Positions 1 to 64,000 of a stretch of 64,000 nt of DNA are shown piece by piece (positions within the stretch are counted from its first letter, which is position 1; the number at the start of each line of letters is the position of its first letter). The translations under genes and the position numbers were made by a program. Where the stretch lies: contig NZ_VVIW01000033.1 in assembly GCF_011682045.1 (NCBI RefSeq), forward strand, positions 1 to 64,000. Reading direction: 5' to 3'. This DNA is from Massilia aquatica (GTDB lineage Bacteria; Pseudomonadota; Gammaproteobacteria; Burkholderiales; Burkholderiaceae_D). Below the pieces are notes generated by a model. The model had not been told where the DNA came from and did not search any database. It was given only the letters and a program-made list of their open reading frames with translations.

Positions 1-186
1 TAGGAGGATGGACCGGCTATGCCAGCGAAGCAAAACCGGGACCGATCACCATGCTGCATGGGCTACAGCGCTTCGACAGCATGGTGCACGGCTGGAAACT
101 TGCAAAAATGTGGGCATAGCATAGCGCGAAGGCGGGGACGACGGCTAAAAGGACGTAGGGTCAAGGATGCACTACCTGGCCGCAGC

Positions 187-915
187 TTACAAACCGAGGC
201 TTTTCTTCTGCAAGGCGATAATGTCCGCAATCCCGGCCTGCGCCAGATCGAGCAAACGGTTCATCCCCGCGCGATCAAACGCGGCGCCTTCGGCCGTGCC
301 CTGCACTTCGATAAAGTGCCCGGCTTCGGTCATCACCACGTTCATATCCGTGTCGCAGCCCGAATCTTCGACATAGTCAAGGTCCAGCACCGGCATGCCC
401 TTGTACACGCCGACCGAAATCGCCGCCACGAAGCTCTTCACCGGCACCTTAGGAATCGCCCCGCTGGCCGCCAGTTTACTGAACGCGTCATACGCGGCCA
501 CCATGGCGCCGGTGATCGACGCCGTGCGCGTGCCGCCATCGGCCTGGATCACATCGCAATCGAGGTTCAGGGTACGTTCCCCGAACGCTTCCAGGTCGAA
601 CGCGGCGCGCAGCGAGCGGCCGATCAGGCGCTGGATCTCTTGCGTGCGGCCACTCTGCTTGCCGCGTGCCGCTTCCCGGTCCATGCGCGTGTGGGTCGAA
701 CGCGGCAGCATGCCGTATTCGGCCGTCAGCCAGCCCTGCCCTTTGCCCTTCAAAAAGCCCGGCACCTTCTCTTCGATGCTGGCCGTGCAAATGACCTTGG
801 TGTCGCCGCACTCGATCAGGACCGATCCTTCGGCATGCTTGGTGTACTGGCGCGTCAGGACGATGTCGCGCAGCTGGTCGACGGCGCGGCCGCTCGGACG
901 TGATTCAAATGTCAT
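187..915 (-). CDS. rph: Ribonuclease PH
   Basis: A phosphorolytic 3'-5' exoribonuclease that trims tRNA 3' ends. The 242-residue length is normal for the family. It opens with the characteristic [13 protein letters not shown] segment, followed by the [15 protein letters not shown] block and the basic [23 protein letters not shown] segment of RNase PH; the [20 protein letters not shown] block holds the active-site acidic residues. It is the last gene of a minus-strand run that starts with the Ser/Thr kinase, and lies 8 bp after the PP2C gene. In many relatives rdgB follows rph directly. Here the remaining 186 bp to the window edge contain no rdgB-like reading frame, so that link looks broken. 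Confidence 0.97.
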
Positions 916-923
916 GTATTACC

Positions 924-1874
924 TTACTTGAGTACTTGGGATGATTTTTCAATGGCGTCGCGGATCTCGGCAATCGCCTTTTCGATTTCGTCGTCGTTGA
1001 AGGCGTCGATTTCGAGCGGCTGTTCCGGCTCCGGGGCGCTCAGGATGGTGGTGCTGACCAGGTTCTCGGGCAGCATCATGGTCGAAATGACCGCCGCGCT
1101 GCCGTCGGTGTTCACGCCCGCCGTTTCCACTTCGGGCGAGCCTTGCCACATGATCGCCAGCGCGGTCGTGTTGTCGCAGGTGTCGCCGCCAATGGTGATC
1201 GCGGTGCTGATCATGTCGGGAATGGCGCGCACGATGGTCTGGGTCGAGAGGCGATGGACAATCTCTTCGTCCGGCAGCATCGACCACAAACCGTCGGAGC
1301 ACAGCATGACCACGTCGCCCGTCAACAGGCTGACCTGGCGCGAGACTTCGATCTTCGGCAGCGAACTGGCGCCGATGCAGTTATACAGCTTGTTGCGGTC
1401 CGGATGGGTTGCGCGTTCGGCCGGATCGGCCAGGCCCTGGGCGATCAGGTGCTCGATGTGCGAGTGGTCGCGCGTGCGGCCCAGAATCTGCCCGCGGCGC
1501 AGCCAGTACAGGCGCGAGTCGCCGCAGTGGGCCCAGATCGCGGTGTTGTGCTGGATCAGGCAGGCCACCACCGTGGTACGCGGCGTGTCGGGCATGTTGT
1601 TGGCGATGCGGTAGCGATGGATTTCATCGTGCGCTTCGAGGAACGCCTCTTCAAGAAAACGCTCCGGCTTGCGTACATACGGCGTGGCGTGCTGCTGGAA
1701 CATGCTCGACATGGTTTGCAAGGTGATGGCGGCGGCCATTTCGCCACGCAGGTGGCCACCCATGCCGTCCGCCAGGACCAGCAGCAGCGCGTCGCGCGTG
1801 AAGCTGTATCCCATCCGGTCCTGGTTGACCTTGCGGCCGCCGAGCTGGCTTTCCTGATAAACGGAAAATTGCAT
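924..1874 (-). CDS. PP2C-family Ser/Thr protein phosphatase
   Basis: A metal-dependent protein phosphatase of 316 aa. The PP2C metal-binding motifs are all visible: LADGMGG near residue 36, HCGDSRLYW near residue 115, LCSDGLW near residue 190, and GDTCDNTTALAI near residue 228. There is no signal peptide or membrane segment in the catalytic part, so it is probably cytosolic. The C-terminal 70 residues are an acidic, Ala/Glu-rich tail outside the domain. The kinase gene lies 15 bp upstream on the same strand. The two are therefore likely co-transcribed and may act as an antagonistic phosphorylation switch, as known for bacterial PP2C/Hanks kinase pairs. The substrates are unknown. Confidence 0.93.
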   Translation of the reverse strand: MQFSVYQESQLGGRKVNQDRMGYSFTRDALLLVLADGMGGHLRGEMAAAITLQTMSSMFQQHATPYVRKPERFLEEAFLEAHDEIHRYRIANNMPDTPRTTVVACLIQHNTAIWAHCGDSRLYWLRRGQILGRTRDHSHIEHLIAQGLADPAERATHPDRNKLYNCIGASSLPKIEVSRQVSLLTGDVVMLCSDGLWSMLPDEEIVHRLSTQTIVRAIPDMISTAITIGGDTCDNTTALAIMWQGSPEVETAGVNTDGSAAVISTMMLPENLVSTTILSAPEPEQPLEIDAFNDDEIEKAIAEIRDAIEKSSQVLK

Positions 1875-1889
1875 AATAGTCTTTCTGGA

Positions 1890-2885
1890 TCAGGTTTTTT
1901 TATCGTTGATTTTTTTGCGGCCGAAACTACCCAGGCGGTCGACCAGGCCGCGTACCTGGCCGCCGATCTTCTCGAGCCCGCGCGGCGCTTCCGGCTTCTT
2001 GGGCGGCGGCAGCGCCAGTTCCTTTTGCAGCGCGAACAGGCTTTGCGGACGCGCCAGCGGGTCCATGTCGAGGCAGTTCTTGACCATGCTGATCAAGGCC
2101 GGCGAAAAGCTGCCTTCGAGCTTGGCGTAATAGCCCGGCATCTTGTCTTCGGTCTTGCGCTGGTCGGCCGGCTGCGGCGGCGCGCCGGCCATGCAGGCGA
2201 AGATGGTCGCGCCGATGCTGTAAATATCCGACCACGGTCCCAACGCCGCCGTCTTCGAGTACAGGTCCGGCGGGGCGAAGCCCGGGGTGTACATCGGCGT
2301 GAGCTTGGGAATGTCGGCGTTGATGGTCTGGCGCGCGGCGCCGAAGTCGAGCAGGATCGGCGAGCCGTCGGTGCGCAGGTAGATGTTGGCCGGTTTCAGG
2401 TCCAGGTGCAGCAGCTTGTTGGCGTGCACTTCGCGCAGGCCGCCGCACACGCCCAGGAAAATCTGGCGGATGAAGGCTTCCGACAGGCGGCTGCCCTTGC
2501 TGCCGAGGCGGGCGATGTGTTCCTGCAGCGAGTGACCCGATTCGTACCCCATCACCATGTACACGGTGTCGTTGGCGCGGAAAAAGTTCAGCACCCGCAC
2601 CACGTTCGGGTGGGAAATCAGCGCAAGCGCCCTGCCCTCCTCGAAAAAGCACTTCAGGCCGATGCGGAACACGGGCAGGTTGGGCGGCGAAATCACCGGC
2701 ACCAGCTCGCCAGGTTGCCGCAAAGCGAGGGAGCTCGGCAGGTACTCTTTGATGGCGACCGCGTTCCCCTCGGCGTCATAAGCGAGATATACAATACTGA
2801 ACCCACCGGACGCAATTTTCTTTACAATGCGATATCCGGCAATTTCAAGTCCATCGGGCAGGGGGGCGTTATTTTGTGCAGCCAT
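1890..2885 (-). CDS. Hanks-type Ser/Thr protein kinase
   Basis: A eukaryotic-like kinase of about 331 aa. The ATG at 2885 is preferred over an upstream TTG at 2909 because it gives a compact N-terminus and has AAGGA about 10 nt upstream. It has a glycine-rich loop (ASGGFSIVY), a catalytic lysine in VAIKEYLP, a catalytic loop HLDLKPANIYL and a DFG motif (LLDFGAAR). The arginine of the usual HRD is leucine (HLD), so this is a non-RD kinase that may not need activation-loop phosphorylation. There is no transmembrane segment and no PASTA or other sensor domain. The C-terminus is a basic tail. It is followed by the PP2C phosphatase, its probable partner. Substrate not determinable. Confidence 0.9.
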   Translation of the reverse strand: MAAQNNAPLPDGLEIAGYRIVKKIASGGFSIVYLAYDAEGNAVAIKEYLPSSLALRQPGELVPVISPPNLPVFRIGLKCFFEEGRALALISHPNVVRVLNFFRANDTVYMVMGYESGHSLQEHIARLGSKGSRLSEAFIRQIFLGVCGGLREVHANKLLHLDLKPANIYLRTDGSPILLDFGAARQTINADIPKLTPMYTPGFAPPDLYSKTAALGPWSDIYSIGATIFACMAGAPPQPADQRKTEDKMPGYYAKLEGSFSPALISMVKNCLDMDPLARPQSLFALQKELALPPPKKPEAPRGLEKIGGQVRGLVDRLGSFGRKKINDKKT

Positions 2886-2969
2886 CAGAGTGTGTTCCTT
2901 GCTTAACACGGCGATTGTGTGGATAAATCACGGCTTTGTAAAGAAAAGATAAAAATACCGGGGACTCCA

Positions 2970-3872
2970 TTGAGCATTTCTAGCATGACAGGTTACGCGG
3001 TGGCCACCAGCGAAGGCGCGGCGGGCACCCTTACAATTGAAATCAAGAGCGTTAATTCGCGCTTTCTGGACCTGCAGTTCCGCATCAACGACGAGTTGCG
3101 CGCGCTTGAACCGGACCTGCGCGCCGCGATCATGGCCGCCATCACGCGTGGCAAGGTCGAGGCTCGCCTCTCTTTCGGGCGCAAGGTCGCCGGTGGCTCG
3201 CAGGCGCTCAACGCGGCCATGCTGGCCGATCTGGCGCGTCTGCAGAACGAAGTGACCAAGCATTTTGTGTCGGCGCCGTTGATGACGGTGGCCGAGCTGC
3301 TGCGTTGGCCCGGCGTGGTCGAGGAAGCCCAGGTTGGCCAGGAATCGCTGCAGGCCGACGTGGCCGCGCTGACCGCCACCACCGTGGCGGCCTTCGTCGA
3401 CAGCCGCCGGCGCGAAGGCGCGGCGCTCGAAGCGATGCTGGTCTCGCGCATCGATGCGATGGATGTCATCGTCAAGCGCATCACGCCGCTCATTCCGCAG
3501 GTGATCTCGCAGTTCCAGCAAAAGGCGGTCGAGCGCATGCAGGATGCATTGGGCCTGGCCGGGCACGGCACGCCATCCACGCTCACGCGCCAGGAAGCGT
3601 TCGAACGGATCCGCCAGGAAGTGACCCTGTACGGGATCCGGATCGATGTATCGGAAGAATTGTCGCGCTTGTCGGCGCACCTGACCGAGACGCGCCATAT
3701 CCTCAAAAAGGGCGGGCAGGTCGGCAAACGGCTCGACTTCATGATGCAGGAACTGAACCGCGAAGCCAATACCCTGGGCGCCAAGGCATCGGTCAAGGAA
3801 CTGGCCGATGCGTCGATGGAATTGAAGCTCCTGATCGAGCAGATGCGCGAGCAGGTGCAGAACCTGGAGTAG
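2970..3872 (+). CDS. yicC: YicC-family endoribonuclease
   Basis: About 300 aa in the YicC/YloC family; E. coli YicC is an endoribonuclease implicated in sRNA decay. The N-terminal SMTGYA motif and the C-terminal LNREANTLGAKA...ELKLLIEQMREQVQNLE signature are present. I place the start at TTG 2970, giving MSISSMTGYA, because homologues keep two or three residues before SMTGYA. ATG 2985 would remove the conserved serine. It is divergent from the kinase gene, and in relatives is commonly followed by gmk. Here a divergent MFS/AraC pair lies between them. Confidence 0.93.
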   Translation: MSISSMTGYAVATSEGAAGTLTIEIKSVNSRFLDLQFRINDELRALEPDLRAAIMAAITRGKVEARLSFGRKVAGGSQALNAAMLADLARLQNEVTKHFVSAPLMTVAELLRWPGVVEEAQVGQESLQADVAALTATTVAAFVDSRRREGAALEAMLVSRIDAMDVIVKRITPLIPQVISQFQQKAVERMQDALGLAGHGTPSTLTRQEAFERIRQEVTLYGIRIDVSEELSRLSAHLTETRHILKKGGQVGKRLDFMMQELNREANTLGAKASVKELADASMELKLLIEQMREQVQNLE

Positions 3873-3890
3873 CCCGGCGCGCCGCTTCTC

Positions 3891-5321
3891 TTAGCTTTGT
3901 TCCAGCTTGCGCAAGGTCAGGGAAGCGAGCGCGGCAAGCGCACTCAGCGCCGCCGTGGCGAGAAAGGCGGCGTGATAGCCCTGCAGTTGCGCCAGAGCAA
4001 GAACATCCGCCGAGTTTCTGGCCACCGTATGCGCCAGCGTCGACAGGCCGGCGATGCCGAGCGCGGCGCCAAGCTGGCGTGCGGTATTGAACAGTCCTGA
4101 CGCCAGGCCGGCTTCCTTCGGCGGCACAGCGGCCAGCGCCGTATGGGTTGCCGTCATCAGCATCAGCCCCAGTCCCAGGCCGATCAGCAGTGTAGGCCCG
4201 AGCACATCGGCGACGTAATTGGCGTCGAGCGGCAGCCTGGCCAGCCAGGTCAGGCCGGCGGCGCTGATCATGCCCCCGAAAAAGGGCAAACCCCGCACGC
4301 CGCAATCCATCAAGGGCCGCGACACGATCGCCGCGATCGCCAGCGTGATCCCCATCGGCAGCAGCGCCAGGCCCGTGTCGAGCGCGTTATAGCCAGCAAT
4401 CTGCTGCAGCACGATCGACAGGAAAAAGGTCGACGCGGTCAGGGAAGCGCCCAGGCCAAGCACCACGATATTCCCCATGCGCACGCTCGGCAATCTGAAG
4501 ATATCGAGGCGGATCAGCGGGTGCGCCGTCCTGGCCTGGATGACTACAAAAGCGGCCAGCAACAGCGCCGCCGTAAGCAGTATGCCCTGCACGGTACGGG
4601 AATCCCAGCCCAGATTGACCGCTTGCGAGATCCCCAGGATCAGGGCGCCCATTCCCAGCGTAATGCTGATGGCGCCCCACACGTCGAGCTTGGGCCGCTG
4701 CGTGCCGGCCCTGGCCGGCTGCATGCACAAGGCCACGCCGGCGATCAGGGCGAGACCGATCGGAACGTTTACGAACATCACCCAGCGCCACCCCATCCCC
4801 GCCGTCAATACGCCGCCGATCACGACACCGATGGCCGACGCAATCGCGCTCGACGCCGCCCACAGCGAGATCGCCTTGGCCTTCGCCGGGCCGGTTGGAT
4901 AGACCGCGACGATCACGGCCAGGGTGGAGGTCGCCAGAGCCGAGGCGCCAAAGCCCTGTACCGCGCGCGCCACCAGCAAGGTGGTGCCACTGGTCGCCAG
5001 GCCGCCCACCAGGCTGGCCAGGGTAAAGATGGCCAGACCCGATTGCAGGACGCGCTTGCGGCCGTACAGGTCGCTGGCACGCGCCGCCAGCAGCATGAAG
5101 CCGCCGAGGCTGAGCAGATAGGCGTCGACCACCCATTGCAATTGCAGCCTGGAGAGATGCAAATCGGCCTGCATCGACGGCAAAGCCACGTTCACGATGG
5201 CGCCGTCCATGACCACCATGAAGGAGGCAACGCACGCAATGAAGACGGCGACCCACAGCGGAATGTGGGGATGAATCAGGGAAGGTGCTGCGACAGCAGA
5301 CACCGGAGCGGACGCACTCAT
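3891..5321 (-). CDS. DHA2-family MFS drug exporter (EmrB/QacA type)
   Basis: A 476-aa, 14-helix-type major facilitator. The ATG at 5321 (MSASAPV) has AGGAG 7 nt upstream, which settles it over a GTG-type extension. The DHA2 motif A-like loop ASDLYGRKRVLQSGL follows helix 2 and an MQADLHLSRLQLQWVVDAYLL segment precedes it. Motif C-like GGVLTAGMGWRWVMFVNVP lies in helix 5. Such transporters export hydrophobic drugs by proton antiport. The AraC-type gene starts 126 bp away on the other strand, so the regulator probably controls this exporter from the shared intergenic region. The substrate is unknown. Confidence 0.9.
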   Translation of the reverse strand: MSASAPVSAVAAPSLIHPHIPLWVAVFIACVASFMVVMDGAIVNVALPSMQADLHLSRLQLQWVVDAYLLSLGGFMLLAARASDLYGRKRVLQSGLAIFTLASLVGGLATSGTTLLVARAVQGFGASALATSTLAVIVAVYPTGPAKAKAISLWAASSAIASAIGVVIGGVLTAGMGWRWVMFVNVPIGLALIAGVALCMQPARAGTQRPKLDVWGAISITLGMGALILGISQAVNLGWDSRTVQGILLTAALLLAAFVVIQARTAHPLIRLDIFRLPSVRMGNIVVLGLGASLTASTFFLSIVLQQIAGYNALDTGLALLPMGITLAIAAIVSRPLMDCGVRGLPFFGGMISAAGLTWLARLPLDANYVADVLGPTLLIGLGLGLMLMTATHTALAAVPPKEAGLASGLFNTARQLGAALGIAGLSTLAHTVARNSADVLALAQLQGYHAAFLATAALSALAALASLTLRKLEQS

Positions 5322-5447
5322 GAACAACTCCTGTTGGGCTTGGTTGAGAAATAGGGAGGACACCATGTCCTGTCACAGGCAACAGTATTGGACAGCAGCC
5401 GCAGACACTGATAACGTTGTTTGGACAAAATATAATGAGATCCGGCC

Positions 5448-6278
5448 ATGTCAGTTTCAGATGAACAAACCACCGCTCCTGCCAATATCAGCGAGCGCTG
5501 CGACGGACCCGCGCTGGTCGCGATCCGGGGCGAGGACAAGGCCGGCAATGAATTCCGTCTCGGCACGCGCGAATACGATTGGCATACCCATGTGCGAGGA
5601 CAGGTGTTTTGCGTGGAAAGCGGCCTGGTACACATGCGCACCGTCCATGGTTCCTGGTTGTCGCCGCCGAATCGGGCCGGCTGGATACCGCCCGGTGAGG
5701 CGCACAAGGTCAGCGTCAACGGCGCGATGAGCGGATGGAGTTTGTTGATCACACCCGAAGCGGCCCGCGAACTGCCCAGGCATCCCTGCGTGATCGGCAT
5801 CAGCGAACTGATGCGTGCGCTGGTGCGGCGTGCGGTCTCCTGGTCCGCCCAACACACGCTGGAAGCGGAACAGGAGCGCGTGATCGCGGTATTGCTCGAC
5901 GAGATGCGGCATGCCCCGCATGAAGCGCTGCATTTGCCGATGCCGCAAGACCGGCGCCTGCTGCGCATCACCAGCGCCATTTTTGACCAGCCGAAGGATG
6001 ACCGCACGCTCGACGCATGGGCGAGCTGGGCCGGACTGTCGGCCCGTACGCTGAGCCGCCTGTTCCGCTCCGAGACCGGCATCAGTTTCGCCCAGTGGCG
6101 CCAGCAAGCCCGCTTGACGCATGCGCTGGAACGCCTGGCGCAGGGCGAAGCGGTGGCCGTGGTGGCCGATGCACTGGGCTATGCCACGCCCAGCAATTTC
6201 ATCGCGATGTTCCGCCGCAGCTTTGGCGATTCGCCGGCGCGCTATTTTGCCAATCGCGCAGGCGCCACGTTTGGCTGA
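5448..6278 (+). CDS. AraC-family transcriptional regulator
   Basis: A 276-aa regulator. The N-terminal half (residues about 25-130) has the cupin fold seen in AraC ligand-binding domains, with the [19 protein letters not shown] segment containing cupin histidines and [10 protein letters not shown] completing the site. The C-terminal 100 residues carry two helix-turn-helix motifs; [18 protein letters not shown] marks the first and [20 protein letters not shown] the second. It is divergent from the MFS exporter, and local activation or repression of that gene is the natural inference. The next gene downstream is gmk, 187 bp away and unrelated in function. Confidence 0.92.
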
Positions 6279-6465
6279 AGCTGCGGGGCGGGAAAAGCGC
6301 TTGCCGCAGGACCGGTCCCGTCAGGCGCTTGACGTATATCTTCAACGCCTGAAGGCCGGCCTGTTTGGTAAAATGAACTCTTTGCGTGCGTTTCAGTCGG
6401 TCGCATCGCGACTCGCGGCAGCCCATGCGCTGCCCATACTACGCATCGTCACACGAAAGCACACT

Positions 6466-7113
6466 ATGCCAATCACCATTGCCGGCTTTTCCGGCAGCCT
6501 GTTCGTCGTCGCCGCCCCCTCCGGCGCCGGCAAATCGACCCTGGTCAACGCGCTGCTGGCGCAGGAACCGGGCATCAAGCTGTCGATCTCGACCACCACG
6601 CGCCCTCCCCGCCCAGGCGAGCAGGATGGCCGCGAGTACCATTTCACCACCGCCGAGGACTTTGTCGAACGCGCCGGCCGCGAGGAATTCCTCGAATGGG
6701 CCGAAGTGCACGGTAATTACTACGGCACCTCGCGCCTGATGGTCGAAAAGGAAATGAAACTGGGCACCGATATCCTTCTGGAAATCGACTGGCAGGGCGC
6801 GCGCCAGGTGCGCAAGCAGTTTCCGGACGCCGCCGGCATCTTCATTTTGCCGCCCTCGATCGCCGCACTTGAAGAGCGCCTCTACAAGCGCGGCCAGGAC
6901 GAAGAGAACGTCATCACGCGCCGCCTGCTGGCCGCCGGCGGCGAGATCGCTCACGCTCCCGAGTTCGAGTATGTTATTATCAATGAAGAGTTCAACGTCG
7001 CCTTGTCAGAGATGAGCGCGATTGTCAGAGCGACACGCAGCCGTTTTGCACAACAAGCTGCGCGTAACGCCTCGCTATTTGCCCAACTGGGTATCCATGC
7101 GCAACAATCGTGA
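6466..7113 (+). CDS. gmk: Guanylate kinase
   Basis: Phosphorylates GMP to GDP. The protein is 215 aa, typical size. The P-loop is [13 protein letters not shown] near residue 15, and the GMP-binding region [17 protein letters not shown] follows, with the [12 protein letters not shown] core strand downstream. The start is ATG 6466 (MPITIAGF) because upstream in-frame codons lie inside the preceding araC gene and add no conserved sequence. It is 32 bp upstream of rpoZ and followed by spoT. This gmk-rpoZ-spoT order is conserved in proteobacteria and ties guanine nucleotide supply to (p)ppGpp metabolism. Confidence 0.97.
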
Positions 7114-7145
7114 CACGGCACACACCGTCATATTGAGGAAAATAC

Positions 7146-7349
7146 ATGGCCCGCATTACCATTGAAGATTGCTTGAAGCACATCCCTAACCGCTTTCAAC
7201 TGACCCTGGCCGCAACTTATCGCGCCCGTCAGTTGTTGCAAGGCCACACTCCGAAGGTGGAAGCCAAGGACAAGCCAACCGTTGTCGCCCTGCGTGAAAT
7301 CGCTGCCGGCAAGGTCGGTATCGAGATGCTGAAAAAGGTTCCGATGTAA
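7146..7349 (+). CDS. rpoZ: DNA-directed RNA polymerase omega subunit
   Basis: A 67-aa protein beginning [19 protein letters not shown] and containing YRARQLLQG and [16 protein letters not shown], the standard omega-subunit signature. Omega helps assembly of the beta' subunit and contributes to a (p)ppGpp binding site on RNA polymerase. It lies between gmk and the (p)ppGpp synthetase/hydrolase gene, the usual position. There is a short gap before spoT, so co-transcription is likely. Confidence 0.98.
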
Positions 7350-7428
7350 TTAGTTATTTCGTGCCCGAACGGTGTCAACAAGCCATCCTGATTTACTTTT
7401 TTCACATTTCGGCTGATTGACTTTGCGT

Positions 7429-9678
7429 ATGAATCTGACTCCTCCGGATACGACACTCTCAGGCACACCCAAGACCCGGTCTGCGCGCGCCGCCACCAAG
7501 GCGCAAGAGGCCGAGGTCCCTGTCGCTCCCGTTCCGGGCGTGGCATCGGTCTCGCACTTATCGGCCAAGCTCTCCGAGTACCTCACCCCCTCCGAACTCA
7601 AAAAGGTCAAGGAAGCGTATCGTTTTTCCGACGAGATGCACCTTGGACAAGTCCGCAAGTCGGGCGAACCGTATATTTCCCATCCCATCGCCGTGGCTGA
7701 AATCTGCGCCGACTGGAAGCTCGACGCCCAGGCCATCATGGCCGCGCTGCTGCACGATGTGATGGAAGACCAGGACGTCAAGAAGGATGAGCTGATCGAG
7801 CGCTTCGGCGCCCCCGTCGCCAGCCTCGTCGATGGCCTGTCCAAGCTCGAAAAAATCGAATTCCAGACCCTGATCGAAGCGCAGGCGGAAAACTTCCGCA
7901 AGATGCTGCTGGCCATGGCGTCCGACGTGCGCGTGATTCTCATCAAGCTGGCCGACCGCCTGCACAATATGCGCACGCTCGAGCACATGACGCCGGCCAA
8001 GAAGCGCCGCATTGCGTCGGAGACCATGGAAGTGTACGTGCCGATCGCGCACCGCCTGGGCCTGAACAATATTTACCGCGAATTGCAGGACCTGGCGTTT
8101 TCGCACCTGTACCCGGTGCGTTACCGCACCCTGTCCAAGGCGGTCAAGGCGGCGCGCGGCAACCGCCGCGAAGTGGTCAAGAAGATCCTCGAATCGGTCA
8201 AGAGCACCCTGGCCACGGCCGAGCTGCCGGCCGAGGTGTACGGGCGCGAAAAGACCCTGTACGGCATCTATAAGAAGATGCGCAGCAAGCATCTGTCGTT
8301 CTCGCAGGTGCTCGATGTGTACGGTTTCCGGGTGGTGGTCGACAGCTTCGCCAATTGTTACGTGGCGCTGGGCACCCTGCACGGCCTGTACAAGCCGATG
8401 CCGGGCAAGTTCAAGGATTACATCGCGATCCGCAAGCTCAACGGCTACCAGTCGCTGCACACCACCCTGATCGGCCCGTACGGTACCCCGGTCGAGTTCC
8501 AGATCCGCACCCAGGAAATGCATCGCACCGCCGAGTCCGGCGTGGCGGCGCACTGGCTGTACAAGAATGGCGAAGCGAACCTGTCGGACTTGCAGCAGAA
8601 AACGCACGCCTGGTTGCAGTCGCTGCTCGACATCCAGCAGCAGACCGGCGACTCGGCCGAGTTCCTGGAGCACGTCAAGGTCGACCTGTTCCCGGACTCG
8701 GTGTACGTGTTCACGCCGAAGTCGAAGATCATCGCCCTGCCGCGCGGCGCCACGGCGCTCGACTTCGCCTACACGATTCACACCGGCATCGGCGACCATA
8801 CGGTGTCGGTCAAGATCAACAACGAGCCGGCCTCGCTGCGCACCGAGTTGCGCAATGGCGACATTGTCGAGATCGTGACCAATCCGGATTCGAAGCCGAG
8901 CCCGACGTGGCTGGCGTTCGTGCGCACCGGCAAGGCGCGGTCGGCGATCCGCCATCATCTGCGCACAATCAACCTGAACGAGTCGGTCGAACTGGGGCGC
9001 GAGTTGCTGGCGCAGGCGTTGACCGCCCTGAATATCCAGCCCGATCTGCCGGAACCGGCGGTCGAGAAGCTGCTCAACGAATCGTCGGCCAAGTCGATGG
9101 ATGAGCTGTATGCCGACATCGGGATCGGCAAGCGCATGGCGGCACTGGTGGCGCGGCATATTTTCGGCCTGGTCGATGACGACCTGGTGAGTTTGCCGGC
9201 CAATCCGAACGCCACCCCGGGCGAGCTCGATCCGGTTACCATTTATGGCAGCGAAGGCGTGTCGGTGCAGTTGGCGCCGTGCTGCCTGCCGATTCCGGGC
9301 GACCAGATTATCGGCCAGCTGCGGCGCGACCAGGGCTTGATCGTGCATACCAGCGATTGCGCCAGCGCCAAGCGCCTGCGCGGCAAGGAGCCGGACCGCT
9401 GGATCGCCGTGCAGTGGGGCGGGGAGTTGAACCGCCGCTTCGACTGCCGGATCAGGCTGCTGATCAATAATGAAAAAGGCATCCTGGCGCGCGTGGCGGC
9501 CGAGATCGGCGAGTCCGATGCGAACATTTCGTATGTGGGCATGGACGAGGATGAAGAACACGTCATGACGCAGCTGCGGTTTACGATCCAGATCAAGGAC
9601 CGCGTGCATCTGGCGCATTTGATCAGGAATCTGCGGCGCGTGGTCGGGGTGACCAGGGTGGAGCGGGAGCGCAATTAA
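7429..9678 (+). CDS. spoT: Bifunctional (p)ppGpp synthetase/hydrolase (RSH family)
   Basis: About 749 aa from ATG 7429; an in-frame TTG at 7417 would add four residues. The hydrolase HD domain is intact, with HPIAVAEI, LLHDVMED and the FGAPVASLVDGLSKL segment in the first 200 residues. The synthetase domain carries VYGFRVVVDSFANCYVALG and the substrate-binding GYQSLHTTLIGPYGTPVEFQ. A TGS domain follows (VYVFTPKSKIIALPRGATALDF), then a zinc-finger-like region with CCLPIPGD, and a C-terminal ACT domain. Both catalytic centres look complete, so I call it bifunctional rather than a RelA-type synthetase. Confidence 0.96.
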   Translation: MNLTPPDTTLSGTPKTRSARAATKAQEAEVPVAPVPGVASVSHLSAKLSEYLTPSELKKVKEAYRFSDEMHLGQVRKSGEPYISHPIAVAEICADWKLDAQAIMAALLHDVMEDQDVKKDELIERFGAPVASLVDGLSKLEKIEFQTLIEAQAENFRKMLLAMASDVRVILIKLADRLHNMRTLEHMTPAKKRRIASETMEVYVPIAHRLGLNNIYRELQDLAFSHLYPVRYRTLSKAVKAARGNRREVVKKILESVKSTLATAELPAEVYGREKTLYGIYKKMRSKHLSFSQVLDVYGFRVVVDSFANCYVALGTLHGLYKPMPGKFKDYIAIRKLNGYQSLHTTLIGPYGTPVEFQIRTQEMHRTAESGVAAHWLYKNGEANLSDLQQKTHAWLQSLLDIQQQTGDSAEFLEHVKVDLFPDSVYVFTPKSKIIALPRGATALDFAYTIHTGIGDHTVSVKINNEPASLRTELRNGDIVEIVTNPDSKPSPTWLAFVRTGKARSAIRHHLRTINLNESVELGRELLAQALTALNIQPDLPEPAVEKLLNESSAKSMDELYADIGIGKRMAALVARHIFGLVDDDLVSLPANPNATPGELDPVTIYGSEGVSVQLAPCCLPIPGDQIIGQLRRDQGLIVHTSDCASAKRLRGKEPDRWIAVQWGGELNRRFDCRIRLLINNEKGILARVAAEIGESDANISYVGMDEDEEHVMTQLRFTIQIKDRVHLAHLIRNLRRVVGVTRVERERN

Positions 9679-9749
9679 AGTCGCTTGGCCGTACGTCAGC
9701 CGTACTTCAGCTGCGCCGAATGTGTCGCTGGCCTTCTGCGCTGACTTTG

Positions 9750-9798
9750 AAACCGTCATTCCCGGCCTGGGCGGCCCCCTTGGCGGGAATGACGGTTT
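9750..9798. terminator. Strong hairpin between convergent spoT and heme oxygenase genes
   Basis: A perfect 15-bp inverted repeat (AAACCGTCATTCCCG at 9750-9764 and its complement at 9784-9798) with a 19-nt loop. It lies between two convergent genes, so a bidirectional terminator is likely. It lacks a long T-run on either side. The core GTCATTCCCG/CGGGAATGAC resembles palindromic repeats dispersed in many proteobacterial genomes, so it could instead be a REP-like unit. Confidence 0.5.
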
Positions 9799-9822
9799 GG
9801 CGTGTAGCGAAAGGTCTTAAAG

Positions 9823-10410
9823 CTACCGCATCGCCAGAATCCGGTCAAACGCATCACACGCCCCCCGGCACGCGTCCGCAATCTCCCCTTCGCTTTTCAC
9901 GTTTTCCCTCAGCGCCAGCATAAAGTTGCGCCAGCGCGGGCCCGGGCCTTCCGCGCCACTGCGCAGATAGCGCAGCGGATGCGGCGCCAGCGGTCCCGCC
10001 AGGCGCTGATACAGCACCGCCCCGCCCAGTTGCGACCCTTCGATCACGTAGGTCACGCCCCAGCGGTAGGCCACGCTGGCCCCATCCGGCCACACGGTAT
10101 GGTCCGCCGGCCGCGCATCGGCACGCACCGCGGCCAGCGCCGGATCGGCCAGGTCGGCATCGATCAGCGCCACCCGCGCCACCGCCGGCAAACCCGGCTC
10201 GCCCTGCGGACCATCGGCGTAATGCCCCAGCCACGCCTCCAGGGGCGCCAGCCAGCGCCGCAGCATGGACAAATGGTCGCTGTAATGCTGCAAGCCGGCG
10301 TCCGGCCGGGCCAGCGGCATGCCGCTGTCGAGCACGGCGTGACGGTCGGCCGTGGCAATGCGCAGGGCGCTCAGGGCGTCGCCAAGCGCGCGGTTGGGAT
10401 GTTGGTTAAT
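9823..10410 (-). CDS. Biliverdin-producing heme oxygenase-like protein
   Basis: Bacterial heme oxygenase fold, about 195 aa. The distal-helix motif YVIEGSQLGGAVLYQRL carries the GSxLGG glycines over the heme. The proximal ligand motif LRIATADRHAVLD (predicted heme-ligating His24) lies upstream of the first conventional start, a GTG at 10335. To include it the gene must begin further up. No ATG, GTG or TTG exists in that stretch, but an ATT at 10408-10410 has AGGAA exactly 6 nt upstream. I therefore propose an ATT start. A TonB receptor gene ends 61 bp upstream on the same strand, suggesting uptake and degradation of heme or a similar tetrapyrrole. Confidence 0.78.
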   Translation of the reverse strand: MNQHPNRALGDALSALRIATADRHAVLDSGMPLARPDAGLQHYSDHLSMLRRWLAPLEAWLGHYADGPQGEPGLPAVARVALIDADLADPALAAVRADARPADHTVWPDGASVAYRWGVTYVIEGSQLGGAVLYQRLAGPLAPHPLRYLRSGAEGPGPRWRNFMLALRENVKSEGEIADACRGACDAFDRILAMR

Positions 10411-10471
10411 GGACTATTCCTGTTCTGTAGGGCATTTTCCTCCAGTCTATCAGCCTTGCCGCGCGCACGCC

Positions 10472-12502
10472 TTAAAACGCCGAACTGAGGGTCAGCCGGA
10501 ACGAGCGCGACTCGGTCGGATGGAAATGGATGTCCTCCACCGCCTCGTCTTCCCCTTGCAGGCGCGATTCATAGAAATAATCGATCGCCGAACTGCGCCG
10601 GTTGGCCAGGTTAAAGCCTTCCAGTTCGAGCTTGAGGCGCTTGCCCAGCTTGTAGCCGATGCGCCCGTTCAAGGTGGTCGTCGAGCGCGAGCGCACGCCG
10701 TTGTCTTCGATCAACGGACGCGGACCGAAATAGCGCAGCTGCAAGGCACCGAACCACGGCCCCAGGTTGTCGAGCGCCAGCGCCAGCGAGGCGACGCCCT
10801 CCACCGCGCCGGGAATGCGCCGTCCGGCCGCATCGGCATTCCTGAAACGCGCACGCGCGAACGCCACGTCGGCGTCCACGCTCATGTACGCGTTCGGCTT
10901 GTAGTAATTGGAAAACTCGAACCCGCTGCGGCGGCTCGGCCGGCCGGCCTCGGTGGTGCCGGCGTCGCCCACGAACACCAGTTCCGAATCGACATCGAGC
11001 TGGTACACCGACAGCGAACTCTGCAACCCTGCAAGTGCTTCGGTGCGCACGCCCACTTCAACGCCCTTGGCCTTGACCAGCGGCGTCACGCGCTCGCTGG
11101 CCTCGCCGCTTTTCGGATCGGTGCGGATGGTGGTGCCGCGCGCATCGTTGCTGTGGAAACCGGTACCGGCGTTCAGATACAACTCGGTCTTGCTCCACGG
11201 GCCGAAGATCAGGCTCAGGGTCGGGCTGGCGCGGCTGGCGCTGGCGCGGCCGCTGTTCTCGGGCAGGATGCTGTCGACATCGAAACGATAGTGGTCGACG
11301 CGCACCCCGGCCACGCTGCGGAACATTGGCGTCCAGCGCGTGCTGTTGTCGTAGAACACGGCGGCGCTGGTTTCCACGATATGATCCTCGCGCGTGGTAG
11401 CGCGGCGCCGGCGCGCGACGGTGTCGTACAGGCCGTTGTGGATATTGTCGTTCTGGAACTGAAAGCCGACCCGGTGGCTGCCCCAGCGGTGCTCGGCGTT
11501 GACGGCGCTGGTAACGCGCCGGTCGGGCTGGCTGAACTGATCGCCGTTGACCGGATCGTCCAGGAAATACGTGAAGTTCGAATACAGTTCGAGCCGGTTG
11601 GCCACCACCGACGCATTGACCCTGGTCACGCCCGCCTCTGACGCGGCGTGCCAGCCGCCGGACAGGCTGTAGCGGCGAGCCACACCGCCGTCGCTGGCGT
11701 CGACCGTGTCGAAGCGCCCGAGGCGGCCGTCATCGACCGCGCGGCGCGGAATCTGGTCGCTGGCACGCCAAGCAGCGCGGTAAGCCATGGCGGTGACATT
11801 GACGCCCTTGGCGGCGTCGCCCTGGCTGTAGCGCAGCACGCCGTTGAGCTTGTTGAAATCGTCGCCGCGCGTAAACGGCCCGTCGTTATGGAACGATTCG
11901 AGCGCATACAGCAGCTTGCCATTGCCGACATTGGGCGAATCGGCCAGCAGCGCGCGCCGGTAGCCGTTCTGGCCCAGGCCGACGCTGGCGAGGCCTTCCG
12001 GCAAGGTGTCGGCGTAGCGCACCGCCAGCGCGCCGGCGGCGGCGAAGTCGCCCTCGTCGGCGTAGTACGGGCCCTTGCGGTATTCCAGCCGGTTGGCCAG
12101 TTCGGGAATCAGGAAGTTCAGGTCGGTCCAGCCCTGCCCGTGGGCGTGACTGCGCTGGTTGACCAGCATGCCGTCGACGGTGGTGCGCAGGTCGGTGCCA
12201 TGGTCGAGGTTAAACCCGCGCAGGTAGAACTGGTTGGCCTTGCCTTCACCGCTGTGCTGGCTGACGATCAGGCCGGGCGTCGCTTCCAGCAATTCGCCAG
12301 GGCGGTACACCGAGCGCGCCGCCAGTTGCTGCTGGGTGACCACGCCCGCATTGGCCGAGTCGGCCACGCCGAGCTGGCTCACGCGCGAGGCTGCCACCAC
12401 CACCTGGGGCACGGGTTCGGCGGCTTCCCCGGCGTGGACCAGGGCGGAGGCGCCCAGCAGCAAGGCGCCCAAGGGGCGGCGGACGAGTCGAAAATCATGC
12501 AT
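10472..12502 (-). CDS. TonB-dependent outer membrane receptor
   Basis: A 676-aa receptor with a signal peptide ending near ALVHA-GEA. The N-terminal plug domain (residues about 35-150) includes ELLEATPGLIVSQHSG and YLRGFNLDHGTDLRTTVDG. The rest is a 22-strand-type beta barrel ending in LTLSSAF with a C-terminal phenylalanine, as required for BAM insertion. It is on the short side for the family and lacks an N-terminal signalling domain. The plug features are those of a general TBDR clade with unassigned substrate. The heme oxygenase gene directly downstream suggests heme, but no FRAP/NPNL heme-receptor box is evident. Confidence 0.9.
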   Translation of the reverse strand: MHDFRLVRRPLGALLLGASALVHAGEAAEPVPQVVVAASRVSQLGVADSANAGVVTQQQLAARSVYRPGELLEATPGLIVSQHSGEGKANQFYLRGFNLDHGTDLRTTVDGMLVNQRSHAHGQGWTDLNFLIPELANRLEYRKGPYYADEGDFAAAGALAVRYADTLPEGLASVGLGQNGYRRALLADSPNVGNGKLLYALESFHNDGPFTRGDDFNKLNGVLRYSQGDAAKGVNVTAMAYRAAWRASDQIPRRAVDDGRLGRFDTVDASDGGVARRYSLSGGWHAASEAGVTRVNASVVANRLELYSNFTYFLDDPVNGDQFSQPDRRVTSAVNAEHRWGSHRVGFQFQNDNIHNGLYDTVARRRRATTREDHIVETSAAVFYDNSTRWTPMFRSVAGVRVDHYRFDVDSILPENSGRASASRASPTLSLIFGPWSKTELYLNAGTGFHSNDARGTTIRTDPKSGEASERVTPLVKAKGVEVGVRTEALAGLQSSLSVYQLDVDSELVFVGDAGTTEAGRPSRRSGFEFSNYYKPNAYMSVDADVAFARARFRNADAAGRRIPGAVEGVASLALALDNLGPWFGALQLRYFGPRPLIEDNGVRSRSTTTLNGRIGYKLGKRLKLELEGFNLANRRSSAIDYFYESRLQGEDEAVEDIHFHPTESRSFRLTLSSAF

Positions 12503-12629
12503 GGATGGGCCTGTGATCGAAAAAGGGGCCGATGAGACAACATCGGAACTGATCTCTTATTCGTTCGCAAGCTGGTTTCGGATTCAACTGTCGGCCACGA
12601 ACCCGCCATCGACATCATGATGAATGACG

Positions 12630-13970
12630 TCAGCGGCTCACATGGTGATGCATGCGCCGCAGCCCCAGCCACACCACGGCCAGCATCACCGGCATGGCCG
12701 CGCCGGTCAGCAGGTCGGGATTGAGCGGCACGCCGGCCGCCTTCATGGCCTTGCCGGCATACGCGATCAGTCCAATCGAGTAATACGAAATAGCCACCAC
12801 CGACAAGCCCTCGACCGCCTGCTGCAAGCGCAACTACTGCGCCGCGCGGGCGTTGAGCGACTCGAGGATGCGGCGGTTCTGCTGCTCCTGCACGATGCCC
12901 ACGCGCGTGCGCAGCAGGTCGTTGCTGCGCCCGATGCGCTCGGCCAGCGCCTGCTGGCGCCGCTCGGTCGACTCGCAGGTGTTCATGGCCGGGGCCAGGC
13001 GCCGGTCCATGAATTCGCGGATGGTCGGCACGCCCGGAATGCGCGTTTCGCGCAATTCGTCGATGCGCGCCTGCACCAGCCGGTAATACGCCTTCGAGGC
13101 GGCAAAGCGGTAGCTGTTTTCCAGCGCCAGCTTTTCCATGCGCGCCGCCAGCACCGTGATCTTGTGCAGCAATTCGCGCTCGTCATCGGGTGCGCCGGGC
13201 GTACCGGCCAGCGCACCCGGCAGCGCATCGCCACCATCGCTCATGCCGGCCGACAAGCGCGCCAGCTCGGCCTCAATGCCGTTGAGCACAGGCGCCGCCA
13301 GCTGCGCCTGCGGCAAACCAAGCAGCGCCATCATGCGGTAGGTTTCGATTTCCAGCACCCGCTGCACCAGCCGTCCGGCCTGCTGGTACTGCATGCCCAG
13401 GTCCTGGATCACCACCCTGCCGAAGCCGTCCGGCGCAATCGCGAAATCGGTCCACACCTTGGCGAAATTCTGGCTGTCGCTGCCAACCAGCAGGTTGCCG
13501 GCAAACACCTGGCGCATTTCGGTCAGCGAGGCGCTCACCTGCTGCAAGGTAACGTGGGTGGCGGCCATGACCTTGCCTTCCAGCGCCAGCAGCCATTCAT
13601 CGGGAACATGGCGCAGCGGCACCTGCTCGAACGCGTGCTCGGGCGCGACCGGATGGGCGCGCCGTTCGGCGAAGGTGTAGGTCGAAAACTCGGTGTGCGA
13701 CTCCCATTGCAGGCGAAAGCTGCCGAAATCATGGAAGAAGTAGCGCGCTTCCGGATGTGGCGGAGCCACCCCGAAATGCTGGCACAGGCCGGCCAGCAAC
13801 TGGTTTTGCGAGGCCAGCTGGTGCGCCTCGGCGTCGTCCTCGTGGCGCGCGTACACGGCCAGGTGGGTCAGGGTTTCGGGGCCGTTCAGGCGCAGCGAGG
13901 GGCGCGAATGGACTTCGGCGGCCAGCGGTATTCGGAGTGCGTGGTTGAAAGTGGCATGGGAAATCGACAT
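12630..13970 (-). pseudogene. DUF3422 family membrane protein interrupted by an in-frame amber codon
   Basis: A DUF3422 protein, normally about 420-450 aa, with two C-terminal transmembrane helices. Reading from ATG 13970, the frame is open for 378 codons to a TAG at 12834-12836. It then continues in the same frame with LRLQQAVEGLSVVAISYYSI and two hydrophobic segments to a stop at 12630. Family members have a glutamine where the TAG stands (RLQLRLQQ-type sequence), so one CAG-to-TAG change explains it. The truncated product would lose its membrane anchor. It could be a real pseudogene, a sequencing error, or a suppressed stop. The function of the family is unknown. greB lies 23 bp upstream. 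Confidence 0.85.
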
Positions 13971-13993
13971 CGGCAACTCGCTAAAATGAAAAA

Positions 13994-14557
13994 TCAGTCC
14001 GCGGCGGGGGCCGGATAGTGCACGCTGAGCACTTCGAGCTCGTCGGGACCGAGCGGCGTCTGCAGGGTGATCAGATCGCCTTCCCTGGCCTTGGTCAGCG
14101 CGCGCGCCACCGGCGAGACCCAGCTGATCTTGCCGTTCAGCGGATCGAGCTCGTCGATGCCGACGATGGTCACGGCGTGCTCCTCGCCCGCGCTGTTGCA
14201 GTAGGTGACAGTGGCGCCGAAAAAGATCTGGTCGTTGCCATGTTGAACGCTCGGATCGACCACGGCGGCCGAATCCATGCGCTTGGTCAGGAAGCGGATG
14301 CGCCCGTCGATCTGGCGCAGGCGCCGCTTGCCGTAAATGTAGTCGCCATTTTCGGAACGGTCGCCGTTGGACGCCGCCCAGTGCACCACCTTGACCACCT
14401 CGGGCCGCTCGACGTCGATCAGTTGCAGCAGCTCATCCTTGATGCGCTGGTAGCCGGCCGGGGTGATGTAATTCTTGGCGCCCGCAGGAATTGCTTGCGC
14501 GAGCGCAATGGCTTCCTCGTCGTCGTTATCCGATTCTTTGACAAATGCTTTATTCAT
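13994..14557 (-). CDS. greB: Transcription elongation factor GreB
   Basis: About 187 aa. GreB rescues backtracked RNA polymerase by stimulating transcript cleavage. The start MNKAFVKESDNDDEE at 14557 matches the GreB N-terminus; an ATG at 14566 is only three codons upstream. The coiled-coil arm carries NYITPAGYQRIKDELLQL and ENGDYIYGKRRLRQID, the latter bracketing the acidic tip, and the C-terminal FKBP-like domain ends in LITLQTPLGPDELEVLSVHY. In many Burkholderiales greB follows spoT closely. Here 4.3 kb of other genes separate them and greB is inverted. Confidence 0.95.
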   Translation of the reverse strand: MNKAFVKESDNDDEEAIALAQAIPAGAKNYITPAGYQRIKDELLQLIDVERPEVVKVVHWAASNGDRSENGDYIYGKRRLRQIDGRIRFLTKRMDSAAVVDPSVQHGNDQIFFGATVTYCNSAGEEHAVTIVGIDELDPLNGKISWVSPVARALTKAREGDLITLQTPLGPDELEVLSVHYPAPAAD

Positions 14558-14654
14558 GCGGTCCATTGTAATGGCGCGCGCGCATCCTGTCCGGGCGATA
14601 CCCGTTTTTGGCGCAGGCAATCTTTTCACGTATCATGAAATCAAAGGGAGGACC

Positions 14655-15248
14655 ATGACTCGACCCAAGCGCACCCGCTCGCGCCTGCTCGCCCCGCTGC
14701 TGTACGTGGCGGCGCTGATCTTGCTGCTGGAAGAATGGCTGTGGGATAGCGGCAAACGCCTCGGCGCCGTCATCGCCGGCTGGCCGCTGGTGCGCGGGCT
14801 CGATGCGCGCATCCGGGCGCTGCCGCCGTACGCGGCCCTGTGCGCCTTCGTGCTGCCGGCCATCTTGCTGTTTCCGGTGAAATTGCTGGCCCTGCTCGCG
14901 ATTGCCGACGGCCACGTGGTCACCGGCGTGCTGGCGATGGTGCTGGCCAAGATCGGCGGGGCGGCGGCGGTCACGCGGTTGTACGCGCTGACCCTGCCCA
15001 GCCTGTTGACCCTGGCGTGGTTTGCGCGCTGGCATGGCGTGTTCATGGCCTTCAAGGACAAATGGGTGGGCGCGCTCAAGGCCACCCTGGCGTACCGGCG
15101 CACCAGCCGCAGCGTGCTGGGCCTGCGGGCGCGCTGGCGCCGGGCGATTGCGGCCTGGCGCCGGCGGGCCAAGGGCGGGCGCCACAGCCTGCGCCCGACC
15201 CGCATCCTGCGCCGCTTCGCCGCCAGGTGGCGCGCGCGGCGACGCTGA
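14655..15248 (+). CDS. Hypothetical inner-membrane protein with basic C-terminus
   Basis: A 197-aa protein I do not recognise by name. The start is fixed by GGGAGG at 14646-14651 just before ATG 14655. Three or four hydrophobic helices occupy residues about 12-125 (LLYVAALILLLEEWLW, ALCAFVLPAILLFPVKLLALLAIA, VTGVLAMVLAKIGGAAAVTRL). The last 60 residues are strongly Arg-rich and probably cytoplasmic. It is divergent from greB, and the short intergenic region must hold both promoters. Conserved hypothetical proteins of this type are common in Oxalobacteraceae. Confidence 0.75.
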   Translation: MTRPKRTRSRLLAPLLYVAALILLLEEWLWDSGKRLGAVIAGWPLVRGLDARIRALPPYAALCAFVLPAILLFPVKLLALLAIADGHVVTGVLAMVLAKIGGAAAVTRLYALTLPSLLTLAWFARWHGVFMAFKDKWVGALKATLAYRRTSRSVLGLRARWRRAIAAWRRRAKGGRHSLRPTRILRRFAARWRARRR

Positions 15249-15403
15249 GCTGCGCCAAGGGGCACGGCGTTCATATCTTTTAGTTCAAATCACCATTTGC
15301 GGGACCACGGGGGGTTGCCAATCCGCCCCCCTGCGGCCGGGGATACTCCCAACACTTCTTCCAAGGAAAGCCGCAGTCCGGTGCGCGCCCTTCCCCGACC
15401 CGG

Positions 15404-16948
15404 CTAGAAGCGGCTGAAGAAATCGCGTGCCGCCAGTTCGCACGCCACCCTGGCCGAGAAACCATGGTAGTTGTCGACCGTGTCCGGATCCTCGCCGTTG
15501 GTGATCAGCGCCTGTCTGATATGCGCAAAGATCGTCTTCGGGCGCGCATACGGATCGTTCGCGCCAGCCGGCGAGTCCACGTCGAGCAGCTGCGCCGTGC
15601 CGCCGTGGGCTTGAAAGTAGGCGTGCGTCAGGCGCGCGTGCGCGAAACTGACTTCCGGATCGCCGTTGCCGCCGCACAGCAGCATCGGCGCGCTTGGCGT
15701 CCAGGTGCGCAAGTCGTTCCTGAGCCAGGCGGCGCGCATCGGATTGGCCGGCGCGCATGCCAGCGGCGCCAGCGCCGACGTCACCGGACAGGGATTGGCG
15801 CCGATGTCGGCCAGCACGCGGCCCAGGTAGGCGGCGTTCATCAGGCTGTGCGCCGGGGTGCCGAAGTAGGCCTTTTGCGCGGCGTCGAGGCCGGCGTAAT
15901 GGGCCATCTCGTTGCTCAGGAAATACGCCGGGAATTTGCCATCGGCCACCAGCGTATTCAACGAGCCGGTCGACGGCAGCAGGGTTTCCATCGCCCCGGC
16001 GTAGACGGGGGAATACACCTCCGTCGGCGCCGCATACAGATTGCCGTAGGCTTTTTGCCAGGCCGTGATCTGCATGACCAGCTGAAGCTGGGTGGACAGC
16101 GAAAACCCACCGAGCTCGTCCAGTGCGCCGCGCGTTCCGAGCGCCTCGTAGTCCAGGCTCTCGGCGTAGCTGCCGCTTTGCGGCGCCGACGCCGTCACCG
16201 CGATGCCGGCCGCCTGCATGGCGCGGTGGGTGGCCATGGCCGCGTAGCCGCCTTCGGAATAGCCGGTGATAAACAGCTTGCCGTTTCCGGCGACCGGTCG
16301 TGGCAGTTGCGCCAGCGCCGTGCGCGCGGCGGCGAGGGCGTCGATCATGTCCTTCGCTTGTTGCTCGGCGATATGGTGCGGATGGTAGTTCAACGCCGAA
16401 CTGTCGTAGCCCGCATAGTTGGGCGCGACCACGATGTAGCCCTGCGCCGCGTACAGGGCGGCCGGCGTGCTGGCCCTGCCCGCGCCTTCGTTGCCCAGGT
16501 CCGTGAGATCGGCCATGTTCAGCTTGCGCTGGAACGAGCTGCCATGGCCGTACAGCACCAGCGGACGGGCGCCGCTACAGGCGGGATCGGCGCCGCTCGG
16601 CACCATCAGCGCGGCCGACGCCGTGGTCGGCTCGCCCGCCGCCCCGACCGTGTTGTACGCAATATGCAGAACATCGATGCCGCACCTGGGGACGCCGGCC
16701 ACCTCCAGCAATTTTGAGCCGAATGGAGCCAGTTGCGCGAGCACGCCGGCCACGTCCAGCGTCAGCAGGCGCGTGGGCGAATTGCGCAGCAGCGCGCCGC
16801 GCCCGGCGACGCTGTTGTCCGTGGCGGGCTGGGAAGGCTGGGCTGGCTGGGAAGAAGAACCGCCGCAGCCTGCCAGCAGGAGGGCCAGCGCGGCGCCGGG
16901 TAGCAGGCTGGGCAGTGAAAAGCGGGTCAAGGGGATTGCGTATGGCAT
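15404..16948 (-). CDS. Lipoprotein alpha/beta hydrolase (secretory-lipase-like)
   Basis: A 514-aa protein. The start ATG 16948 is chosen for GGAGG five nt upstream and because it opens a lipoprotein signal: basic start, hydrophobic run, lipobox LLAGC, then a Ser/Pro/Gln-rich linker. The catalytic serine is in GYSEGGYAAM, the candidate acid in CGGNGDPEVSF, and the histidine in DNYHGFSA near the C-terminus. The layout VLYGHG...GYIVVAPNYAGYD matches esterases/lipases of the LIP or prolyl-oligopeptidase-like groups. Its anchor suggests an outer-membrane or periplasmic location. Substrate unknown; it stands alone, divergent from the two-component pair. Confidence 0.82.
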   Translation of the reverse strand: MPYAIPLTRFSLPSLLPGAALALLLAGCGGSSSQPAQPSQPATDNSVAGRGALLRNSPTRLLTLDVAGVLAQLAPFGSKLLEVAGVPRCGIDVLHIAYNTVGAAGEPTTASAALMVPSGADPACSGARPLVLYGHGSSFQRKLNMADLTDLGNEGAGRASTPAALYAAQGYIVVAPNYAGYDSSALNYHPHHIAEQQAKDMIDALAAARTALAQLPRPVAGNGKLFITGYSEGGYAAMATHRAMQAAGIAVTASAPQSGSYAESLDYEALGTRGALDELGGFSLSTQLQLVMQITAWQKAYGNLYAAPTEVYSPVYAGAMETLLPSTGSLNTLVADGKFPAYFLSNEMAHYAGLDAAQKAYFGTPAHSLMNAAYLGRVLADIGANPCPVTSALAPLACAPANPMRAAWLRNDLRTWTPSAPMLLCGGNGDPEVSFAHARLTHAYFQAHGGTAQLLDVDSPAGANDPYARPKTIFAHIRQALITNGEDPDTVDNYHGFSARVACELAARDFFSRF

Positions 16949-17111
16949 CGTGCCTCCGGTAAGTGAGCGAACATGGCGGGTAAGGTCGACTGTGCGCCTG
17001 GCAAGGCAGGCGGCAAGTGCATTATGCAAACGCCAACCTTTACGATTCCCAAAGACCGGCGCCGGCGCGGCCTTTGGCTGGCATTAAGGTAGCGCTCGGT
17101 ATAATCGGCGC

Positions 17112-17768
17112 ATGCACCTACTCCTCATTGAAGACGATCTCGATTTCGGGCGTGCCCTGCAAGGCGCACTGCGGGCCGAGGGCATCAGCAGCGAATGGCT
17201 GCGCCGCGCCGCCGATGCGCCCCCGGGTTTTCATGGCGCCGCGGTCGACTGCGTGCTGCTCGACCTGACCCTGCCCGATGGCTGCGGTTTCGAGCTGCTG
17301 GCGCGCTGGCGCCGCGCTGCCAGCGCGGTGCCGGTGATCGTGATGACGGCGCGTTCCAGCCTGGCGGACCGGCTCGCCGGCCTGGACGGCGGGGCCGACG
17401 ATGTGATCGTCAAACCGTTTGCCACCGAAGAATTGATTTCGCGCGTGCGCGCAGTGCTGCGGCGCTATGCGCGCCAGGCCAGCGAACAATGGACCATCGG
17501 GTCCCTGACGATCGAGCCCCGCCGCCGTCTGGCGCAGCTCGATGGACAGGCGCTCAAGCTGTCGCCGCGCGAATTCCAGCTGTTGCTGGAGCTGGCGCGC
17601 GAACCGGGCACGGTGGTGGCCAAGGGCGCCCTGGCGCAACGGCTCGAACCGCTCGGCGAGCCGGTCGATTTCGCCGCCATCGAAGTACACATGTCCAACC
17701 TGCGGCGCAAGATCGGCGCCGAACGCATCCACACCGCGCGCGGCATCGGCTACGTGCTGCTGCCATGA
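17112..17768 (+). CDS. OmpR-family response regulator (QseB/PmrA-like)
   Basis: A 218-aa regulator. The receiver domain starts MHLLLIEDDLDFG, with phospho-acceptor Asp51 in LLDLTLPDG, a conserved Thr in VIVMTARSS and Lys in VIVKPFATEE. The C-terminal winged helix has LSPREFQLLLELAREPG and VHMSNLRRKIG...ARGIGYVLLP. It overlaps the downstream histidine kinase gene by 4 bp (ATGA), so they form one transcript and one signalling pair. Target genes are not identified. The adjacent PEP-CTERM genes are on the same strand but separated by 124 bp. Confidence 0.94.
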   Translation: MHLLLIEDDLDFGRALQGALRAEGISSEWLRRAADAPPGFHGAAVDCVLLDLTLPDGCGFELLARWRRAASAVPVIVMTARSSLADRLAGLDGGADDVIVKPFATEELISRVRAVLRRYARQASEQWTIGSLTIEPRRRLAQLDGQALKLSPREFQLLLELAREPGTVVAKGALAQRLEPLGEPVDFAAIEVHMSNLRRKIGAERIHTARGIGYVLLP

Positions 17769-19099
17769 GGCTGTGGCCGCGTCCGACCCTGGCGCGGCGC
17801 GTGCTCGGCGCGCTGGGCATGGCCTTCGTGCTGGTGTGGTGCATGCTGCTGGCCTACGAATACGTCTTGCTCGGACAAGAAACCGGCCAGGAAACGGGCG
17901 TGCACAAGATCGGCGCGGCGCTGTCGGTGGCCCTGCTCGAACTCGATTCGCCGGAGCAGGTCAGGGCGGCGGTAGTCACAACCGCAACCTGGCTCAACCG
18001 GGTGCGGCGCGATGCCGGGCAGTTGCCGGGCGAGCTGGTGTTCGAACTGCGCGACCGCCAGGGCCGGGTGCTGTACGCGTCGGCGCCGGGACCGGATGCG
18101 GGCGGCGCCGGCGAGGCCTTCTGGATCTACCAGCATGACGCGCCCGGCTGGTCGCTGCGCATCGCCGAACCCAAGGCGGCGCGGGGGGCCACGCTGGGCG
18201 CTCTGGGCGCCGGCCTGCTTCCCTACCTGCTCATTGCCCTGCCCTGTGTCGTCTTGCCTTTATGGATAGCCGTGCACCAGGGCTTGCGGCCCTTGCGCAT
18301 GCTGGCCGGGCGCGTCGCCGCGCGCCCGCGCGACGACCTCTCGCCGATCGGGATCGACCCCGGCTACCGCGAATTGCGCCCGCTGGTGGCGGCTTTGGAC
18401 GAACTGCTGGCCAGGTTGCGCAGCAAGGCGCAGCGCGAACGCGCCTTCATCGAGGATGCGGCGCACGAACTGCGCACGCCGATGGCGGTGATCTCGACCC
18501 AGGCGCATGTCATGGCGCGCGCGGCCGACCCGGCCGAACGCCAGCAGGCGCAAGCGCATCTGAAGCTGGCCATCGCGCGCGCCTCGCACCTGAGCGGCCA
18601 ACTGCTGGAACTGGCCACGCTCGACGAGATGGCGCCCGCCACGCGCGAACTGGTCGACGTGGCCGGCTGCGTGCGCCAGTTGCTGGCGCAGCAAATGAAG
18701 CGGGCCCTGGCGCGCCGCATGGAACTCTCGCTCGAGGCGCCCGACAGGCTGGAGTGGCCGGTGGACGTGGCCGCCTTTCACTCGATCGTCATCAACCTGC
18801 TCGAAAACAGCCTGCGCTATGTGCCGCCCGGCGGCTGCGTGCAGGTCGGCCTGCGGCGCGACGGCGCGCACCTGCTGTTGTGGATCGCCGACGACGGGCC
18901 CGGCATTGCGCCAGACCAGCGCCAGCACATTTTCGAGCGCTTTTACCGGGGGCGCGGACACGATACCCCGGGCTCGGGCCTGGGCCTGGCGATCGTCCGG
19001 CAAGCTTGCGCGCGCCTGGGGGGCGAGGTCCGGCTGGTCGACGGCCTGGCCGGCAAGGGCTGCGGCTTCGAAGTGCGCCTGTTGGCCGTCACGGCATGA
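17765..19099 (+). CDS. Two-component sensor histidine kinase
   Basis: A 444-aa inner-membrane kinase. A first helix lies at about residues 12-33 (LGALGMAFVLVWCMLLAYEY). A periplasmic sensor loop of about 110 residues follows, then a second helix around residues 140-165. The HisKA domain has FIEDAAHELRTPMAVI with phospho-acceptor His234. The ATPase domain has an N box (NLLENSLRYVPPGG), G1 (IADDGPGIAP) and G2 (GSGLGLAIV). Architecture and gene order match QseC/PmrB-type kinases. A short tandem tetranucleotide repeat begins 2 nt after its stop codon. Confidence 0.93.
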   Translation: MRLWPRPTLARRVLGALGMAFVLVWCMLLAYEYVLLGQETGQETGVHKIGAALSVALLELDSPEQVRAAVVTTATWLNRVRRDAGQLPGELVFELRDRQGRVLYASAPGPDAGGAGEAFWIYQHDAPGWSLRIAEPKAARGATLGALGAGLLPYLLIALPCVVLPLWIAVHQGLRPLRMLAGRVAARPRDDLSPIGIDPGYRELRPLVAALDELLARLRSKAQRERAFIEDAAHELRTPMAVISTQAHVMARAADPAERQQAQAHLKLAIARASHLSGQLLELATLDEMAPATRELVDVAGCVRQLLAQQMKRALARRMELSLEAPDRLEWPVDVAAFHSIVINLLENSLRYVPPGGCVQVGLRRDGAHLLLWIADDGPGIAPDQRQHIFERFYRGRGHDTPGSGLGLAIVRQACARLGGEVRLVDGLAGKGCGFEVRLLAVTA

Positions 19100-19100
19100 C

Positions 19101-19124
19101 ATGCATGCATGCATGCATGCATGC
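19101..19124. repeat. Six tandem ATGC tetranucleotide repeats
   Basis: Six perfect copies of ATGC at 19101-19124, starting two bases after the stop codon of the histidine kinase and about 100 bp before the first PEP-CTERM gene. The run is also self-complementary and can fold or pair across strands. Repeat number could vary by slippage. It lies outside any coding region as annotated. A hairpin (TCTGCCG at 19181-19187 and complement at 19193-19199) lies between it and the next gene. Confidence 0.9.
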
Positions 19125-19222
19125 GGTGTTACATAAAAAGCATGCGAAACCGCTGCGCCATCATGTATTCTAGTCAACATTCTGCCGGCTGTCGGCAGAT
19201 TCACCAGCTCCCAAAGGCAAGC

Positions 19223-19990
19223 ATGCATCAATATATTAACAAACGCACCCTGTGCGCCCTGGCCGCGCTGGCCGCCGCCTGGGCGCCGGCCCAGGCCAAC
19301 ACCAGCACCTCGTCCGCCAGCATCGAGCAATTCCAGTACCGGCTTGTCGACCTCGACCTGAACGATGGCATCGATGCCTCGATCACCTTCGGCACCGACG
19401 TCCGCTCGCTCTACACCGCAGCCGGCGGACAAAGCCAGCAACTGAACGCATCGGGAAGCACCTCGTTCGTGAGTCCGTTGGGCTCGGCCGGCGGCACGCT
19501 CTCCGATAGCGCCCTGCTCGCGCATGCGAGCATGACCCATACGGTGCCGTACGATGACACTCAACTGAGATTCAGTAGCCGGGGCACCCGCGTCACCGAG
19601 TTCATCCTGAGCCCGAATACCGAGTTGATTCTCACCGCCGTCGGTAAGGTCGAGCAGCAACTCGATGGCCGCTTCTACCTGAGCGGAAGCCAGGTCCACA
19701 TGCGAGGTTCCCTGTCTGGCGACGAGGGCACGTGGCGGCCGAAACAATTCAGCAAAAACTACGAGCTCGGCTACGGCTCGGGCTCGGCCACCGTGAATCT
19801 GTACGGCTCGCTGATATCGGATTCAAAGGCACGCAAAGGCGAATTCACGCTCCTGGCCGACTCTTACCTGATGGGACCGGTCACCCCCGTGCCGGAACCG
19901 TCCACCTACGCCATGCTGCTCGCGGGCACTTTCGTGCTGGGCGCCGCCGCGCGCCGCCGCCGCAAGGCCGCTGCGGACCCGGCTGCATGA
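19223..19990 (+). CDS. PEP-CTERM sorting-domain protein
   Basis: A 255-aa exported protein. The start MHQYINKRTLCALAALAAA at 19223 gives a typical signal peptide cleaved near AQA-NTS, and longer frames upstream pass through the ATGC repeat without adding a signal. The C-terminus is a textbook PEP-CTERM tripartite tag: VPEPSTYAMLLAG, a hydrophobic helix, then RRRRK. Such proteins are processed by an exosortase (EpsH), often with exopolysaccharide export. The exosortase is not in this window. The mature region is rich in Ser, Thr and Gly and is paralogous to the next gene (shared VDLDLNDGIDASITFG-like block near residue 45). Confidence 0.9.
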   Translation: MHQYINKRTLCALAALAAAWAPAQANTSTSSASIEQFQYRLVDLDLNDGIDASITFGTDVRSLYTAAGGQSQQLNASGSTSFVSPLGSAGGTLSDSALLAHASMTHTVPYDDTQLRFSSRGTRVTEFILSPNTELILTAVGKVEQQLDGRFYLSGSQVHMRGSLSGDEGTWRPKQFSKNYELGYGSGSATVNLYGSLISDSKARKGEFTLLADSYLMGPVTPVPEPSTYAMLLAGTFVLGAAARRRRKAAADPAA

Positions 19991-20061
19991 AGCGGCCCCG
20001 CCCCCACCCTTCCGACCCGGCCGCCATGGCCGGGCAGCGCCATCCTCAACGAAAGAATGCC

Positions 20062-20832
20062 ATGCTTGCCCATCCACTCAAGATCGTCGCCAGCCTGGTT
20101 GCAGCCGGCCTGCTGGCCTGCGCACCCGCCCAGGCCGCCTATGGCAACGCTACCGCCAGCCTGAACAATATCAGGTTCGAGCTGATCGACCTGGACCTGA
20201 CCGACAACATCAGCCCGAGCATTACGTTCACCAGCACCAGCGCCAGCGGCCGCCTCACCTCCTACCCCTATCCCAGCGACAAGTACGATTTCGTTACGTC
20301 GTCCGGGTTCGAGAGCGTCGACAAGGTGTTCACCTACGGCGGCGGCAGCTTGAACAACGGTCCGGCCAGCATGCGCGCCGAGGTGCATCTCGGCCCGGCG
20401 CCACGCGCAGGGAGCTTGAACATGAGCGGTTCAACGACCCAGAACCTCAACTTCATCTTGTCGCCGTCGACCAGGCTGCTGTTCACGGCCGAGGCCAATG
20501 TGAATGTCCAGCAAGAAGGGATAACGCGACCGTACACCAGCGCCACCCTGAACGGCTATATGTCGAGCACGATCAATGGGGTAGCTGGCTACGAACATTT
20601 CACGTCCGCGCTGGAGGGCAGCGCGGGGGCGGGCAGCGAATTCCTGCGAGGCATGCTCGATAGCGGAACGGGCGTCGGGACCGGACAGCTGTCGGCCAGC
20701 ACCTATACCGACTTTAGCTATTACCCCTCCGCCGTGCCTGAACCGGAGACCTATGGCATGCTGCTGGCCGGCCTGCTGGTGGTGGGCGGCGTTGCACGCC
20801 GGAATCGGCGCGACAAGATTCGCAAGGCCTGA
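20062..20832 (+). CDS. PEP-CTERM sorting-domain protein, paralogue of the preceding gene
   Basis: A 256-aa exported protein beginning MLAHPLKIVASLVAAGLLA with a signal peptide ending near AQA-AYG. The sorting signal is VPEPETYGMLLAGLLVVGG followed by RRNRR. The first mature block LNNIRFELIDLDLTDNISP aligns with the preceding PEP-CTERM protein, and both have a FILSP(N/S)T motif mid-protein (EFILSPNTELILTA and NFILSPSTRLLFTA). This points to a tandem duplication with strong divergence. Spacing of 71 bp suggests co-transcription. Function unknown; likely cell-surface or biofilm matrix. Confidence 0.9.
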   Translation: MLAHPLKIVASLVAAGLLACAPAQAAYGNATASLNNIRFELIDLDLTDNISPSITFTSTSASGRLTSYPYPSDKYDFVTSSGFESVDKVFTYGGGSLNNGPASMRAEVHLGPAPRAGSLNMSGSTTQNLNFILSPSTRLLFTAEANVNVQQEGITRPYTSATLNGYMSSTINGVAGYEHFTSALEGSAGAGSEFLRGMLDSGTGVGTGQLSASTYTDFSYYPSAVPEPETYGMLLAGLLVVGGVARRNRRDKIRKA

Positions 20833-20853
20833 TTTTCCGGCCCGCCGGGCGCC

Positions 20854-21561
20854 TTACTCGACCACGCCGAGTATCGGCCCCAGCGGTGCTGCGGCGTCGG
20901 CGCGCCCCAGTGCGCTCGAGAACAGGCTCGAGATCGAGCCGTCCAGATACAGTGCATTCTTGCAATGCAAGGTGTCGCGGAAGTAAGTGGCGAATTCGTG
21001 GAAGGTGACCGGTACGTTGCTGATCACAAAAATCGCCTTGCCATCGGCCACGCCGACGCCGTTGCGCACGTAGCGCGACGGCGAGTCGGGATCGAAGCGC
21101 GGATGCAGCTGGCCGTCGATCACCAGCATCGGACCGGACTGGGTGGCCAGGCGCACCTCCACGGCCCTGGCCGCGTACGCCGGATAGTCGGACGAGGCGA
21201 CCACCGCCGCTCCGCCCTTGCCCAGCACGAACACGCCGTTCGGCTTCATGAAAAAATTGCCCCTGCCATCATCCAGGTTGAGCGGCGCCAGCTCCTTGCC
21301 GTTTTCCACATGCAGGCCCACCGGCGCAAAGCCCGGATGGTACATGCCGGCGTTGACGGCAAACACCAGGCGCTGCTTGCGCCCCTGCAGCCACGCCTGC
21401 AGGCGGGCGAAGCCCTTGAAGGGCTGGCCGGCCTCGTCGTTGAGGAACAGGCGCAGGTCCTGGCGCGCCGGGTCGACCGTCACCACGGTGTAACGCGGAT
21501 CGGCCGCCTGGCACAGCGGGATGGACAGGCACAGCAGCACGGCGGACAGGATCTTTTTCAT
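20854..21561 (-). CDS. Phosphodiester glycosidase (NAGPA/DUF2233) family protein
   Basis: A 235-aa secreted protein starting MKKILSAVLLCLSIPLCQA, a clear signal peptide. The mature part has the NAGPA-domain features VFAVNAGMYHPGFAPVGLHVENG, NGVFVLGKGG, SGPMLVIDGQLHP, RNGVGVADGKAIFVISN and the C-terminal LYLDGSISSLFS. In animals this domain uncovers mannose-6-phosphate; in bacteria it is found in surface glycan metabolism, with substrates mostly undefined. It is convergent with the PEP-CTERM pair and divergent from the PAS kinase gene. A periplasmic location is inferred. Confidence 0.85.
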   Translation of the reverse strand: MKKILSAVLLCLSIPLCQAADPRYTVVTVDPARQDLRLFLNDEAGQPFKGFARLQAWLQGRKQRLVFAVNAGMYHPGFAPVGLHVENGKELAPLNLDDGRGNFFMKPNGVFVLGKGGAAVVASSDYPAYAARAVEVRLATQSGPMLVIDGQLHPRFDPDSPSRYVRNGVGVADGKAIFVISNVPVTFHEFATYFRDTLHCKNALYLDGSISSLFSSALGRADAAAPLGPILGVVE

Positions 21562-21664
21562 GGGCCTATTGTACCGAAGCCCGATGCGCACGCGCACGCG
21601 CATGCTGCCGGACTGGGCCGTTTTCCCGTATGATTCCAGGCATTGTTTCCCCTGCCGAGTCCAG

Positions 21665-22828
21665 ATGAGTCCCGTTCCACCCACCATCGCCCACGCCATG
21701 AAAGCGTTCGTCAGCAACACCCCGGCACTGGTGTACCAGTTCGAACTGCATGCGGACGGCCGCGTGGCCTTTCCCTATGTCAGCGACGGCTGCGCCGCCC
21801 TGCTCGGCCTGTCCGCCGCCGAACTGCAGGCCGAGCCGCAGCGCTTCATCGACCTGATCGTGCCGGAAGACCGCAAGAGCTACCTCGACGCCATGCATGC
21901 CTCGGCCGCCAGCCTGTCGGGCTGGAACTGGGAGGGACGGGTCTGGATCCACGAATACAAGGACCAGAAATGGATCAATCTGCGCTCGTCCCCGCGCCCC
22001 ATGCCCGAGCAGGCGGGCGGCGTGCACTGGGAAGGGGTGATGACCAACATCACCGCCAGCAAGCTCGAACAGCTGGAAGTGACCCGTTCGCGCGCGCGCC
22101 TGGCCGAACTGGCGGCGCACATGGAGCACGTCAAGGAGCAGGAACGCACCCGCATCGCGCGCGAAATCCACGATGACCTGGGCGGCAACCTGACCGCCAT
22201 CAAGATGGCCCTGATGATGCTGACCCAGCGCCTGCCACCCGACCAGCCGCAGCTGGCCGAACGGGCCGCCTATGTCGATTCGCTGGTCGACCGCACCATC
22301 GACGCGGTGCACCGCATCTCGCTCGACCTGCGCCCGTCGATGCTCGACTTCGGCATCAATGCCGCGCTCGAATGGCAGATCAAGGAATTCGAAAAGCAGA
22401 ACGGCATCGCCTGCAGCTTTAGCTGCACCGAGAAGGAAATCGACCTGCACCTGGACCACGCGACCGCGCTGTTCCGCATCTTCCAGGAAGCGCTGACGAA
22501 TATCGCCAAGCACGCCCACGCCAGCCGGGTCGCGGTGCGCCTGCAATTGCTGCGCCAGCACATCGTCTTGACGATTGCCGACAACGGCGCCGGCATCGCC
22601 CAGGCCGACCGCCAGAAACCGCAATCGTTCGGCCTGCGCGGCATGAGCGAACGGGCCCAGGCGCTGGGCGGCACCATGACCCTGGCGCACGCGCCGGGCG
22701 GCGGCACGGTGGTGACCATCAAAATCCGGCTCAGTTCGGCCAAAGCGACGATAATGGCGAGTGAGAGCCCCGCCGCGCCGGCGGGCGATAACGACCCCGA
22801 CCACGTAAGCGAAGCAGAAGCACCATGA
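21665..22828 (+). CDS. PAS-domain sensor histidine kinase (NarX/DegS, HisKA_3 type)
   Basis: A 387-aa soluble kinase. No transmembrane helix is visible, so it senses an intracellular signal. A PAS domain covers residues about 10-140 (LVYQFELHADGRVAFPYVSDG, then a PAC-like HWEGVMTNIT). The HisKA_3 dimerisation domain has the motif RIAREIHDDLGGNLTAIKMA with phospho-acceptor His169. The HATPase has ALTNIAKHAHASRVAV, IADNGAGI and SFGLRGMSERAQALGG. It overlaps the LuxR-type regulator gene by 4 bp and must pair with it. The start at 21665 is set by the family-like short N-terminus before the PAS. Confidence 0.92.
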   Translation: MSPVPPTIAHAMKAFVSNTPALVYQFELHADGRVAFPYVSDGCAALLGLSAAELQAEPQRFIDLIVPEDRKSYLDAMHASAASLSGWNWEGRVWIHEYKDQKWINLRSSPRPMPEQAGGVHWEGVMTNITASKLEQLEVTRSRARLAELAAHMEHVKEQERTRIAREIHDDLGGNLTAIKMALMMLTQRLPPDQPQLAERAAYVDSLVDRTIDAVHRISLDLRPSMLDFGINAALEWQIKEFEKQNGIACSFSCTEKEIDLHLDHATALFRIFQEALTNIAKHAHASRVAVRLQLLRQHIVLTIADNGAGIAQADRQKPQSFGLRGMSERAQALGGTMTLAHAPGGGTVVTIKIRLSSAKATIMASESPAAPAGDNDPDHVSEAEAP

Positions 22829-23472
22829 CCGACAAAGCCACCATCCGGGTGTTCATCGCCGACGATCATGCGATCGTGCGCGAAGGATTGAAGCAAATCC
22901 TGGCCGAGTCGCCCGACATCATCGTCGCCGGCGAGGCCGAGGATGGCGTCGACGCAATCAAGCACATCCGCAAAGCCAGGTGCCACGTGATGCTGCTCGA
23001 CATCTCCCTGCCCGACCGCAGCGGCATCGAGGTGCTCAAACTGGTCAAGAAGGAGCATCCCGAGCTGGCCGTGCTGATGCTGTCGATGCACCGCGAAGAC
23101 CAGTACGCGATCCGCTCGCTGAAAGCCGGTGCGGCCGGCTACCTGACCAAGCAGAGCGCCCCGCGCGAGCTGGTCACGGCGATCCGCCAGGTGGCCGCCG
23201 GGCAAAAGTACGTGAGCGCGGCGCTGGCCCAGGAACTGGCCAGCGCGGTCGGCGAAAACCACGACACGCCGCTGCACGACACCTTGTCGGACCGCGAATA
23301 CCAGACCCTGACCATGATCGCCTCGGGCAAGACGGTCGGCGCGATCGCCAAGGAATTGTCGCTGTCGGTAAAGACCATCAGCGAATACCGCTCGCGCCTG
23401 CTTGTCAAGATGAAACTGAAAAACAGTGCCGAATTGACGCACTATGCGATCAAAAACCAGTTGATCGAATAA
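22825..23472 (+). CDS. NarL/FixJ-family response regulator (LuxR HTH)
   Basis: A 215-aa regulator. The receiver domain has the acidic pair DD at residues 13-14, phospho-acceptor Asp59 (VMLLDISLPDRSG) and a conserved lysine in AGYLTKQSAP. The LuxR-type HTH is at residues about 150-210 (LSDREYQTLTMIASGKTVG and LSLSVKTISEYRSRLLVKM). It is translationally coupled to the PAS kinase through an ATGA overlap. A diguanylate cyclase gene lies 136 bp downstream. That makes c-di-GMP signalling a possible, unproven target of this pair. Confidence 0.94.
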   Translation: MTDKATIRVFIADDHAIVREGLKQILAESPDIIVAGEAEDGVDAIKHIRKARCHVMLLDISLPDRSGIEVLKLVKKEHPELAVLMLSMHREDQYAIRSLKAGAAGYLTKQSAPRELVTAIRQVAAGQKYVSAALAQELASAVGENHDTPLHDTLSDREYQTLTMIASGKTVGAIAKELSLSVKTISEYRSRLLVKMKLKNSAELTHYAIKNQLIE

Positions 23473-23608
23473 GTTTTTGCCAGGCTGTCCGCCAAGTTAA
23501 TGCTCTGGAGTAAGATGCCTTATCCGCCTCTTTTCCTGAGATGGCAGGAAACAAACTCGCTTATCATTGGCATATCAACGCCAAACCAGACTGAGGCACC
23601 GCTCCACC

Positions 23609-25222
<1,614 letters not shown>

Positions 25223-25257
25223 CCGCCCCTGCCTTATCCAGGAACTGACCGCGCCCC

Positions 25258-27960
25258 ATGAAAAAATCCGCTTTCACCGCCCCGCCCTCCCCCCTCGAGA
25301 TCGCCATGCAGCATCACCGGGCGGGACGGCTGGCGCAGGCGGAAGCGCTGTACCGCAAACTGGACGGCAAGGCCGAGGCCCTGCACCTGCTCGGCCTGCT
25401 CTGCCAGCAAAGCGGACGCCACGCCGAGGCCATCGACGCCTTAGGGCGCGCGATCGACAAGGAGCCTGGCCGCCCGGCCTATTATTTTGCGCTCGACCCC
25501 AGCTGCCGCGCCCTGGATCTGCTGCCCGAGCTGCAAGCGAGCTACGAGCGCCTCTTGAAACTGCTGCCGGACAACATCGAGGCCCACCTCCGGCTCGGCC
25601 ACGCCCTGCGCGACGGCGGCCAGTTGCCCAACGCCCTCGGCAGCTACCTGGCGGTGCTGGCCCTGCAACCGGAACACGCCGAGGCCTACAGCAACCTGGG
25701 CGACACCCTGAAACTGATGGGCAACCTGGACGAAGCGCAGGTCTGCTACGTCAAGGCGCTGGAAATCGACCCGCGCTTTGCCGAAGTGCACAACAACCTC
25801 GGCTCGCTATACCAGCAGCAGGAACAATGGGCGCTATCGGCCGAGCATTTCGAAGCGGCCGTGGCCTTGCAGCCCGACCTGGCGGCGGCCCACTACAACC
25901 TCGGCGTCACGCGCCAGCAGCAAGGCGCCCTGAGCGAGGCCCTGGTGTGCTACCAGCGCGCGCTCGGGCGCGATCCGCACCTGGCGCAGGCCTGCAACAA
26001 CATGGGCATCGTACTCAAGGAACTGGACCGGCTGGACGAGGCGATTGCCGCCTACCATGCGGCGCTGGCGCTGGCGCCCGACTTTGCCGAAGCGCTCAAC
26101 AACCTCGGCGGCGCCCTGCTCGAGCAGGAAAACATCGGTGGCGCTATCGACTGCTTCCAGCACGCAGTGACCGTCTCGCCCGGCTACGTCGAAGCGTATT
26201 GCAACCTCGGCATTGCCTACAAGGCCGGCTACCGGCTGGAAGAGGCGCTGGTCTGCTTTGAGAACGCCGTGCATTTGCAACCCGGCTACGCCGAGCCTTA
26301 CTCCATGCTGGCGCTCACCAACGCCGACCTCCAGCGTCACGTGCAAGCCTTGGCCTGGTGCGAAAAAACCCTGGCCCTGTGGCCCGACAGCCCCTCCGCC
26401 CACTTCAACCTGGGCGTGGCTTACGCCAACATGGACCGCCTGCCCGAGGCGGTGACCTGCTTCGAACAGGCGATCGTGCGCAATCCCGGGTTTGCGCACG
26501 CCTACAACAACCTCGGCGTGGCCAAGAACGACCTCGGCCGCTACGATGAGGCCGCCATCTGCTTCGAGACCGCGATCGGCTTGCGTCCGCGCTTTGCCGA
26601 AGCATTCAATAACCTCGGCACCACCTTGAAAAGCCAGGGCAAGCCGGACGCGTCGCGTCAGATGTTCGAGCAAGCCATTGCGCTCGCACCGGACTACGCG
26701 CAGGCCCACAACAACCTGCTGCTGTCGATGCAGTACGCGGCCGGCATCACCCAGGAACAATTGTTTCAGCTCCACCTGCGCTTCGCCGCCCAGTTCGAGC
26801 CAGCCCTGGCGCCGCAGCGCTTCACCCATGCGCCCGGCCGCGAGCCGGCCAAACGCCTGAAAATCGGCTACGTCTCGCCCGACTTCCGCCGCCACGCGGT
26901 GGCATTTTTCATCGAACCGATCCTGGCGCGCCACGACAAGGCGCAGGTCGAGGTCTTCTGCTACTACAGCCACGTCGTCAACGATGAGTTCACGGCGCGC
27001 ATCCGCGCAGACAGCGACCACTGGATCCCGTGCCGCGGCATGTCCGCCCAGCAGCTCGCCGAGCGCATCCACGCCGACGGCATCGACATTCTGGTCGACC
27101 TGGCCGGCCATACCTCCGGCAACCGCCTGCTGGCCTTCGCCCGCAAGCCGGCGCCGGTGCAGCTGACCTACATCGGTTACCCGTCCACCACGGGTCTCTC
27201 CACCATCGATTACCGCCTGACCGACCCGTGGGCCGAGCCGCCCGGCCAGAGCGAGCACGTCAACGTGGAAACCCTGTGGCGCCTGCCGGAAGTATTCTGC
27301 TGCTACGCCGCCCACGCCAACAGCCCGGCCGTGATCGACCATCCGCCGCTTGACGACAATGGTTACATCACCTTCGGCTGCTTCAACAATTACGCCAAGG
27401 TGAGCGATGCGGCCATCGTGCTGTGGGCCGCGATTCTCGCGCAGGTGCCCGAGTCGCGCCTGATGCTGGAAATCCTGGGCCTGGACAACCCCGGCATGCG
27501 TGAGGGCGTCGAGCAGCGCTTTGCGCGCCTCGGCATCAACCCGGCGCGCCTGGTCCTGATCGCCAACGACCGCAAGAACCAGTTCGTGCTGTACAACCGC
27601 ATCGACATCGCGCTCGACCCGTTCCCGTGCAACGGCGGCACCACCAGCTTCGATACCCTGTGGATGGGCGTGCCTTTTGTGACCCTGGCCGGGACTAACT
27701 TCATCTCGCGCCTGGGCGTGACCATCCTGCACAACGGCGGGCTGGACGAGCTGATCGGCGAGGACGAGGCGGCCTACGTACGCATCGCTACCGACCTGGC
27801 GCGCGATCCGGCGCGCCTGCGCCAGCTGCGCAGCGGCCTGCGCGAACGCACCCGCGCCAGTCCGCTGATGGACATGGCGCGCTTCACCCACCACCTGGAA
27901 CAGGCCTACCGCGGCATGTGGCAGCGCTGGTGCGACAGCGGCGACGGAGCCCCGGCATGA
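25258..27960 (+). CDS. TPR-containing O-GlcNAc transferase, SPINDLY family (GT41)
   Basis: A 900-aa cytosolic glycosyltransferase. At least twelve TPR units run from about residue 45 to 490 (recurring AEAYSNLGDTLK, AEVHNNLGSLY, AEAFNNLGTTLK patterns). The catalytic region starts near residue 535 with KRLKIGYVSPDFRRHAVAFF and carries VDLAGHTSGNRLLAFARKPAPVQ, YITFGCFNNYAKVSD and DPFPCNGGTTSFDTLWMGVPFV, hallmarks of bacterial OGT-like GT41 proteins. TPRs recruit the protein acceptor; the donor is a nucleotide sugar. It heads the nucleotide-sugar operon, overlapping rfbF by 4 bp, and the flagellin genes lie 7.5 kb downstream. The flagellins are its most likely acceptors, as inference. Confidence 0.92.
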   Translation: MKKSAFTAPPSPLEIAMQHHRAGRLAQAEALYRKLDGKAEALHLLGLLCQQSGRHAEAIDALGRAIDKEPGRPAYYFALDPSCRALDLLPELQASYERLLKLLPDNIEAHLRLGHALRDGGQLPNALGSYLAVLALQPEHAEAYSNLGDTLKLMGNLDEAQVCYVKALEIDPRFAEVHNNLGSLYQQQEQWALSAEHFEAAVALQPDLAAAHYNLGVTRQQQGALSEALVCYQRALGRDPHLAQACNNMGIVLKELDRLDEAIAAYHAALALAPDFAEALNNLGGALLEQENIGGAIDCFQHAVTVSPGYVEAYCNLGIAYKAGYRLEEALVCFENAVHLQPGYAEPYSMLALTNADLQRHVQALAWCEKTLALWPDSPSAHFNLGVAYANMDRLPEAVTCFEQAIVRNPGFAHAYNNLGVAKNDLGRYDEAAICFETAIGLRPRFAEAFNNLGTTLKSQGKPDASRQMFEQAIALAPDYAQAHNNLLLSMQYAAGITQEQLFQLHLRFAAQFEPALAPQRFTHAPGREPAKRLKIGYVSPDFRRHAVAFFIEPILARHDKAQVEVFCYYSHVVNDEFTARIRADSDHWIPCRGMSAQQLAERIHADGIDILVDLAGHTSGNRLLAFARKPAPVQLTYIGYPSTTGLSTIDYRLTDPWAEPPGQSEHVNVETLWRLPEVFCCYAAHANSPAVIDHPPLDDNGYITFGCFNNYAKVSDAAIVLWAAILAQVPESRLMLEILGLDNPGMREGVEQRFARLGINPARLVLIANDRKNQFVLYNRIDIALDPFPCNGGTTSFDTLWMGVPFVTLAGTNFISRLGVTILHNGGLDELIGEDEAAYVRIATDLARDPARLRQLRSGLRERTRASPLMDMARFTHHLEQAYRGMWQRWCDSGDGAPA

Positions 27961-28730
27961 AAGCGGTCATCCTGGCCGGCGGTCTGGGCACGCGGATTCT
28001 GGAAGAAAGCCACCTGAAACCGAAACCGATGATCGAAATCGGCGGTAAACCCATGCTCTGGCACATCATGAAAGTGTTCTCGCACCACGGCGTGAACGAA
28101 TTCATCATCTGCGTCGGCTACAAGGGTTACCTGATCAAGGAATTCTTTTCCAACTACTTCCTGCACATGTCGGACGTCACCTTCGACATGCAGAACAACC
28201 GCATGGAAGTGCACGAACGGCACGCCGAACCATGGCGCGTGACCCTGGTCGACACCGGCGCCGACACCCTCACCGGCGGACGCCTGAAACGCGTGCGCGA
28301 ATACCTGGAACCGGGCCAGCCCTTCTGCTTCACCTACGGCGACGGCGTGGCCGACATCGACATCGCGGCCGAAATCGCCTTTCACCGCGCGCACGGGCGC
28401 CTGGCCACGGTGGCCGCCGTGCAGCCGCCCGGCCGCTACGGCGCGCTGGTGCGCCAGGGCGACGCCGTCACCGCCTTCATGGAAAAACCGCAGGGCGACG
28501 GCGGCTGGATCAATGGCGGCTTTTTCGTGCTGCAACCGGACGTGGTCGACCTGATCGACGGCGACGATTGCAGCTGGGAAGTCGAACCCATGCAGGCGCT
28601 GGCCGCGCAAAACCAGTTGATGGCCTACGAACACGCCGGCTTCTGGCAACCGATGGACACCCTGCGCGAAAAGAACCTGCTGGAAGACATGTGGCAGTCC
28701 GGCACGGCGCCATGGAAGCTGTGGGCGTGA
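27957..28730 (+). CDS. rfbF: Glucose-1-phosphate cytidylyltransferase
   Basis: Makes CDP-glucose from CTP and glucose-1-phosphate. It is 257 aa, the standard length. The nucleotidyltransferase signature MKAVILAGGLGTRILEES starts the protein, followed by PKPMIEIGGKPMLWHIMKVF and the family-specific EFIICVGYKGYLIKEFF and YFLHMSDVTFDM. FTYGDGVADIDI holds the metal-binding aspartate. It overlaps the OGT by 4 bp (ATGA) and the next gene by 4 bp (GTGA), so translation is coupled. It supplies the first step of the CDP-deoxysugar pathway encoded here. Confidence 0.95.
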   Translation: MKAVILAGGLGTRILEESHLKPKPMIEIGGKPMLWHIMKVFSHHGVNEFIICVGYKGYLIKEFFSNYFLHMSDVTFDMQNNRMEVHERHAEPWRVTLVDTGADTLTGGRLKRVREYLEPGQPFCFTYGDGVADIDIAAEIAFHRAHGRLATVAAVQPPGRYGALVRQGDAVTAFMEKPQGDGGWINGGFFVLQPDVVDLIDGDDCSWEVEPMQALAAQNQLMAYEHAGFWQPMDTLREKNLLEDMWQSGTAPWKLWA

Positions 28731-29794
28731 ACGAGATGGACGCACTCGCGCACGCTTTTCACGGGCGGCGCGTGTTCGTCACCGGCCACACCGGCTTCAA
28801 GGGCGCCTGGCTGTGCCTGTTCCTGGCGCGCCTGGGCGCGCGCGTGACCGGCTACGCGCTGGCGCCGTCCGGCACGCCGACCATGTTCGGCTTAGCCCGC
28901 GTGGGCGAGACCCTGGAGCGCCACCACATCGGCGACGTGCGCGACCAGGCCAGCCTGAGCGCCGCCATGACCCAGGCCGCGCCCGAACTGGTGCTGCACC
29001 TGGCGGCCCAGGCGCTGGTACGGCACAGCTACGCCGATCCGGTGGCGACCTGGTCGACCAATGTGATGGGCACCGTGCACGTGCTCGAAGCGCTGCGCGC
29101 CTGCCCGAGCGCACGCGCCGCCTTGGTGGTGACCACCGACAAATGCTACGACAACCAGCACTGGCCCTGGGGCTACCGCGAAAACGACCGCCTCGGCGGG
29201 CATGACCCGTACAGCGCCAGCAAGGCCGGCGCCGAACTGGTGGCGCACAGCTACCGCAGCAGCTTTTTTGCCGATGGCGGCCCGCTGATCGCCACCGCGC
29301 GCGCCGGCAACGTGATCGGCGGCGGCGACTGGAGCGCGGACCGCCTGATTCCCGACGCCGTGCGCGCCATGCAGCAAGGCAGCGCCTTGCCGGTGAGAAG
29401 TCCCAACGCCACCCGCCCCTGGCAGCACGTGCTCGAACCGCTGCACGGCTACCTGCTGCTGGCCGCGCGCCTGCTCGCTGGCGACGCCGCCTGCGCCGGC
29501 CCCTGGAACTTCGGCCCCGACGCCGCCGACAACCTGTCGGTCGCGACCTTGTTAAATGGTTTGCAAAGCCACTGGCCGCAGCTGCAATGGCGCCTCGACG
29601 GCGAACAGCATGCCGCCAGGGAAGCCGCCCTGCTCTACCTCGATTCGAGCAAGGCGCGCCACGAGCTCGGCTGGCAGGTGCGCTGGCCGCTGGCGACCGG
29701 CATTGAACAGACGGCCGCCTGGTATGCGGCGGCGCACGACTGCGCCGACATGCGCGCCTTTACCGAACAGCAACTGGAGCATTTCTGCGCATGA
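28727..29794 (+). CDS. rfbG: CDP-glucose 4,6-dehydratase
   Basis: About 355 aa. Converts CDP-glucose to CDP-4-keto-6-deoxyglucose. It has a Rossmann NAD motif GHTGFKGAW, VLHLAAQALVRHSYADP, the catalytic TTDKCYDNQHW segment, and the active-site YSASKAGAEL. RAGNVIGGGDWSADRLIPD is typical of the family. Two starts are possible: GTG 28727, overlapping the rfbF stop, or ATG 28736. The GTG is preferred for the overlap pattern seen throughout this operon. The product is the branching point for the C-methyltransferase and epimerase that follow. Confidence 0.94.
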   Translation: MNEMDALAHAFHGRRVFVTGHTGFKGAWLCLFLARLGARVTGYALAPSGTPTMFGLARVGETLERHHIGDVRDQASLSAAMTQAAPELVLHLAAQALVRHSYADPVATWSTNVMGTVHVLEALRACPSARAALVVTTDKCYDNQHWPWGYRENDRLGGHDPYSASKAGAELVAHSYRSSFFADGGPLIATARAGNVIGGGDWSADRLIPDAVRAMQQGSALPVRSPNATRPWQHVLEPLHGYLLLAARLLAGDAACAGPWNFGPDAADNLSVATLLNGLQSHWPQLQWRLDGEQHAAREAALLYLDSSKARHELGWQVRWPLATGIEQTAAWYAAAHDCADMRAFTEQQLEHFCA

Positions 29795-31032
29795 GCACGC
29801 CCGCCCGAGAATGCCGCGCCTGCGGCGCAGCGCTGCACCACAGTTTTGCCAACCTGGGCATCTCGCCCGTGTCGAACGCCTTTGTCGAACCTGAAAAGGC
29901 GGCCGAGGGCGAAATGTTCTATCCGCTGCACGCCATGGTGTGCGCCGAATGCTGGCTGGTGCAACTGGCCGACGCCACCCGCGCCGAGCTGCATTTCCAC
30001 GCCAACTACGTGTATTTTTCCTCGTTTTCCAGCAGCTGGCTGGCGCACGCGCGCGCCTACGTGGAACAGATGACGGCGCGCCTGCATCTGGACTCCTCCA
30101 GCCGCGTGATGGAAATCGCCAGCAACGACGGCTATCTGCTGCAATACTTTCAGCAAGCCGGGATTCCCTGCATCGGCATCGAGCCGAGCGGCAACACGGC
30201 GGCGGCGGCGCGCGCGCGCGGCGTCGACACGCGCGAACTGTTCTTCAACCGCGCCAGCGCCAGCGCGCTGGCGGCGCAGGGCGAACAGGTCGACCTTTTA
30301 CTGGGCAACAACGTGCTGGCCCACGTGCCCGACCTGCACGATTTCGTCGGCGCCATGCCGGCCGTGATGAAACCGCATGCCGTGCTCACGCTGGAATTCC
30401 CCCACCTGCTGCGCCTGGTCGCCGACCAGCAGTTCGACACGATTTACCACGAACACTATTCCTACCTGTCCCTGACCGCCCTGATGCCCGTCTTCGCGCG
30501 CGCCGGCCTGCGCGTGTTCGACATTGAGCATTTGCCCACCCACGGCGGCAGCCTGCGCGTGCATGCGTGCCTGCAAGCGGCGGCGCACGCCACCACGGCG
30601 CAGGTCGCCGCCTGCCTGGAACAGGAACAGGCAGCCGGTCTTATGCGCCTGGACACTTACACCGGCTTTGGCGAGCGCATGCGCGCCACCAAGCGCGCGC
30701 TGCAACGTTTTTTGATCGACGCCAAAGACCAGGGCAAATCCATCGCCGCCTACGGCGCCGCCGCCAAGGGCAACACCCTGCTCAACTATTGCGGCATCGG
30801 CGCCGACATCATCGACTACGTGGTCGACAGCAACCCCGCCAAACAAGGCCGGCTCTTGCCCGGCAGCCGCATTCCGGTGCGCGCGCCGGACGCCGTCTTC
30901 GACACGCGTCCCGACTACCTCTTGATCCTGCCATGGAACATCAAGGATGAACTGATGGCGCAAATGGCCGGCATCCGCGACTGGGGCGGACAATTCCTGC
31001 TGGCCAATCCGCGCATCCACGTGGTGGCCTGA
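29791..31032 (+). CDS. SAM-dependent sugar C-methyltransferase (TylCIII/NovU type)
   Basis: A 413-aa enzyme with the three-part architecture of sugar C-methyltransferases. An N-terminal zinc-binding domain has paired cysteines (CRACG at about residue 8 and CAEC at about 51). A central SAM-binding methyltransferase follows (VMEIASNDGYLLQYF, LLLGNNVLAHVPD). The C-terminal domain contains HEHYSYLSL, HGGSLRV and SIAAYGAAAKGNTLLNYC. Characterised members add methyl groups to C-3 or C-5 of 4-keto-6-deoxy nucleotide sugars. With rfbF and rfbG upstream and an epimerase downstream, a CDP-linked C-methyl-branched 6-deoxyhexose is the likely product. The methylated carbon cannot be told from sequence. 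Confidence 0.9.
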   Translation: MSTPARECRACGAALHHSFANLGISPVSNAFVEPEKAAEGEMFYPLHAMVCAECWLVQLADATRAELHFHANYVYFSSFSSSWLAHARAYVEQMTARLHLDSSSRVMEIASNDGYLLQYFQQAGIPCIGIEPSGNTAAAARARGVDTRELFFNRASASALAAQGEQVDLLLGNNVLAHVPDLHDFVGAMPAVMKPHAVLTLEFPHLLRLVADQQFDTIYHEHYSYLSLTALMPVFARAGLRVFDIEHLPTHGGSLRVHACLQAAAHATTAQVAACLEQEQAAGLMRLDTYTGFGERMRATKRALQRFLIDAKDQGKSIAAYGAAAKGNTLLNYCGIGADIIDYVVDSNPAKQGRLLPGSRIPVRAPDAVFDTRPDYLLILPWNIKDELMAQMAGIRDWGGQFLLANPRIHVVA

Positions 31033-31589
31033 TGCGATTCACCCCGACAGCGCTGGCCGGCGCTTTTCTCATCGACATCGCCCCGGTCGAAGACGAACGC
31101 GGCCTGTTTGCGCGCACCGTGTGCGACGACGAATTCGCGCGGCACGGTCTGGTGGGGCGCTTCGTGCAGCAAAGCGTGTCGTGGAACCCGTACGCCGGCA
31201 CCTTGCGCGGCTTGCACTTCCAGATGACGCCGCATCAGGAAATCAAGCTGGTGCGGGTCACGCGCGGCGCTGTGTTTGATGCCATCGTCGACCTGCGGAC
31301 GGATTCGCCCACCTACGGCAAGACGTTCCACACCGAGCTGTCGGCCGCGAACCGGCGCCAGCTGTACATTCCCGCCGGCATGGCGCACGGTTTCCAGAGC
31401 CTGCAAGCCGATACCGAAGTCCTCTACCAGATGAGCACGCCGTTCAATCCCGCCTCGGCGCGCGGCCTGCGCTGGGACGATGCGGCGCTGGCGATTCCCT
31501 GGCCGGCGTGCCGCGAACGGATCATGTCCGGGCGCGACCGCAGCCTGCCGCTGCTGCACCAACTGCCCGCCCCTGACTCCCTAGCCTGA
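31032..31589 (+). CDS. Nucleotide-sugar 3,5-epimerase (RmlC/RfbC-like)
   Basis: A 185-aa cupin-type epimerase. RmlC features are present: EDERGLFARTVCDDEFARHG, QQSVSWNPYAGTLRGLHFQ (catalytic His in RGLHFQ), KLVRVTRGAVFDAIVDLR (catalytic Asp), YIPAGMAHGFQSL, and the tyrosine in VLYQMSTPFNP. Its start codon overlaps the stop of the C-methyltransferase by 1 bp. In a CDP operon it probably epimerises C-3 or C-5 of the methylated 4-keto sugar rather than making dTDP-rhamnose, since no rmlA, rmlB or rmlD is present. Confidence 0.92.
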   Translation: MRFTPTALAGAFLIDIAPVEDERGLFARTVCDDEFARHGLVGRFVQQSVSWNPYAGTLRGLHFQMTPHQEIKLVRVTRGAVFDAIVDLRTDSPTYGKTFHTELSAANRRQLYIPAGMAHGFQSLQADTEVLYQMSTPFNPASARGLRWDDAALAIPWPACRERIMSGRDRSLPLLHQLPAPDSLA

Positions 31590-31601
31590 TTGGACGCTGA
31601 C

Positions 31602-32660
31602 ATGGACCCGACAAAACTGCTTGCTTCCCTTGGCATGATCGCCGCCCGGCCCGCATGGCGCGACGCCTTCCTCGAGCACCTGCTGCAATTCGAGCGCACG
31701 ATTGCGACCGCCGGCATCGACGTGCGCGAAGAGGTGATCGGCCCCCTGGTCGACGCGCTCTACGACGACGACCAGATCGTCAGGAAAGAGCTGGCCGACG
31801 GCACCCGCCTCGATTTCCTGTACCGCTCCAAAATCGCGCGCGACTTCCTGCTCTCGGCGCCGGCGAAGCCGGATCATGCCTGGGAGCCGCAAACCTCGCG
31901 CCTGCTGGTCGAGCTGGCCGCCAACGCGCGCCAGATCGTGGTCGGCGGGGCCTATTTCGGCGACCAGGCGATCCTGCTGGCGCAACAGGCCGCGCGCCAC
32001 CAGGGCACGGTGCACGCCTTCGAGCCGAATGACGAGCAGCGCCGCATGCTGATCCACAACGCCGCCCTGAACGGCCTGGACAACATCGCAGCCCGTCCCG
32101 AAGGCCTGTGGGACGACAGCGCGACCACCCTGAAACTGGTCGGCTACGACTCGTTTGCCCATCCCGAAGTGAGCGACGACGCCAGCGGTTTTCGCACCAC
32201 CACGGTGAAGGACTATCTGGACGGCGCCGGCATCGACCGGCTGGACCTGATCATGCTCGACATCGAAGGCGCGGAATTGCGCGCCCTGCGCGGCGCGGCC
32301 AGCTATCTGGCGCTGCCGGCGGGACACGCGCCGGACATCGTGTTCGAAGTGCACCGCGACTACGTGGACTGGAGCGCGGGCCTGGAAAACACCGACATCG
32401 TGCGTTTTTTGCAGGAGCACGGCTACCAGGTGTTCGCCGTGCGCGACTTCAATTCCAACGTCGACATGGAAGGCAAGCCGATCGAACTGATTCCGGCCGC
32501 GGCGGTGTACCTGGAAGGGCCGCCGCACGGCTTCAACATGGTGGCGGTCAAGGACGCGGCGCGCTTTGCCGAGCTGCCCTACAAGATCTGCCAGCATGTC
32601 AGCCCCAAGCTGCTGCGCCACAAGGATCCGGCGCTGCACCACCCGACCGATGGCCTGTAG
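31602..32660 (+). CDS. FkbM-family methyltransferase
   Basis: About 352 aa from ATG 31602; a TTG at 31590 is the alternative. The FkbM-type SAM fold is seen in ARQIVVGGAYFGDQAILLAQ (glycine motif), HAFEPNDEQRRMLIHNAALN, and TTVKDYLDGAGIDRLDLIMLDIEGAE with DIEGAELRAL characteristic of FkbM. Members O-methylate sugars or polyketides. The first 90 residues, before the SAM core, are not recognised and may bind the acceptor. Being in this operon, it likely O-methylates the deoxyhexose or the assembled glycan. Confidence 0.9.
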   Translation: MDPTKLLASLGMIAARPAWRDAFLEHLLQFERTIATAGIDVREEVIGPLVDALYDDDQIVRKELADGTRLDFLYRSKIARDFLLSAPAKPDHAWEPQTSRLLVELAANARQIVVGGAYFGDQAILLAQQAARHQGTVHAFEPNDEQRRMLIHNAALNGLDNIAARPEGLWDDSATTLKLVGYDSFAHPEVSDDASGFRTTTVKDYLDGAGIDRLDLIMLDIEGAELRALRGAASYLALPAGHAPDIVFEVHRDYVDWSAGLENTDIVRFLQEHGYQVFAVRDFNSNVDMEGKPIELIPAAAVYLEGPPHGFNMVAVKDAARFAELPYKICQHVSPKLLRHKDPALHHPTDGL

Positions 32661-32664
32661 CCCG

Positions 32665-33507
32665 ATGACGGCGCAGCCTGCCATCACCTACACCGTACTC
32701 GGCGCGGACGGTTTCGTCGGCCGGCGCCTGGCCGAGCACCTGCGCGCCGCCGGCCATGCCGTGTATGCGCCGGCGCGTGGCGATCCGGCCCTGTTCCAGC
32801 GCGCGCTGGGGCGCGTGATCTATTGCGCCGGCCTGACCGCCGACTACGCCCTGCGCCCCTTCGACACGGTCCAGGCCCATGTCGGCCTGCTGGCCAAGGT
32901 GCTGCAGGAAGCGCGCTTCGAGCACCTGGTGTACCTGTCCTCCACCCGCCTGTACGACAGCCTGGGCGCACACGCGGGCGTGCCGGTGGACGAGCACGCG
33001 GCGCTGCTGCTCAATCCGCACGAGGCGCGCCATCTGTACGACCTGTCCAAAGCCCTGGGCGAAAACCTGTGCCTGCACGCGGCAGATGGACGCGCCGCCG
33101 TTGCGCGCCTGGCCTGCGTATACGACTGGTCGCCAGGGGCGCCGGGCTTTTTGTCGGACTGGCTGCAACGCGCCATGCGCGCCAAAACCCTGCACCTCGA
33201 CTCATCGGGCGGCGTGGTACGCGACTACATCCACCTCGACGACGTGGTCGCCGCGCTCGCCGCCATGGCGGCCCGGTGCAGCAGCGGCGTGGTCAACGTG
33301 GCCAGCGGCGAGCAGGTGTCGAACGCCGAACTGGCGCAGGTATTCCGGCGCCACGGCTGGTCGGTGAACCTGGCGCGCGACAGTGCGCGCGAACATCCGG
33401 CGCCCTGCACCGTGGAACGGCTGGCGCAACTCGGGGTCACGCCACGCCCGGTGCGCGCGGTCGTCGAATACTGTCTCGGCACGGAGGCGTGGCGTGCGGC
33501 TGATTGA
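32665..33507 (+). CDS. NAD-dependent epimerase/dehydratase or 4-ketoreductase (SDR)
   Basis: A 280-aa extended SDR. The nucleotide-binding motif is TVLGADGFVGRRLAEHLR (GxxGxxG). VIYCAGLTADY and HLVYLSSTRLYDS hold the central region with the catalytic serine, and the YxxxK motif is YDLSKALGE. RDYIHLDDVVAAL is the usual sugar-SDR downstream block. The start ATG 32665 lies four bases after the FkbM stop. As no other reductase is in the operon, this is the best candidate for the final 4-keto reduction of the CDP sugar. Confidence 0.85.
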   Translation: MTAQPAITYTVLGADGFVGRRLAEHLRAAGHAVYAPARGDPALFQRALGRVIYCAGLTADYALRPFDTVQAHVGLLAKVLQEARFEHLVYLSSTRLYDSLGAHAGVPVDEHAALLLNPHEARHLYDLSKALGENLCLHAADGRAAVARLACVYDWSPGAPGFLSDWLQRAMRAKTLHLDSSGGVVRDYIHLDDVVAALAAMAARCSSGVVNVASGEQVSNAELAQVFRRHGWSVNLARDSAREHPAPCTVERLAQLGVTPRPVRAVVEYCLGTEAWRAAD

Positions 33508-34156
33508 CCATACGCAGGCCAGCCTGCTCGACTATACCTGCGCCCAGCTGGGCTGTTTTTTCCCCAGCGGCGATGGCGCCGCCCTGCGCCACCGGCTCGA
33601 ACGCCACCTGCCGCAGGCCCTCGAACGGCTGGCGCACTGCATCGACCGGGTGCGCATGTGGCAGAGCGGACAATTCAACTATCTGAATTCGAGCCAGTAC
33701 TGCCTGTATCTGTATTTCCTGGCCAATACCGTCTGGCGCGAAGAAGGCAGCGAGGAAGCGGTGGGCGCGGCGACGCGCCTGTTCCTCCTCAATAAAGCCT
33801 TGAACGGGATCGACCTGTTTTACGAGATCGCCATGCCGGAAGTATTTTTCATCGGGCACTCGGTCGGCATCGTGCTGGCCAAGGCAACGTACGGCAACTA
33901 TCTGGTGCTGTACCAAAATTCCACGGTCGGCAAGAACCACGGCGTGGCGCCGGTGCTGGGTGAAGGCGTGATTTTGTATCCCAACAGCGCCATCATCGGC
34001 CGCTGCCGGATTGGCGCCAACACCACGGTATCGCAAGGCACCGGCGTGATCAACCGCGACACGCCGGGCGACTGCCTGGTGTTCGCCGGCACGGCGGGCG
34101 AACTGACCATCAAAGCGGCCAAGCGGCCCCTGATCGACGACTTCTTCCGCTTCTGA
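33494..34156 (+). CDS. Left-handed beta-helix (hexapeptide) acyltransferase
   Basis: A 220-aa protein beginning at GTG 33494, inside the end of the SDR gene. GGAGG at 33483-33487 lies six nt upstream and fixes this start. The N-terminal 110 residues are helical (like serine acetyltransferase). The C-terminal part has hexapeptide repeats, from VFFIGHSVGIVLAKATYG to GEGVILYPNSAIIGRCRIGANTTVSQGTGVI. The histidine in GKNHGVAPVLGEG matches the acceptor-activating site of SAT-type acetyltransferases. It is the last gene of the operon. Acetylation of the sugar is inferred; serine acetyltransferase activity is less likely in this setting. Confidence 0.85.
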   Translation: MRLIDHTQASLLDYTCAQLGCFFPSGDGAALRHRLERHLPQALERLAHCIDRVRMWQSGQFNYLNSSQYCLYLYFLANTVWREEGSEEAVGAATRLFLLNKALNGIDLFYEIAMPEVFFIGHSVGIVLAKATYGNYLVLYQNSTVGKNHGVAPVLGEGVILYPNSAIIGRCRIGANTTVSQGTGVINRDTPGDCLVFAGTAGELTIKAAKRPLIDDFFRF

Positions 34157-34229
34157 AACATTTCTCGTTTGCTATTGGCGTACAATCGCTGGCCCGGCGC
34201 GAAGCGCGCCAACGACGAGCTGAAAAACA

Positions 34230-34697
34230 ATGAAGACGATTAACGGAGACCTGCTCCAGCTTGCGCTCGATGGCAACTTCGACGTCATCGTGCACGGCTG
34301 CAACTGCCAGTGCCAGATGGGCAAGGGCATTGCGCTGTCGATCAGACGGCTGTTTCCGGAAGCGTTCGCGGCCGACCAGTCGACCGCCAAAGGCGATGCC
34401 GGAAAACTTGGGACGATTTCTGTGGCGCACATCCAGCGGGATGGAAGAACATTCACCATTGTCAACGGTTACACCCAATGTCACTGGCGCGGCGACGGCA
34501 ACAAAGCCGATTACGCGGCCATCGCCGGTGTGATGAGAGAAGTCAAAAAACAATTCAAGGGCAAGCGAATCGGCTACCCCAAGATCGGCGCCGGTCTGGC
34601 GGGCGGCGATTGGGCGCGCATCGTTCCCATCATTGAAGAGGAACTGGCGGGCGAGGATCATACGTTCGTGGAGTTTGTTGCTGCCGCAAAAAGCTGA
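34230..34697 (+). CDS. Macro-domain (Appr-1''-p processing) protein
   Basis: A 155-aa single-domain protein that binds ADP-ribose derivatives. The start MKTINGDLLQLAL is typical. The phosphate-loop motif VHGCNCQCQMGKGIAL and the GYPKIGAGLAGGDWARI loop are seen; both shape the ADP-ribose site. Closest in look to the phage/ALC1-like macro domains that hydrolyse ADP-ribose-1''-phosphate or reverse ADP-ribosylation. It is 73 bp after the glycosylation operon with a small GC hairpin in between (GGCGCG at about 34196). A DarT-type ADP-ribosyltransferase is not adjacent, so it is not evidently a DarTG pair. Confidence 0.88.
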   Translation: MKTINGDLLQLALDGNFDVIVHGCNCQCQMGKGIALSIRRLFPEAFAADQSTAKGDAGKLGTISVAHIQRDGRTFTIVNGYTQCHWRGDGNKADYAAIAGVMREVKKQFKGKRIGYPKIGAGLAGGDWARIVPIIEEELAGEDHTFVEFVAAAKS

Positions 34698-34708
34698 TCA
34701 TTTCCTAC

Positions 34709-34868
34709 CACCGGGGTCAGAGCTTTAATTAGCAACATTTCACAGTTTGTAGCGTTGACACGACAGCGATGTCCATTTTTCACCGCAGATGGCAGCGACA
34801 AGCAGGTGCGCCTGAGAGCAGCGGTTCCCGATGTCACAATGTTTCACTTTAAAGCTCTGACCCCGGTG
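34709..34868. mobile_element. 160-bp MITE-like element with 20-bp inverted ends
   Basis: A perfect 20-bp inverted repeat bounds this stretch: positions 34709-34728 (core GGGGTCAGAGCTTTAA) and its complement at 34849-34868. One more step outward CCTAC and CCTA keep pairing with a one-base slip. The 120-bp interior has no open reading frame of note. The GGGGTCAGAGC end resembles sequences flanking transposase genes in betaproteobacteria, so a non-autonomous relic is likely. No clear target duplication is seen. Confidence 0.6.
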
Positions 34869-34892
34869 TAGGGTGCCTGGGCAGCCATGCCA

Positions 34893-35193
34893 TCAGTCGG
34901 ACTTGAGCGCCTTGCCGGCAAACATCAACAGCCCCCATGGATCTCGGTCTTGCCCAATTGCGATTCGCAGAAGTCGAGCATCGCGCGCATGTGCTGATGA
35001 CGTCTTTCTGCGCCCCGGACAGTTCTGCATTCATGCCGAGCGTCTGCTGGCCGATCTTCACGCTCGTTGCCAGGGCGGGAGTACGGTATTTTTCCGGTAT
35101 GTCGGCATTGCGCAGATACGTCTGCCCCTCGCGGAGCGCGGCGTCGATCGCCGCGTACGATGTCAGGCCGGCCGGGATAAGCGCCGCGCTCAT
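34893..35193 (-). pseudogene. Decayed gene of unknown function, two frameshifts
   Basis: Three reading frames carry what reads as one protein. Starting at ATG 35193: SAALIPAGLTSYAAIDAALR...SGAQKDVI, then a shifted frame with HMRAMLDFCESQLGKTEIHGG, then LLMFAGKALKSD and stop at 34893. The second shift falls in a run of five cytosines (34932-34936), so sequencing error is possible there. Coding-like sequence extends upstream of the ATG to about 35270, before an in-frame stop, without a start codon (SELVSQPFDKLD precedes it). I do not recognise the family. The stretch from here to the macro-domain gene otherwise holds only the MITE-like element. Confidence 0.45.
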
Positions 35194-35298
35194 GTCGAGC
35201 TTGTCGAACGGCTGACTGACTAACTCGCTCTGCCCCCTGGCGCGCTGAAAGGCCGCGCGACGGCCCGAAAAAAGGCCGATATTTCGCCTTTTTTACCC

Positions 35299-35325
35299 TC
35301 AAGTTCTGGCGCAGGCTGCCGTCAA
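35299..35325 (+). promoter_or_regulatory. Sigma-28 (FliA) promoter of flagellin gene 1
   Basis: TCAAGTTC at 35299-35306, an 11-bp spacer, and GCCGTCAA at 35318-35325 fit the FliA consensus (TAAAGTTT-N11-GCCGATAA). Transcription would start near 35332, leaving a 5' leader of about 180 nt. An 8-bp inverted repeat (CCCTCAAG at 35296-35303 and CTTGAGGG at 35345-35352) flanks the promoter. Confidence 0.75.
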
Positions 35326-35510
35326 GCGCCGCGATCCCGCTCCGCTTGAGGGCTGAAATAAAAAATATACCTGCCTGATTTCATTAAACTTTCCGGCTGG
35401 TAACCCGTTACAAAAAAGGACTGCGGTGTGATTGTCCCGGACCGAAGGGGCAGACCAAAGCGAAGGCAAGTTGCCAACATGTATAAGTAGTATCTGCAAG
35501 GAGTAATACC

Positions 35511-36944
35511 ATGAGCGTAATCAACACCAACGTCGCATCGCTGAATGCACAACGCAACCTGAGCACCTCGGCTTCCGCACTGTCGACCTCGCTGCAGCGC
35601 CTCTCTTCCGGCCTGCGTATTAACAGCGCCAAAGACGATGCCGCCGGCCTGGCCATTTCGGAACGCTTCACGTCCCAGATCCGCGGCCTGGATCAGGCTA
35701 AGCGCAATGCCAACGATGGCGTGTCGATGTTGCAAACGGCTGAGGGTTCCCTGCAATCGACGGGCAACATTCTGCAGCGTGTACGTGAACTGGCTGTGCA
35801 GTCCTCGAATGCAACCAACTCCGCCGGCGACCGCAAAGCGATCCAGGCTGAGGTTGGCCAACTGTTGTCGGAAGCCGACCGTATCGCCCAGACCTCGGAA
35901 TTCAACGGCCTGAAACTGCTCGACGGCAGCTTCGGTACCGCCACCTTCCAGGTTGGCGCGAATGCCGGCCAGACCATCCAGGCAACGACTGCGAACTTCC
36001 GTACCAACAACTACGGTAACAACGAAGCGACCACCACGGCACCAGCGGCCGGCACCGCCTACACCGCCGGCAGTTTCGCCCTGCAAGGCCTGGCCACCAC
36101 CAACATCGCCGTCAGCGCCACCGACACGGCTCAATCGCTGGCCTCGACCATTAATGGCGCCACCGCGACCACCGGTGTCACGGCCCAGGCCAAGAACGAC
36201 GAATCGGCAACGTTCACCGCCGGCGGCGTGTACTCGCTGGCTGTCACCTCCGACAACAGCACCGCTGCCAACGTGACCTTCACCGTGGGCGCCGCACTGA
36301 ACGCCTCCGGCCTGGCGTCGGCTGTCAGCGCCTTCAATGACGTGTCCTCGAAGACCGGCGTTACCGCCAAACTGAACGATACCAATAATGGCCTGGTGCT
36401 GACCAACGCTGCCGGTAACAACATTACCGTCGCCAATAACAGCGCGTCAGCTGCGGTGAGCCTGACCGCCCTCGATGCCAACGGCGCCGCCTCCGGCGCT
36501 GCGGCGAACGTGGCCACCGGTGCGACCTCGACCTCGGTGGGTTATGTGTCGATGAACTCGGACAAGGGTTTCTCGGTCGGCACCAGCGGTTCCAACGCGA
36601 TCGCCGCCAGCACCGCCGCCACCCTCAATACCGTTTCCGGTATCGATGTGTCGACCGCCAAGGGCTCATCGCAAGCACTGAAAGTGCTGGACTCGGCCCT
36701 GGCCAACGTCAACAGCCAGCGCGCTTCGTTCGGCGCACTGCAGTCGCGCTTCGAAACCGCGGTCAGCAACCTGCAGTCGACTTCCGAAAACCTGTCTGCT
36801 TCGCGCAGCCGGATCCAGGATACCGACTTCGCTTCGGAAACAGCCAAACTGACGCGCGGCCAGATCCTCCAGCAGGCAGGTACCGCGATGTTGGCCCAGG
36901 CTAACTCGCTGCCGAACGGCGTGTTGTCCCTGCTGCGCGGTTAA
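35511..36944 (+). CDS. fliC: Flagellin 1
   Basis: A 477-aa flagellin. The conserved D0/D1 N-terminus (MSVINTNVASLNAQRNLSTS through IRGLDQAKRNANDGVSMLQ) and C-terminus (DSALANVNSQRASFGALQSRFE to QANSLPNGVLSLLRG) are complete. The central 200 residues are Ala/Thr/Ser-rich, without cysteine, and form the surface domain. AAGGAG lies 7 nt before the ATG. It differs from flagellin 2 at about 29 of 477 positions, mostly in the surface domain. The Ser/Thr-rich surface domain is a plausible substrate of the upstream O-glycosyltransferase. Confidence 0.97.
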   Translation: MSVINTNVASLNAQRNLSTSASALSTSLQRLSSGLRINSAKDDAAGLAISERFTSQIRGLDQAKRNANDGVSMLQTAEGSLQSTGNILQRVRELAVQSSNATNSAGDRKAIQAEVGQLLSEADRIAQTSEFNGLKLLDGSFGTATFQVGANAGQTIQATTANFRTNNYGNNEATTTAPAAGTAYTAGSFALQGLATTNIAVSATDTAQSLASTINGATATTGVTAQAKNDESATFTAGGVYSLAVTSDNSTAANVTFTVGAALNASGLASAVSAFNDVSSKTGVTAKLNDTNNGLVLTNAAGNNITVANNSASAAVSLTALDANGAASGAAANVATGATSTSVGYVSMNSDKGFSVGTSGSNAIAASTAATLNTVSGIDVSTAKGSSQALKVLDSALANVNSQRASFGALQSRFETAVSNLQSTSENLSASRSRIQDTDFASETAKLTRGQILQQAGTAMLAQANSLPNGVLSLLRG

Positions 36945-36970
36945 GCGCCAGCGTAACAAGCTCCTTGCAT

Positions 36971-36997
36971 CCCCGGCCGGCCTTAGGCTGGCTGGGG
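36971..36997 (+). terminator. Terminator-like hairpin after flagellin 1
   Basis: CCCCGGCCGGCC pairs with GGCTGGCTGGGG across a TTA loop: twelve pairs including two G-U. It ends 53 bp after the flagellin stop. No T-run follows, so it may slow or protect the 3' end more than terminate. Confidence 0.6.
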
Positions 36998-37123
36998 AAT
37001 ATCTTCCGAAGCGCAGGTCCTCGCAACAGCTTCTTGTTTCACATGCAACAAAATCGCGGCGCAATGCCCGGTTTCCGACTTCCTGGCCTCGTTCATGAGC
37101 GCCAAAAGAATTTTATTTTGCCC

Positions 37124-37150
37124 TCAAGTTCGGGAAAACGCTGTCGTCTA
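37124..37150 (+). promoter_or_regulatory. Sigma-28 promoter of flagellin gene 2
   Basis: TCAAGTTC at 37124-37131, 11-bp spacer, GTCGTCTA at 37143-37150. The -35 is identical to that of flagellin 1 while the -10 is weaker (GTCGTCTA against GCCGTCAA), suggesting lower expression. The flanking inverted repeat (CCCTCAAG at 37121, CTTGAGG at 37170) keeps the same 49-bp offset as in flagellin 1. Confidence 0.68.
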
Positions 37151-37337
37151 GCGCCTGGCTCCATCACGCCTTGAGGCCCAAAACAAAAAATATACACCCA
37201 AAATCCCCCTAAACTTTCCAGACCGCAATCCGTTACATATAAGGACTACGGTGTGATTGTCTCGGAACGAAAGGGGCACACCAAGGCGAACGGCACAGAG
37301 CCAACATGAATACAATGTAATTGCAAGGAGTACTACC

Positions 37338-38771
37338 ATGAGCGTCATCAACACCAACATCGCCTCCCTCAACGCACAACGCAACCTGAGCACGTCCGGC
37401 TCCGGCCTGGCCACTTCGCTGCAGCGCCTGTCGTCCGGTTTGCGTATTAACAGTGCCAAGGATGACGCGGCTGGTCTGGCCATTTCGGAACGTTTCACGT
37501 CGCAGATCCGCGGCCTGGACCAGGCCCGGCGCAATGCCAACGATGGTGTGTCGATGCTGCAAACCGCTGAGGGCTCCCTGCAATCGACCGGTAACATCCT
37601 GCAACGTGTGCGTGAACTGGCTGTGCAGTCGTCCAACGCCACCAACTCGGCGGGCGACCGCAAGGCGATCCAGGCCGAAGTCGGCCAGCTGCTGTCGGAA
37701 GCCGACCGCATTGCCCAGACCTCGGAATTCAATGGACTGAAACTGCTCGACGGCAGCTTCGGCACCGCCACCTTCCAGGTGGGCGCGAACGCCGGCCAGA
37801 CCATCCAGGCAACGACTGCAAATTTCCGTACCAATAACTACGGCAACAACGAAGCGATCACTACCGCCCCGGCCACCGGCACCGCCTACACCGCCGGCAG
37901 TTTCGCCCTGCAAGGCCTGGCCACCACCACCATCGCCGTCAGCGCCACCGACACCGCCCAATCGCTGGCCTCGACCATCAATGGCGCCACCGCGACCACC
38001 GGCGTCACGGCCCAGGCCAAGAACGACGAATCGGCAGCGTTCGTCGCCGGCGGCGTGTACTCGCTGGCTGTCACCTCCGACAACAGCACCGCTGCCAACG
38101 TGAGCTTCACCGTGGGCGCCGCACTCAACGCCTCCGGCCTGGCATCGGCCGTCAGCGCCTTCAATGACGTGTCCTCGAAGACCGGCGTCACCGCCCGCCT
38201 GAACGATACCAATAGTGGCCTGGTGCTGACCAACTCTGCCGGTAACAACATTACCATCGCCAATAACAGCGCGTCCGCCGCGGTGACCCTGGGCGCTCTC
38301 GACGCCAACGGCGCCGCCTCCGGCGCTGCGGCATCGGTTGCCTCCGGTGCGACCTCGACCTCGGTGGGCTATGTGTCGATGAATTCGGACAAGGGCTTCT
38401 CGGTCGGCAGCAGCGGTTCGAACGCCATCAGCGCCGGCGCCGCCGCCACCCTCAACACCGTGGCCGTGATCGACGTCTCGACCGCCAAAGGCTCGGCCGA
38501 CGCACTCAAGATCCTCGACTCGGCCCTGGCCAACGTCAACAGCCAGCGCGCCTCGTTCGGCGCCCTGCAATCGCGTTTTGAAACGGCCGTCACCAACCTG
38601 CAATCGACGTCGGAAAACCTGTCTGCCTCGCGCAGCCGGATCCAGGATACCGACTTCGCTTCGGAAACCGCGAAACTGACCCGCGGCCAGATTCTGCAAC
38701 AGGCGGGTACTGCGATGTTAGCCCAGGCTAACTCCCTGCCAAACGGCGTGTTGTCCCTGCTGCGCGGCTGA
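37338..38771 (+). CDS. Flagellin 2
   Basis: A second 477-aa flagellin, no indel relative to flagellin 1 and about 94 percent identical. The start ATG 37338 has AAGGAG 7 nt upstream. D0/D1 regions are nearly invariant (V8I, SASAL to SGSGL, K to R after GLDQA). Most changes lie in the surface domain, near residues 175-300 and 340-400. The duplication includes the promoter and the leader, so each copy has its own control. Two flagellins allow a mixed filament or phase-dependent antigen change; which dominates is unknown. Confidence 0.97.
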   Translation: MSVINTNIASLNAQRNLSTSGSGLATSLQRLSSGLRINSAKDDAAGLAISERFTSQIRGLDQARRNANDGVSMLQTAEGSLQSTGNILQRVRELAVQSSNATNSAGDRKAIQAEVGQLLSEADRIAQTSEFNGLKLLDGSFGTATFQVGANAGQTIQATTANFRTNNYGNNEAITTAPATGTAYTAGSFALQGLATTTIAVSATDTAQSLASTINGATATTGVTAQAKNDESAAFVAGGVYSLAVTSDNSTAANVSFTVGAALNASGLASAVSAFNDVSSKTGVTARLNDTNSGLVLTNSAGNNITIANNSASAAVTLGALDANGAASGAAASVASGATSTSVGYVSMNSDKGFSVGSSGSNAISAGAAATLNTVAVIDVSTAKGSADALKILDSALANVNSQRASFGALQSRFETAVTNLQSTSENLSASRSRIQDTDFASETAKLTRGQILQQAGTAMLAQANSLPNGVLSLLRG

Positions 38772-38791
38772 TCCGCCTCGCTCCGCTGCAC

Positions 38792-38824
38792 TCCCCGGCC
38801 GCTGTTTGCGCGCCGGGGAATTTT
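38792..38824 (+). terminator. Rho-independent terminator after flagellin 2
   Basis: CCCCGGC at 38792-38798 and GCCGGGG at 38811-38817 form a stem, followed by AATTTTC. It ends 18 bp before flaG, so flaG probably depends on readthrough or its own promoter. Confidence 0.65.
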
Positions 38825-38842
38825 CGTTAAAGGAATACGGTC

Positions 38843-39211
38843 ATGGAACTTCGCCCACTAGAGAACGCGCCGGCCGCTCTCCTGCCGCGCCCGGCAGCCC
38901 CCACCGAAGGCGCGGCCGCCAGCGCCAGGACGGCGCCGGCCGCCGCCCTCGGCAAGACCGAGCCCGCCAAAGAGGGGGCCGAGCCCGACCCGGCCGAAGT
39001 GACCAAGGTGGTCGACCGCATCAACGTGGCGATGCAGGCGCTGTCGCGCAATATCGAATTTTCGATCGACACCGACAGCAAGCGCACGGTGGTCAAGATC
39101 ATCGACCAGACCACCAAGGAAGTGATCCGCCAGATGCCCAGCGCCGAGGCGCTCGAAATCGGCAAGGCGCTGGAAAAAGTCCAGGGTTTGCTGATCAGCC
39201 AAGTTGCCTGA
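38843..39211 (+). CDS. flaG: FlaG family flagellar protein
   Basis: A 122-aa protein. The FlaG domain is in the last 75 residues: VDRINVAMQALSRNIEFSIDTDSKRTVVKIIDQTTKEVIRQMPSAE, closing with KALEKVQGLLISQVA. The N-terminal 45 residues are a low-complexity Ala/Pro linker. In polar flagellates FlaG affects filament length. It lies between the flagellin gene and fliD, its standard site. An SD-like AAAGG lies about 13 nt before the ATG. Confidence 0.92.
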   Translation: MELRPLENAPAALLPRPAAPTEGAAASARTAPAAALGKTEPAKEGAEPDPAEVTKVVDRINVAMQALSRNIEFSIDTDSKRTVVKIIDQTTKEVIRQMPSAEALEIGKALEKVQGLLISQVA

Positions 39212-39272
39212 GGGAATTGGCAAAAAGACGCGCAATCCGGGCATAAACCGAACAAGCACCGGATTACCCCTC

Positions 39273-39299
39273 TAAAGTATGGATAGAAGATGCCGTTAA
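39273..39299 (+). promoter_or_regulatory. Sigma-28 promoter of fliD
   Basis: TAAAGTAT at 39273-39280, an 11-bp spacer, and GCCGTTAA at 39292-39299. It differs from the FliA consensus at only two of sixteen positions, the best match in this window, and lies 35 bp upstream of the fliD start. Confidence 0.85.
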
Positions 39300-39333
39300 C
39301 TTAGTATATTCATGCTTTTACCAGGAGGCGTTT

Positions 39334-41343
39334 GTGGCCATTTCATCCGTCAGTTCAGGCGGCTCTATCGACGTCAACGACATCGTCAATAAATTGATGG
39401 TGGCGGAGAGCCGGCCTTTCGTCGCCATGCAGGACAAGGAAAAGGCGTACACCGCCAAGCTGGCCGCGTTCGGCACCCTGAGCGGTGCCCTGGCTGGCTT
39501 CCAGACCGCCGTCACCGGCCTGGCCGATCCGACCAAGTTCAAGACCATCGGCGCCTCCTCGTCCGAAACGGGCGTGCTCACCGCCACCGCCGGCAAGGAC
39601 ACCGTCAAGGGCAGCTACAGCGTTAACGTGACCCAGCTGTCGCAGGCGCAAACCCTCACTTCCGCCGGCCAGGCCAGCACCACCGCCCTGATCGGCAGCG
39701 GCGCGGCCACCACGCTCACCTTTGAATTCGGCAGCATCACGGGCGGCACCCTGGCCAACGGCGCCTATACCGGCGCCACCTTCGCCCAGGACGCCACGCG
39801 CTCGGCGCGCACCGTCACCCTGGACGCGAGCAACAATTCGCTGCAAGGCATCCGCGACGCCATCAACAAGGCCAACGTAGGCGTGACCGCCTCGATCATT
39901 TCGGACGGCAGCGCCAGCCCCAACCGCCTGGTGCTGACCTCGGCCCAGACCGGCGAAACCTCGAGCATGCGCATCGGCGTCTCGGGCGATGCGGCCATTG
40001 GCAGCCTGCTCGGCTACGCCGCCGACGGCACCCAGAACATGACGCAAAACAGCGCGGCCCAGAACACCAAGCTGACCATCAACGGCGTGGCCATCAGCAG
40101 CCAGAGCAACAACGTCTCGGAAGCGATCCAGGGCGTGACCATCAGCGCCCTCAAGGTCGGCACCAGCACCGTCAACATCACCAGCGACAGCAGCGGCGCC
40201 AAGACGGCGATCAACAATTTCATCAAGTCGTACAACGAACTGAACACGACGATCGCCGGCCTGACCACGGCGCCCAAGGCGACCGAGGGCAAGGGCGCCG
40301 GCGTGCTGCTGGGCGACGCCACCGTGCGCAACCTGCAAACCAGCCTGCGCAAGATGTTCTTTACGCCGGTGCCGGGCATGGACGGCGATATCAGCAGCAT
40401 GAGCCAGCTGGGCGTGTCGTTCCAGGCCGACGGTTCCCTCAAGCTCGACAGCACCAAGCTGCAGAAAGCGCTCGATTCAAACCTGGAAGACGTGTCCAAG
40501 CTGCTCAGTACGGTCGGCTCGACCACGGACAGCCTGGTCAGCTTCGTCGGCTCCACCACCAACAGCACGGTCGGCACCAAGAGCGTGGTGATCAGCCAGC
40601 TGGCCACGCAAGGCAGCGCCAAGGGCAGCACCGCTGCCGACACCAGCATCACCAAGGGTGTCAACGATCAATTGTCGCTCACCATCAACGGCGTGACCTC
40701 GACCGCTACCCTGCTCGCTGGTAACTACAGCGCGGCCAGCCTGGCCAGCCACGTGCAGTCGATCATCAACGGCGCGGTCGGCGCCACGGGCGCCAGCGCC
40801 ACCAGCGGCACCGGCGTCACGGTCAAGCAGGAAAACGGGATCTTCACGATCACCTCGAACAAGTTCGGCTCGACCTCGAAAGTGAGCATCAGCGGCAACG
40901 CCGCGGCGGGACTCTTGGGCACCCCGACCATTGCCGACGGCCTCGACGTGGCCGGCACCATCGGCGGCGCGGCCGCCACCGGCAGCGGCCAGAACCTGAC
41001 CGGCAACGTCGGCTCGACCGCCTCCGGCATCCAGATCCAGGTCACCGGCGGCGCCATCGGCGAGCGCGGCACGGTGAATATCTCGAAAGGCGCGGGTGCC
41101 CAGTTCACCGAACTGATCGACAGTTATCTCAGCACCAAGGGCACGATCTCCGGCAAGAACGCCGGCATCAACGCCAGCCTGGCCGATATCGCCAAGCAGC
41201 GCGTGGCCCTGAATGTGCGCCTGACCCAGACCGAAAAAGATTTACGCAAGCAGTATTCTTCGCTCGACGTGACGCTCTCGGGCATGAGTTCGACGAGTAC
41301 CTTCCTGGCGCAGCAGCTCGCCTCCCTCAGCACCATCCGATAG
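39334..41343 (+). CDS. fliD: Flagellar filament capping protein FliD
   Basis: A 669-aa cap protein. GTG start at 39334 with AGGAGG upstream. The N-terminal coiled coil (SSGGSIDVNDIVNKLMVAES) and the C-terminal end (LTQTEKDLRKQYSSLDVTLSGMSSTSTFLAQQLASL) are standard. The middle has a flagellin-hook-like block near residues 245-275. It is well over 100 residues longer than E. coli FliD, with extra Ser/Gly/Thr-rich sequence from about residue 390 to 590, probably an expanded surface head. The cap mediates filament growth and often adhesion. Followed by fliS and fliT. Confidence 0.95.
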   Translation: MAISSVSSGGSIDVNDIVNKLMVAESRPFVAMQDKEKAYTAKLAAFGTLSGALAGFQTAVTGLADPTKFKTIGASSSETGVLTATAGKDTVKGSYSVNVTQLSQAQTLTSAGQASTTALIGSGAATTLTFEFGSITGGTLANGAYTGATFAQDATRSARTVTLDASNNSLQGIRDAINKANVGVTASIISDGSASPNRLVLTSAQTGETSSMRIGVSGDAAIGSLLGYAADGTQNMTQNSAAQNTKLTINGVAISSQSNNVSEAIQGVTISALKVGTSTVNITSDSSGAKTAINNFIKSYNELNTTIAGLTTAPKATEGKGAGVLLGDATVRNLQTSLRKMFFTPVPGMDGDISSMSQLGVSFQADGSLKLDSTKLQKALDSNLEDVSKLLSTVGSTTDSLVSFVGSTTNSTVGTKSVVISQLATQGSAKGSTAADTSITKGVNDQLSLTINGVTSTATLLAGNYSAASLASHVQSIINGAVGATGASATSGTGVTVKQENGIFTITSNKFGSTSKVSISGNAAAGLLGTPTIADGLDVAGTIGGAAATGSGQNLTGNVGSTASGIQIQVTGGAIGERGTVNISKGAGAQFTELIDSYLSTKGTISGKNAGINASLADIAKQRVALNVRLTQTEKDLRKQYSSLDVTLSGMSSTSTFLAQQLASLSTIR

Positions 41344-41365
41344 CGACAGAAAGAGGACATTAATT

Positions 41366-41818
41366 ATGTTTGGATCTCCCAACAGGGGCGCAAGCAGCTA
41401 CGCCAAGGTCGGCCTGGAAACGAGTGTGGTGGCAGCCTCCCCGCACAAGCTGATCGTCATGCTGTTCGACGGCGCGCTGGTGGCGGTGCTGACCGGCCTG
41501 ATGCACATGAAGTCGGGCAACATTCCGGAAAAAGGCAAGGCGATCTCGAAAGCCATCCAGATCATCGACAATGGCTTGCGCGCCAGCCTCGACAAAAAAG
41601 CTGGCGGCCAGATCGCCGAGAACCTCGACGCCCTGTACGAATACATGAGCGCGCGCCTGCTGGCGGCGAACCTGAAAAACGATACCGAGATCATGGTCGA
41701 AATCCAGGGCTTGCTGACCGAGCTGCGCGAAACCTGGAACGCCATCGGCGCCGCACCGGTCGTCAATCCCGCGTCCGAAATGGCGCCCAACCGCATGTCC
41801 AACCTGATGAGCGCCTGA
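41366..41818 (+). CDS. fliS: Flagellar export chaperone FliS
   Basis: A 150-aa flagellin chaperone. ASSYAKVGLETSVVAASPHKLIVMLFDGAL matches the FliS N-terminus, and KAIQIIDNGLRASLDKKAGGQIAENLDALYEYM the helical core that binds the flagellin C-terminus. It keeps the two flagellins from assembling in the cytosol. It abuts fliT with no gap. Confidence 0.96.
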   Translation: MFGSPNRGASSYAKVGLETSVVAASPHKLIVMLFDGALVAVLTGLMHMKSGNIPEKGKAISKAIQIIDNGLRASLDKKAGGQIAENLDALYEYMSARLLAANLKNDTEIMVEIQGLLTELRETWNAIGAAPVVNPASEMAPNRMSNLMSA

Positions 41819-42166
41819 ATGATGACCATGACCAAAGCGATGACCAACGACGACGTGCTCTCCACCTACGAAGCCATGCTGGCCCTGTCGGAACAGATGG
41901 TGGCCGCGGCCGAATGCGGCGAGTGGGATGAACTGAGCCTGCTCGAAAAGCGGGTCGGCGCGCACGCCAGCGCCTTGCAGGCCAACGACCAGCAGATCTT
42001 GCTGGACGGCGCCAGCCGGGTCAAGAAAGTGGCGATCATCAAGCAGTTGCTGGCGTACGACCGCACCATCCGCGACCTGACCACGCCCTGGATGGCGCAG
42101 CTGTCGCAACTGATCAACAGCAGCGGCACCTCGCGCCGCCTGAATAACGCCTACGGCGGCGTCTAG
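41819..42166 (+). CDS. fliT: FliT-like flagellar chaperone
   Basis: A 115-aa small helical protein directly after fliS (stop and start adjacent), where fliT is found. It has the four-helix pattern, with VLSTYEAMLALSEQMVAAAECGEWDELSLLEKRV as the leading helix pair. FliT binds FliD and FlhDC-type regulators in enterobacteria. Sequence identity across FliT is low; assignment rests on length, composition and position. The start could also be a later in-frame ATG (41828 or 41840). Confidence 0.8.
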   Translation: MMTMTKAMTNDDVLSTYEAMLALSEQMVAAAECGEWDELSLLEKRVGAHASALQANDQQILLDGASRVKKVAIIKQLLAYDRTIRDLTTPWMAQLSQLINSSGTSRRLNNAYGGV

Positions 42167-42177
42167 TCGTCCTCGCG

Positions 42178-43419
42178 ATGCTGGCGCGTACCGACGGACC
42201 GGGGCAAGTCGGAAGAATCGACCCGGCACGCCCCGCGCCCGGGGTTGGCGATGCGCGCCAGGAAGCGCTCACCCGCGTCCTGTCGACCGAAGTCGGCAAG
42301 TCGATGCAGGTGGCGGTGCTGTCCAGGTTCAACGACGGCACGTTTCTGGTCAGGGTGGCGGGCGAACAGGCCCGCATGAGCCTGCCCCAGGGGGCGCAAG
42401 CCGGCACCGAAGTGCCGATGACCCTGATTTCCATCACGCCGCGTCCGCAGTTCCGCCTGGACCCCGGCCAGCCCGGCCAGTTGCCGGGCCAGCCTGCCGC
42501 CACACCCCAGCCCCCCTTGCCGGGCGCCACCGCCCAGCCTGCCCTGCCGGCGGCCGCCACGCCGGAACGCGCGCCGCTGCCGCCGCCCGGGTTGCCACAA
42601 ACCGCGCCGCAGGAAAGCAAGGGCGCCGGCGCCGCCAACATGGCCGGGCGCACCACCAGCCTGGCCGCGGCCCTGCTCGGCAAGTCGCCCATGACCGCCA
42701 GCGCCGACCTGCCCAAGCTCGACGCCAATACCCTCCCGGCCAGAATCAGCAATACCGGACAATTGCTCGCGCGCATACTCGACATCGGCCATCCCGTCTC
42801 CGGCAAGCCGCCCGCGATCGCCGGCGCGGCGCCCCTGATCGACCCGAAAAACGGCGTGCCGCCAGCGGCCGAACTGGCGCGCAAGCTGGAACAGAGCATC
42901 AGCGGCAGCGGCGTGTTTTATGAGTCGCACGTGGCCGAATGGGCCGACGGCAAGCGCCCCTTGAGCGAACTGCAGCGCGAGCCGCAGATGCAGCAAGCCA
43001 CGAGCACGTCCGGCGCCAAACCGGGCTCGGCGGCGGAACTGGCCAGCGCCCAGCTCATCAACCTGCAACTGACGACCCAGGAACAGGCGCGCGTAACCTG
43101 GCAGGGCCAGCTGGCGCCGGGCCAGGACTTGCAGTGGGAAATCCATAAGGATGCGCCCGAACAGCGCGGTCGCGGCGCCGGGGAAGACAGCGCCCCGGTG
43201 TGGCGCAGCGGCATGCGCCTGCGCTTTCCCCTGCTGGGCGAGATCGAGGCGACCATCGTCACCACCGGCGACAAGGTCCACATCGAACTGCGCACCGCCA
43301 GCGCCGGCACGGGCGAGGCCCTGCGCGCGCGCGCCGGCGAACTGACCTCGGCGCTGGATGTGTCCGGCACGGCGCTGGCCTCGCTGGTGATCCGCACCCC
43401 GGAGCCCGGCAATGACTAA
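42178..43419 (+). CDS. FliK-like flagellar hook-length domain protein
   Basis: A 413-aa protein. The N-terminal 100 residues have SMQVAVLSRFNDGTFLVRVAGEQARM, then a Pro/Ala/Gln-rich linker (about residues 100-150), and a C-terminal domain with ATIVTTGDKVHIELRTASAGTGEALRARAGELTSAL, like the FliK C-domain. The true hook-length FliK is encoded at 54.5 kb, so this is a second member. It overlaps the FlhB-C-like gene by 8 bp. The pair may form an alternative substrate-switch module, as seen in some Burkholderiales. Confidence 0.75.
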   Translation: MLARTDGPGQVGRIDPARPAPGVGDARQEALTRVLSTEVGKSMQVAVLSRFNDGTFLVRVAGEQARMSLPQGAQAGTEVPMTLISITPRPQFRLDPGQPGQLPGQPAATPQPPLPGATAQPALPAAATPERAPLPPPGLPQTAPQESKGAGAANMAGRTTSLAAALLGKSPMTASADLPKLDANTLPARISNTGQLLARILDIGHPVSGKPPAIAGAAPLIDPKNGVPPAAELARKLEQSISGSGVFYESHVAEWADGKRPLSELQREPQMQQATSTSGAKPGSAAELASAQLINLQLTTQEQARVTWQGQLAPGQDLQWEIHKDAPEQRGRGAGEDSAPVWRSGMRLRFPLLGEIEATIVTTGDKVHIELRTASAGTGEALRARAGELTSALDVSGTALASLVIRTPEPGND

Positions 43420-43774
43420 AGCGCCGCCGAAGCGCGCCCAGTCGGCCGTTGCGCTGGCCTACAACAATGGCGATCCGGCGCCCAAGGTGGTGGCCAAAGG
43501 CAAGGGCCTGATTGCCGCCCAGATCATCGAGCGCGCCAGGGATGCCGGCGTCTTCGTGCACGAATCGAAAGAACTGGTGGCCCTGCTGATGGGCGTCGAC
43601 CTGGACAGCCAGATCCCGCCCGGCCTGTACCGGGCGATTGCGGAACTGCTGGCCTGGCTATATCATATTGAAGCCGCCCAGGCCAGCGGCGGTCCCCTGC
43701 CCGCCCCACCGGACGCAGCCCTTTTCATCGACCGACCACAAGAAGCGGCAGACAAAGATGCAATCAACCAATGA
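43412..43774 (+). CDS. FlhB C-terminal domain-like protein (FhlX type)
   Basis: A 120-aa stand-alone protein matching the cytosolic domain of FlhB: AVALAYNNGDPAPKVVAKGKGLIAAQIIERA aligns with the FlhB segment after its NPTH cleavage site. Where NPTH should be, this protein has KRAQ, so no self-cleavage is expected. There is no membrane domain. It continues IPPGLYRAIAELLAWLYHIE as in FlhB. FhlX-type proteins can replace the cleaved FlhB C-domain in export switching. It sits between the FliK-like gene and ycgR and overlaps both. Confidence 0.88.
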   Translation: MTKAPPKRAQSAVALAYNNGDPAPKVVAKGKGLIAAQIIERARDAGVFVHESKELVALLMGVDLDSQIPPGLYRAIAELLAWLYHIEAAQASGGPLPAPPDAALFIDRPQEAADKDAINQ

Positions 43775-44516
43775 TTCCGATATAGAAAGCTGGCACGACT
43801 TCGAAGTCGCCTCGCGCAAGGAAATCATCGCACTGCTGCGCAGCATCGGCGAGAAGCGCCAGCTGGTGCGCATGGTCATCCGGCGCGGCACCGAAGTGTG
43901 CGTCTCGGCCATTCTCGATGTCGATCCCGACAACAACACGGTGACCCTGGACGGCTCGGCCGACCCCGAGCAGCACCGCCGCTTCGCCCATGTGGGCCGG
44001 ATCATGTTCGAGACTTCGCTCGACAAGATCCGCATCCTGTTCTCGTCCGAAGAAGTGCAGGCCAGCACCTTCGAGGAGACTCCGGCCTTCGTGATGCCGA
44101 TTCCGGAAACCATGATCCGCCTGCAACGGCGCGAGTTCTACCGCATGATCACGCCGGTCAGCAACCCGGTCTCGGTGGTGATCCGCCTGCCGCACGACCT
44201 GGGCGGCGGCACCCACGTGTTTCCGCTGGCCGATATCAGCTGCGGCGGCATCGCCATCCTCGACAACAAGCTAGTGCTGGGCAACACCATCGGCCACAGC
44301 TACGCCGCTTGCCGCATCGACTTGCCGGATGTGGGCGCGGTCCAGACCACCCTGATGATCCGCAACTCGGTCGACCTGACCCTGCTCAACGACAAGACCA
44401 ACCGCCGCCTCGGCTGCGCCTTTGTCGACATCTCGCGCGGCGCTCTTGCCAGCGTGCAAAAGTACATCACCAAGCTCGAACGCGAACGCAACGCGCGCAT
44501 GGCCGGCCTGGGCTGA
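43758..44516 (+). CDS. ycgR: YcgR-family c-di-GMP flagellar brake protein
   Basis: A 252-aa two-domain protein. The N-terminal YcgR domain (residues about 10-110) precedes a PilZ domain with the c-di-GMP site QRREFYRM (RxxxR) near residues 121-126 and ADISCGGIAI (D/NxSxxG). When bound to c-di-GMP the protein slows the motor via MotA or the rotor. The start ATG 43758 lies inside the FlhB-C-like gene. A diguanylate cyclase at 23.6-25.2 kb is one possible source of the signal. Confidence 0.92.
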   Translation: MQSTNDSDIESWHDFEVASRKEIIALLRSIGEKRQLVRMVIRRGTEVCVSAILDVDPDNNTVTLDGSADPEQHRRFAHVGRIMFETSLDKIRILFSSEEVQASTFEETPAFVMPIPETMIRLQRREFYRMITPVSNPVSVVIRLPHDLGGGTHVFPLADISCGGIAILDNKLVLGNTIGHSYAACRIDLPDVGAVQTTLMIRNSVDLTLLNDKTNRRLGCAFVDISRGALASVQKYITKLERERNARMAGLG

Positions 44517-44637
44517 GAAAATATCCTCCCGGCAGCAGTCTGATTGACGGGCGGCCAACAGCGTGCCGATAGCCGGGCACGCCTCGGCCTGAGGGCGTAT
44601 GTTTCAAGTTCACCGCGGACTTTTTCGGAGAATGATG

Positions 44638-45789
44638 ATGAAACGTACACTCGTGCTGTCAGCCACCCTGGCTTGCCTGGTCGCCTGTACCAGCCCCTAC
44701 CGCACACCCGTGCTCGACGCTACGCCGACGACCCTGCCGACCTTTGCTGGCGTGACCAGCCTGCTCAAGCCGGATCGCCCGCTCGACGTGCTGCTGGTGC
44801 ACGGCATGTGCACCCAGGATGAAAGCTGGGCCAGGGAATCGGTGGCGCAGCTGGTCGAAGGCCTGGGCGGCGACGCGGCGCAGGTGGCGCTCTCGCGCAG
44901 CGATGTGGGCGATACCGGCATCGTGCTGTACCGCCAGAGCCTGGCGCTGGCGGGTGGATCGGTCAACGTCAACGCGATTTTGTGGTCGCCCCTGACGCGT
45001 CCGCTCAAGAGCGAGCTGTGCTACGACCAGAGTAACAAGTCCGGCGCCTGTTCGGCGGACCCGGCCGCCGTCCCCTATCCGTACCAGCGCGCCTCGCTCA
45101 ACCGCGCGCTGAAAGACAAGTTGCTCGACGATTGCCTGGCCGACGCCGTGATTTACCAGGGCAAGGCGCGCGAGACCATCAACCAGCGCATGCAGACGGC
45201 CATTTTGCAGGCGGTGGGCAACGCCAACGGCGCGACGTTGGTGCCGGGCGGCGGCGAGGTGCCGCCCGAACCGGTGCCGCTGGTGCTCATCACCGACAGC
45301 CTGGGCAGCAAAGTGACCTTCGATGCCCTGTTCCGGCTGGCCTCGTCACCGCAGCAGGCGGCAGCGGCGCTGCAAGTGTTCGAGCGCACCCCGCTCATTT
45401 TCATGCGCGCCAACCAGTTGCCGCTATTGAGGCTGGCCGAGATGGATCTCGATGGCGGCATGGCGCCGCCGGGGCCGAACGACTTCCCGGCCGATCCGAT
45501 CCAGGCCCTGATCGAACGCAGCCGCATGCAGGGCTTCGGCAAGCCGACCGGGGTGCCGACCGTGGTGGCGTTTACCGATCCCAACGATGTGCTGTCGTAC
45601 ACCCTGGTGAAAAGCCCGTTCGCCGCGCCCGCCACGTATCCGATCATCGATGTGGTGGTGTCGAATGCGCCGACCTATCTGGGACTGCTGGAACTGCCTG
45701 ACCGCGCCCATACGGGTTACGCCGGCAATCCGACGGTGCGGCGCATGATTGCCTGCGGTGAACCGGCGGCGGAGGGTTGCGGCAACTGA
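44638..45789 (+). CDS. Putative lipoprotein with alpha/beta hydrolase fold
   Basis: About 383 aa. The chosen ATG 44638 is the third of three tandem ATG codons, with GGAG 7 nt upstream. The lipoprotein signal ends in LACLVAC. VLLVHGMCTQDESW gives an oxyanion-loop-like HG motif, and VLITDSLGSKVTFDALF a serine nucleophile elbow (DSLGS rather than GxSxG). HTGYAGNPTVRRMI near the end may hold the histidine. Family not named with confidence; an envelope esterase is likely. It starts the non-flagellar insert inside the flagellar locus. Confidence 0.7.
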   Translation: MKRTLVLSATLACLVACTSPYRTPVLDATPTTLPTFAGVTSLLKPDRPLDVLLVHGMCTQDESWARESVAQLVEGLGGDAAQVALSRSDVGDTGIVLYRQSLALAGGSVNVNAILWSPLTRPLKSELCYDQSNKSGACSADPAAVPYPYQRASLNRALKDKLLDDCLADAVIYQGKARETINQRMQTAILQAVGNANGATLVPGGGEVPPEPVPLVLITDSLGSKVTFDALFRLASSPQQAAAALQVFERTPLIFMRANQLPLLRLAEMDLDGGMAPPGPNDFPADPIQALIERSRMQGFGKPTGVPTVVAFTDPNDVLSYTLVKSPFAAPATYPIIDVVVSNAPTYLGLLELPDRAHTGYAGNPTVRRMIACGEPAAEGCGN

Positions 45790-45801
45790 GCGACGCGCCA
45801 C

Positions 45802-45834
45802 GGAGGGTTGGCGGCGGCGCTGGCGCCACCCTCC
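45802..45834. terminator. Bidirectional terminator hairpin
   Basis: GGAGGGTTGGCG pairs with CGCCACCCTCC, one bulge, across a GC-rich loop. It fits between two convergent genes (stops at 45787-45789 and 45835-45837). Confidence 0.6.
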
Positions 45835-46191
45835 TTACTTTGGTTTGATCAACAAATCCTTGCACATCCCCTCGATTGCTTCCGGCTTTTCCTTGATCTG
45901 GGCGGCTATATCGGGGCGCTTGGCATACTCCTCGGTTGCACGCAAACGCTCGAGGTAGCCGGGCGAACCTTCCCCGCCGACCACCTTTTCCAACAGCTCC
46001 TTTTTTTGAGTCTCACTCCAGGACGCAAACTGCGGGCAGTATGTCAGTTGCGTTTCCGATAAAAGAAGGATCATCACGGCCCACTCGTCCAGGCAGCCAT
46101 CAGGATCCCGGCAGGGGCTGGTCGCGCTGGCATTGGCGCTGGCAAGCGTCAGCAGCGCCCCGCACAGCAGGTGTTGAATAGAGGTCGACAT
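45835..46191 (-). CDS. Small secreted hypothetical protein
   Basis: A 118-aa protein with a signal peptide (MSTSIQHLLCGALLTLASANASA) and a mature part of about 95 aa. Four cysteines in the mature part (SPCRDPDGC, YCPQ, MCKD) could form two disulfides, fitting a periplasmic location. AGGAAA precedes the ATG at 46191. I do not recognise the family. The three minus-strand genes here lie 9-12 bp apart and look like one operon transcribed from 46865 downward. Confidence 0.7.
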   Translation of the reverse strand: MSTSIQHLLCGALLTLASANASATSPCRDPDGCLDEWAVMILLLSETQLTYCPQFASWSETQKKELLEKVVGGEGSPGYLERLRATEEYAKRPDIAAQIKEKPEAIEGMCKDLLIKPK

Positions 46192-46202
46192 CGGTTTCCT
46201 TT

Positions 46203-46535
46203 TCAAATGGGTGAAGCAAGCTTGCCGGCGATGTGGGCGATGCGCTGTTTGAGCGTCACCACATCGGTGAATTTGGCGCTCTCGAGCGGCTGTTCCCAGT
46301 CCTGGTTTTTCACCAGCATGAGGAGAAAATGGCCGTGCTTGCGGAACGAGGGATACCAGCCGACATCGAGCAGCACATCGTCGCCAAACCGGATCTGCAG
46401 CATGTCTTCCCTGAGGCAGTCGATATGCCGGGCCGCCTCGAACGCATCGGGAAGATGCGAGATATCGTCGAAAACGACCACGCCCTCCCCGATATCCAGA
46501 TTCCAGAAAATAACTGGCTTTGGATGATCCATCAT
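46203..46535 (-). CDS. Hypothetical protein, immunity-like
   Basis: A 110-aa cytosolic acidic protein, unrecognised. It has DVLLDVGWYPSFRKHGHFLLMLVKNQDWEQP, a pattern of short alternating strands ending in a W/P turn, seen in several small immunity protein families of polymorphic toxin systems. That resemblance is by feel only. Middle gene of three on the minus strand, spacing 9 to 11 bp. Confidence 0.65.
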   Translation of the reverse strand: MMDHPKPVIFWNLDIGEGVVVFDDISHLPDAFEAARHIDCLREDMLQIRFGDDVLLDVGWYPSFRKHGHFLLMLVKNQDWEQPLESAKFTDVVTLKQRIAHIAGKLASPI

Positions 46536-46544
46536 GCGCCCCGC

Positions 46545-46865
46545 TCACAGCCACCGGTTGCACGGAGAGCCGTGCAACAGCTCCCGGAATTGATCGAGCG
46601 TGATCATGTTCTTGTCCACCAGCTCATCGGTTATGTCGACGAAAACAGCATAATCCTCGGCGCATCCGGTACTTTGTGAAAGCACCGCGAGTGCTTCATG
46701 GAATACCTCATCATCTTGCTTGTCGTAGGCAGCGATGATCACTTCCCGCATCCTTGCTTTCAGCGCCAGGTTTTTCCTCGTATTGTCGTCATCATCGGCA
46801 TACTCCGACGCATAATATGCCGCAAGATCGCTCTTGATTTGATCAAGCGTGTTTCTCAATTCCAT
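46545..46865 (-). CDS. Hypothetical small helical protein
   Basis: A 106-aa protein, unrecognised. Predicted mostly helical and acidic (YASEYADDDDNTRKNLALKARMREVI, then DYAVFVDITDELVDK). AGGAGA lies 7 nt before ATG 46865. It is the first gene of a three-gene minus-strand set. The 78-bp gap to the divergent gene at 46944 must contain both promoters. Confidence 0.65.
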   Translation of the reverse strand: MELRNTLDQIKSDLAAYYASEYADDDDNTRKNLALKARMREVIIAAYDKQDDEVFHEALAVLSQSTGCAEDYAVFVDITDELVDKNMITLDQFRELLHGSPCNRWL

Positions 46866-46943
46866 CTGGGTCTCCTGCTTGAACGGTGCACAAAGTCGGT
46901 ATCATAGCGGCAATATTTATGGAACATCGTCGCAGAGTGAGAT

Positions 46944-47417
46944 ATGAACTACAAGAAAACGGTGATCGACGTGTGCATCAGGGAAGACGCTGTCGCCCCT
47001 GTCTTCGAGAACCTGCCGGCCTTCGATCTCGGCAATCACACCTATGAACTGCTGGCCTCGCCGGGATTGGCCTTGAATCTGGCCAAGGGCGATATCATCG
47101 ACATTACCGAGCCGGGAAAACCGGCGGTCGTGGTGCGGCGCGGCGGGAATTTTTGCATCCAGATTTATGCCGATGATATTTCCTACGACGATATCGACGC
47201 ACTTGATCGCGCACTGTCGACCCAGCTTCATGGCAGCGTCGATGGCAGGTTTGGCGGCAGTATCGCCATCTCGATCCCGGCCTCGGCCGGCATGGACAAG
47301 GTGGCGGAGTTGCTCGATCCATTCACGGCCAGGACTGGCCACCCTTGGTACTTCTGCAATATCTACAAGAACGTCGAGAACCTCGAGGATGAAACCCTGC
47401 TCGACTGGTGGCGGTGA
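46944..47417 (+). CDS. DUF4265-like hypothetical protein
   Basis: A 157-aa protein. The first 80 residues resemble DUF4265 (an ENLPAFDLGNHTYELLASPGLALNLAKGDII stretch). The rest is not recognised but includes DISYDDIDALDRALSTQL and ends HPWYFCNIYKNVENLEDE. DUF4265 proteins are often found near polymorphic toxin or immunity genes. It is convergent with the CPBP protease gene, with 4 bp between stops. Confidence 0.65.
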   Translation: MNYKKTVIDVCIREDAVAPVFENLPAFDLGNHTYELLASPGLALNLAKGDIIDITEPGKPAVVVRRGGNFCIQIYADDISYDDIDALDRALSTQLHGSVDGRFGGSIAISIPASAGMDKVAELLDPFTARTGHPWYFCNIYKNVENLEDETLLDWWR

Positions 47418-47421
47418 TAAT

Positions 47422-48231
47422 TTATCGGCCGCGCCGCCCTGCCGGTTCATGCAAAACGCGGTACAAGATCGTCATCCCGGCAGCGCCCAGCAGCATCGCC
47501 AGCAGCCAGGTGGACGCCGCGAACGCCGGAAAGGCGTCCTGCGCGGCGCCGGCATCGCCCTGGTCGACCATGATGCATGCGGTATTGTAGGCGGCATGCA
47601 GCGCGATGCAGGGCAGCAGCGACCTGGTACGCTCGTACAGCCAGCCAAGAAACACGCCGATGATCACCGCGCCGACATATTGATAGATATTCATGTGGGC
47701 AAAGCCGAACAGGCCGGCCGATGCCAGGATGGCGGCCCATTTCGGATACTGGCCCAGGAAGCTGCGCAGGATAATCCCGCGAAACAGCATTTCTTCCAGC
47801 ACCGGCGCCAGCACGCAGATCACCACGACCATGGTCACGCTGCCGGCATTGAGGCTGCCCAGCAGCGCGCGTTCCTGCGGGGTCATGGGAAACAGCGCCA
47901 TCAGCGCTGCGTCCAGGGTCACCATGAACATGAAGATCAGGGGCAGCGTCAGGCCAAGCGCCGGAAACAGCACCAGCATGGTGGCCGGTCTGGAGGCGGA
48001 AGACGCATGAAACAACGCGCGGTAGCTCAGGTTTTTATAGCCCATCAGCGCGGTGAAGACAATGCCATAGCCAAGCACCATGATCATGCCGCCCAAGTCG
48101 CGCGGTTCCATCGACAAGGCGCCGCGCACGTCGTACAGCGCCGCGCCCACCAGGTACTCGGCCATGTACAAGGCGATGACCAGCATCAGCGCTTCCAGGG
48201 CGTTCGGGAAGGTCTCGTGTTTCTCATCCAT
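47422..48231 (-). CDS. CPBP-family intramembrane glutamic endopeptidase
   Basis: A 269-aa multi-pass membrane protein, about eight helices. The catalytic motifs are EEMLFRG (EExxxR) near residue 165, FGFAHMNIYQ (FxxxH) near residue 197 and HAAYN (HxxxN) near residue 232. This is the Abi/CaaX-protease-like group; members process prenylated proteins or act in bacteriocin self-immunity. With the small orphan genes next to it, a role in self-protection is possible. It is not a usual flagellar gene. Confidence 0.88.
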   Translation of the reverse strand: MDEKHETFPNALEALMLVIALYMAEYLVGAALYDVRGALSMEPRDLGGMIMVLGYGIVFTALMGYKNLSYRALFHASSASRPATMLVLFPALGLTLPLIFMFMVTLDAALMALFPMTPQERALLGSLNAGSVTMVVVICVLAPVLEEMLFRGIILRSFLGQYPKWAAILASAGLFGFAHMNIYQYVGAVIIGVFLGWLYERTRSLLPCIALHAAYNTACIMVDQGDAGAAQDAFPAFAASTWLLAMLLGAAGMTILYRVLHEPAGRRGR

Positions 48232-48556
48232 GAATCGGCAATCCTGCTTTCCCGGCAGTGAGGCCGCGCAAAAGCACCAGTAAACGCGATTTGATGAAAT
48301 ATTGCAAGAAAGAAAATTTCAGGCTATGCCGGTTGAGCAGCAAGCCCGCGCGATCCGGATCGACGTGAGATCACCATGATGATTGCTGGGCGTCGCCGGA
48401 CGACGCCTCTTCCGCCCGTGCATAGTGGACCGTGATGCTGCATGCAGTGGAACGCTGATCTGCCCTGAGCATGACCACGCCCCAGGGAAATTGAAAATAG
48501 TCGGCCCCGAGAACCATCGATGAAGCGCAGGCGCCAGCCAGCCCGCCCGCCCGGCA
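48232..48556. other. Intergenic region between CPBP protease and fliE
   Basis: 325 bp without a supported gene. An open frame of 77 codons on the minus strand has Arg-rich, low-complexity content and no SD site. The first 90 bp next to the CPBP gene are AT-richer (AAATATTGCAAGAAAG) and probably hold its promoter. Confidence 0.5.
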
Positions 48557-48907
48557 CTACACCTGCATATTCATGATCTCGTGATACGCCGACACCAGCT
48601 TGTTACGCACCTGCACAGTTGCCTGGAAACCAATACTGGCCTTCTGCATCGACACCATCACATCCGACAGGCTGACCTTGTCGTCGCCCATGGTGAACGC
48701 CTTGCCCTGCTCGCCCGCCTTGAGCTGGGCCTCGCTGACCTGGGCGATGGAATTCTTGAGCGCATCGGCAAAATCGACCTTGGCGACGGCCGGCTCGGGC
48801 GTGACCTTGACCGCCGGCCCGATGCCGCCCGCCGGGCGCGTCGACGCCGCCTTGAGCTGGGCCATCATGGCTTCGATCCGGTCCGATCCGATTCCGTTCA
48901 CGTTCAT
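48557..48907 (-). CDS. fliE: Flagellar hook-basal body protein FliE
   Basis: A 116-aa rod-MS-ring junction protein. The C-terminal FliE signature is clear: VDFADALKNSIAQVSEAQ, DKVSLSDVMVSMQKASIGFQATVQVRNKLVSAYHEIMNMQV. Start ATG 48907 preceded by GGAAA. It is divergent from fliF; the 241-bp interval holds both promoters. This layout is the usual one for fliE and fliF in beta- and gammaproteobacteria. Confidence 0.96.
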   Translation of the reverse strand: MNVNGIGSDRIEAMMAQLKAASTRPAGGIGPAVKVTPEPAVAKVDFADALKNSIAQVSEAQLKAGEQGKAFTMGDDKVSLSDVMVSMQKASIGFQATVQVRNKLVSAYHEIMNMQV

Positions 48908-49148
48908 GTCGTTTCCTCTGTTCAGACCGCCGGGCGTACAATACGCAATATGTATACCAGCGAAGTCAGGGTGCCAGAATAGCACCCGGGTGGCGCGCCG
49001 GGCCGTCGAGCAGGGCGGGAAAGCGCGCTCTGTTCGGGGCTTTAAGCAAGCCCCCTGCCCCACATAATGGAGTCTGAGCCCCAGCCTTTGCGCAGGTTTG
49101 GGAAATTCTTACCCAGTTTCGGGCCTGGCCCGTCGGACACCCACCACC

Positions 49149-50855
49149 ATGGCAGCTGCAACCGCAGAAGATCTCGTCGATATCCCCCCACAGGACACGC
49201 CGCCCCCGACGTTCCTGCAGACGCCGCTCGGCAAGAATTTCCTGCGCGGCCTCGGCATCGCGGCGGTGCTGGCCTTGATGCTGGGCGTCTGGATGTGGAG
49301 CCAGCGCGTCGAATACGGCGTGCTGTTTACCAATGTCAGCGACAAGGATGGCGGCGCCATCATGGCCTCGCTCGACCAGATGGCGGTGCCGTACAAATTC
49401 TCGGACGGCGGCGCCTCGATCATGGTGCCCAACGAGCAAGTCCACGGCGTGCGTCTCAAGCTGGCCGCGCAAGGCTTGCCCAAGGGCGGCACGGTCGGCT
49501 TCGAGCTGATGGAAAACCAGAAACTGGGCGTGTCCCAGTTCCACGAACAAGTCAATTACCAGCGCTCGCTCGAAGGCGAACTGGCGCGCTCGATCGAGTC
49601 GATTGCCGCCGTCAGCTCGGCGCGCGTGCACCTGGCGCTGCCGAAACCGTCGGTGTTCGTGCGCGAACAGCAAAAACCGACCGCTTCGGTCTTGTTGAAC
49701 CTGCAAACCGGGAGGGTGATCGACCAGGCCCAGGTCAACGCCATCGTGCACCTGCTGGCCTCGAGCGTGTCCGAACTGCCGGTCTCGAACGTCACCGTGG
49801 TCGACCAGGCCGGCAACCTGCTGTCGGATCCCGACAAGAGCAACAACGCGCGCAAGCTCGACCCCAACCAGCTCAAATACGTCGAAGCGATCCAGAAAAA
49901 CATCATCAAGCAGGTCGAGTCGCTGATCACGCCGCTGGTCGGCCAGGGCAATGTGCGCGCCGAAGCGACTGCCGACATCGATTTCGCCCAGGTCGACACC
50001 GCCGCCGAAGTCTACAAGCCCAATTCGCCGCCGGAGCCGCAGTCGATCCGCAGCCAGCAGACGTCCGAAGCGAACGGCCCCGGCAGCGTCAACCCGGCCG
50101 GCGTGCCGGGCGCGCTCTCGAACCAGCCGCCGGGCCTGGCCACCGCGCCGCTGACCGCCGCCGGTGCGCCCGGCGCGGCCCCGGCCGTGGTCAGCGGCCC
50201 GACCCGCAAGGACACCACCACCAATTTTGAAGTCGACAAGACCATCCGCTACGAGCAGCGCCCGATGGGCCTGGTCAAGCGCCTGACCGTCGGCGTGCTG
50301 GTCAACCACCGCCGTTCGGTCGACGCCAGGACCGGCAAGGTCACGGTGACGCCCCTGACGGCCGCCCAGGTCGCCCAGATCAACGACCTGGTCAAGGAAG
50401 CGATGGGCTACAACAAGGACCGTGGCGACACGCTCAACGTGACCAATGCCGCCTTCGACGGGGTCGACAAGCCGGACGTGCCGGCCCCCACGCTCGACTG
50501 GTGGCGCGACCCGGCCAACCTGCCGCTGGCCAAGGATATTGCCAAGTATCTGTTCGTGGCCGCTATCATTGCGTTCCTGTACTTCCGCCTGCTGCGTCCG
50601 ATGCTGCGCCCGGTCATGACCAAGTTCGACAAGGCCCACGAAGTGCCGCCCGAGCCGACCGCGGCAGAGGAAGAAAAGGCCGACGAGGCGAGCCTGGCGG
50701 AAGCGGCCGCAGCCGCCGAAGTCGCCGAAGCCGAGGCCGAAACGGCGCAGGACCACAGCTACCGGGCCAACCTGGCGCTGGCCAAGAAACTGGCGCAGGA
50801 AGATCCGCGCATCGTCGCAAACGTCATCAAGGCATGGGTAGGTACAAATGAATGA
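49149..50855 (+). CDS. fliF: Flagellar MS-ring protein FliF
   Basis: A 568-aa membrane ring protein. Start ATG 49149 (MAAATAEDLVDIPP); a TTG at 49098 only adds non-conserved sequence. The first TM helix is near residues 32-50, the second near 460-478 (YLFVAAIIAFLYFRLL). RBM features are present: VEYGVLFTNVSDKDGGAIMASL and EGELARSIESIAAVSSARVHLALPKPSVF. The C-terminal tail (LALAKKLAQEDPRIVANVIKAWV) binds FliG. Its final codons overlap fliG by 8 bp. Confidence 0.97.
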   Translation: MAAATAEDLVDIPPQDTPPPTFLQTPLGKNFLRGLGIAAVLALMLGVWMWSQRVEYGVLFTNVSDKDGGAIMASLDQMAVPYKFSDGGASIMVPNEQVHGVRLKLAAQGLPKGGTVGFELMENQKLGVSQFHEQVNYQRSLEGELARSIESIAAVSSARVHLALPKPSVFVREQQKPTASVLLNLQTGRVIDQAQVNAIVHLLASSVSELPVSNVTVVDQAGNLLSDPDKSNNARKLDPNQLKYVEAIQKNIIKQVESLITPLVGQGNVRAEATADIDFAQVDTAAEVYKPNSPPEPQSIRSQQTSEANGPGSVNPAGVPGALSNQPPGLATAPLTAAGAPGAAPAVVSGPTRKDTTTNFEVDKTIRYEQRPMGLVKRLTVGVLVNHRRSVDARTGKVTVTPLTAAQVAQINDLVKEAMGYNKDRGDTLNVTNAAFDGVDKPDVPAPTLDWWRDPANLPLAKDIAKYLFVAAIIAFLYFRLLRPMLRPVMTKFDKAHEVPPEPTAAEEEKADEASLAEAAAAAEVAEAEAETAQDHSYRANLALAKKLAQEDPRIVANVIKAWVGTNE

Positions 50856-51840
50856 TAATGGAATCCAGAAGGCTGCCATCCTGATGCTCGCCATCGGCGA
50901 GTCCGAGGCGGCCGAAGTAATGCGCTTCCTCGGCCCGCGCGAGGTCTTGAAACTCGGCGCGGCCATGGCCACCATGAAAAACGTGCAGCACGAACAGGTG
51001 GTCACGGTGCTCGACTCGTTTCGCGAGCAGACCGAACTCATTTCCACGGTCGGCCTCGATTCGGACGAGTACATCCGCCAGGTGCTGACCAAGGCGCTGG
51101 GCGACGACAAGGCTTCGGTGCTGCTGTCGCGCATCCTGGGCGGCAAGGATGCGTCCGGCATCGAAAGCCTGAAGTGGATGGACGCCTCGTCGGTGTCGGA
51201 GCTGATCCGCAACGAGCACCCGCAAATCATCGCCACCATCCTGGTCCACCTCGAGCGCGACCAGGCGTGCGAAATCCTGGGCAACTTCACCGACCGCCTG
51301 CGCAACGACGTGGTGCTGCGCATCGCCACCCTGGACGGCGTGCAGCCGGCCGCCTTGCGCGAACTGAACGACGTGCTGACCAAGCTGCTGTCGGGCAACG
51401 AAAACATCAAGAAATCGTCGCTGGGCGGGGTGCGCGCGGCGGCCGAGATCCTCAACTTCATGAGCGGCGAGCAAGAAGGTTCGGTGATGGACAACATCAA
51501 GAACTACGACAACGACATGGCCCAGAAGATCATGGACGAGATGTTCGTGTTCGATAACATCATCGACATCGACGACCGCGGCATCCAGCTGCTGCTGCGC
51601 GAAGTGCAGTCGGAAATGCTGATCATGGCGCTCAAGGGCGCTTCGCAGGAACTGCGCGAAAAAATCTTCCGCAATATGTCGGCGCGCGCCGGCGAGATGA
51701 TGCGCGAAGACCTCGAATCGAAAGGACCGGTGCGCCTGTCCGAAGTCGAAACCCAGCAAAAACAAATCCTGCAGATCGTGCGCCGCCTGTCCGACGAAGG
51801 CCAGATCGTGCTCGGCAAAGGTGAGGATTCCTTCGTCTGA
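50848..51840 (+). CDS. fliG: Flagellar motor switch protein FliG
   Basis: A 330-aa rotor protein. The N-domain begins GIQKAAILMLAIGESEAAEVMR. The EHPQIIATILVHLE segment (EHPQ motif) is in the middle domain. The C-domain has DEMFVFDNIIDIDDRGIQLLLREVQ with the charged residues that interact with the stator. It overlaps fliF and shares one base with the fliH start. Standard length and complete. Confidence 0.97.
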   Translation: MNDNGIQKAAILMLAIGESEAAEVMRFLGPREVLKLGAAMATMKNVQHEQVVTVLDSFREQTELISTVGLDSDEYIRQVLTKALGDDKASVLLSRILGGKDASGIESLKWMDASSVSELIRNEHPQIIATILVHLERDQACEILGNFTDRLRNDVVLRIATLDGVQPAALRELNDVLTKLLSGNENIKKSSLGGVRAAAEILNFMSGEQEGSVMDNIKNYDNDMAQKIMDEMFVFDNIIDIDDRGIQLLLREVQSEMLIMALKGASQELREKIFRNMSARAGEMMREDLESKGPVRLSEVETQQKQILQIVRRLSDEGQIVLGKGEDSFV

Positions 51841-52538
51841 TGGCTACCCTTCCAAAAGAACTGCAAACCGCGTACCAGCGCTGGGAAATGAATTCCTTCG
51901 ACCGTGTTCCGGAGCCGGAACCGGTGTTTCTCGACACCTCGCCCGAGCAAGAAGCGCTGCCGGAGGCGCCGCCCGCGCCCGACTGGCCCACCGACGAGGA
52001 AATTGCCGCCATCCGCGAGCAGGCCCGCCAGGAAGGCTATGAAGCGGGACACGCGGCGGGACACGAAGCCGGCTATGCCGATGCGCACGCACTCGGGCGC
52101 GAGGAATGCGCGGCGGAACTGGCCAGCCTGCAAGCGGTTGCCGCCACCTTCGGCCAGGCGCTCACGCAAGCCGACGAGAGCATCGCCGGCGACATGCTCG
52201 AACTGGCGCTGCAACTGGCAAAGAACATGCTGCGCATCGCGCTCGAGGTCAAGCCCGAGCTGATCATTCCGGTGGTGCGCGACGCCATCTCTTACCTGCC
52301 GGTGCTGCAACAGCCGGCCGTGCTCATGCTCAATCCCGACGATGCGCGCCTGGTGCGCGAGCAGATCGGCGAAGAACTCGACAAGGGCGGCTGGCGCGTG
52401 GTGGACGACGCCCAGATCGGCCGTGGCGGTTGCAAGATCGATACCGCCAGCAACCAGATCGACGCCCAGGCCGAAGTGCGCTGGCAGCGCCTGGCGCACG
52501 CGCTCGGCAAGGACGACGTGGAGTGGCTGGTCCGATGA
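51840..52538 (+). CDS. fliH: Flagellar assembly protein FliH
   Basis: A 232-aa regulator of the FliI ATPase. The N-terminus binds FliN; a GxxxG-like helical stretch, [21 protein letters not shown] near residues 60-80, is diagnostic. The C-terminal domain has [29 protein letters not shown] and [12 protein letters not shown]. It lies between fliG and fliI with 1- and 4-bp overlaps. Confidence 0.94.
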
Positions 52539-53950
52539 GCCAATCCGATTCCGCCATCACGCCCGACAAACACACGGCGCGCTGGTCCGCCTACCTGCGC
52601 GACTGCAGCACCCTGGTCGGCTTCGTCGAGCCGCAGCAGGTTTCGGGCCGCATCACGCGCGTGGCCGGGCTGGTCATGGAATGCGTCGGCCTGAAGCTGG
52701 CGGTCGGCAGCGCCTGCACCATTCCTATGCCGGCCGGCAACCGGGTCGAGGCCGAAGTGGTCGGTTTCGACGGCGACCGCCTGTTCCTGATGCCGCAAAG
52801 CGATGTCGAAGGCATCGTCCCCGGCACCAAGGTGCTGCCGGTCGAAGCGACCCTGCCGCGTCCGGGTTCGGTGGCCCATCCCCGGCGCCGCCCGAGCGAC
52901 CGCGCGCGCCACCTGCCGGTCGGCATGGGTTTGCTGGGCCGGGTGGTCGACGGCGCCGGCCGGCCGTTGGATGGCCTCGGTCCCCTGCTGACCGACGACA
53001 GCGGCCCGATCAACGTGCGCCCCGCCAATCCGCTCGACCGCGCCCCGATCGTGGAAACGCTGGACGTGGGCATTCGCGCCATCAACGCCATGCTCACCGT
53101 CGGCCGCGGCCAGCGCCTGGGCCTGTTCGCCGGTTCCGGCGTCGGCAAATCGGTGCTGCTGGGCATGATGGCGCGCTACACCAAGGCCGATGTGGTCGTC
53201 GTTGGCCTGATCGGCGAACGCGGCCGCGAGGTCAAGGAGTTCATCGAACACATCCTCGGGCCGGAAGGCCTGGCGCGCGCCGCCGTGGTGGCGGCCCCGG
53301 CCGACACGCCGCCGCTGATGCGCCTGCAAGGCGCGGCCTACACCACGGCGATTGCCGAACATTTCCGCGACCAGGGCAAGAACGTGCTCATGATCATGGA
53401 TTCGCTGACCCGCTACGCCATGGCGCAGCGCGAAATCGCCCTGGCCATCGGCGAGCCGCCCGCCACCAAGGGCTATCCGCCGTCGGTGTTCGCCAAGCTG
53501 CCGGTGCTGGTGGAACGGGCCGGCAACGGCCTGCAGGGCGGCGGCTCGATCACCGCCTTCTACACTGTGCTGACCGAGGGCGACGACCAGCAGGACCCGA
53601 TCGCCGACTCGGCGCGCGCGATTTTGGACGGCCACTTCGTGCTCAACCGGCGCCTGGCCGAGTCCGGGCACTATCCGGCCATCGACATCGAGCAATCGAT
53701 CAGCCGCGCCATGCACACCATCACCACCACCGCCCACCAGCACGCGGCGCGGCGTCTGAAGCAGTTGTATTCGCGCTTCGAGCGCTCGCGCGACCTGATC
53801 ACGGTCGGCGCCTACGCCCACGGCAGCGATCCGGTGCTCGACCAGGCCATCGCCCTCAACGACAAGATCGAAGCCTTCCTGTGCCAGGAGATCGGCGACA
53901 ACATCGGCATGCCGCAGAGCTTGGCCGAATTGACCTCTCTGTTCTCGTGA
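52535..53950 (+). CDS. fliI: Flagellum-specific ATP synthase FliI
   Basis: A 471-aa export ATPase. The start [12 protein letters not shown] at 52535 overlaps the fliH stop (ATGA). The Walker A is [13 protein letters not shown], the Walker B is [17 protein letters not shown], and the DQQDPIAD and [14 protein letters not shown] blocks match the F1-beta/FliI family. It drives unfolding or docking of type III substrates with FliH and FliJ. Confidence 0.97.
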
Positions 53951-53985
53951 TGGACTAGCGGACGGGATGCCTATAATGATGCATT

Positions 53986-54426
53986 ATGGCAAAACAAACC
54001 GTCCTCGATACCCTGCTCGAACTGGCCCAGCGCGACACCGACGATGCCGCCAAGCGGCTGGGGGTGGCGCTCAAGGCGGCCGAGGAAACCGAACAAAAGC
54101 TGCAAATGCTGCTGGGCTACCTGGAAGATTACGCGCAAAAGCTCGATGCGGCGCAGCGCAACGGCATCACGCCGATGGCGTACGCCAACTTCATCGCCTT
54201 CATCGGCAAGCTGGAGCACGCGATCATGGGCCAGCGCGAGATCGTCAAGCATGCGCACCACAGGAGCGCGGTGGAAAAGGGCCTGTGGCAGGCCAGCGAG
54301 CGCAAGCGGGTGTCGTACCGCACCTTGAACGAGCGCGCCGCCGCCGAAGCACTGCGCCTGGAAAACAAGCGCGACCAGAAACAGATGGACGAACACGCCG
54401 CCCGCCAGGCTTATTACAAACGTTGA
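53986..54426 (+). CDS. fliJ: Flagellar export protein FliJ
   Basis: A 146-aa coiled-coil protein, MAKQTVLDTLLELAQRDTDDAAKRLGVALK at the start, then long helices rich in Glu, Lys and Gln (EETEQKLQMLLGYLEDYAQKLDA). FliJ connects the FliI ring to FlhA. It follows fliI by 35 bp and precedes fliK, the standard order. Confidence 0.93.
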   Translation: MAKQTVLDTLLELAQRDTDDAAKRLGVALKAAEETEQKLQMLLGYLEDYAQKLDAAQRNGITPMAYANFIAFIGKLEHAIMGQREIVKHAHHRSAVEKGLWQASERKRVSYRTLNERAAAEALRLENKRDQKQMDEHAARQAYYKR

Positions 54427-54457
54427 TGCATCCGACATAACTTACCGATCGCCCGCC

Positions 54458-55903
54458 ATGTCCACTTCTCCCCTCCAGCAACTGGCCGCCCTGAACGCCA
54501 CCCCGGCCCCGGCGCGCACCAATGCCGCCGCCGCGCAACCGGCGGTGCAGTTCGGACAGACGCTCTCGCGCGAGATCGCGCAGCGCCAGAGCATGCACCA
54601 GCAGCCGGCCGCGCCCGCCGCCAAGGCCGCCGCCCCGCGGCCGGCCGACAAGGCCCCGGCTCCGCGTATGGAACAGGGGGCCAAAGCCGAACAGGCCGCA
54701 GCGCCCGCGCCGGACAGCGCGCCGGCGCGCCCGGCAGCGCCAGCGAACAACAGCCGCGCCCAGGCCCCATCCGGCGACAAGGGCAGCGCCCCGGCCAGCG
54801 ATGACAGCGCCGCCGCAGCAGCCGCCGCCGACAGCGCCGCAGCGGCAGCCGCGCGCGCCGAACAACTGCCCATGGCCGACATGCTGGCCCTGGTCGCCAG
54901 CCTGACCCAGCCGGCGCAAGCGGCCGCCACGCCGGTCGCCCTTGATCCAGCTTGGAGCACGCTGGCGTCGAGCCGCGCCGCCGCTACCACCGCCGCCGCC
55001 GATCCTGGCCTGGCGGCCGACGCCGCGCTGGCCGCCTTGAGCGCGCCGGCCATGGCCGCTGCCGCCGGGCGCTTCCCGACGGTCGACGGCGCCCCTACGC
55101 CGCCGGCTGTCGGCGCTCTGAGCCTGCCAGGCGATGCGGCGCTGACAACGGCGTCCGACGCCGCCCCGCAAGGCGAACTGCGCGCCCTGCTCGAAGGCGC
55201 CATGCCGCGCGCCGCCGGCGCCGCCAGCACCGACACCGCCCAGGGCCAGGCCACACCTGCGCAAACGACGGCGCTGCAAACGGCGCTCGTGCCAGGCGAC
55301 GCCGCCAAATTTGCGCCAGCCGCGCGCGAACTGCCCGACGCCATTACCGCCATCGACACCACGGCCACCGAAGCTGCGCCGGTGGCCGCGCCGCTGCAAC
55401 AGGCCGCGGTTAGCCTGGCGCAGGCGGCCAACGGCGGCGCCGACAAGCTCTCGGCGCGCGTGGGCACCCCGGCCTGGGACAACCAGGTCGGCCAGAAAAT
55501 TGTCTGGATGGTGGCCGGCAAGGAACAAAGCGCCACCCTCACCCTCAATCCGCCCGATCTGGGCCCGGTCCAGGTGGTGCTGAACATCAGTGGCGACAAC
55601 GCCAGCGTAACGTTCTCCTCGGGCGAGCTGGAAGTACGCCAGGCGCTGGAAAACGCCATGCCGAAGCTGCGCGAGATGATGGACGAGAGCGGCATCTCGC
55701 TGGGTAACGCCAGCGTCAACGCCGGCATGCCGGAGCAGCGCCAGGACCAGGGTGAACGCGCCATGGCCGGCAATGGCGGCAGCGGCGGCAACGCCGGCCC
55801 GGGCGGCTTGATCAACGGCAGCGCGGCCGACGCCAACGAACGCCTGGCCGCCCGCACCCCGGTGCAAGGCGGCGGGCTGGGCCTGGTCGACACCTTCGCC
55901 TGA
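54458..55903 (+). CDS. fliK: Flagellar hook-length control protein FliK
   Basis: A 481-aa secreted ruler. The first 300 residues are Ala/Pro-rich disordered sequence. The C-terminal switch domain has ATLTLNPPDLGPVQVVLNISGDNASVTFSSGELEVRQALENAMPKLREMM, the FliK consensus. The ending GGLGLVDTFA is typical. The second FliK-like protein at 42.2 kb is separate. Confidence 0.95.
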   Translation: MSTSPLQQLAALNATPAPARTNAAAAQPAVQFGQTLSREIAQRQSMHQQPAAPAAKAAAPRPADKAPAPRMEQGAKAEQAAAPAPDSAPARPAAPANNSRAQAPSGDKGSAPASDDSAAAAAAADSAAAAAARAEQLPMADMLALVASLTQPAQAAATPVALDPAWSTLASSRAAATTAAADPGLAADAALAALSAPAMAAAAGRFPTVDGAPTPPAVGALSLPGDAALTTASDAAPQGELRALLEGAMPRAAGAASTDTAQGQATPAQTTALQTALVPGDAAKFAPAARELPDAITAIDTTATEAAPVAAPLQQAAVSLAQAANGGADKLSARVGTPAWDNQVGQKIVWMVAGKEQSATLTLNPPDLGPVQVVLNISGDNASVTFSSGELEVRQALENAMPKLREMMDESGISLGNASVNAGMPEQRQDQGERAMAGNGGSGGNAGPGGLINGSAADANERLAARTPVQGGGLGLVDTFA

Positions 55904-56123
55904 TAACGCCAGGCATGCTCACTTGTCAATTTGCCTAGCCTTCCCGGCCATGCGCGCAAGGCGGCGTATGAAAAGCGCATCGGATGTCGATGCCAAGCCA
56001 CGAGTTGGGCCGCGATCGGCCCTGTTTTCCACGCATCTGCCCGCTCATTTCCTCGCGATAATGACATAATGACGGCATGATCCACCGACGTCGTCTTGAG
56101 GTACTTTGAAAGCGAAAGCAAAC

Positions 56124-56642
56124 ATGAAAGCTGCAGCTCCCCCTGACGCGGCCGCAAAGCCGCCGTCGAAGAAAATGGCCATGATCGGTGCGATCGTGGC
56201 CGTGCTGGTGCTGGGCGGTGGCGGCGCGGGCTGGTTCCTGATGCATGGCGACAAGGGTGGCGAGGAAGCCGAAGAAAGCGCCAAGCCAGCCAAGAAGAAG
56301 AAAAAGGCCGCCAAGGCGCATGCGCCGCCGGTATTCGCTCCGCTCGAAGTATTTACCGTCAACCTGCAGCCGGACGCCGAACAAGAGCACATGCTGCAGG
56401 TCTCGATCACCCTGGAGATGGCCGGCCAGGAGCAGGCCGACCTGGTCAAGAACAATATGCCGAAGGTGCGCAGCCGCGTGCTGCTGCTGCTGTCGGCCAA
56501 GAAGGCGTCGGAGCTGACCACGGTGGAAGGCAAGACCAAGCTGGCCGAGGAAGTCATGGAAGCGATCAAGAAGCCATTCGCCGAGCACGAGGAATCCCAG
56601 GAAGTCAACGAAGTCATGTTCACCCAGTTCATCATCCAGTGA
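56124..56642 (+). CDS. fliL: Flagellar basal body-associated protein FliL
   Basis: A 172-aa single-pass membrane protein. The TM helix (residues about 20-40, MAMIGAIVAVLVLGGGGAGWF) precedes a Lys/Glu linker and a periplasmic domain (LEVFTVNLQPDAEQEHMLQVSITLEM). FliL rings the stator. The start ATG 56124 is preferred; TTG 56106 adds six residues. The 220-bp gap after fliK, containing an AT-rich patch near 56060, may hold a promoter for fliL to fliR. Confidence 0.94.
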   Translation: MKAAAPPDAAAKPPSKKMAMIGAIVAVLVLGGGGAGWFLMHGDKGGEEAEESAKPAKKKKKAAKAHAPPVFAPLEVFTVNLQPDAEQEHMLQVSITLEMAGQEQADLVKNNMPKVRSRVLLLLSAKKASELTTVEGKTKLAEEVMEAIKKPFAEHEESQEVNEVMFTQFIIQ

Positions 56643-56648
56643 TCCTCC

Positions 56649-57626
56649 ATGGCCGATAATTTTCTCTCGCAGGAAGAAGTCGATGCGCTGCTCAAGGGCG
56701 TCAACGGCGACGCCGACGAAGCCTCCGCGCCCGAAGACAACACGGGCGTACGCACCTACAACCTGGCTACGCAGGAACGCATCGTGCGCGGGCGCATGCC
56801 GACGCTCGAGATCATCAACGAGCGTTTCGCGCGCTTGCTGCGGGTCGGGCTGTTCAACTACATCCGCCGCAGCGCCGAAGTGTCGGTGGGCTCGGTGCGG
56901 GTCTCGAAATATAGCGAATTCATCCGCAACCTGGTGGTGCCGACCAACCTGAACCTGGTCCACATGAAGCCGCTACGCGGCACGGCCCTGATCGTGTTCG
57001 ATCCGGGCCTGGTGTTCTTGCTGGTCGATAATCTGTTCGGCGGCGACGGGCGCTTTCATACCCGGGTCGAGGGGCGCGATTTTACCCAGACCGAGCAGCG
57101 CATCATCTTGCGCATCCTCGATATCGTGTTCGATTCGTATGCGAAATCGTGGGAACCGGTGTATCCGGTCGAGTTCGAGTACATCCGTTCCGAGATGAAT
57201 ACCCAGTTCGCCAACATCGCCACCCCGAACGAAGTGGTGGTCTCGTCCACGTTTACCATCGAGCTTGGCTCGGTGAGCGGCCAGATCCACATCTGCATGC
57301 CGTACTCGATGATCGAGCCGATCCGCGACACGCTCACCTCCAGCCTGCAAGGCGAAGCGCTGGAAGTCGACAAGCGCTGGATCCGCCTGATGACGCAGCA
57401 GATCCAGATCGCCGAAGTCGAACTGGTGGCGGTGCTGGGCACGGCGCGCGCCTCGTTCGACGAGATTCTCAATTTCAAGGTGGGCGACATCGTCCCCCTC
57501 AACGTACCCGAACAGATCCAGGCCACCGTCGATGGCGTGCCGGTGATGGATTGCACGTATGGCGTGCTCAACGGACAATATGCGCTAAAGGTCGAGAAAC
57601 TGCTCGCCAATGCGGACACCAAATAA
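56649..57626 (+). CDS. fliM: Flagellar motor switch protein FliM
   Basis: A 325-aa C-ring protein. The CheY-P-binding N-terminus (FLSQEEVDALLKGVNG) and the middle domain (RGTALIVFDPGLVFLLVDNLFGGDGRF, the GGxG motif) are intact. The C-terminal FliN-like domain includes FKVGDIVPLNVPEQIQATVDGVP. It lies 6 bp after fliL. Confidence 0.97.
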   Translation: MADNFLSQEEVDALLKGVNGDADEASAPEDNTGVRTYNLATQERIVRGRMPTLEIINERFARLLRVGLFNYIRRSAEVSVGSVRVSKYSEFIRNLVVPTNLNLVHMKPLRGTALIVFDPGLVFLLVDNLFGGDGRFHTRVEGRDFTQTEQRIILRILDIVFDSYAKSWEPVYPVEFEYIRSEMNTQFANIATPNEVVVSSTFTIELGSVSGQIHICMPYSMIEPIRDTLTSSLQGEALEVDKRWIRLMTQQIQIAEVELVAVLGTARASFDEILNFKVGDIVPLNVPEQIQATVDGVPVMDCTYGVLNGQYALKVEKLLANADTK

Positions 57627-57640
57627 TTTAGGAGAGCACT

Positions 57641-58054
57641 ATGTCCGATACTACCGATGACGACGCAATGGACGACTGGGGCGCGGCCATTGCCGAGCAG
57701 GCCAAGGCGGAAGCCGAAGCCCTGCAAACCCAGGCAGCCAGCGCGGCCGTGTTCAAGGATTTTTCGAACAAGGGCACCAAGCCCGACACGCCGAACGATA
57801 TCGACTTCATCCTCGACATCCCGGTCCAGCTCACGGTCGAGCTGGGACGGACCAAGATCGCCATCAAGAACCTGCTGCAACTGGCCCAGGGTTCGGTGGT
57901 CGAGCTCGACGGCCTGGCGGGCGAGCCGATGGACGTGCTGGTCAACGGCTGCCTGATCGCCCAGGGCGAGGTGGTGGTGGTGAACGATAAATTCGGAATT
58001 CGCCTGACGGACATCATCACCCCGTCCGAACGGATTCGAAAACTCAATAAATGA
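57641..58054 (+). CDS. fliN: Flagellar motor switch protein FliN
   Basis: A 137-aa C-ring protein. The C-terminal SpoA domain has DIDFILDIPVQLTVELGRTKIAIKNLLQLAQGSVVELDGLAGEPMDVLVNG, the FliN consensus, ending IRLTDIITPSERIRKL. It overlaps fliO by 4 bp. The N-terminal 50 residues are a flexible, acidic linker. Confidence 0.97.
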   Translation: MSDTTDDDAMDDWGAAIAEQAKAEAEALQTQAASAAVFKDFSNKGTKPDTPNDIDFILDIPVQLTVELGRTKIAIKNLLQLAQGSVVELDGLAGEPMDVLVNGCLIAQGEVVVVNDKFGIRLTDIITPSERIRKLNK

Positions 58055-58707
58055 CGGCGCGCCTGATTGCCGCCGTGGCGCTGGCGTGCAGCCTGGCGCC
58101 GGGGATGGTTGCCGCCCAGGCGGCTGGGACCGCTGCGCCTGCGCCGGTTGCGTCTGTTCCCGCTGCGTCGGTTCCCGCTGCTGCATCGGCGCCGGCCGCG
58201 TCCGTTCCGGTCGCACCTACGCCGGCCGCAGCGGTTCCCGCCGCCGCCGAGCCGCAGGCCAGCGTTCCCGTGGTTACGGCTCCTGCCCCTGCCCCGGCCC
58301 CGGTCGCCGCCCTGCCCGCCGCCAGCGCCGTGCCGGCCACGCCCGGTCCGATGGCGGGACCGTCGGCCGGCAACCTGCTGCAAACCATTTTTGCGCTGAC
58401 CCTGGTGCTGGCCCTGTTGGGCGCCATGGTCTGGTTCATGAAGCGTTTCGGCCCGCAAGCGGCCGCCGGCGCGGCCCAGATGCGCACCATCGGCGCGCTC
58501 AGCCTGGGTGGGCGCGAACGGGTCATCGTGATTGAAGTGGGCGACCAGTGGATCGTGGTGGGCGCCTCGCCCGGCCGCATCAACGCGCTGGCCACCATGC
58601 CAAAACAGGAAACCCCGGGCGGGCCCGCCGTGGTGACCAACGGTCCCGCGTCCGGCACCTTTGCCGAGTGGCTCAAGCAGACGATCGACAAGCGCAATGG
58701 ACGCTAA
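58051..58707 (+). CDS. fliO: Flagellar biosynthetic protein FliO
   Basis: A 218-aa protein with a signal-anchor ([18 protein letters not shown]), a long Ala/Pro/Val repeat linker (about residues 25-100), a TM helix ([22 protein letters not shown]) and a cytosolic domain with [24 protein letters not shown]. FliO assists FliP assembly. The linker is longer than in E. coli. It overlaps fliP by 11 bp. Confidence 0.92.
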
Positions 58708-59473
58708 GCGGACTTTTCCTTTGACGCACTACGCGCGCCGCAGTATGCAACTGCTGCCGCTGCTGGCCCTCGGCCTGCCGGCGCTGGCCATGGCCGCGCC
58801 GGGCATCCCGACCTTCACCAGCGCGCCGGCGCCGGGCGGCGGCACCGCCTATTCGCTGCCGGTCCAGACGCTGCTGTTGATGACGGCGCTGTCGTTCATC
58901 CCGGCGGTACTGCTGATGATGACCAGTTTTACCCGCATTATCATCGTGCTCTCCTTGCTGCGCCAGGCGATCGGCACCCAGTCGGCCCCGCCCAACCAGG
59001 TCATGGTCGGGCTGGCGCTGTTCCTGACCCTGTTCGTGATGGGCCCGGTGTTCGACAAGATTTACGTGGATGCCTACCAGCCGCTGCAGGAAAACAAGAT
59101 CGAAATGGACGTCGCCATGGAGCGCGCCGTGGCGCCGCTGAAAACCTTCATGATCCGCCAGACGCGCCAGGCCGACCTGGCCATGTTCGTCAAAATTTCG
59201 CGCTCGGCCGCCTTGCAGGGGCCGGAAGACATTCCGCTGCGCATACTGATTCCCGCCTTTGTGACCAGTGAACTGAAAACCGCGTTCCAGATCGGCTTTG
59301 CGATCTTCATCCCGTTTCTCATCATCGATATGGTGGTGGCATCGGTGCTGATGTCGATGGGGATGATGATGATGTCGCCGGCGGTCATTTCGCTGCCCTT
59401 CAAGCTGATGCTGTTCGTGCTGGTCGATGGCTGGCAACTGCTGCTCGGCTCGCTCGCGCAGAGTTTTTACTAG
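58697..59473 (+). CDS. fliP: Flagellar type III export gate protein FliP
   Basis: A 258-aa core gate subunit. Signal peptide with MAAPG near residue 33, then four TM helices. Signature segments: [43 protein letters not shown], and [22 protein letters not shown]. It contains no known defects. The start ATG 58697 lies inside fliO. Confidence 0.96.
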
Positions 59474-59484
59474 CGAGGCCGCCG

Positions 59485-59754
59485 ATGACTCCCGAAAGCG
59501 TCATGACAATGGGCCGCACGGCCATGGAAGTTACCCTGATGGTGGCCGCGCCCATGCTGCTGGTGGCGCTGATTATCGGCCTGATTGTCAGCATCTTCCA
59601 GGCCGCCACCCAGATCAATGAAGCGACCCTGTCCTTCATTCCCAAGCTGGTCGGCATTTTTGTCGCCCTGATCGTGGCCGGACCGTGGATGCTGGCGGTC
59701 ATGCTCGACTACATGCGCCAGGTATTTACGGGCATTCCCGGCCTGGTCAACTGA
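59485..59754 (+). CDS. fliQ: Flagellar export gate protein FliQ
   Basis: An 89-aa two-helix membrane protein: VTLMVAAPMLLVALIIGLIVSIFQAATQINEATLSFIPKLVGI is diagnostic. Part of the FliPQR gate. Confidence 0.97.
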   Translation: MTPESVMTMGRTAMEVTLMVAAPMLLVALIIGLIVSIFQAATQINEATLSFIPKLVGIFVALIVAGPWMLAVMLDYMRQVFTGIPGLVN

Positions 59755-59778
59755 CGCGCCCGCGTCACCTCCCATCGC

Positions 59779-60651
59779 ATGATCACCATCACCAGCATCG
59801 AGATGAATGCGTGGATCGCCGGCCTGCTGTGGCCGCTGACCCGCATTCTCGGGCTCATTACCGCCGCGCCCCTGTTTGGCAACGCCAGCGTGCCGACGAC
59901 GGTGAAAGTTGCGCTCGGCGTGCTGCTGGCGAGTATTATCGCGCCGGCCATTCCGGCGCTGCCGGCGGCCGATCCGCTGTCGATGGCGGGGCTGCTGATT
60001 TTGGTGCAGGAATTGCTGATCGGGGTGGCGATGGGCTTTGCCATCCGCCTGGTGTTCGCCGCCATCGAAATGGCCGGCGAAATTTGCAGCCTGACCATGG
60101 GGCTGGGCTTTGCCAGTTTTTTCGATCCGCTGACCAAGGGGCGTTCCTCGGCCGTAAGCCAGTTTCTGGCGCTGATTGCGACCATGGCGTTTTTGGCCGC
60201 CAACGCGCATCTGGTGTTGCTTGAAGCGCTGGCCGAGAGTTTTATCACGATGCCGATTTCGGCCACGCCGATGTCGTCCTCGGCGGAATGGGAAATGGCC
60301 AAATGGGGCGGGCTGATCTTCAGCGCGGGGCTGCACCTGTCGCTGCCGATCGTGGCGGCGCTGCTCATTACGCAAGTGGCACTGGGCATTTTGACGCGCG
60401 CGGCGCCGCAGTTGAACATTTTCGGGATTGGCTTTCCGATCACACTCGGGGTCGGCATGCTGGTGATCGTGATGGTGCTGCCTTATCTGGGCAATCCGTT
60501 CCAGGTGCTGTTCAACCAGGGCATTGAAACGGCGCGCCGGGTGCCGCGCCTGGCGGCCACGCCGAAGGCGCCGGCCGCACCGGCGCAGACTACCAGGCCT
60601 GCCGCGCTACCACTCGGGCCGGTTGACGGCGCGCCGGGCCAGCAGCGCTGA
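59779..60651 (+). CDS. fliR: Flagellar export gate protein FliR
   Basis: A 290-aa multi-pass membrane protein. The start MITITSIEMNAWIAGLLWPLTRILG is typical, with RILGLITAAPLFGNASVPTTVKVALG following. The C-terminal 40 residues are an Ala/Pro tail beyond the usual end. It closes the flagellar operon; flhB and flhA are not in the window. The RHS gene begins 156 bp downstream. Confidence 0.95.
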   Translation: MITITSIEMNAWIAGLLWPLTRILGLITAAPLFGNASVPTTVKVALGVLLASIIAPAIPALPAADPLSMAGLLILVQELLIGVAMGFAIRLVFAAIEMAGEICSLTMGLGFASFFDPLTKGRSSAVSQFLALIATMAFLAANAHLVLLEALAESFITMPISATPMSSSAEWEMAKWGGLIFSAGLHLSLPIVAALLITQVALGILTRAAPQLNIFGIGFPITLGVGMLVIVMVLPYLGNPFQVLFNQGIETARRVPRLAATPKAPAAPAQTTRPAALPLGPVDGAPGQQR

Positions 60652-60712
60652 ACCGGGCGTTGCAGGCTCCTGCAACGCCGTTAAATCGTCCGCATCAGCT
60701 CGTTTTTTTAAG

Positions 60713-60735
60713 TTGACAGTTCAATATCGTATAAT
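60713..60735 (+). promoter_or_regulatory. AT-rich promoter-like region upstream of RHS gene
   Basis: TTGACA at 60713-60718 and TATAAT at 60730-60735 both match sigma-70 hexamers, but the spacer is 11 bp, too short for ordinary use. The region from 60700 to 60770 is much more AT-rich than its surroundings. Confidence 0.35.
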
Positions 60736-60807
60736 ATTGAGTGTGCAAGATTGTATTTCAAATATTGCCCCGCTGGTTTCCGTTCCCCCCAAAGAAAGAT
60801 CCGTTTC

Positions 60808-63800
60808 ATGAGCAGTGTTGACATCTCTATCGATTTGCATAAGGTCCGCAATGCATTGGCAACCCTGGAGCGGAATTACGTAACGGGCGGCGTAAAGGCA
60901 GTCAACGATATCGAAGCCCGCCTGCAACGGTTTTCTAGATCGCATCCTTTGCCGACGATGACGGGTGTAGTGCGGCAACTTCCGGGGGGGGCATGCCTTA
61001 TCGCAGTCGACGAGGCGCTGAAGGCAGCGGACCAGCGTGTCGTCATGCTGTTGGCCTCAGTCGTCCAGGGTCTCGACTTTTCCATGGTAAAAGGCGTCCT
61101 GCTGGAGGTCGGCAAAGATATGGCCAAGTACCTTGGAGGGGGCGCGGTCCTCGGTGGCGTCGTGGGCGGGGCCATTGGCTCCCTGGCCGGTGGGGTCGGA
61201 GCGGTGCCTGGCGCAGTTGTCGGCACGCAGGTCGGCCTTGAGCTTGCAACCGCCGTCATGACGCTGTTGGGCCTGGCCGATTTGGCAAAAGCATTCGTGC
61301 AAGTGGTGCCGATGCTTGTCATGCCCATGGTTGAGGGCTTCGCTTTGGCTATCCGTGCCGGTTTGCTGCCTGAAACTGAACGCAACCAATACCGCGTGCT
61401 CATCAACGCGTCGGCGGAGTCCTTCGCAAAAGGCAAGTTCATTTTGATTGTTGGGCTGCTAGCGGCAATCGTGGCCTTGTGTGCGGGCAAACTCGGGACA
61501 AAGCTGCTTGAAAAACTCGGCAGCAGCAAATTAGGGCTGGTATTCACCACCTGGCTGAAGAAGAACGAGCAGATCGTTTTAAACCATCCATCCTTGAGGA
61601 TAAAAAACCGGGCAGGAGCCGAGGGCGCGGGCAAGGCGCCGGCTGTGGAAAAACCGGCGCCGGCAAAGCCGGAGGCTGGCAAGCCCAAGCAGAACGAAGC
61701 GCCGAATGAAGGTCAGGCGAAGATTGATTGCCCGACCTGCCTGCTTAGAGCAAACCCCGTCAATCCAATTTCGGGTAGCAAAATCTTTGCAGGCGCTATC
61801 GACATGGACTTCGCGTTGCCTGCAGCGTTGCCACTGATCTGGCAACGAACTTACAGCTCCGCGCAGCGGCAAGCAGGCTGGCTGGGTTCCGGCTGGAGTA
61901 CACCGCTGTCGCTTGCCCTGGAAATCAACGTCGACAGCGTCATCGTGCTCGACCCTTTCGCACGTGAGATCACATTTTCATTGCCGGGCATTGGCGAATC
62001 GCTGTATTCGCCCTCGGAAAAAATCACGCTCGTACGCACGCACGAGCGTTGCTTCGAGCTGGTTGACGACAAGGGCGAGCGCGATCTGTTCTCCCTGCCC
62101 GACTCTGCTCACAACATCGCGCGTCTGGTCGGCCAGATCGATGCCAACGGCAACCGCATCACCATCGCCTACAACCAGCGCCAATTGCCCGAGCGGGTCG
62201 AGGACAGCGCCGGGCGCGGCTACCTGCTGACGTTCGAAGACCACCGCGGCTACCCGCGCCTGCGCAGCATTGCCATGCAGCCGGCCGAGCCCGAAAGCGA
62301 CACCGAACTGCTGGTCGCGTACGAGTACGATGCCAGCGGTAACCTGGCCAAGGTCAGCAACGGCAAGGGCGACGTGATGCGCCAGTTCGCCTATCGCAAT
62401 CACGTGATGATCGAGCACAGCCAGCCGGGCGGCGTGGTGTCGCGCTATGAATACGATGAGTATGCAGCCTGCGGCAAGGTCACGCGCAACTGGATCAACA
62501 ACGGCCGGTCGTGGAACTTTCACTATCTGGAACACGAAACGGTCATCACCGATAACCTGGGGCGCGAAGAGCGTTACCGCTTCGATGCCAAGCGCCGCTA
62601 CATCGGCCAGGTGGATGCGGCCGGCGGCGTGACCACGCGCCGTCTCGACAGCAACGGCAATGTCCTCAGCATCACCGATCCAGGCGGACGCAGCGTCAGC
62701 TACCGCTACGACCAGCGCAGTCGCGTCACCCGCATCGAAAGCGACGGCAAGGGCACCGGCATCGTCTACGATACCCGCTTCGACAAGCCGGCGCTGATCA
62801 CCGACGCGCTCGGCGCCACAACCGCCCTGCGCTACGACGACTTCGGCAACCTGGCGAGCGTTACCGATGCGCTGGGCAACCGCACCGCCTACCAGTACGA
62901 CGAGCACGGCTTGCCGGTCAAGGTGACGGACGCAGCCGGAGGCGTCAAAAAGCTGGCCTACAACCGCGCCGCACAACTGATCAGCTACACCGATTGCTCG
63001 GGCAACACCAGCTACTTCAGCTACGATGTCGATGGCAAGCCGCTGCGCGTACTTGATGCCCAGGGCAACGCGACTTTCTACAACTATGACGCGGCAGGAC
63101 GCCTCATTGAGGCGGTGCAACCGGACGGCGCTACCAAGCGTTACGAATACGACGCACTAGGCCGCTTGGTGGCTCAGATTGACGCGGCCGGCAACCGCAC
63201 TAGCTACATCCTCGACACCGATGGACAGCCACTCAAGCGCATCGACGCGCGCGGCGGCGTGCTCGAGTACCGCTATGACACCGTACGTCGCATGGCCGAG
63301 CTGATCAACGAGAATGGCGACGTACATCGCTTCGTTTACGACGCGCTGGACAGCCTGATCGAAGAAACCGGCTTTGACGCGCGCCTGACGCGCTACCGCT
63401 ACGACAATAGCGGTTCGCTGGTGGCAAAAGAAGAACTCGGCAGCGGCGCGCGCACCGAGTACACCCGTATCGACACCACCTTTGCACGCGACAGCGCCGG
63501 CCAGTTGATCGATAAGATCGTTTCGCGCGTGACCGGTCCTGCCAGCGCGGAACAGCTGCGTGTGCGCTTCGCATACGACGATCTGGGTCGCATGACGCAA
63601 GCCATCAATGCAGATGCAATCGTGTCGCTGGAATACGACGCCCTCGGACAACTCGTAGCCGAGCGGACCGAAAGCGGAGGCGAGACAACGCTCCTGCGGC
63701 ACGCATACGACGAGTTGGGCAATCGAATCCAGACCGTGCTGCCGGATGGGCGGGTACTTAACAACCTGTTCTATGGTTCCGGCCACCTGCACCAGATCAA

Positions 63801-64000
63801 TATTGACGGCGAAGTGATCACCGACATCGAGCGCGACCAACTGCACCGCCCGATCAGCCGTACCCAAGGCGCACTGACCAGCCAGTTCCGCTATGATCCG
63901 ATGGGACGCATGCTGTCGCAGGTGGCGGGCCGGATCGTCGTCGGTGAGGGGGCGGCTCCGGTCATCGCGCGCAAATATGAATATGACGACAACGGCAACT
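60808..64000 (+). CDS. RHS/YD-repeat polymorphic-toxin-like protein (partial, runs off window)
   Basis: Open from ATG 60808 to the window end, 1064 codons with no stop. N-terminal residues 1-105 are unique, then a glycine-zipper hydrophobic stretch (about 110-150, GAVLGGVVGGAIGSLAGGVG) and another hydrophobic helix (about 211-228). After a Lys/Pro/Ala linker comes a CPTC motif (308-311), then a DUF6531-like segment (ANPVNPISGSKIFAG, WQRTYSS, GWLGSGWS). From about residue 450 YD repeats recur (YDASGNL, YDDFGNL, YDAAGRL, YDALGRL, at least fifteen). No PAAR domain is present. The C-terminal toxin, its cleavage site and immunity gene lie beyond the window. Confidence 0.92.
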   Translation, partial: MSSVDISIDLHKVRNALATLERNYVTGGVKAVNDIEARLQRFSRSHPLPTMTGVVRQLPGGACLIAVDEALKAADQRVVMLLASVVQGLDFSMVKGVLLEVGKDMAKYLGGGAVLGGVVGGAIGSLAGGVGAVPGAVVGTQVGLELATAVMTLLGLADLAKAFVQVVPMLVMPMVEGFALAIRAGLLPETERNQYRVLINASAESFAKGKFILIVGLLAAIVALCAGKLGTKLLEKLGSSKLGLVFTTWLKKNEQIVLNHPSLRIKNRAGAEGAGKAPAVEKPAPAKPEAGKPKQNEAPNEGQAKIDCPTCLLRANPVNPISGSKIFAGAIDMDFALPAALPLIWQRTYSSAQRQAGWLGSGWSTPLSLALEINVDSVIVLDPFAREITFSLPGIGESLYSPSEKITLVRTHERCFELVDDKGERDLFSLPDSAHNIARLVGQIDANGNRITIAYNQRQLPERVEDSAGRGYLLTFEDHRGYPRLRSIAMQPAEPESDTELLVAYEYDASGNLAKVSNGKGDVMRQFAYRNHVMIEHSQPGGVVSRYEYDEYAACGKVTRNWINNGRSWNFHYLEHETVITDNLGREERYRFDAKRRYIGQVDAAGGVTTRRLDSNGNVLSITDPGGRSVSYRYDQRSRVTRIESDGKGTGIVYDTRFDKPALITDALGATTALRYDDFGNLASVTDALGNRTAYQYDEHGLPVKVTDAAGGVKKLAYNRAAQLISYTDCSGNTSYFSYDVDGKPLRVLDAQGNATFYNYDAAGRLIEAVQPDGATKRYEYDALGRLVAQIDAAGNRTSYILDTDGQPLKRIDARGGVLEYRYDTVRRMAELINENGDVHRFVYDALDSLIEETGFDARLTRYRYDNSGSLVAKEELGSGARTEYTRIDTTFARDSAGQLIDKIVSRVTGPASAEQLRVRFAYDDLGRMTQAINADAIVSLEYDALGQLVAERTESGGETTLLRHAYDELGNRIQTVLPDGRVLNNLFYGSGHLHQINIDGEVITDIERDQLHRPISRTQGALTSQFRYDPMGRMLSQVAGRIVVGEGAAPVIARKYEYDDNGN

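Follow-up and report, generated by a model that had tools for sequence, protein, structure and literature searches.

A GT41 glycosyltransferase operon with CDP-sugar genes beside the flagellins of Massilia aquatica, a candidate for flagellin O-glycosylation with a vinelose-type sugar

An eight-gene operon of Massilia aquatica, located beside two flagellin genes, would serve the O-glycosylation of flagellin with a vinelose-type sugar, a reading that is given a probability of about two in three from sequence comparison. The operon lies in a window of 64,000 nucleotides, the whole stretch of DNA that was analysed. Four lines of evidence lead to this reading: the gene families, the synteny with flagellin, the presence of Glu, Asp or Asn (E/D/N) in a nucleotide base-contact column of the GT41 transferase, and a comparable cassette in the genome G818.

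Organization of the operon

The eight genes occupy positions 25258-34156, all on the plus strand, as an ORF check of the window confirmed. The preliminary description of this DNA had presented them as mostly overlapping genes of one strand, and its coordinates, families and overlaps of 1-14 bp were borne out, with one 12 bp gap. With the likeliest start codons, picked by the analyst, the overlaps are 4 bp between the GT41 gene and RfbF, between RfbF and RfbG (GTG start at 28727) and between RfbG and the C-methyltransferase gene, followed by 1 bp between the C-methyltransferase and RmlC genes, 11 bp between the FkbM and SDR genes (ATG start of the latter at 32650) and 14 bp between the SDR and acyltransferase genes (GTG start of the latter at 33494). 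The gap separates the RmlC gene from the FkbM gene (ATG start at 31602).

Profile matches also upheld the earlier family assignments (GT41, CDP-glucose genes, C-methyltransferase, epimerase, FkbM, SDR and acyltransferase). The first gene (25258..27960) encodes a SPINDLY/OGT-type TPR glycosyltransferase of 900 aa, which matches the GT41 model PF13844 (198 bits, cut-off 25) and many TPR models, with TPR_1 reaching 270 bits. The second (27957..28730) encodes RfbF, a glucose-1-phosphate cytidylyltransferase (TIGR02623, 464 bits, cut-off 300). The fourth (29791..31032) encodes a sugar 3-C-methyltransferase of the Methyltransf_13 plus 14 type (PF08484, 211.5 bits; PF08421, 72 bits), which matches the solved mycarose 3-C-methyltransferase 4rv9 (E 3.1e-79). 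Among its 11 matches to solved sequences, the 10 strong ones are entries for mycarose 3-C-methyltransferase, 'Sugar 3-C-methyl transferase' and TcaB9, and the 11th is weak and generic. The protein belongs, over almost its full length, to the same methyltransferase family as the enzymes of TcaB9/mycarose-type pathways, in which an epimerase and a reductase come next too. Those enzymes work on dTDP sugars in antibiotic pathways, whereas the dehydratase in the window is of the CDP type. This enzyme is RfbG, a CDP-glucose 4,6-dehydratase encoded by the third gene (28727..29794; TIGR02622, 469 bits, cut-off 278), and its sequence contains TDK...YSASK, in agreement with the TDK...YxxxK fingerprint for CDP-glucose (PMC8987622).

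The fifth product (31032..31589), an RmlC-type 3,5-epimerase (TIGR01221, 165.5 bits, cut-off 155.75), aligns with solved 3,5-epimerases and is likely a C5 or C3/C5 epimerase of a keto sugar, its catalytic residues having been assessed by eye. The FkbM-family protein (31602..32660; PF05050, 52 bits; TIGR01444, 58 bits) is probably an O-methyltransferase, and the SDR (32650..33507; PF01370, 69 bits), in which YxxxK is present, is probably a 4-ketoreductase. The last gene (33494..34156) encodes a hexapeptide acyltransferase of the EpsC/CysE kind, which scores under all curated cut-offs (NF041874, 47 bits against 150; PF00132, 25 bits against 27). The operon is not a chance assembly: its core gene order recurs in relatives, and the genome's sole over-cut-off TIGR02623 match and its sole PF13844 protein are both found at this locus.

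The locus thus contains genes for a CDP-glucose synthase, a CDP-type 4,6-dehydratase, a 3-C-methyltransferase, an epimerase, a ketoreductase and an O-methyltransferase, the putative specificities of a vinelose-type pathway. Judged by family and fingerprint, RfbF and RfbG would convert glucose-1-phosphate into CDP-4-keto-6-deoxyglucose. The C-methyltransferase would then add a methyl group at C3, the RmlC-type enzyme would invert C5 and perhaps C3 too, the SDR would reduce the 4-ketone, FkbM would add an O-methyl group, and the acyltransferase would add an acyl group, although both the order and the positions of these steps are presumed. The product would be a CDP-6-deoxy-3-C-methyl-O-methyl-hexose of the vinelose type. 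The GT41 enzyme, which has Glu738 in its base pocket where SPINDLY has Lys689, may take this CDP sugar as donor and attach it to Ser/Thr of the two nearby flagellins while these are still in the cytoplasm and not yet exported. The computed mass increase per glycosylated site is +174.089 without acetyl and +216.100 with acetyl; a sugar lacking the O-methyl group would add +160.074.

Flagellins and genomic surroundings

The two flagellins earlier placed at 35.5-38.8 kb were confirmed at 35511..36944 and 37338..38771, both on the plus strand. Each has 477 aa and matches PF00669 and PF00700; the two differ in sequence but share 448 of their 477 residues position by position, and Ser and Thr make up 28% and 27%, respectively, of their central 249 aa. 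These two proteins are the likely acceptors of the GT41 enzyme. Downstream on the same strand follow flaG (38843-39211; PF03646), fliD (39334-41343; PF02465 and PF07195) and fliS (41366-41818; PF02561), all over cut-off. A GGDEF diguanylate cyclase (23567..25222, plus strand; PF00990, 143 bits) ends 36 bp upstream of the operon and is a conserved neighbour, occurring within about 20 kb in 35 of the 41 GT41-bearing loci of the family. The stretch 25258-38771 has the layout of a flagellin glycosylation island, with a glycosyltransferase and sugar-making genes beside flagellin.

A Pfam scan of 23 neighbouring frames matched 15 (flagellar, regulatory, PEP-CTERM and TonB receptor families) and left eight without a match. 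The sigma-28 promoter pattern was found five times in the window against 1.33 expected, with its best match at 39273-39299, before fliD, and none before the operon. A sigma-70 scan (zero sites against 1.5 expected) and a terminator scan (15 against 11.8 expected) were uninformative.

Distribution among relatives

Presence in relatives was scored by tblastn with the window proteins at E 1e-6, a search that distant homologues can escape. In the family, 71 of 392 genomes gave a match; no more than four candidates were scored in any genome, and a few of the negatives may be misses. The resulting 70 loci with the C-methyltransferase represent one per genome and exclude the window's own; for G497 and G564 only the stronger match was used. 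GT41 occurs within the same stretch of about 20 kb in 41 of the 70, and 37 of these 41 carry a flagellar gene; such pairs are spread over five genus groups and include either relative orientation. A flagellar gene is present in only two of the 29 family loci without GT41. The association between GT41 and flagellar genes has a Fisher p of about 6e-13, with genomes treated as independent though they are related. In the class set, 50 of 369 genomes matched, the genome itself included, and 40 of the other 49 were taken, leaving aside G428, whose match was partial, and the remaining genomes of lower rank. None of these 40 loci, all from other parts of the class, has GT41 or a flagellar gene, an absence that is weak for several on short contigs (for example L058 at 5.8 kb and L082 at 4.7 kb). 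Taken together, the family and class counts indicate that a widespread surface-sugar cassette came to be linked with flagellin, and the 29 family loci without GT41 imply that the cassette also serves other glycans.

These counts support the earlier interpretation of the operon as one for flagellin glycosylation. The contrary case, an operon far from flagellins as in polysaccharide loci, is seen mainly where GT41 is missing (27 of 29 such family loci have no flagellar gene). The idea of eight genes as a unit was retained for a conserved core of five (GT41, RfbF, RfbG, C-methyltransferase and RmlC), but not for the tails, which are exchanged. All eight genes occur together with matches to fliC, flaG, fliD and fliS in Cupriavidus sp. 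D384 (L214), and with flagellin also in G111, G100 and G496. FkbM/SDR/acyltransferase is one of several tail types, in a typing that omits L220 (its GT41 is about 10 kb from the cassette) and scores L270 as lacking flagellin, as do the named-locus counts, yet a 35% flagellin match is found there. Five sister species from the genus group to which the window belongs have lost FkbM and SDR in favour of an aminotransferase and a GNAT acetyltransferase and would make an amino variant, so the sugar is not fixed even inside the genus group. The proposed reading also suggests one flagellar neighbourhood of flagellin, GT41 and GGDEF genes in which the sugar cassette is swapped like a cartridge.

The GT41 base-contact residue

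The best solved chain for the window GT41 is SPINDLY (E 1.3e-82), the GDP-fucose enzyme of Arabidopsis, from which it differs by a Glu at Lys689 (PMC10027727). By phmmer and MAFFT, Glu738 falls in this base-contact column. The pyrophosphate contacts N662 and K665 are both conserved in the alignment, and Ala731 is replaced by Leu and Tyr744 by Cys, the residue that hOGT has in the same column (Y744/C917). Membership of the GDP-fucose SPINDLY subfamily, which needs Lys at 689 and Tyr at 744, was rejected on the Glu and Cys.

Across relatives, the Lys689 column holds Glu, Asp or Asn in 41 of 43 GT41 rows within 2 kb of RfbF (the window's own GT41 being counted twice, as WINDOW and L118), the exceptions being Leu in L023 and Ser in L161. 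Genomes that lack the C-methyltransferase supplied 39 rows, from 35 genomes, and none of these has Glu, Asp or Asn there. Thirteen further rows from cassette-bearing genomes or loci have residues other than E/D/N. Where E/D/N enzymes lie away from a cassette (G043, G608, G626 and G670), the genome has a cassette elsewhere in every case. For comparison, 40 GT41-bearing genomes free of the C-methyltransferase were searched and the sequence of the best match was retrieved for 30 of them (23 loci being new), a set that mostly holds one best match per genome and few second GT41 copies. Matches that contain a stop or miss the column (such as the cut GT41 of L188) and near-identical copies are excluded from the alignment.

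An E/D/N base column fits a CDP donor, although Asn does not separate cytosine from uracil in the way that Glu and Asp would. On the tree, which comes from a fast search, has SH-aLRT values as its sole branch support and places L214 on a long branch in an unsure position, the pattern takes at least three changes, which may represent one gain and two losses, and significance is out of reach for an independent-pairs test. A broader proposal, tentative and somewhat short of even odds, is that bacterial GT41s on more than one occasion acquired Glu, Asp or Asn in place of the base-contact residue (Lys in SPINDLY, Leu in OGT) and so became CDP-sugar transferases, each with a CDP-3-C-methyl cassette and mostly beside flagellin, and that CDP-vinelose exists to coat flagella.

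Azotobacter and CDP-vinelose

CDP-vinelose was reportedly obtained from Azotobacter vinelandii by Okuda and co-workers in 1967-68. Its formation needs CDP activation, 6-deoxygenation, 3-C-methylation, L-configuration and O-methylation, and the vinelose type is defined by an L-talo configuration and a 2-O-methyl position. A literature search, with most subscription journals outside its scope, found no paper for 'vinelose'. The genome G818, which came from among the relatives of an OprF-bearing genome and carries two AnfG/VnfG genes, is most likely that of A. vinelandii; a C-methyltransferase match is missing in five of seven AnfG/VnfG-bearing genomes. Within 20 kb, G818 has flagellin, GT41 and the series RfbF-RfbG-RmlC-C-methyltransferase-hexapeptide-SDR-CmcI O-methyltransferase, and this flagellin-side cassette holds its single over-cut-off TIGR02623 match. 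It differs from the window in having CmcI where the window has FkbM, and a hexapeptide gene of another kind than the window acyltransferase. The flagellin-side GT41 of G818 and G779 has Lys at the base column and lies 8-10 kb from RfbF, and in G818 it forms a fusion with a GT2 domain; there, GT2 may be what attaches vinelose, or the sugar may be used elsewhere. The flagellar genes of A. vinelandii DJ include Avin_27640, 27650, 27700 and those from 27850 on (PMC4465626), which by our own reading, with tag numbers taken as map position, lie near 2.85 of 5.37 Mb.

Alternative explanations

The cassette sugar might instead belong to an O-antigen, capsule or exopolysaccharide, with the flagellin neighbourhood incidental. 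The cassette is indeed widespread without GT41 or flagellin: neither is present in the class loci, in any of the 19 loci from genus group g26, or, among the matches listed, in 76 of 80 named loci (kept from at least 592 matching stretches). This explanation is nevertheless quite unlikely here given the flagellar pairing in the family (37 of 41 GT41-bearing loci), and the 23 scanned frames hold no polysaccharide gene. The genome's three matches to PF04932, the O-antigen polymerase/ligase model, are on contigs C13, C11 and C66 and none is on the locus contig C26, and with the flagellin synteny this led the O-antigen reading to be set aside for this locus.

Flagellin O-glycosylation could also proceed from an ordinary donor, UDP-GlcNAc or similar, with the CDP sugar added later or used elsewhere. 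The named GT41 matches and SPINDLY use UDP sugars or GDP-fucose (PMC10027727), the window GT41 shares its Cys with hOGT, and the Azotobacter-like genomes have Lys-type GT41s. This reading is unlikely, as the E/D/N column accompanies the cassette and profile searches of the eight operon genes found no second glycosyltransferase. GT41 enzymes can show a broad acceptor range, and other proteins might be modified besides, or in place of, flagellins. Three or more GT41 genes stand in a row in several relatives, and four GT41-bearing family loci have no flagellar gene in about 20 kb. Such a role is improbable in view of the synteny with flagellin, flaG and fliD and the precedent of FlmG, a flagellin-modifying enzyme with TPRs (PMC7591256).

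Relation to known systems and implications

The preliminary description knew of no GT41 flagellar system with a CDP-branched donor. The class itself is not new, since flagellin glycosylation islands of Enterobacteriaceae include GT41 in fourteen of forty-two types, and one type, 23 (four strains), has CDP-4-keto-6-deoxyglucose genes (PMC4875605). As in the window, the SPINDLY-type GT41s of that account stand next to flagellin in the company of FkbM methyltransferases, O-acetyltransferases and genes for sugar synthesis; the donors it proposes are GlcNAc derivatives (PMC4875605). However, its main text contains 'c-methyl' zero times and does not tie the CDP island type to GT41 (PMC4875605), whereas the window unites CDP cassette, 3-C-methyltransferase and GT41 in one operon. 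The literature search returned no prior account of this combination within the same scope, this being the nearest. The use of a cytidine-activated sugar by a TPR transferase acting on flagellin nevertheless has a precedent of sorts, because pseudaminic acid is activated as a CMP sugar. This is the sugar of FlmG in Caulobacter, which differs from the window enzyme in that respect but likewise joins TPRs and a transferase in a soluble protein for flagellin O-glycosylation in the cytoplasm (PMC7591256).

If the proposal is true, CDP-activated methyl-branched sugars would join the donors of GT41, which among the enzymes compared are UDP sugars and GDP-fucose, and there would be a near one-residue readout of the nucleotide used by a bacterial GT41. 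It would also give genes and a purpose to the orphan nucleotide sugar CDP-vinelose.

Operon and Gene Content

The eight genes on one strand that the preliminary description placed at 25258-34156, most of them overlapping, were borne out by gene coordinates and profile matches, with successive junctions formed by overlaps of 4, 4, 4 and 1 bp, a gap of 12 bp, and overlaps of 11 and 14 bp. In order, they encode a TPR-GT41 transferase of 900 residues, a glucose-1-phosphate cytidylyltransferase (RfbF), a CDP-glucose 4,6-dehydratase (RfbG), a C-methyltransferase, an RmlC-type epimerase, an FkbM methyltransferase, an SDR, and a hexapeptide acyltransferase, the last a weak match. Among solved structures, 10 of 11 matches to the C-methyltransferase were strong, all being sugar 3-C-methyltransferase entries, including TcaB9, which we take to be such an enzyme. 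The dehydratase carries TDK...YxxxK, the fingerprint of the CDP enzyme in the excerpted text of PMC8987622. Profile searches of the organism's own genome (7.47 Mb, 99 contigs) found no PF13844 protein besides the operon GT41 and no over-cut-off TIGR02623 match besides the operon RfbF.

Downstream (3') lie a macro-domain gene, two flagellins (35511-36944 and 37338-38771), flaG, fliD and fliS, as identified by profile matches. The macro-domain protein (34230-34697; PF01661, 37 bits; DarG model, 68 bits, far under the cut-off of 250) has matches in only two of 70 family loci, L148 and L149, at 90% and 95% identity. On the other side, a GGDEF gene (23567-25222) precedes the operon by 36 bp and is conserved as a neighbor, being present in 35 of 41 GT41-bearing family loci; at L211 and L213, a GGDEF gene lies near a flagellin and a Lys-type GT41 without the CDP cassette. 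The flagellin pair adjoining the operon has a long central part with 27-28% Ser/Thr. On contig C33 of the same genome are six short flagellins together with a weaker flagellin-domain match, and C7 has one weaker match; the six short genes (frames of 291-316 aa) are consecutive at C33:399597-405341, a second set away from the operon. Elsewhere in the window, two FliK-like hook-length proteins (PF02120) occur at 42178-43419 and 54458-55903, and two open frames at 19109-20832, as listed overlapping in different reading frames, each contain a PEP-CTERM motif.

Distribution of the Cassette

The C-methyltransferase (E ≤ 1e-60) was detected in 71 of the 392 family genomes searched, compared with 11 of 116 in a smaller first sample. 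About 20 kb around it was compared in 70 genomes, excluding the window's own, with fliC or fliD taken as the flagellar gene. Of the GT41-bearing loci, 37 have a flagellar gene and four do not; of those without GT41, two have a flagellar gene, and the remaining 27 of the 70 loci have neither. Loci with both are found in five of seven members of the window's genus group (g1), in g23 (4/5), g4 (1/1), g29 (1/1) and g32 (26/29), and in none of the 19 loci of g26. Loci of g26, such as L155-L158, contain an RfbF-RmlC-C-methyltransferase triple, with the RfbG homologue on the opposite strand at a distance of several kb and no GT41 or flagellin; this triple probably represents polysaccharide use of a like sugar.

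Elsewhere in the class, no GT41 or flagellin was found around the C-methyltransferase in 40 high-ranking loci of 49 matching genomes (own excluded). Among the matches listed, 80 named loci included 76 with neither, three with GT41, and one with both, that of Cupriavidus sp. D384, where all eight genes stand beside fliC, flaG, fliD and fliS matches. On these locus counts (family 70, class 40, named 80), we regard the CDP cassette as a widespread module for surface sugars. Its combination with GT41 and flagellin is more restricted and was encountered in this family and in a small number of Pseudomonadales and Azotobacter-like genomes. Three to five consecutive GT41 genes were observed at L015, L016, L208, L209 and L212.

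Base-Contact Residue of GT41

In the portion of PMC10027727 consulted, Lys689 of SPINDLY holds guanine, while hOGT has Leu866 at this position and Arg904 on uracil. The window enzyme aligns Glu738 here. In an alignment of 110 rows, with the window's own enzyme counted twice, GT41s encoded within 2 kb of RfbF have Glu, Asp or Asn in this column in 41 of 43 rows (L023 has Leu and L161 has Ser). Across all genomes or loci that carry the C-methyltransferase the figure is 56 of 71 rows, and none of the 39 rows drawn from 35 genomes lacking it shows one of these residues. Where such GT41s do not adjoin the cassette (G043, G608, G626 and G670), the genome holds it elsewhere. On a quick tree built without the base-column stretch, these residues are spread over three parts: they occur in 13 of 15 rows of the Glu clade to which the window enzyme belongs, in 42 of 43 rows of a large Asp/Asn clade, and in the Cupriavidus enzyme, which sits on a long branch. 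The starred branches require at least three changes, each of which may be a gain or a loss. The amino group of cytosine could donate a hydrogen bond to a carboxylate or amide oxygen, and the residue pattern may mark a CDP donor. Against this reading stand the Lys of the Azotobacter-like GT41s, the ambiguity of Asn, and a number of independent changes too small for a formal test.

Variation in the Operon Tail

Tails were typed in 46 loci with GT41 and C-methyltransferase, comprising 41 family loci and L214, L265, L270, L310 and L311. The most frequent was CmcI O-methyltransferase with SDR and hexapeptide (19), followed by aminotransferase with acyltransferase (7); FkbM, SDR and acyltransferase (4, the window being a fifth); aminotransferase with CmcI (4); SDR, hexapeptide and acyltransferase (4); CmcI (3); aminotransferase (2); no tail (2); and SDR with hexapeptide (1). 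Pfam matches on example loci agree (DegT aminotransferase, GNAT, formyltransferase, hexapeptide and CmcI). Given these types, two fates of the 4-ketone seem likely: reduction, frequently accompanied by O-methylation, or amination, frequently accompanied by acylation. The window tail is of the reduction type, and five of seven sister genomes in g1 have the amination type.

Azotobacter and CDP-Vinelose

CDP-vinelose (CDP-activated 6-deoxy-3-C-methyl-2-O-methyl-L-talose) was reportedly isolated from Azotobacter vinelandii in 1967-68; the name was found in no paper of the collection searched. If the cassette makes a vinelose-type sugar, A. vinelandii would be expected to carry it. Among 148 genomes of the family of L270, whose genome has OprF, 13 contain the C-methyltransferase (E ≤ 1e-50) and seven contain AnfG/VnfG; two, G818 and G779, contain both, and the other five AnfG/VnfG genomes have no C-methyltransferase match. 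G818 has two AnfG/VnfG genes, a nitrogenase gene content that we take to fit A. vinelandii. Its 20 kb locus includes a single flagellin gene, which gave two partial matches and is truncated at the edge of the stretch, and a GT41 of 1257 residues fused to a GT2 domain (L310:1537-5310), suggesting that one protein attaches one sugar and extends it with another; L311:13487-17116 is similar in length (1209 aa). On the strand opposite the GT41 are RfbF, RfbG, RmlC, C-methyltransferase, hexapeptide, SDR, CmcI O-methyltransferase, a PhyH protein, and a TylF-type methyltransferase, a tail type also present in eighteen g32 loci. The arrangement in G779 is like that of G818. The place of the G818 locus agrees roughly with the A. 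vinelandii flagellar genes, which run from Avin_27640 on in the excerpt of PMC4465626. The predicted cassette is found, with reservations, in a genome fitting A. vinelandii, the species from which CDP-vinelose was reportedly isolated.

Relation to Known Systems and Predicted Function

The operon fits the definition of flagellin glycosylation islands in the consulted part of PMC4875605, which already records GT41 in such islands and, separately, an island type with a CDP-deoxyhexose, and resembles in its working the TPR flagellin transferase system of FlmG, as excerpted from PMC7591256. As far as our searches reach, the C-methyl CDP cassette and GT41 in one operon, the base-contact pattern, and the CDP-vinelose link are new within the literature searched. 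The genes, their order, conservation and co-occurrence, and the residue pattern were observed directly; from these we infer reaction order, stereochemistry, donor use and acceptor. Judged from sequence, the operon most likely O-glycosylates the two long flagellins; the sugar would be a CDP-derived 6-deoxy-3-C-methyl hexose, O-methylated and perhaps acylated.
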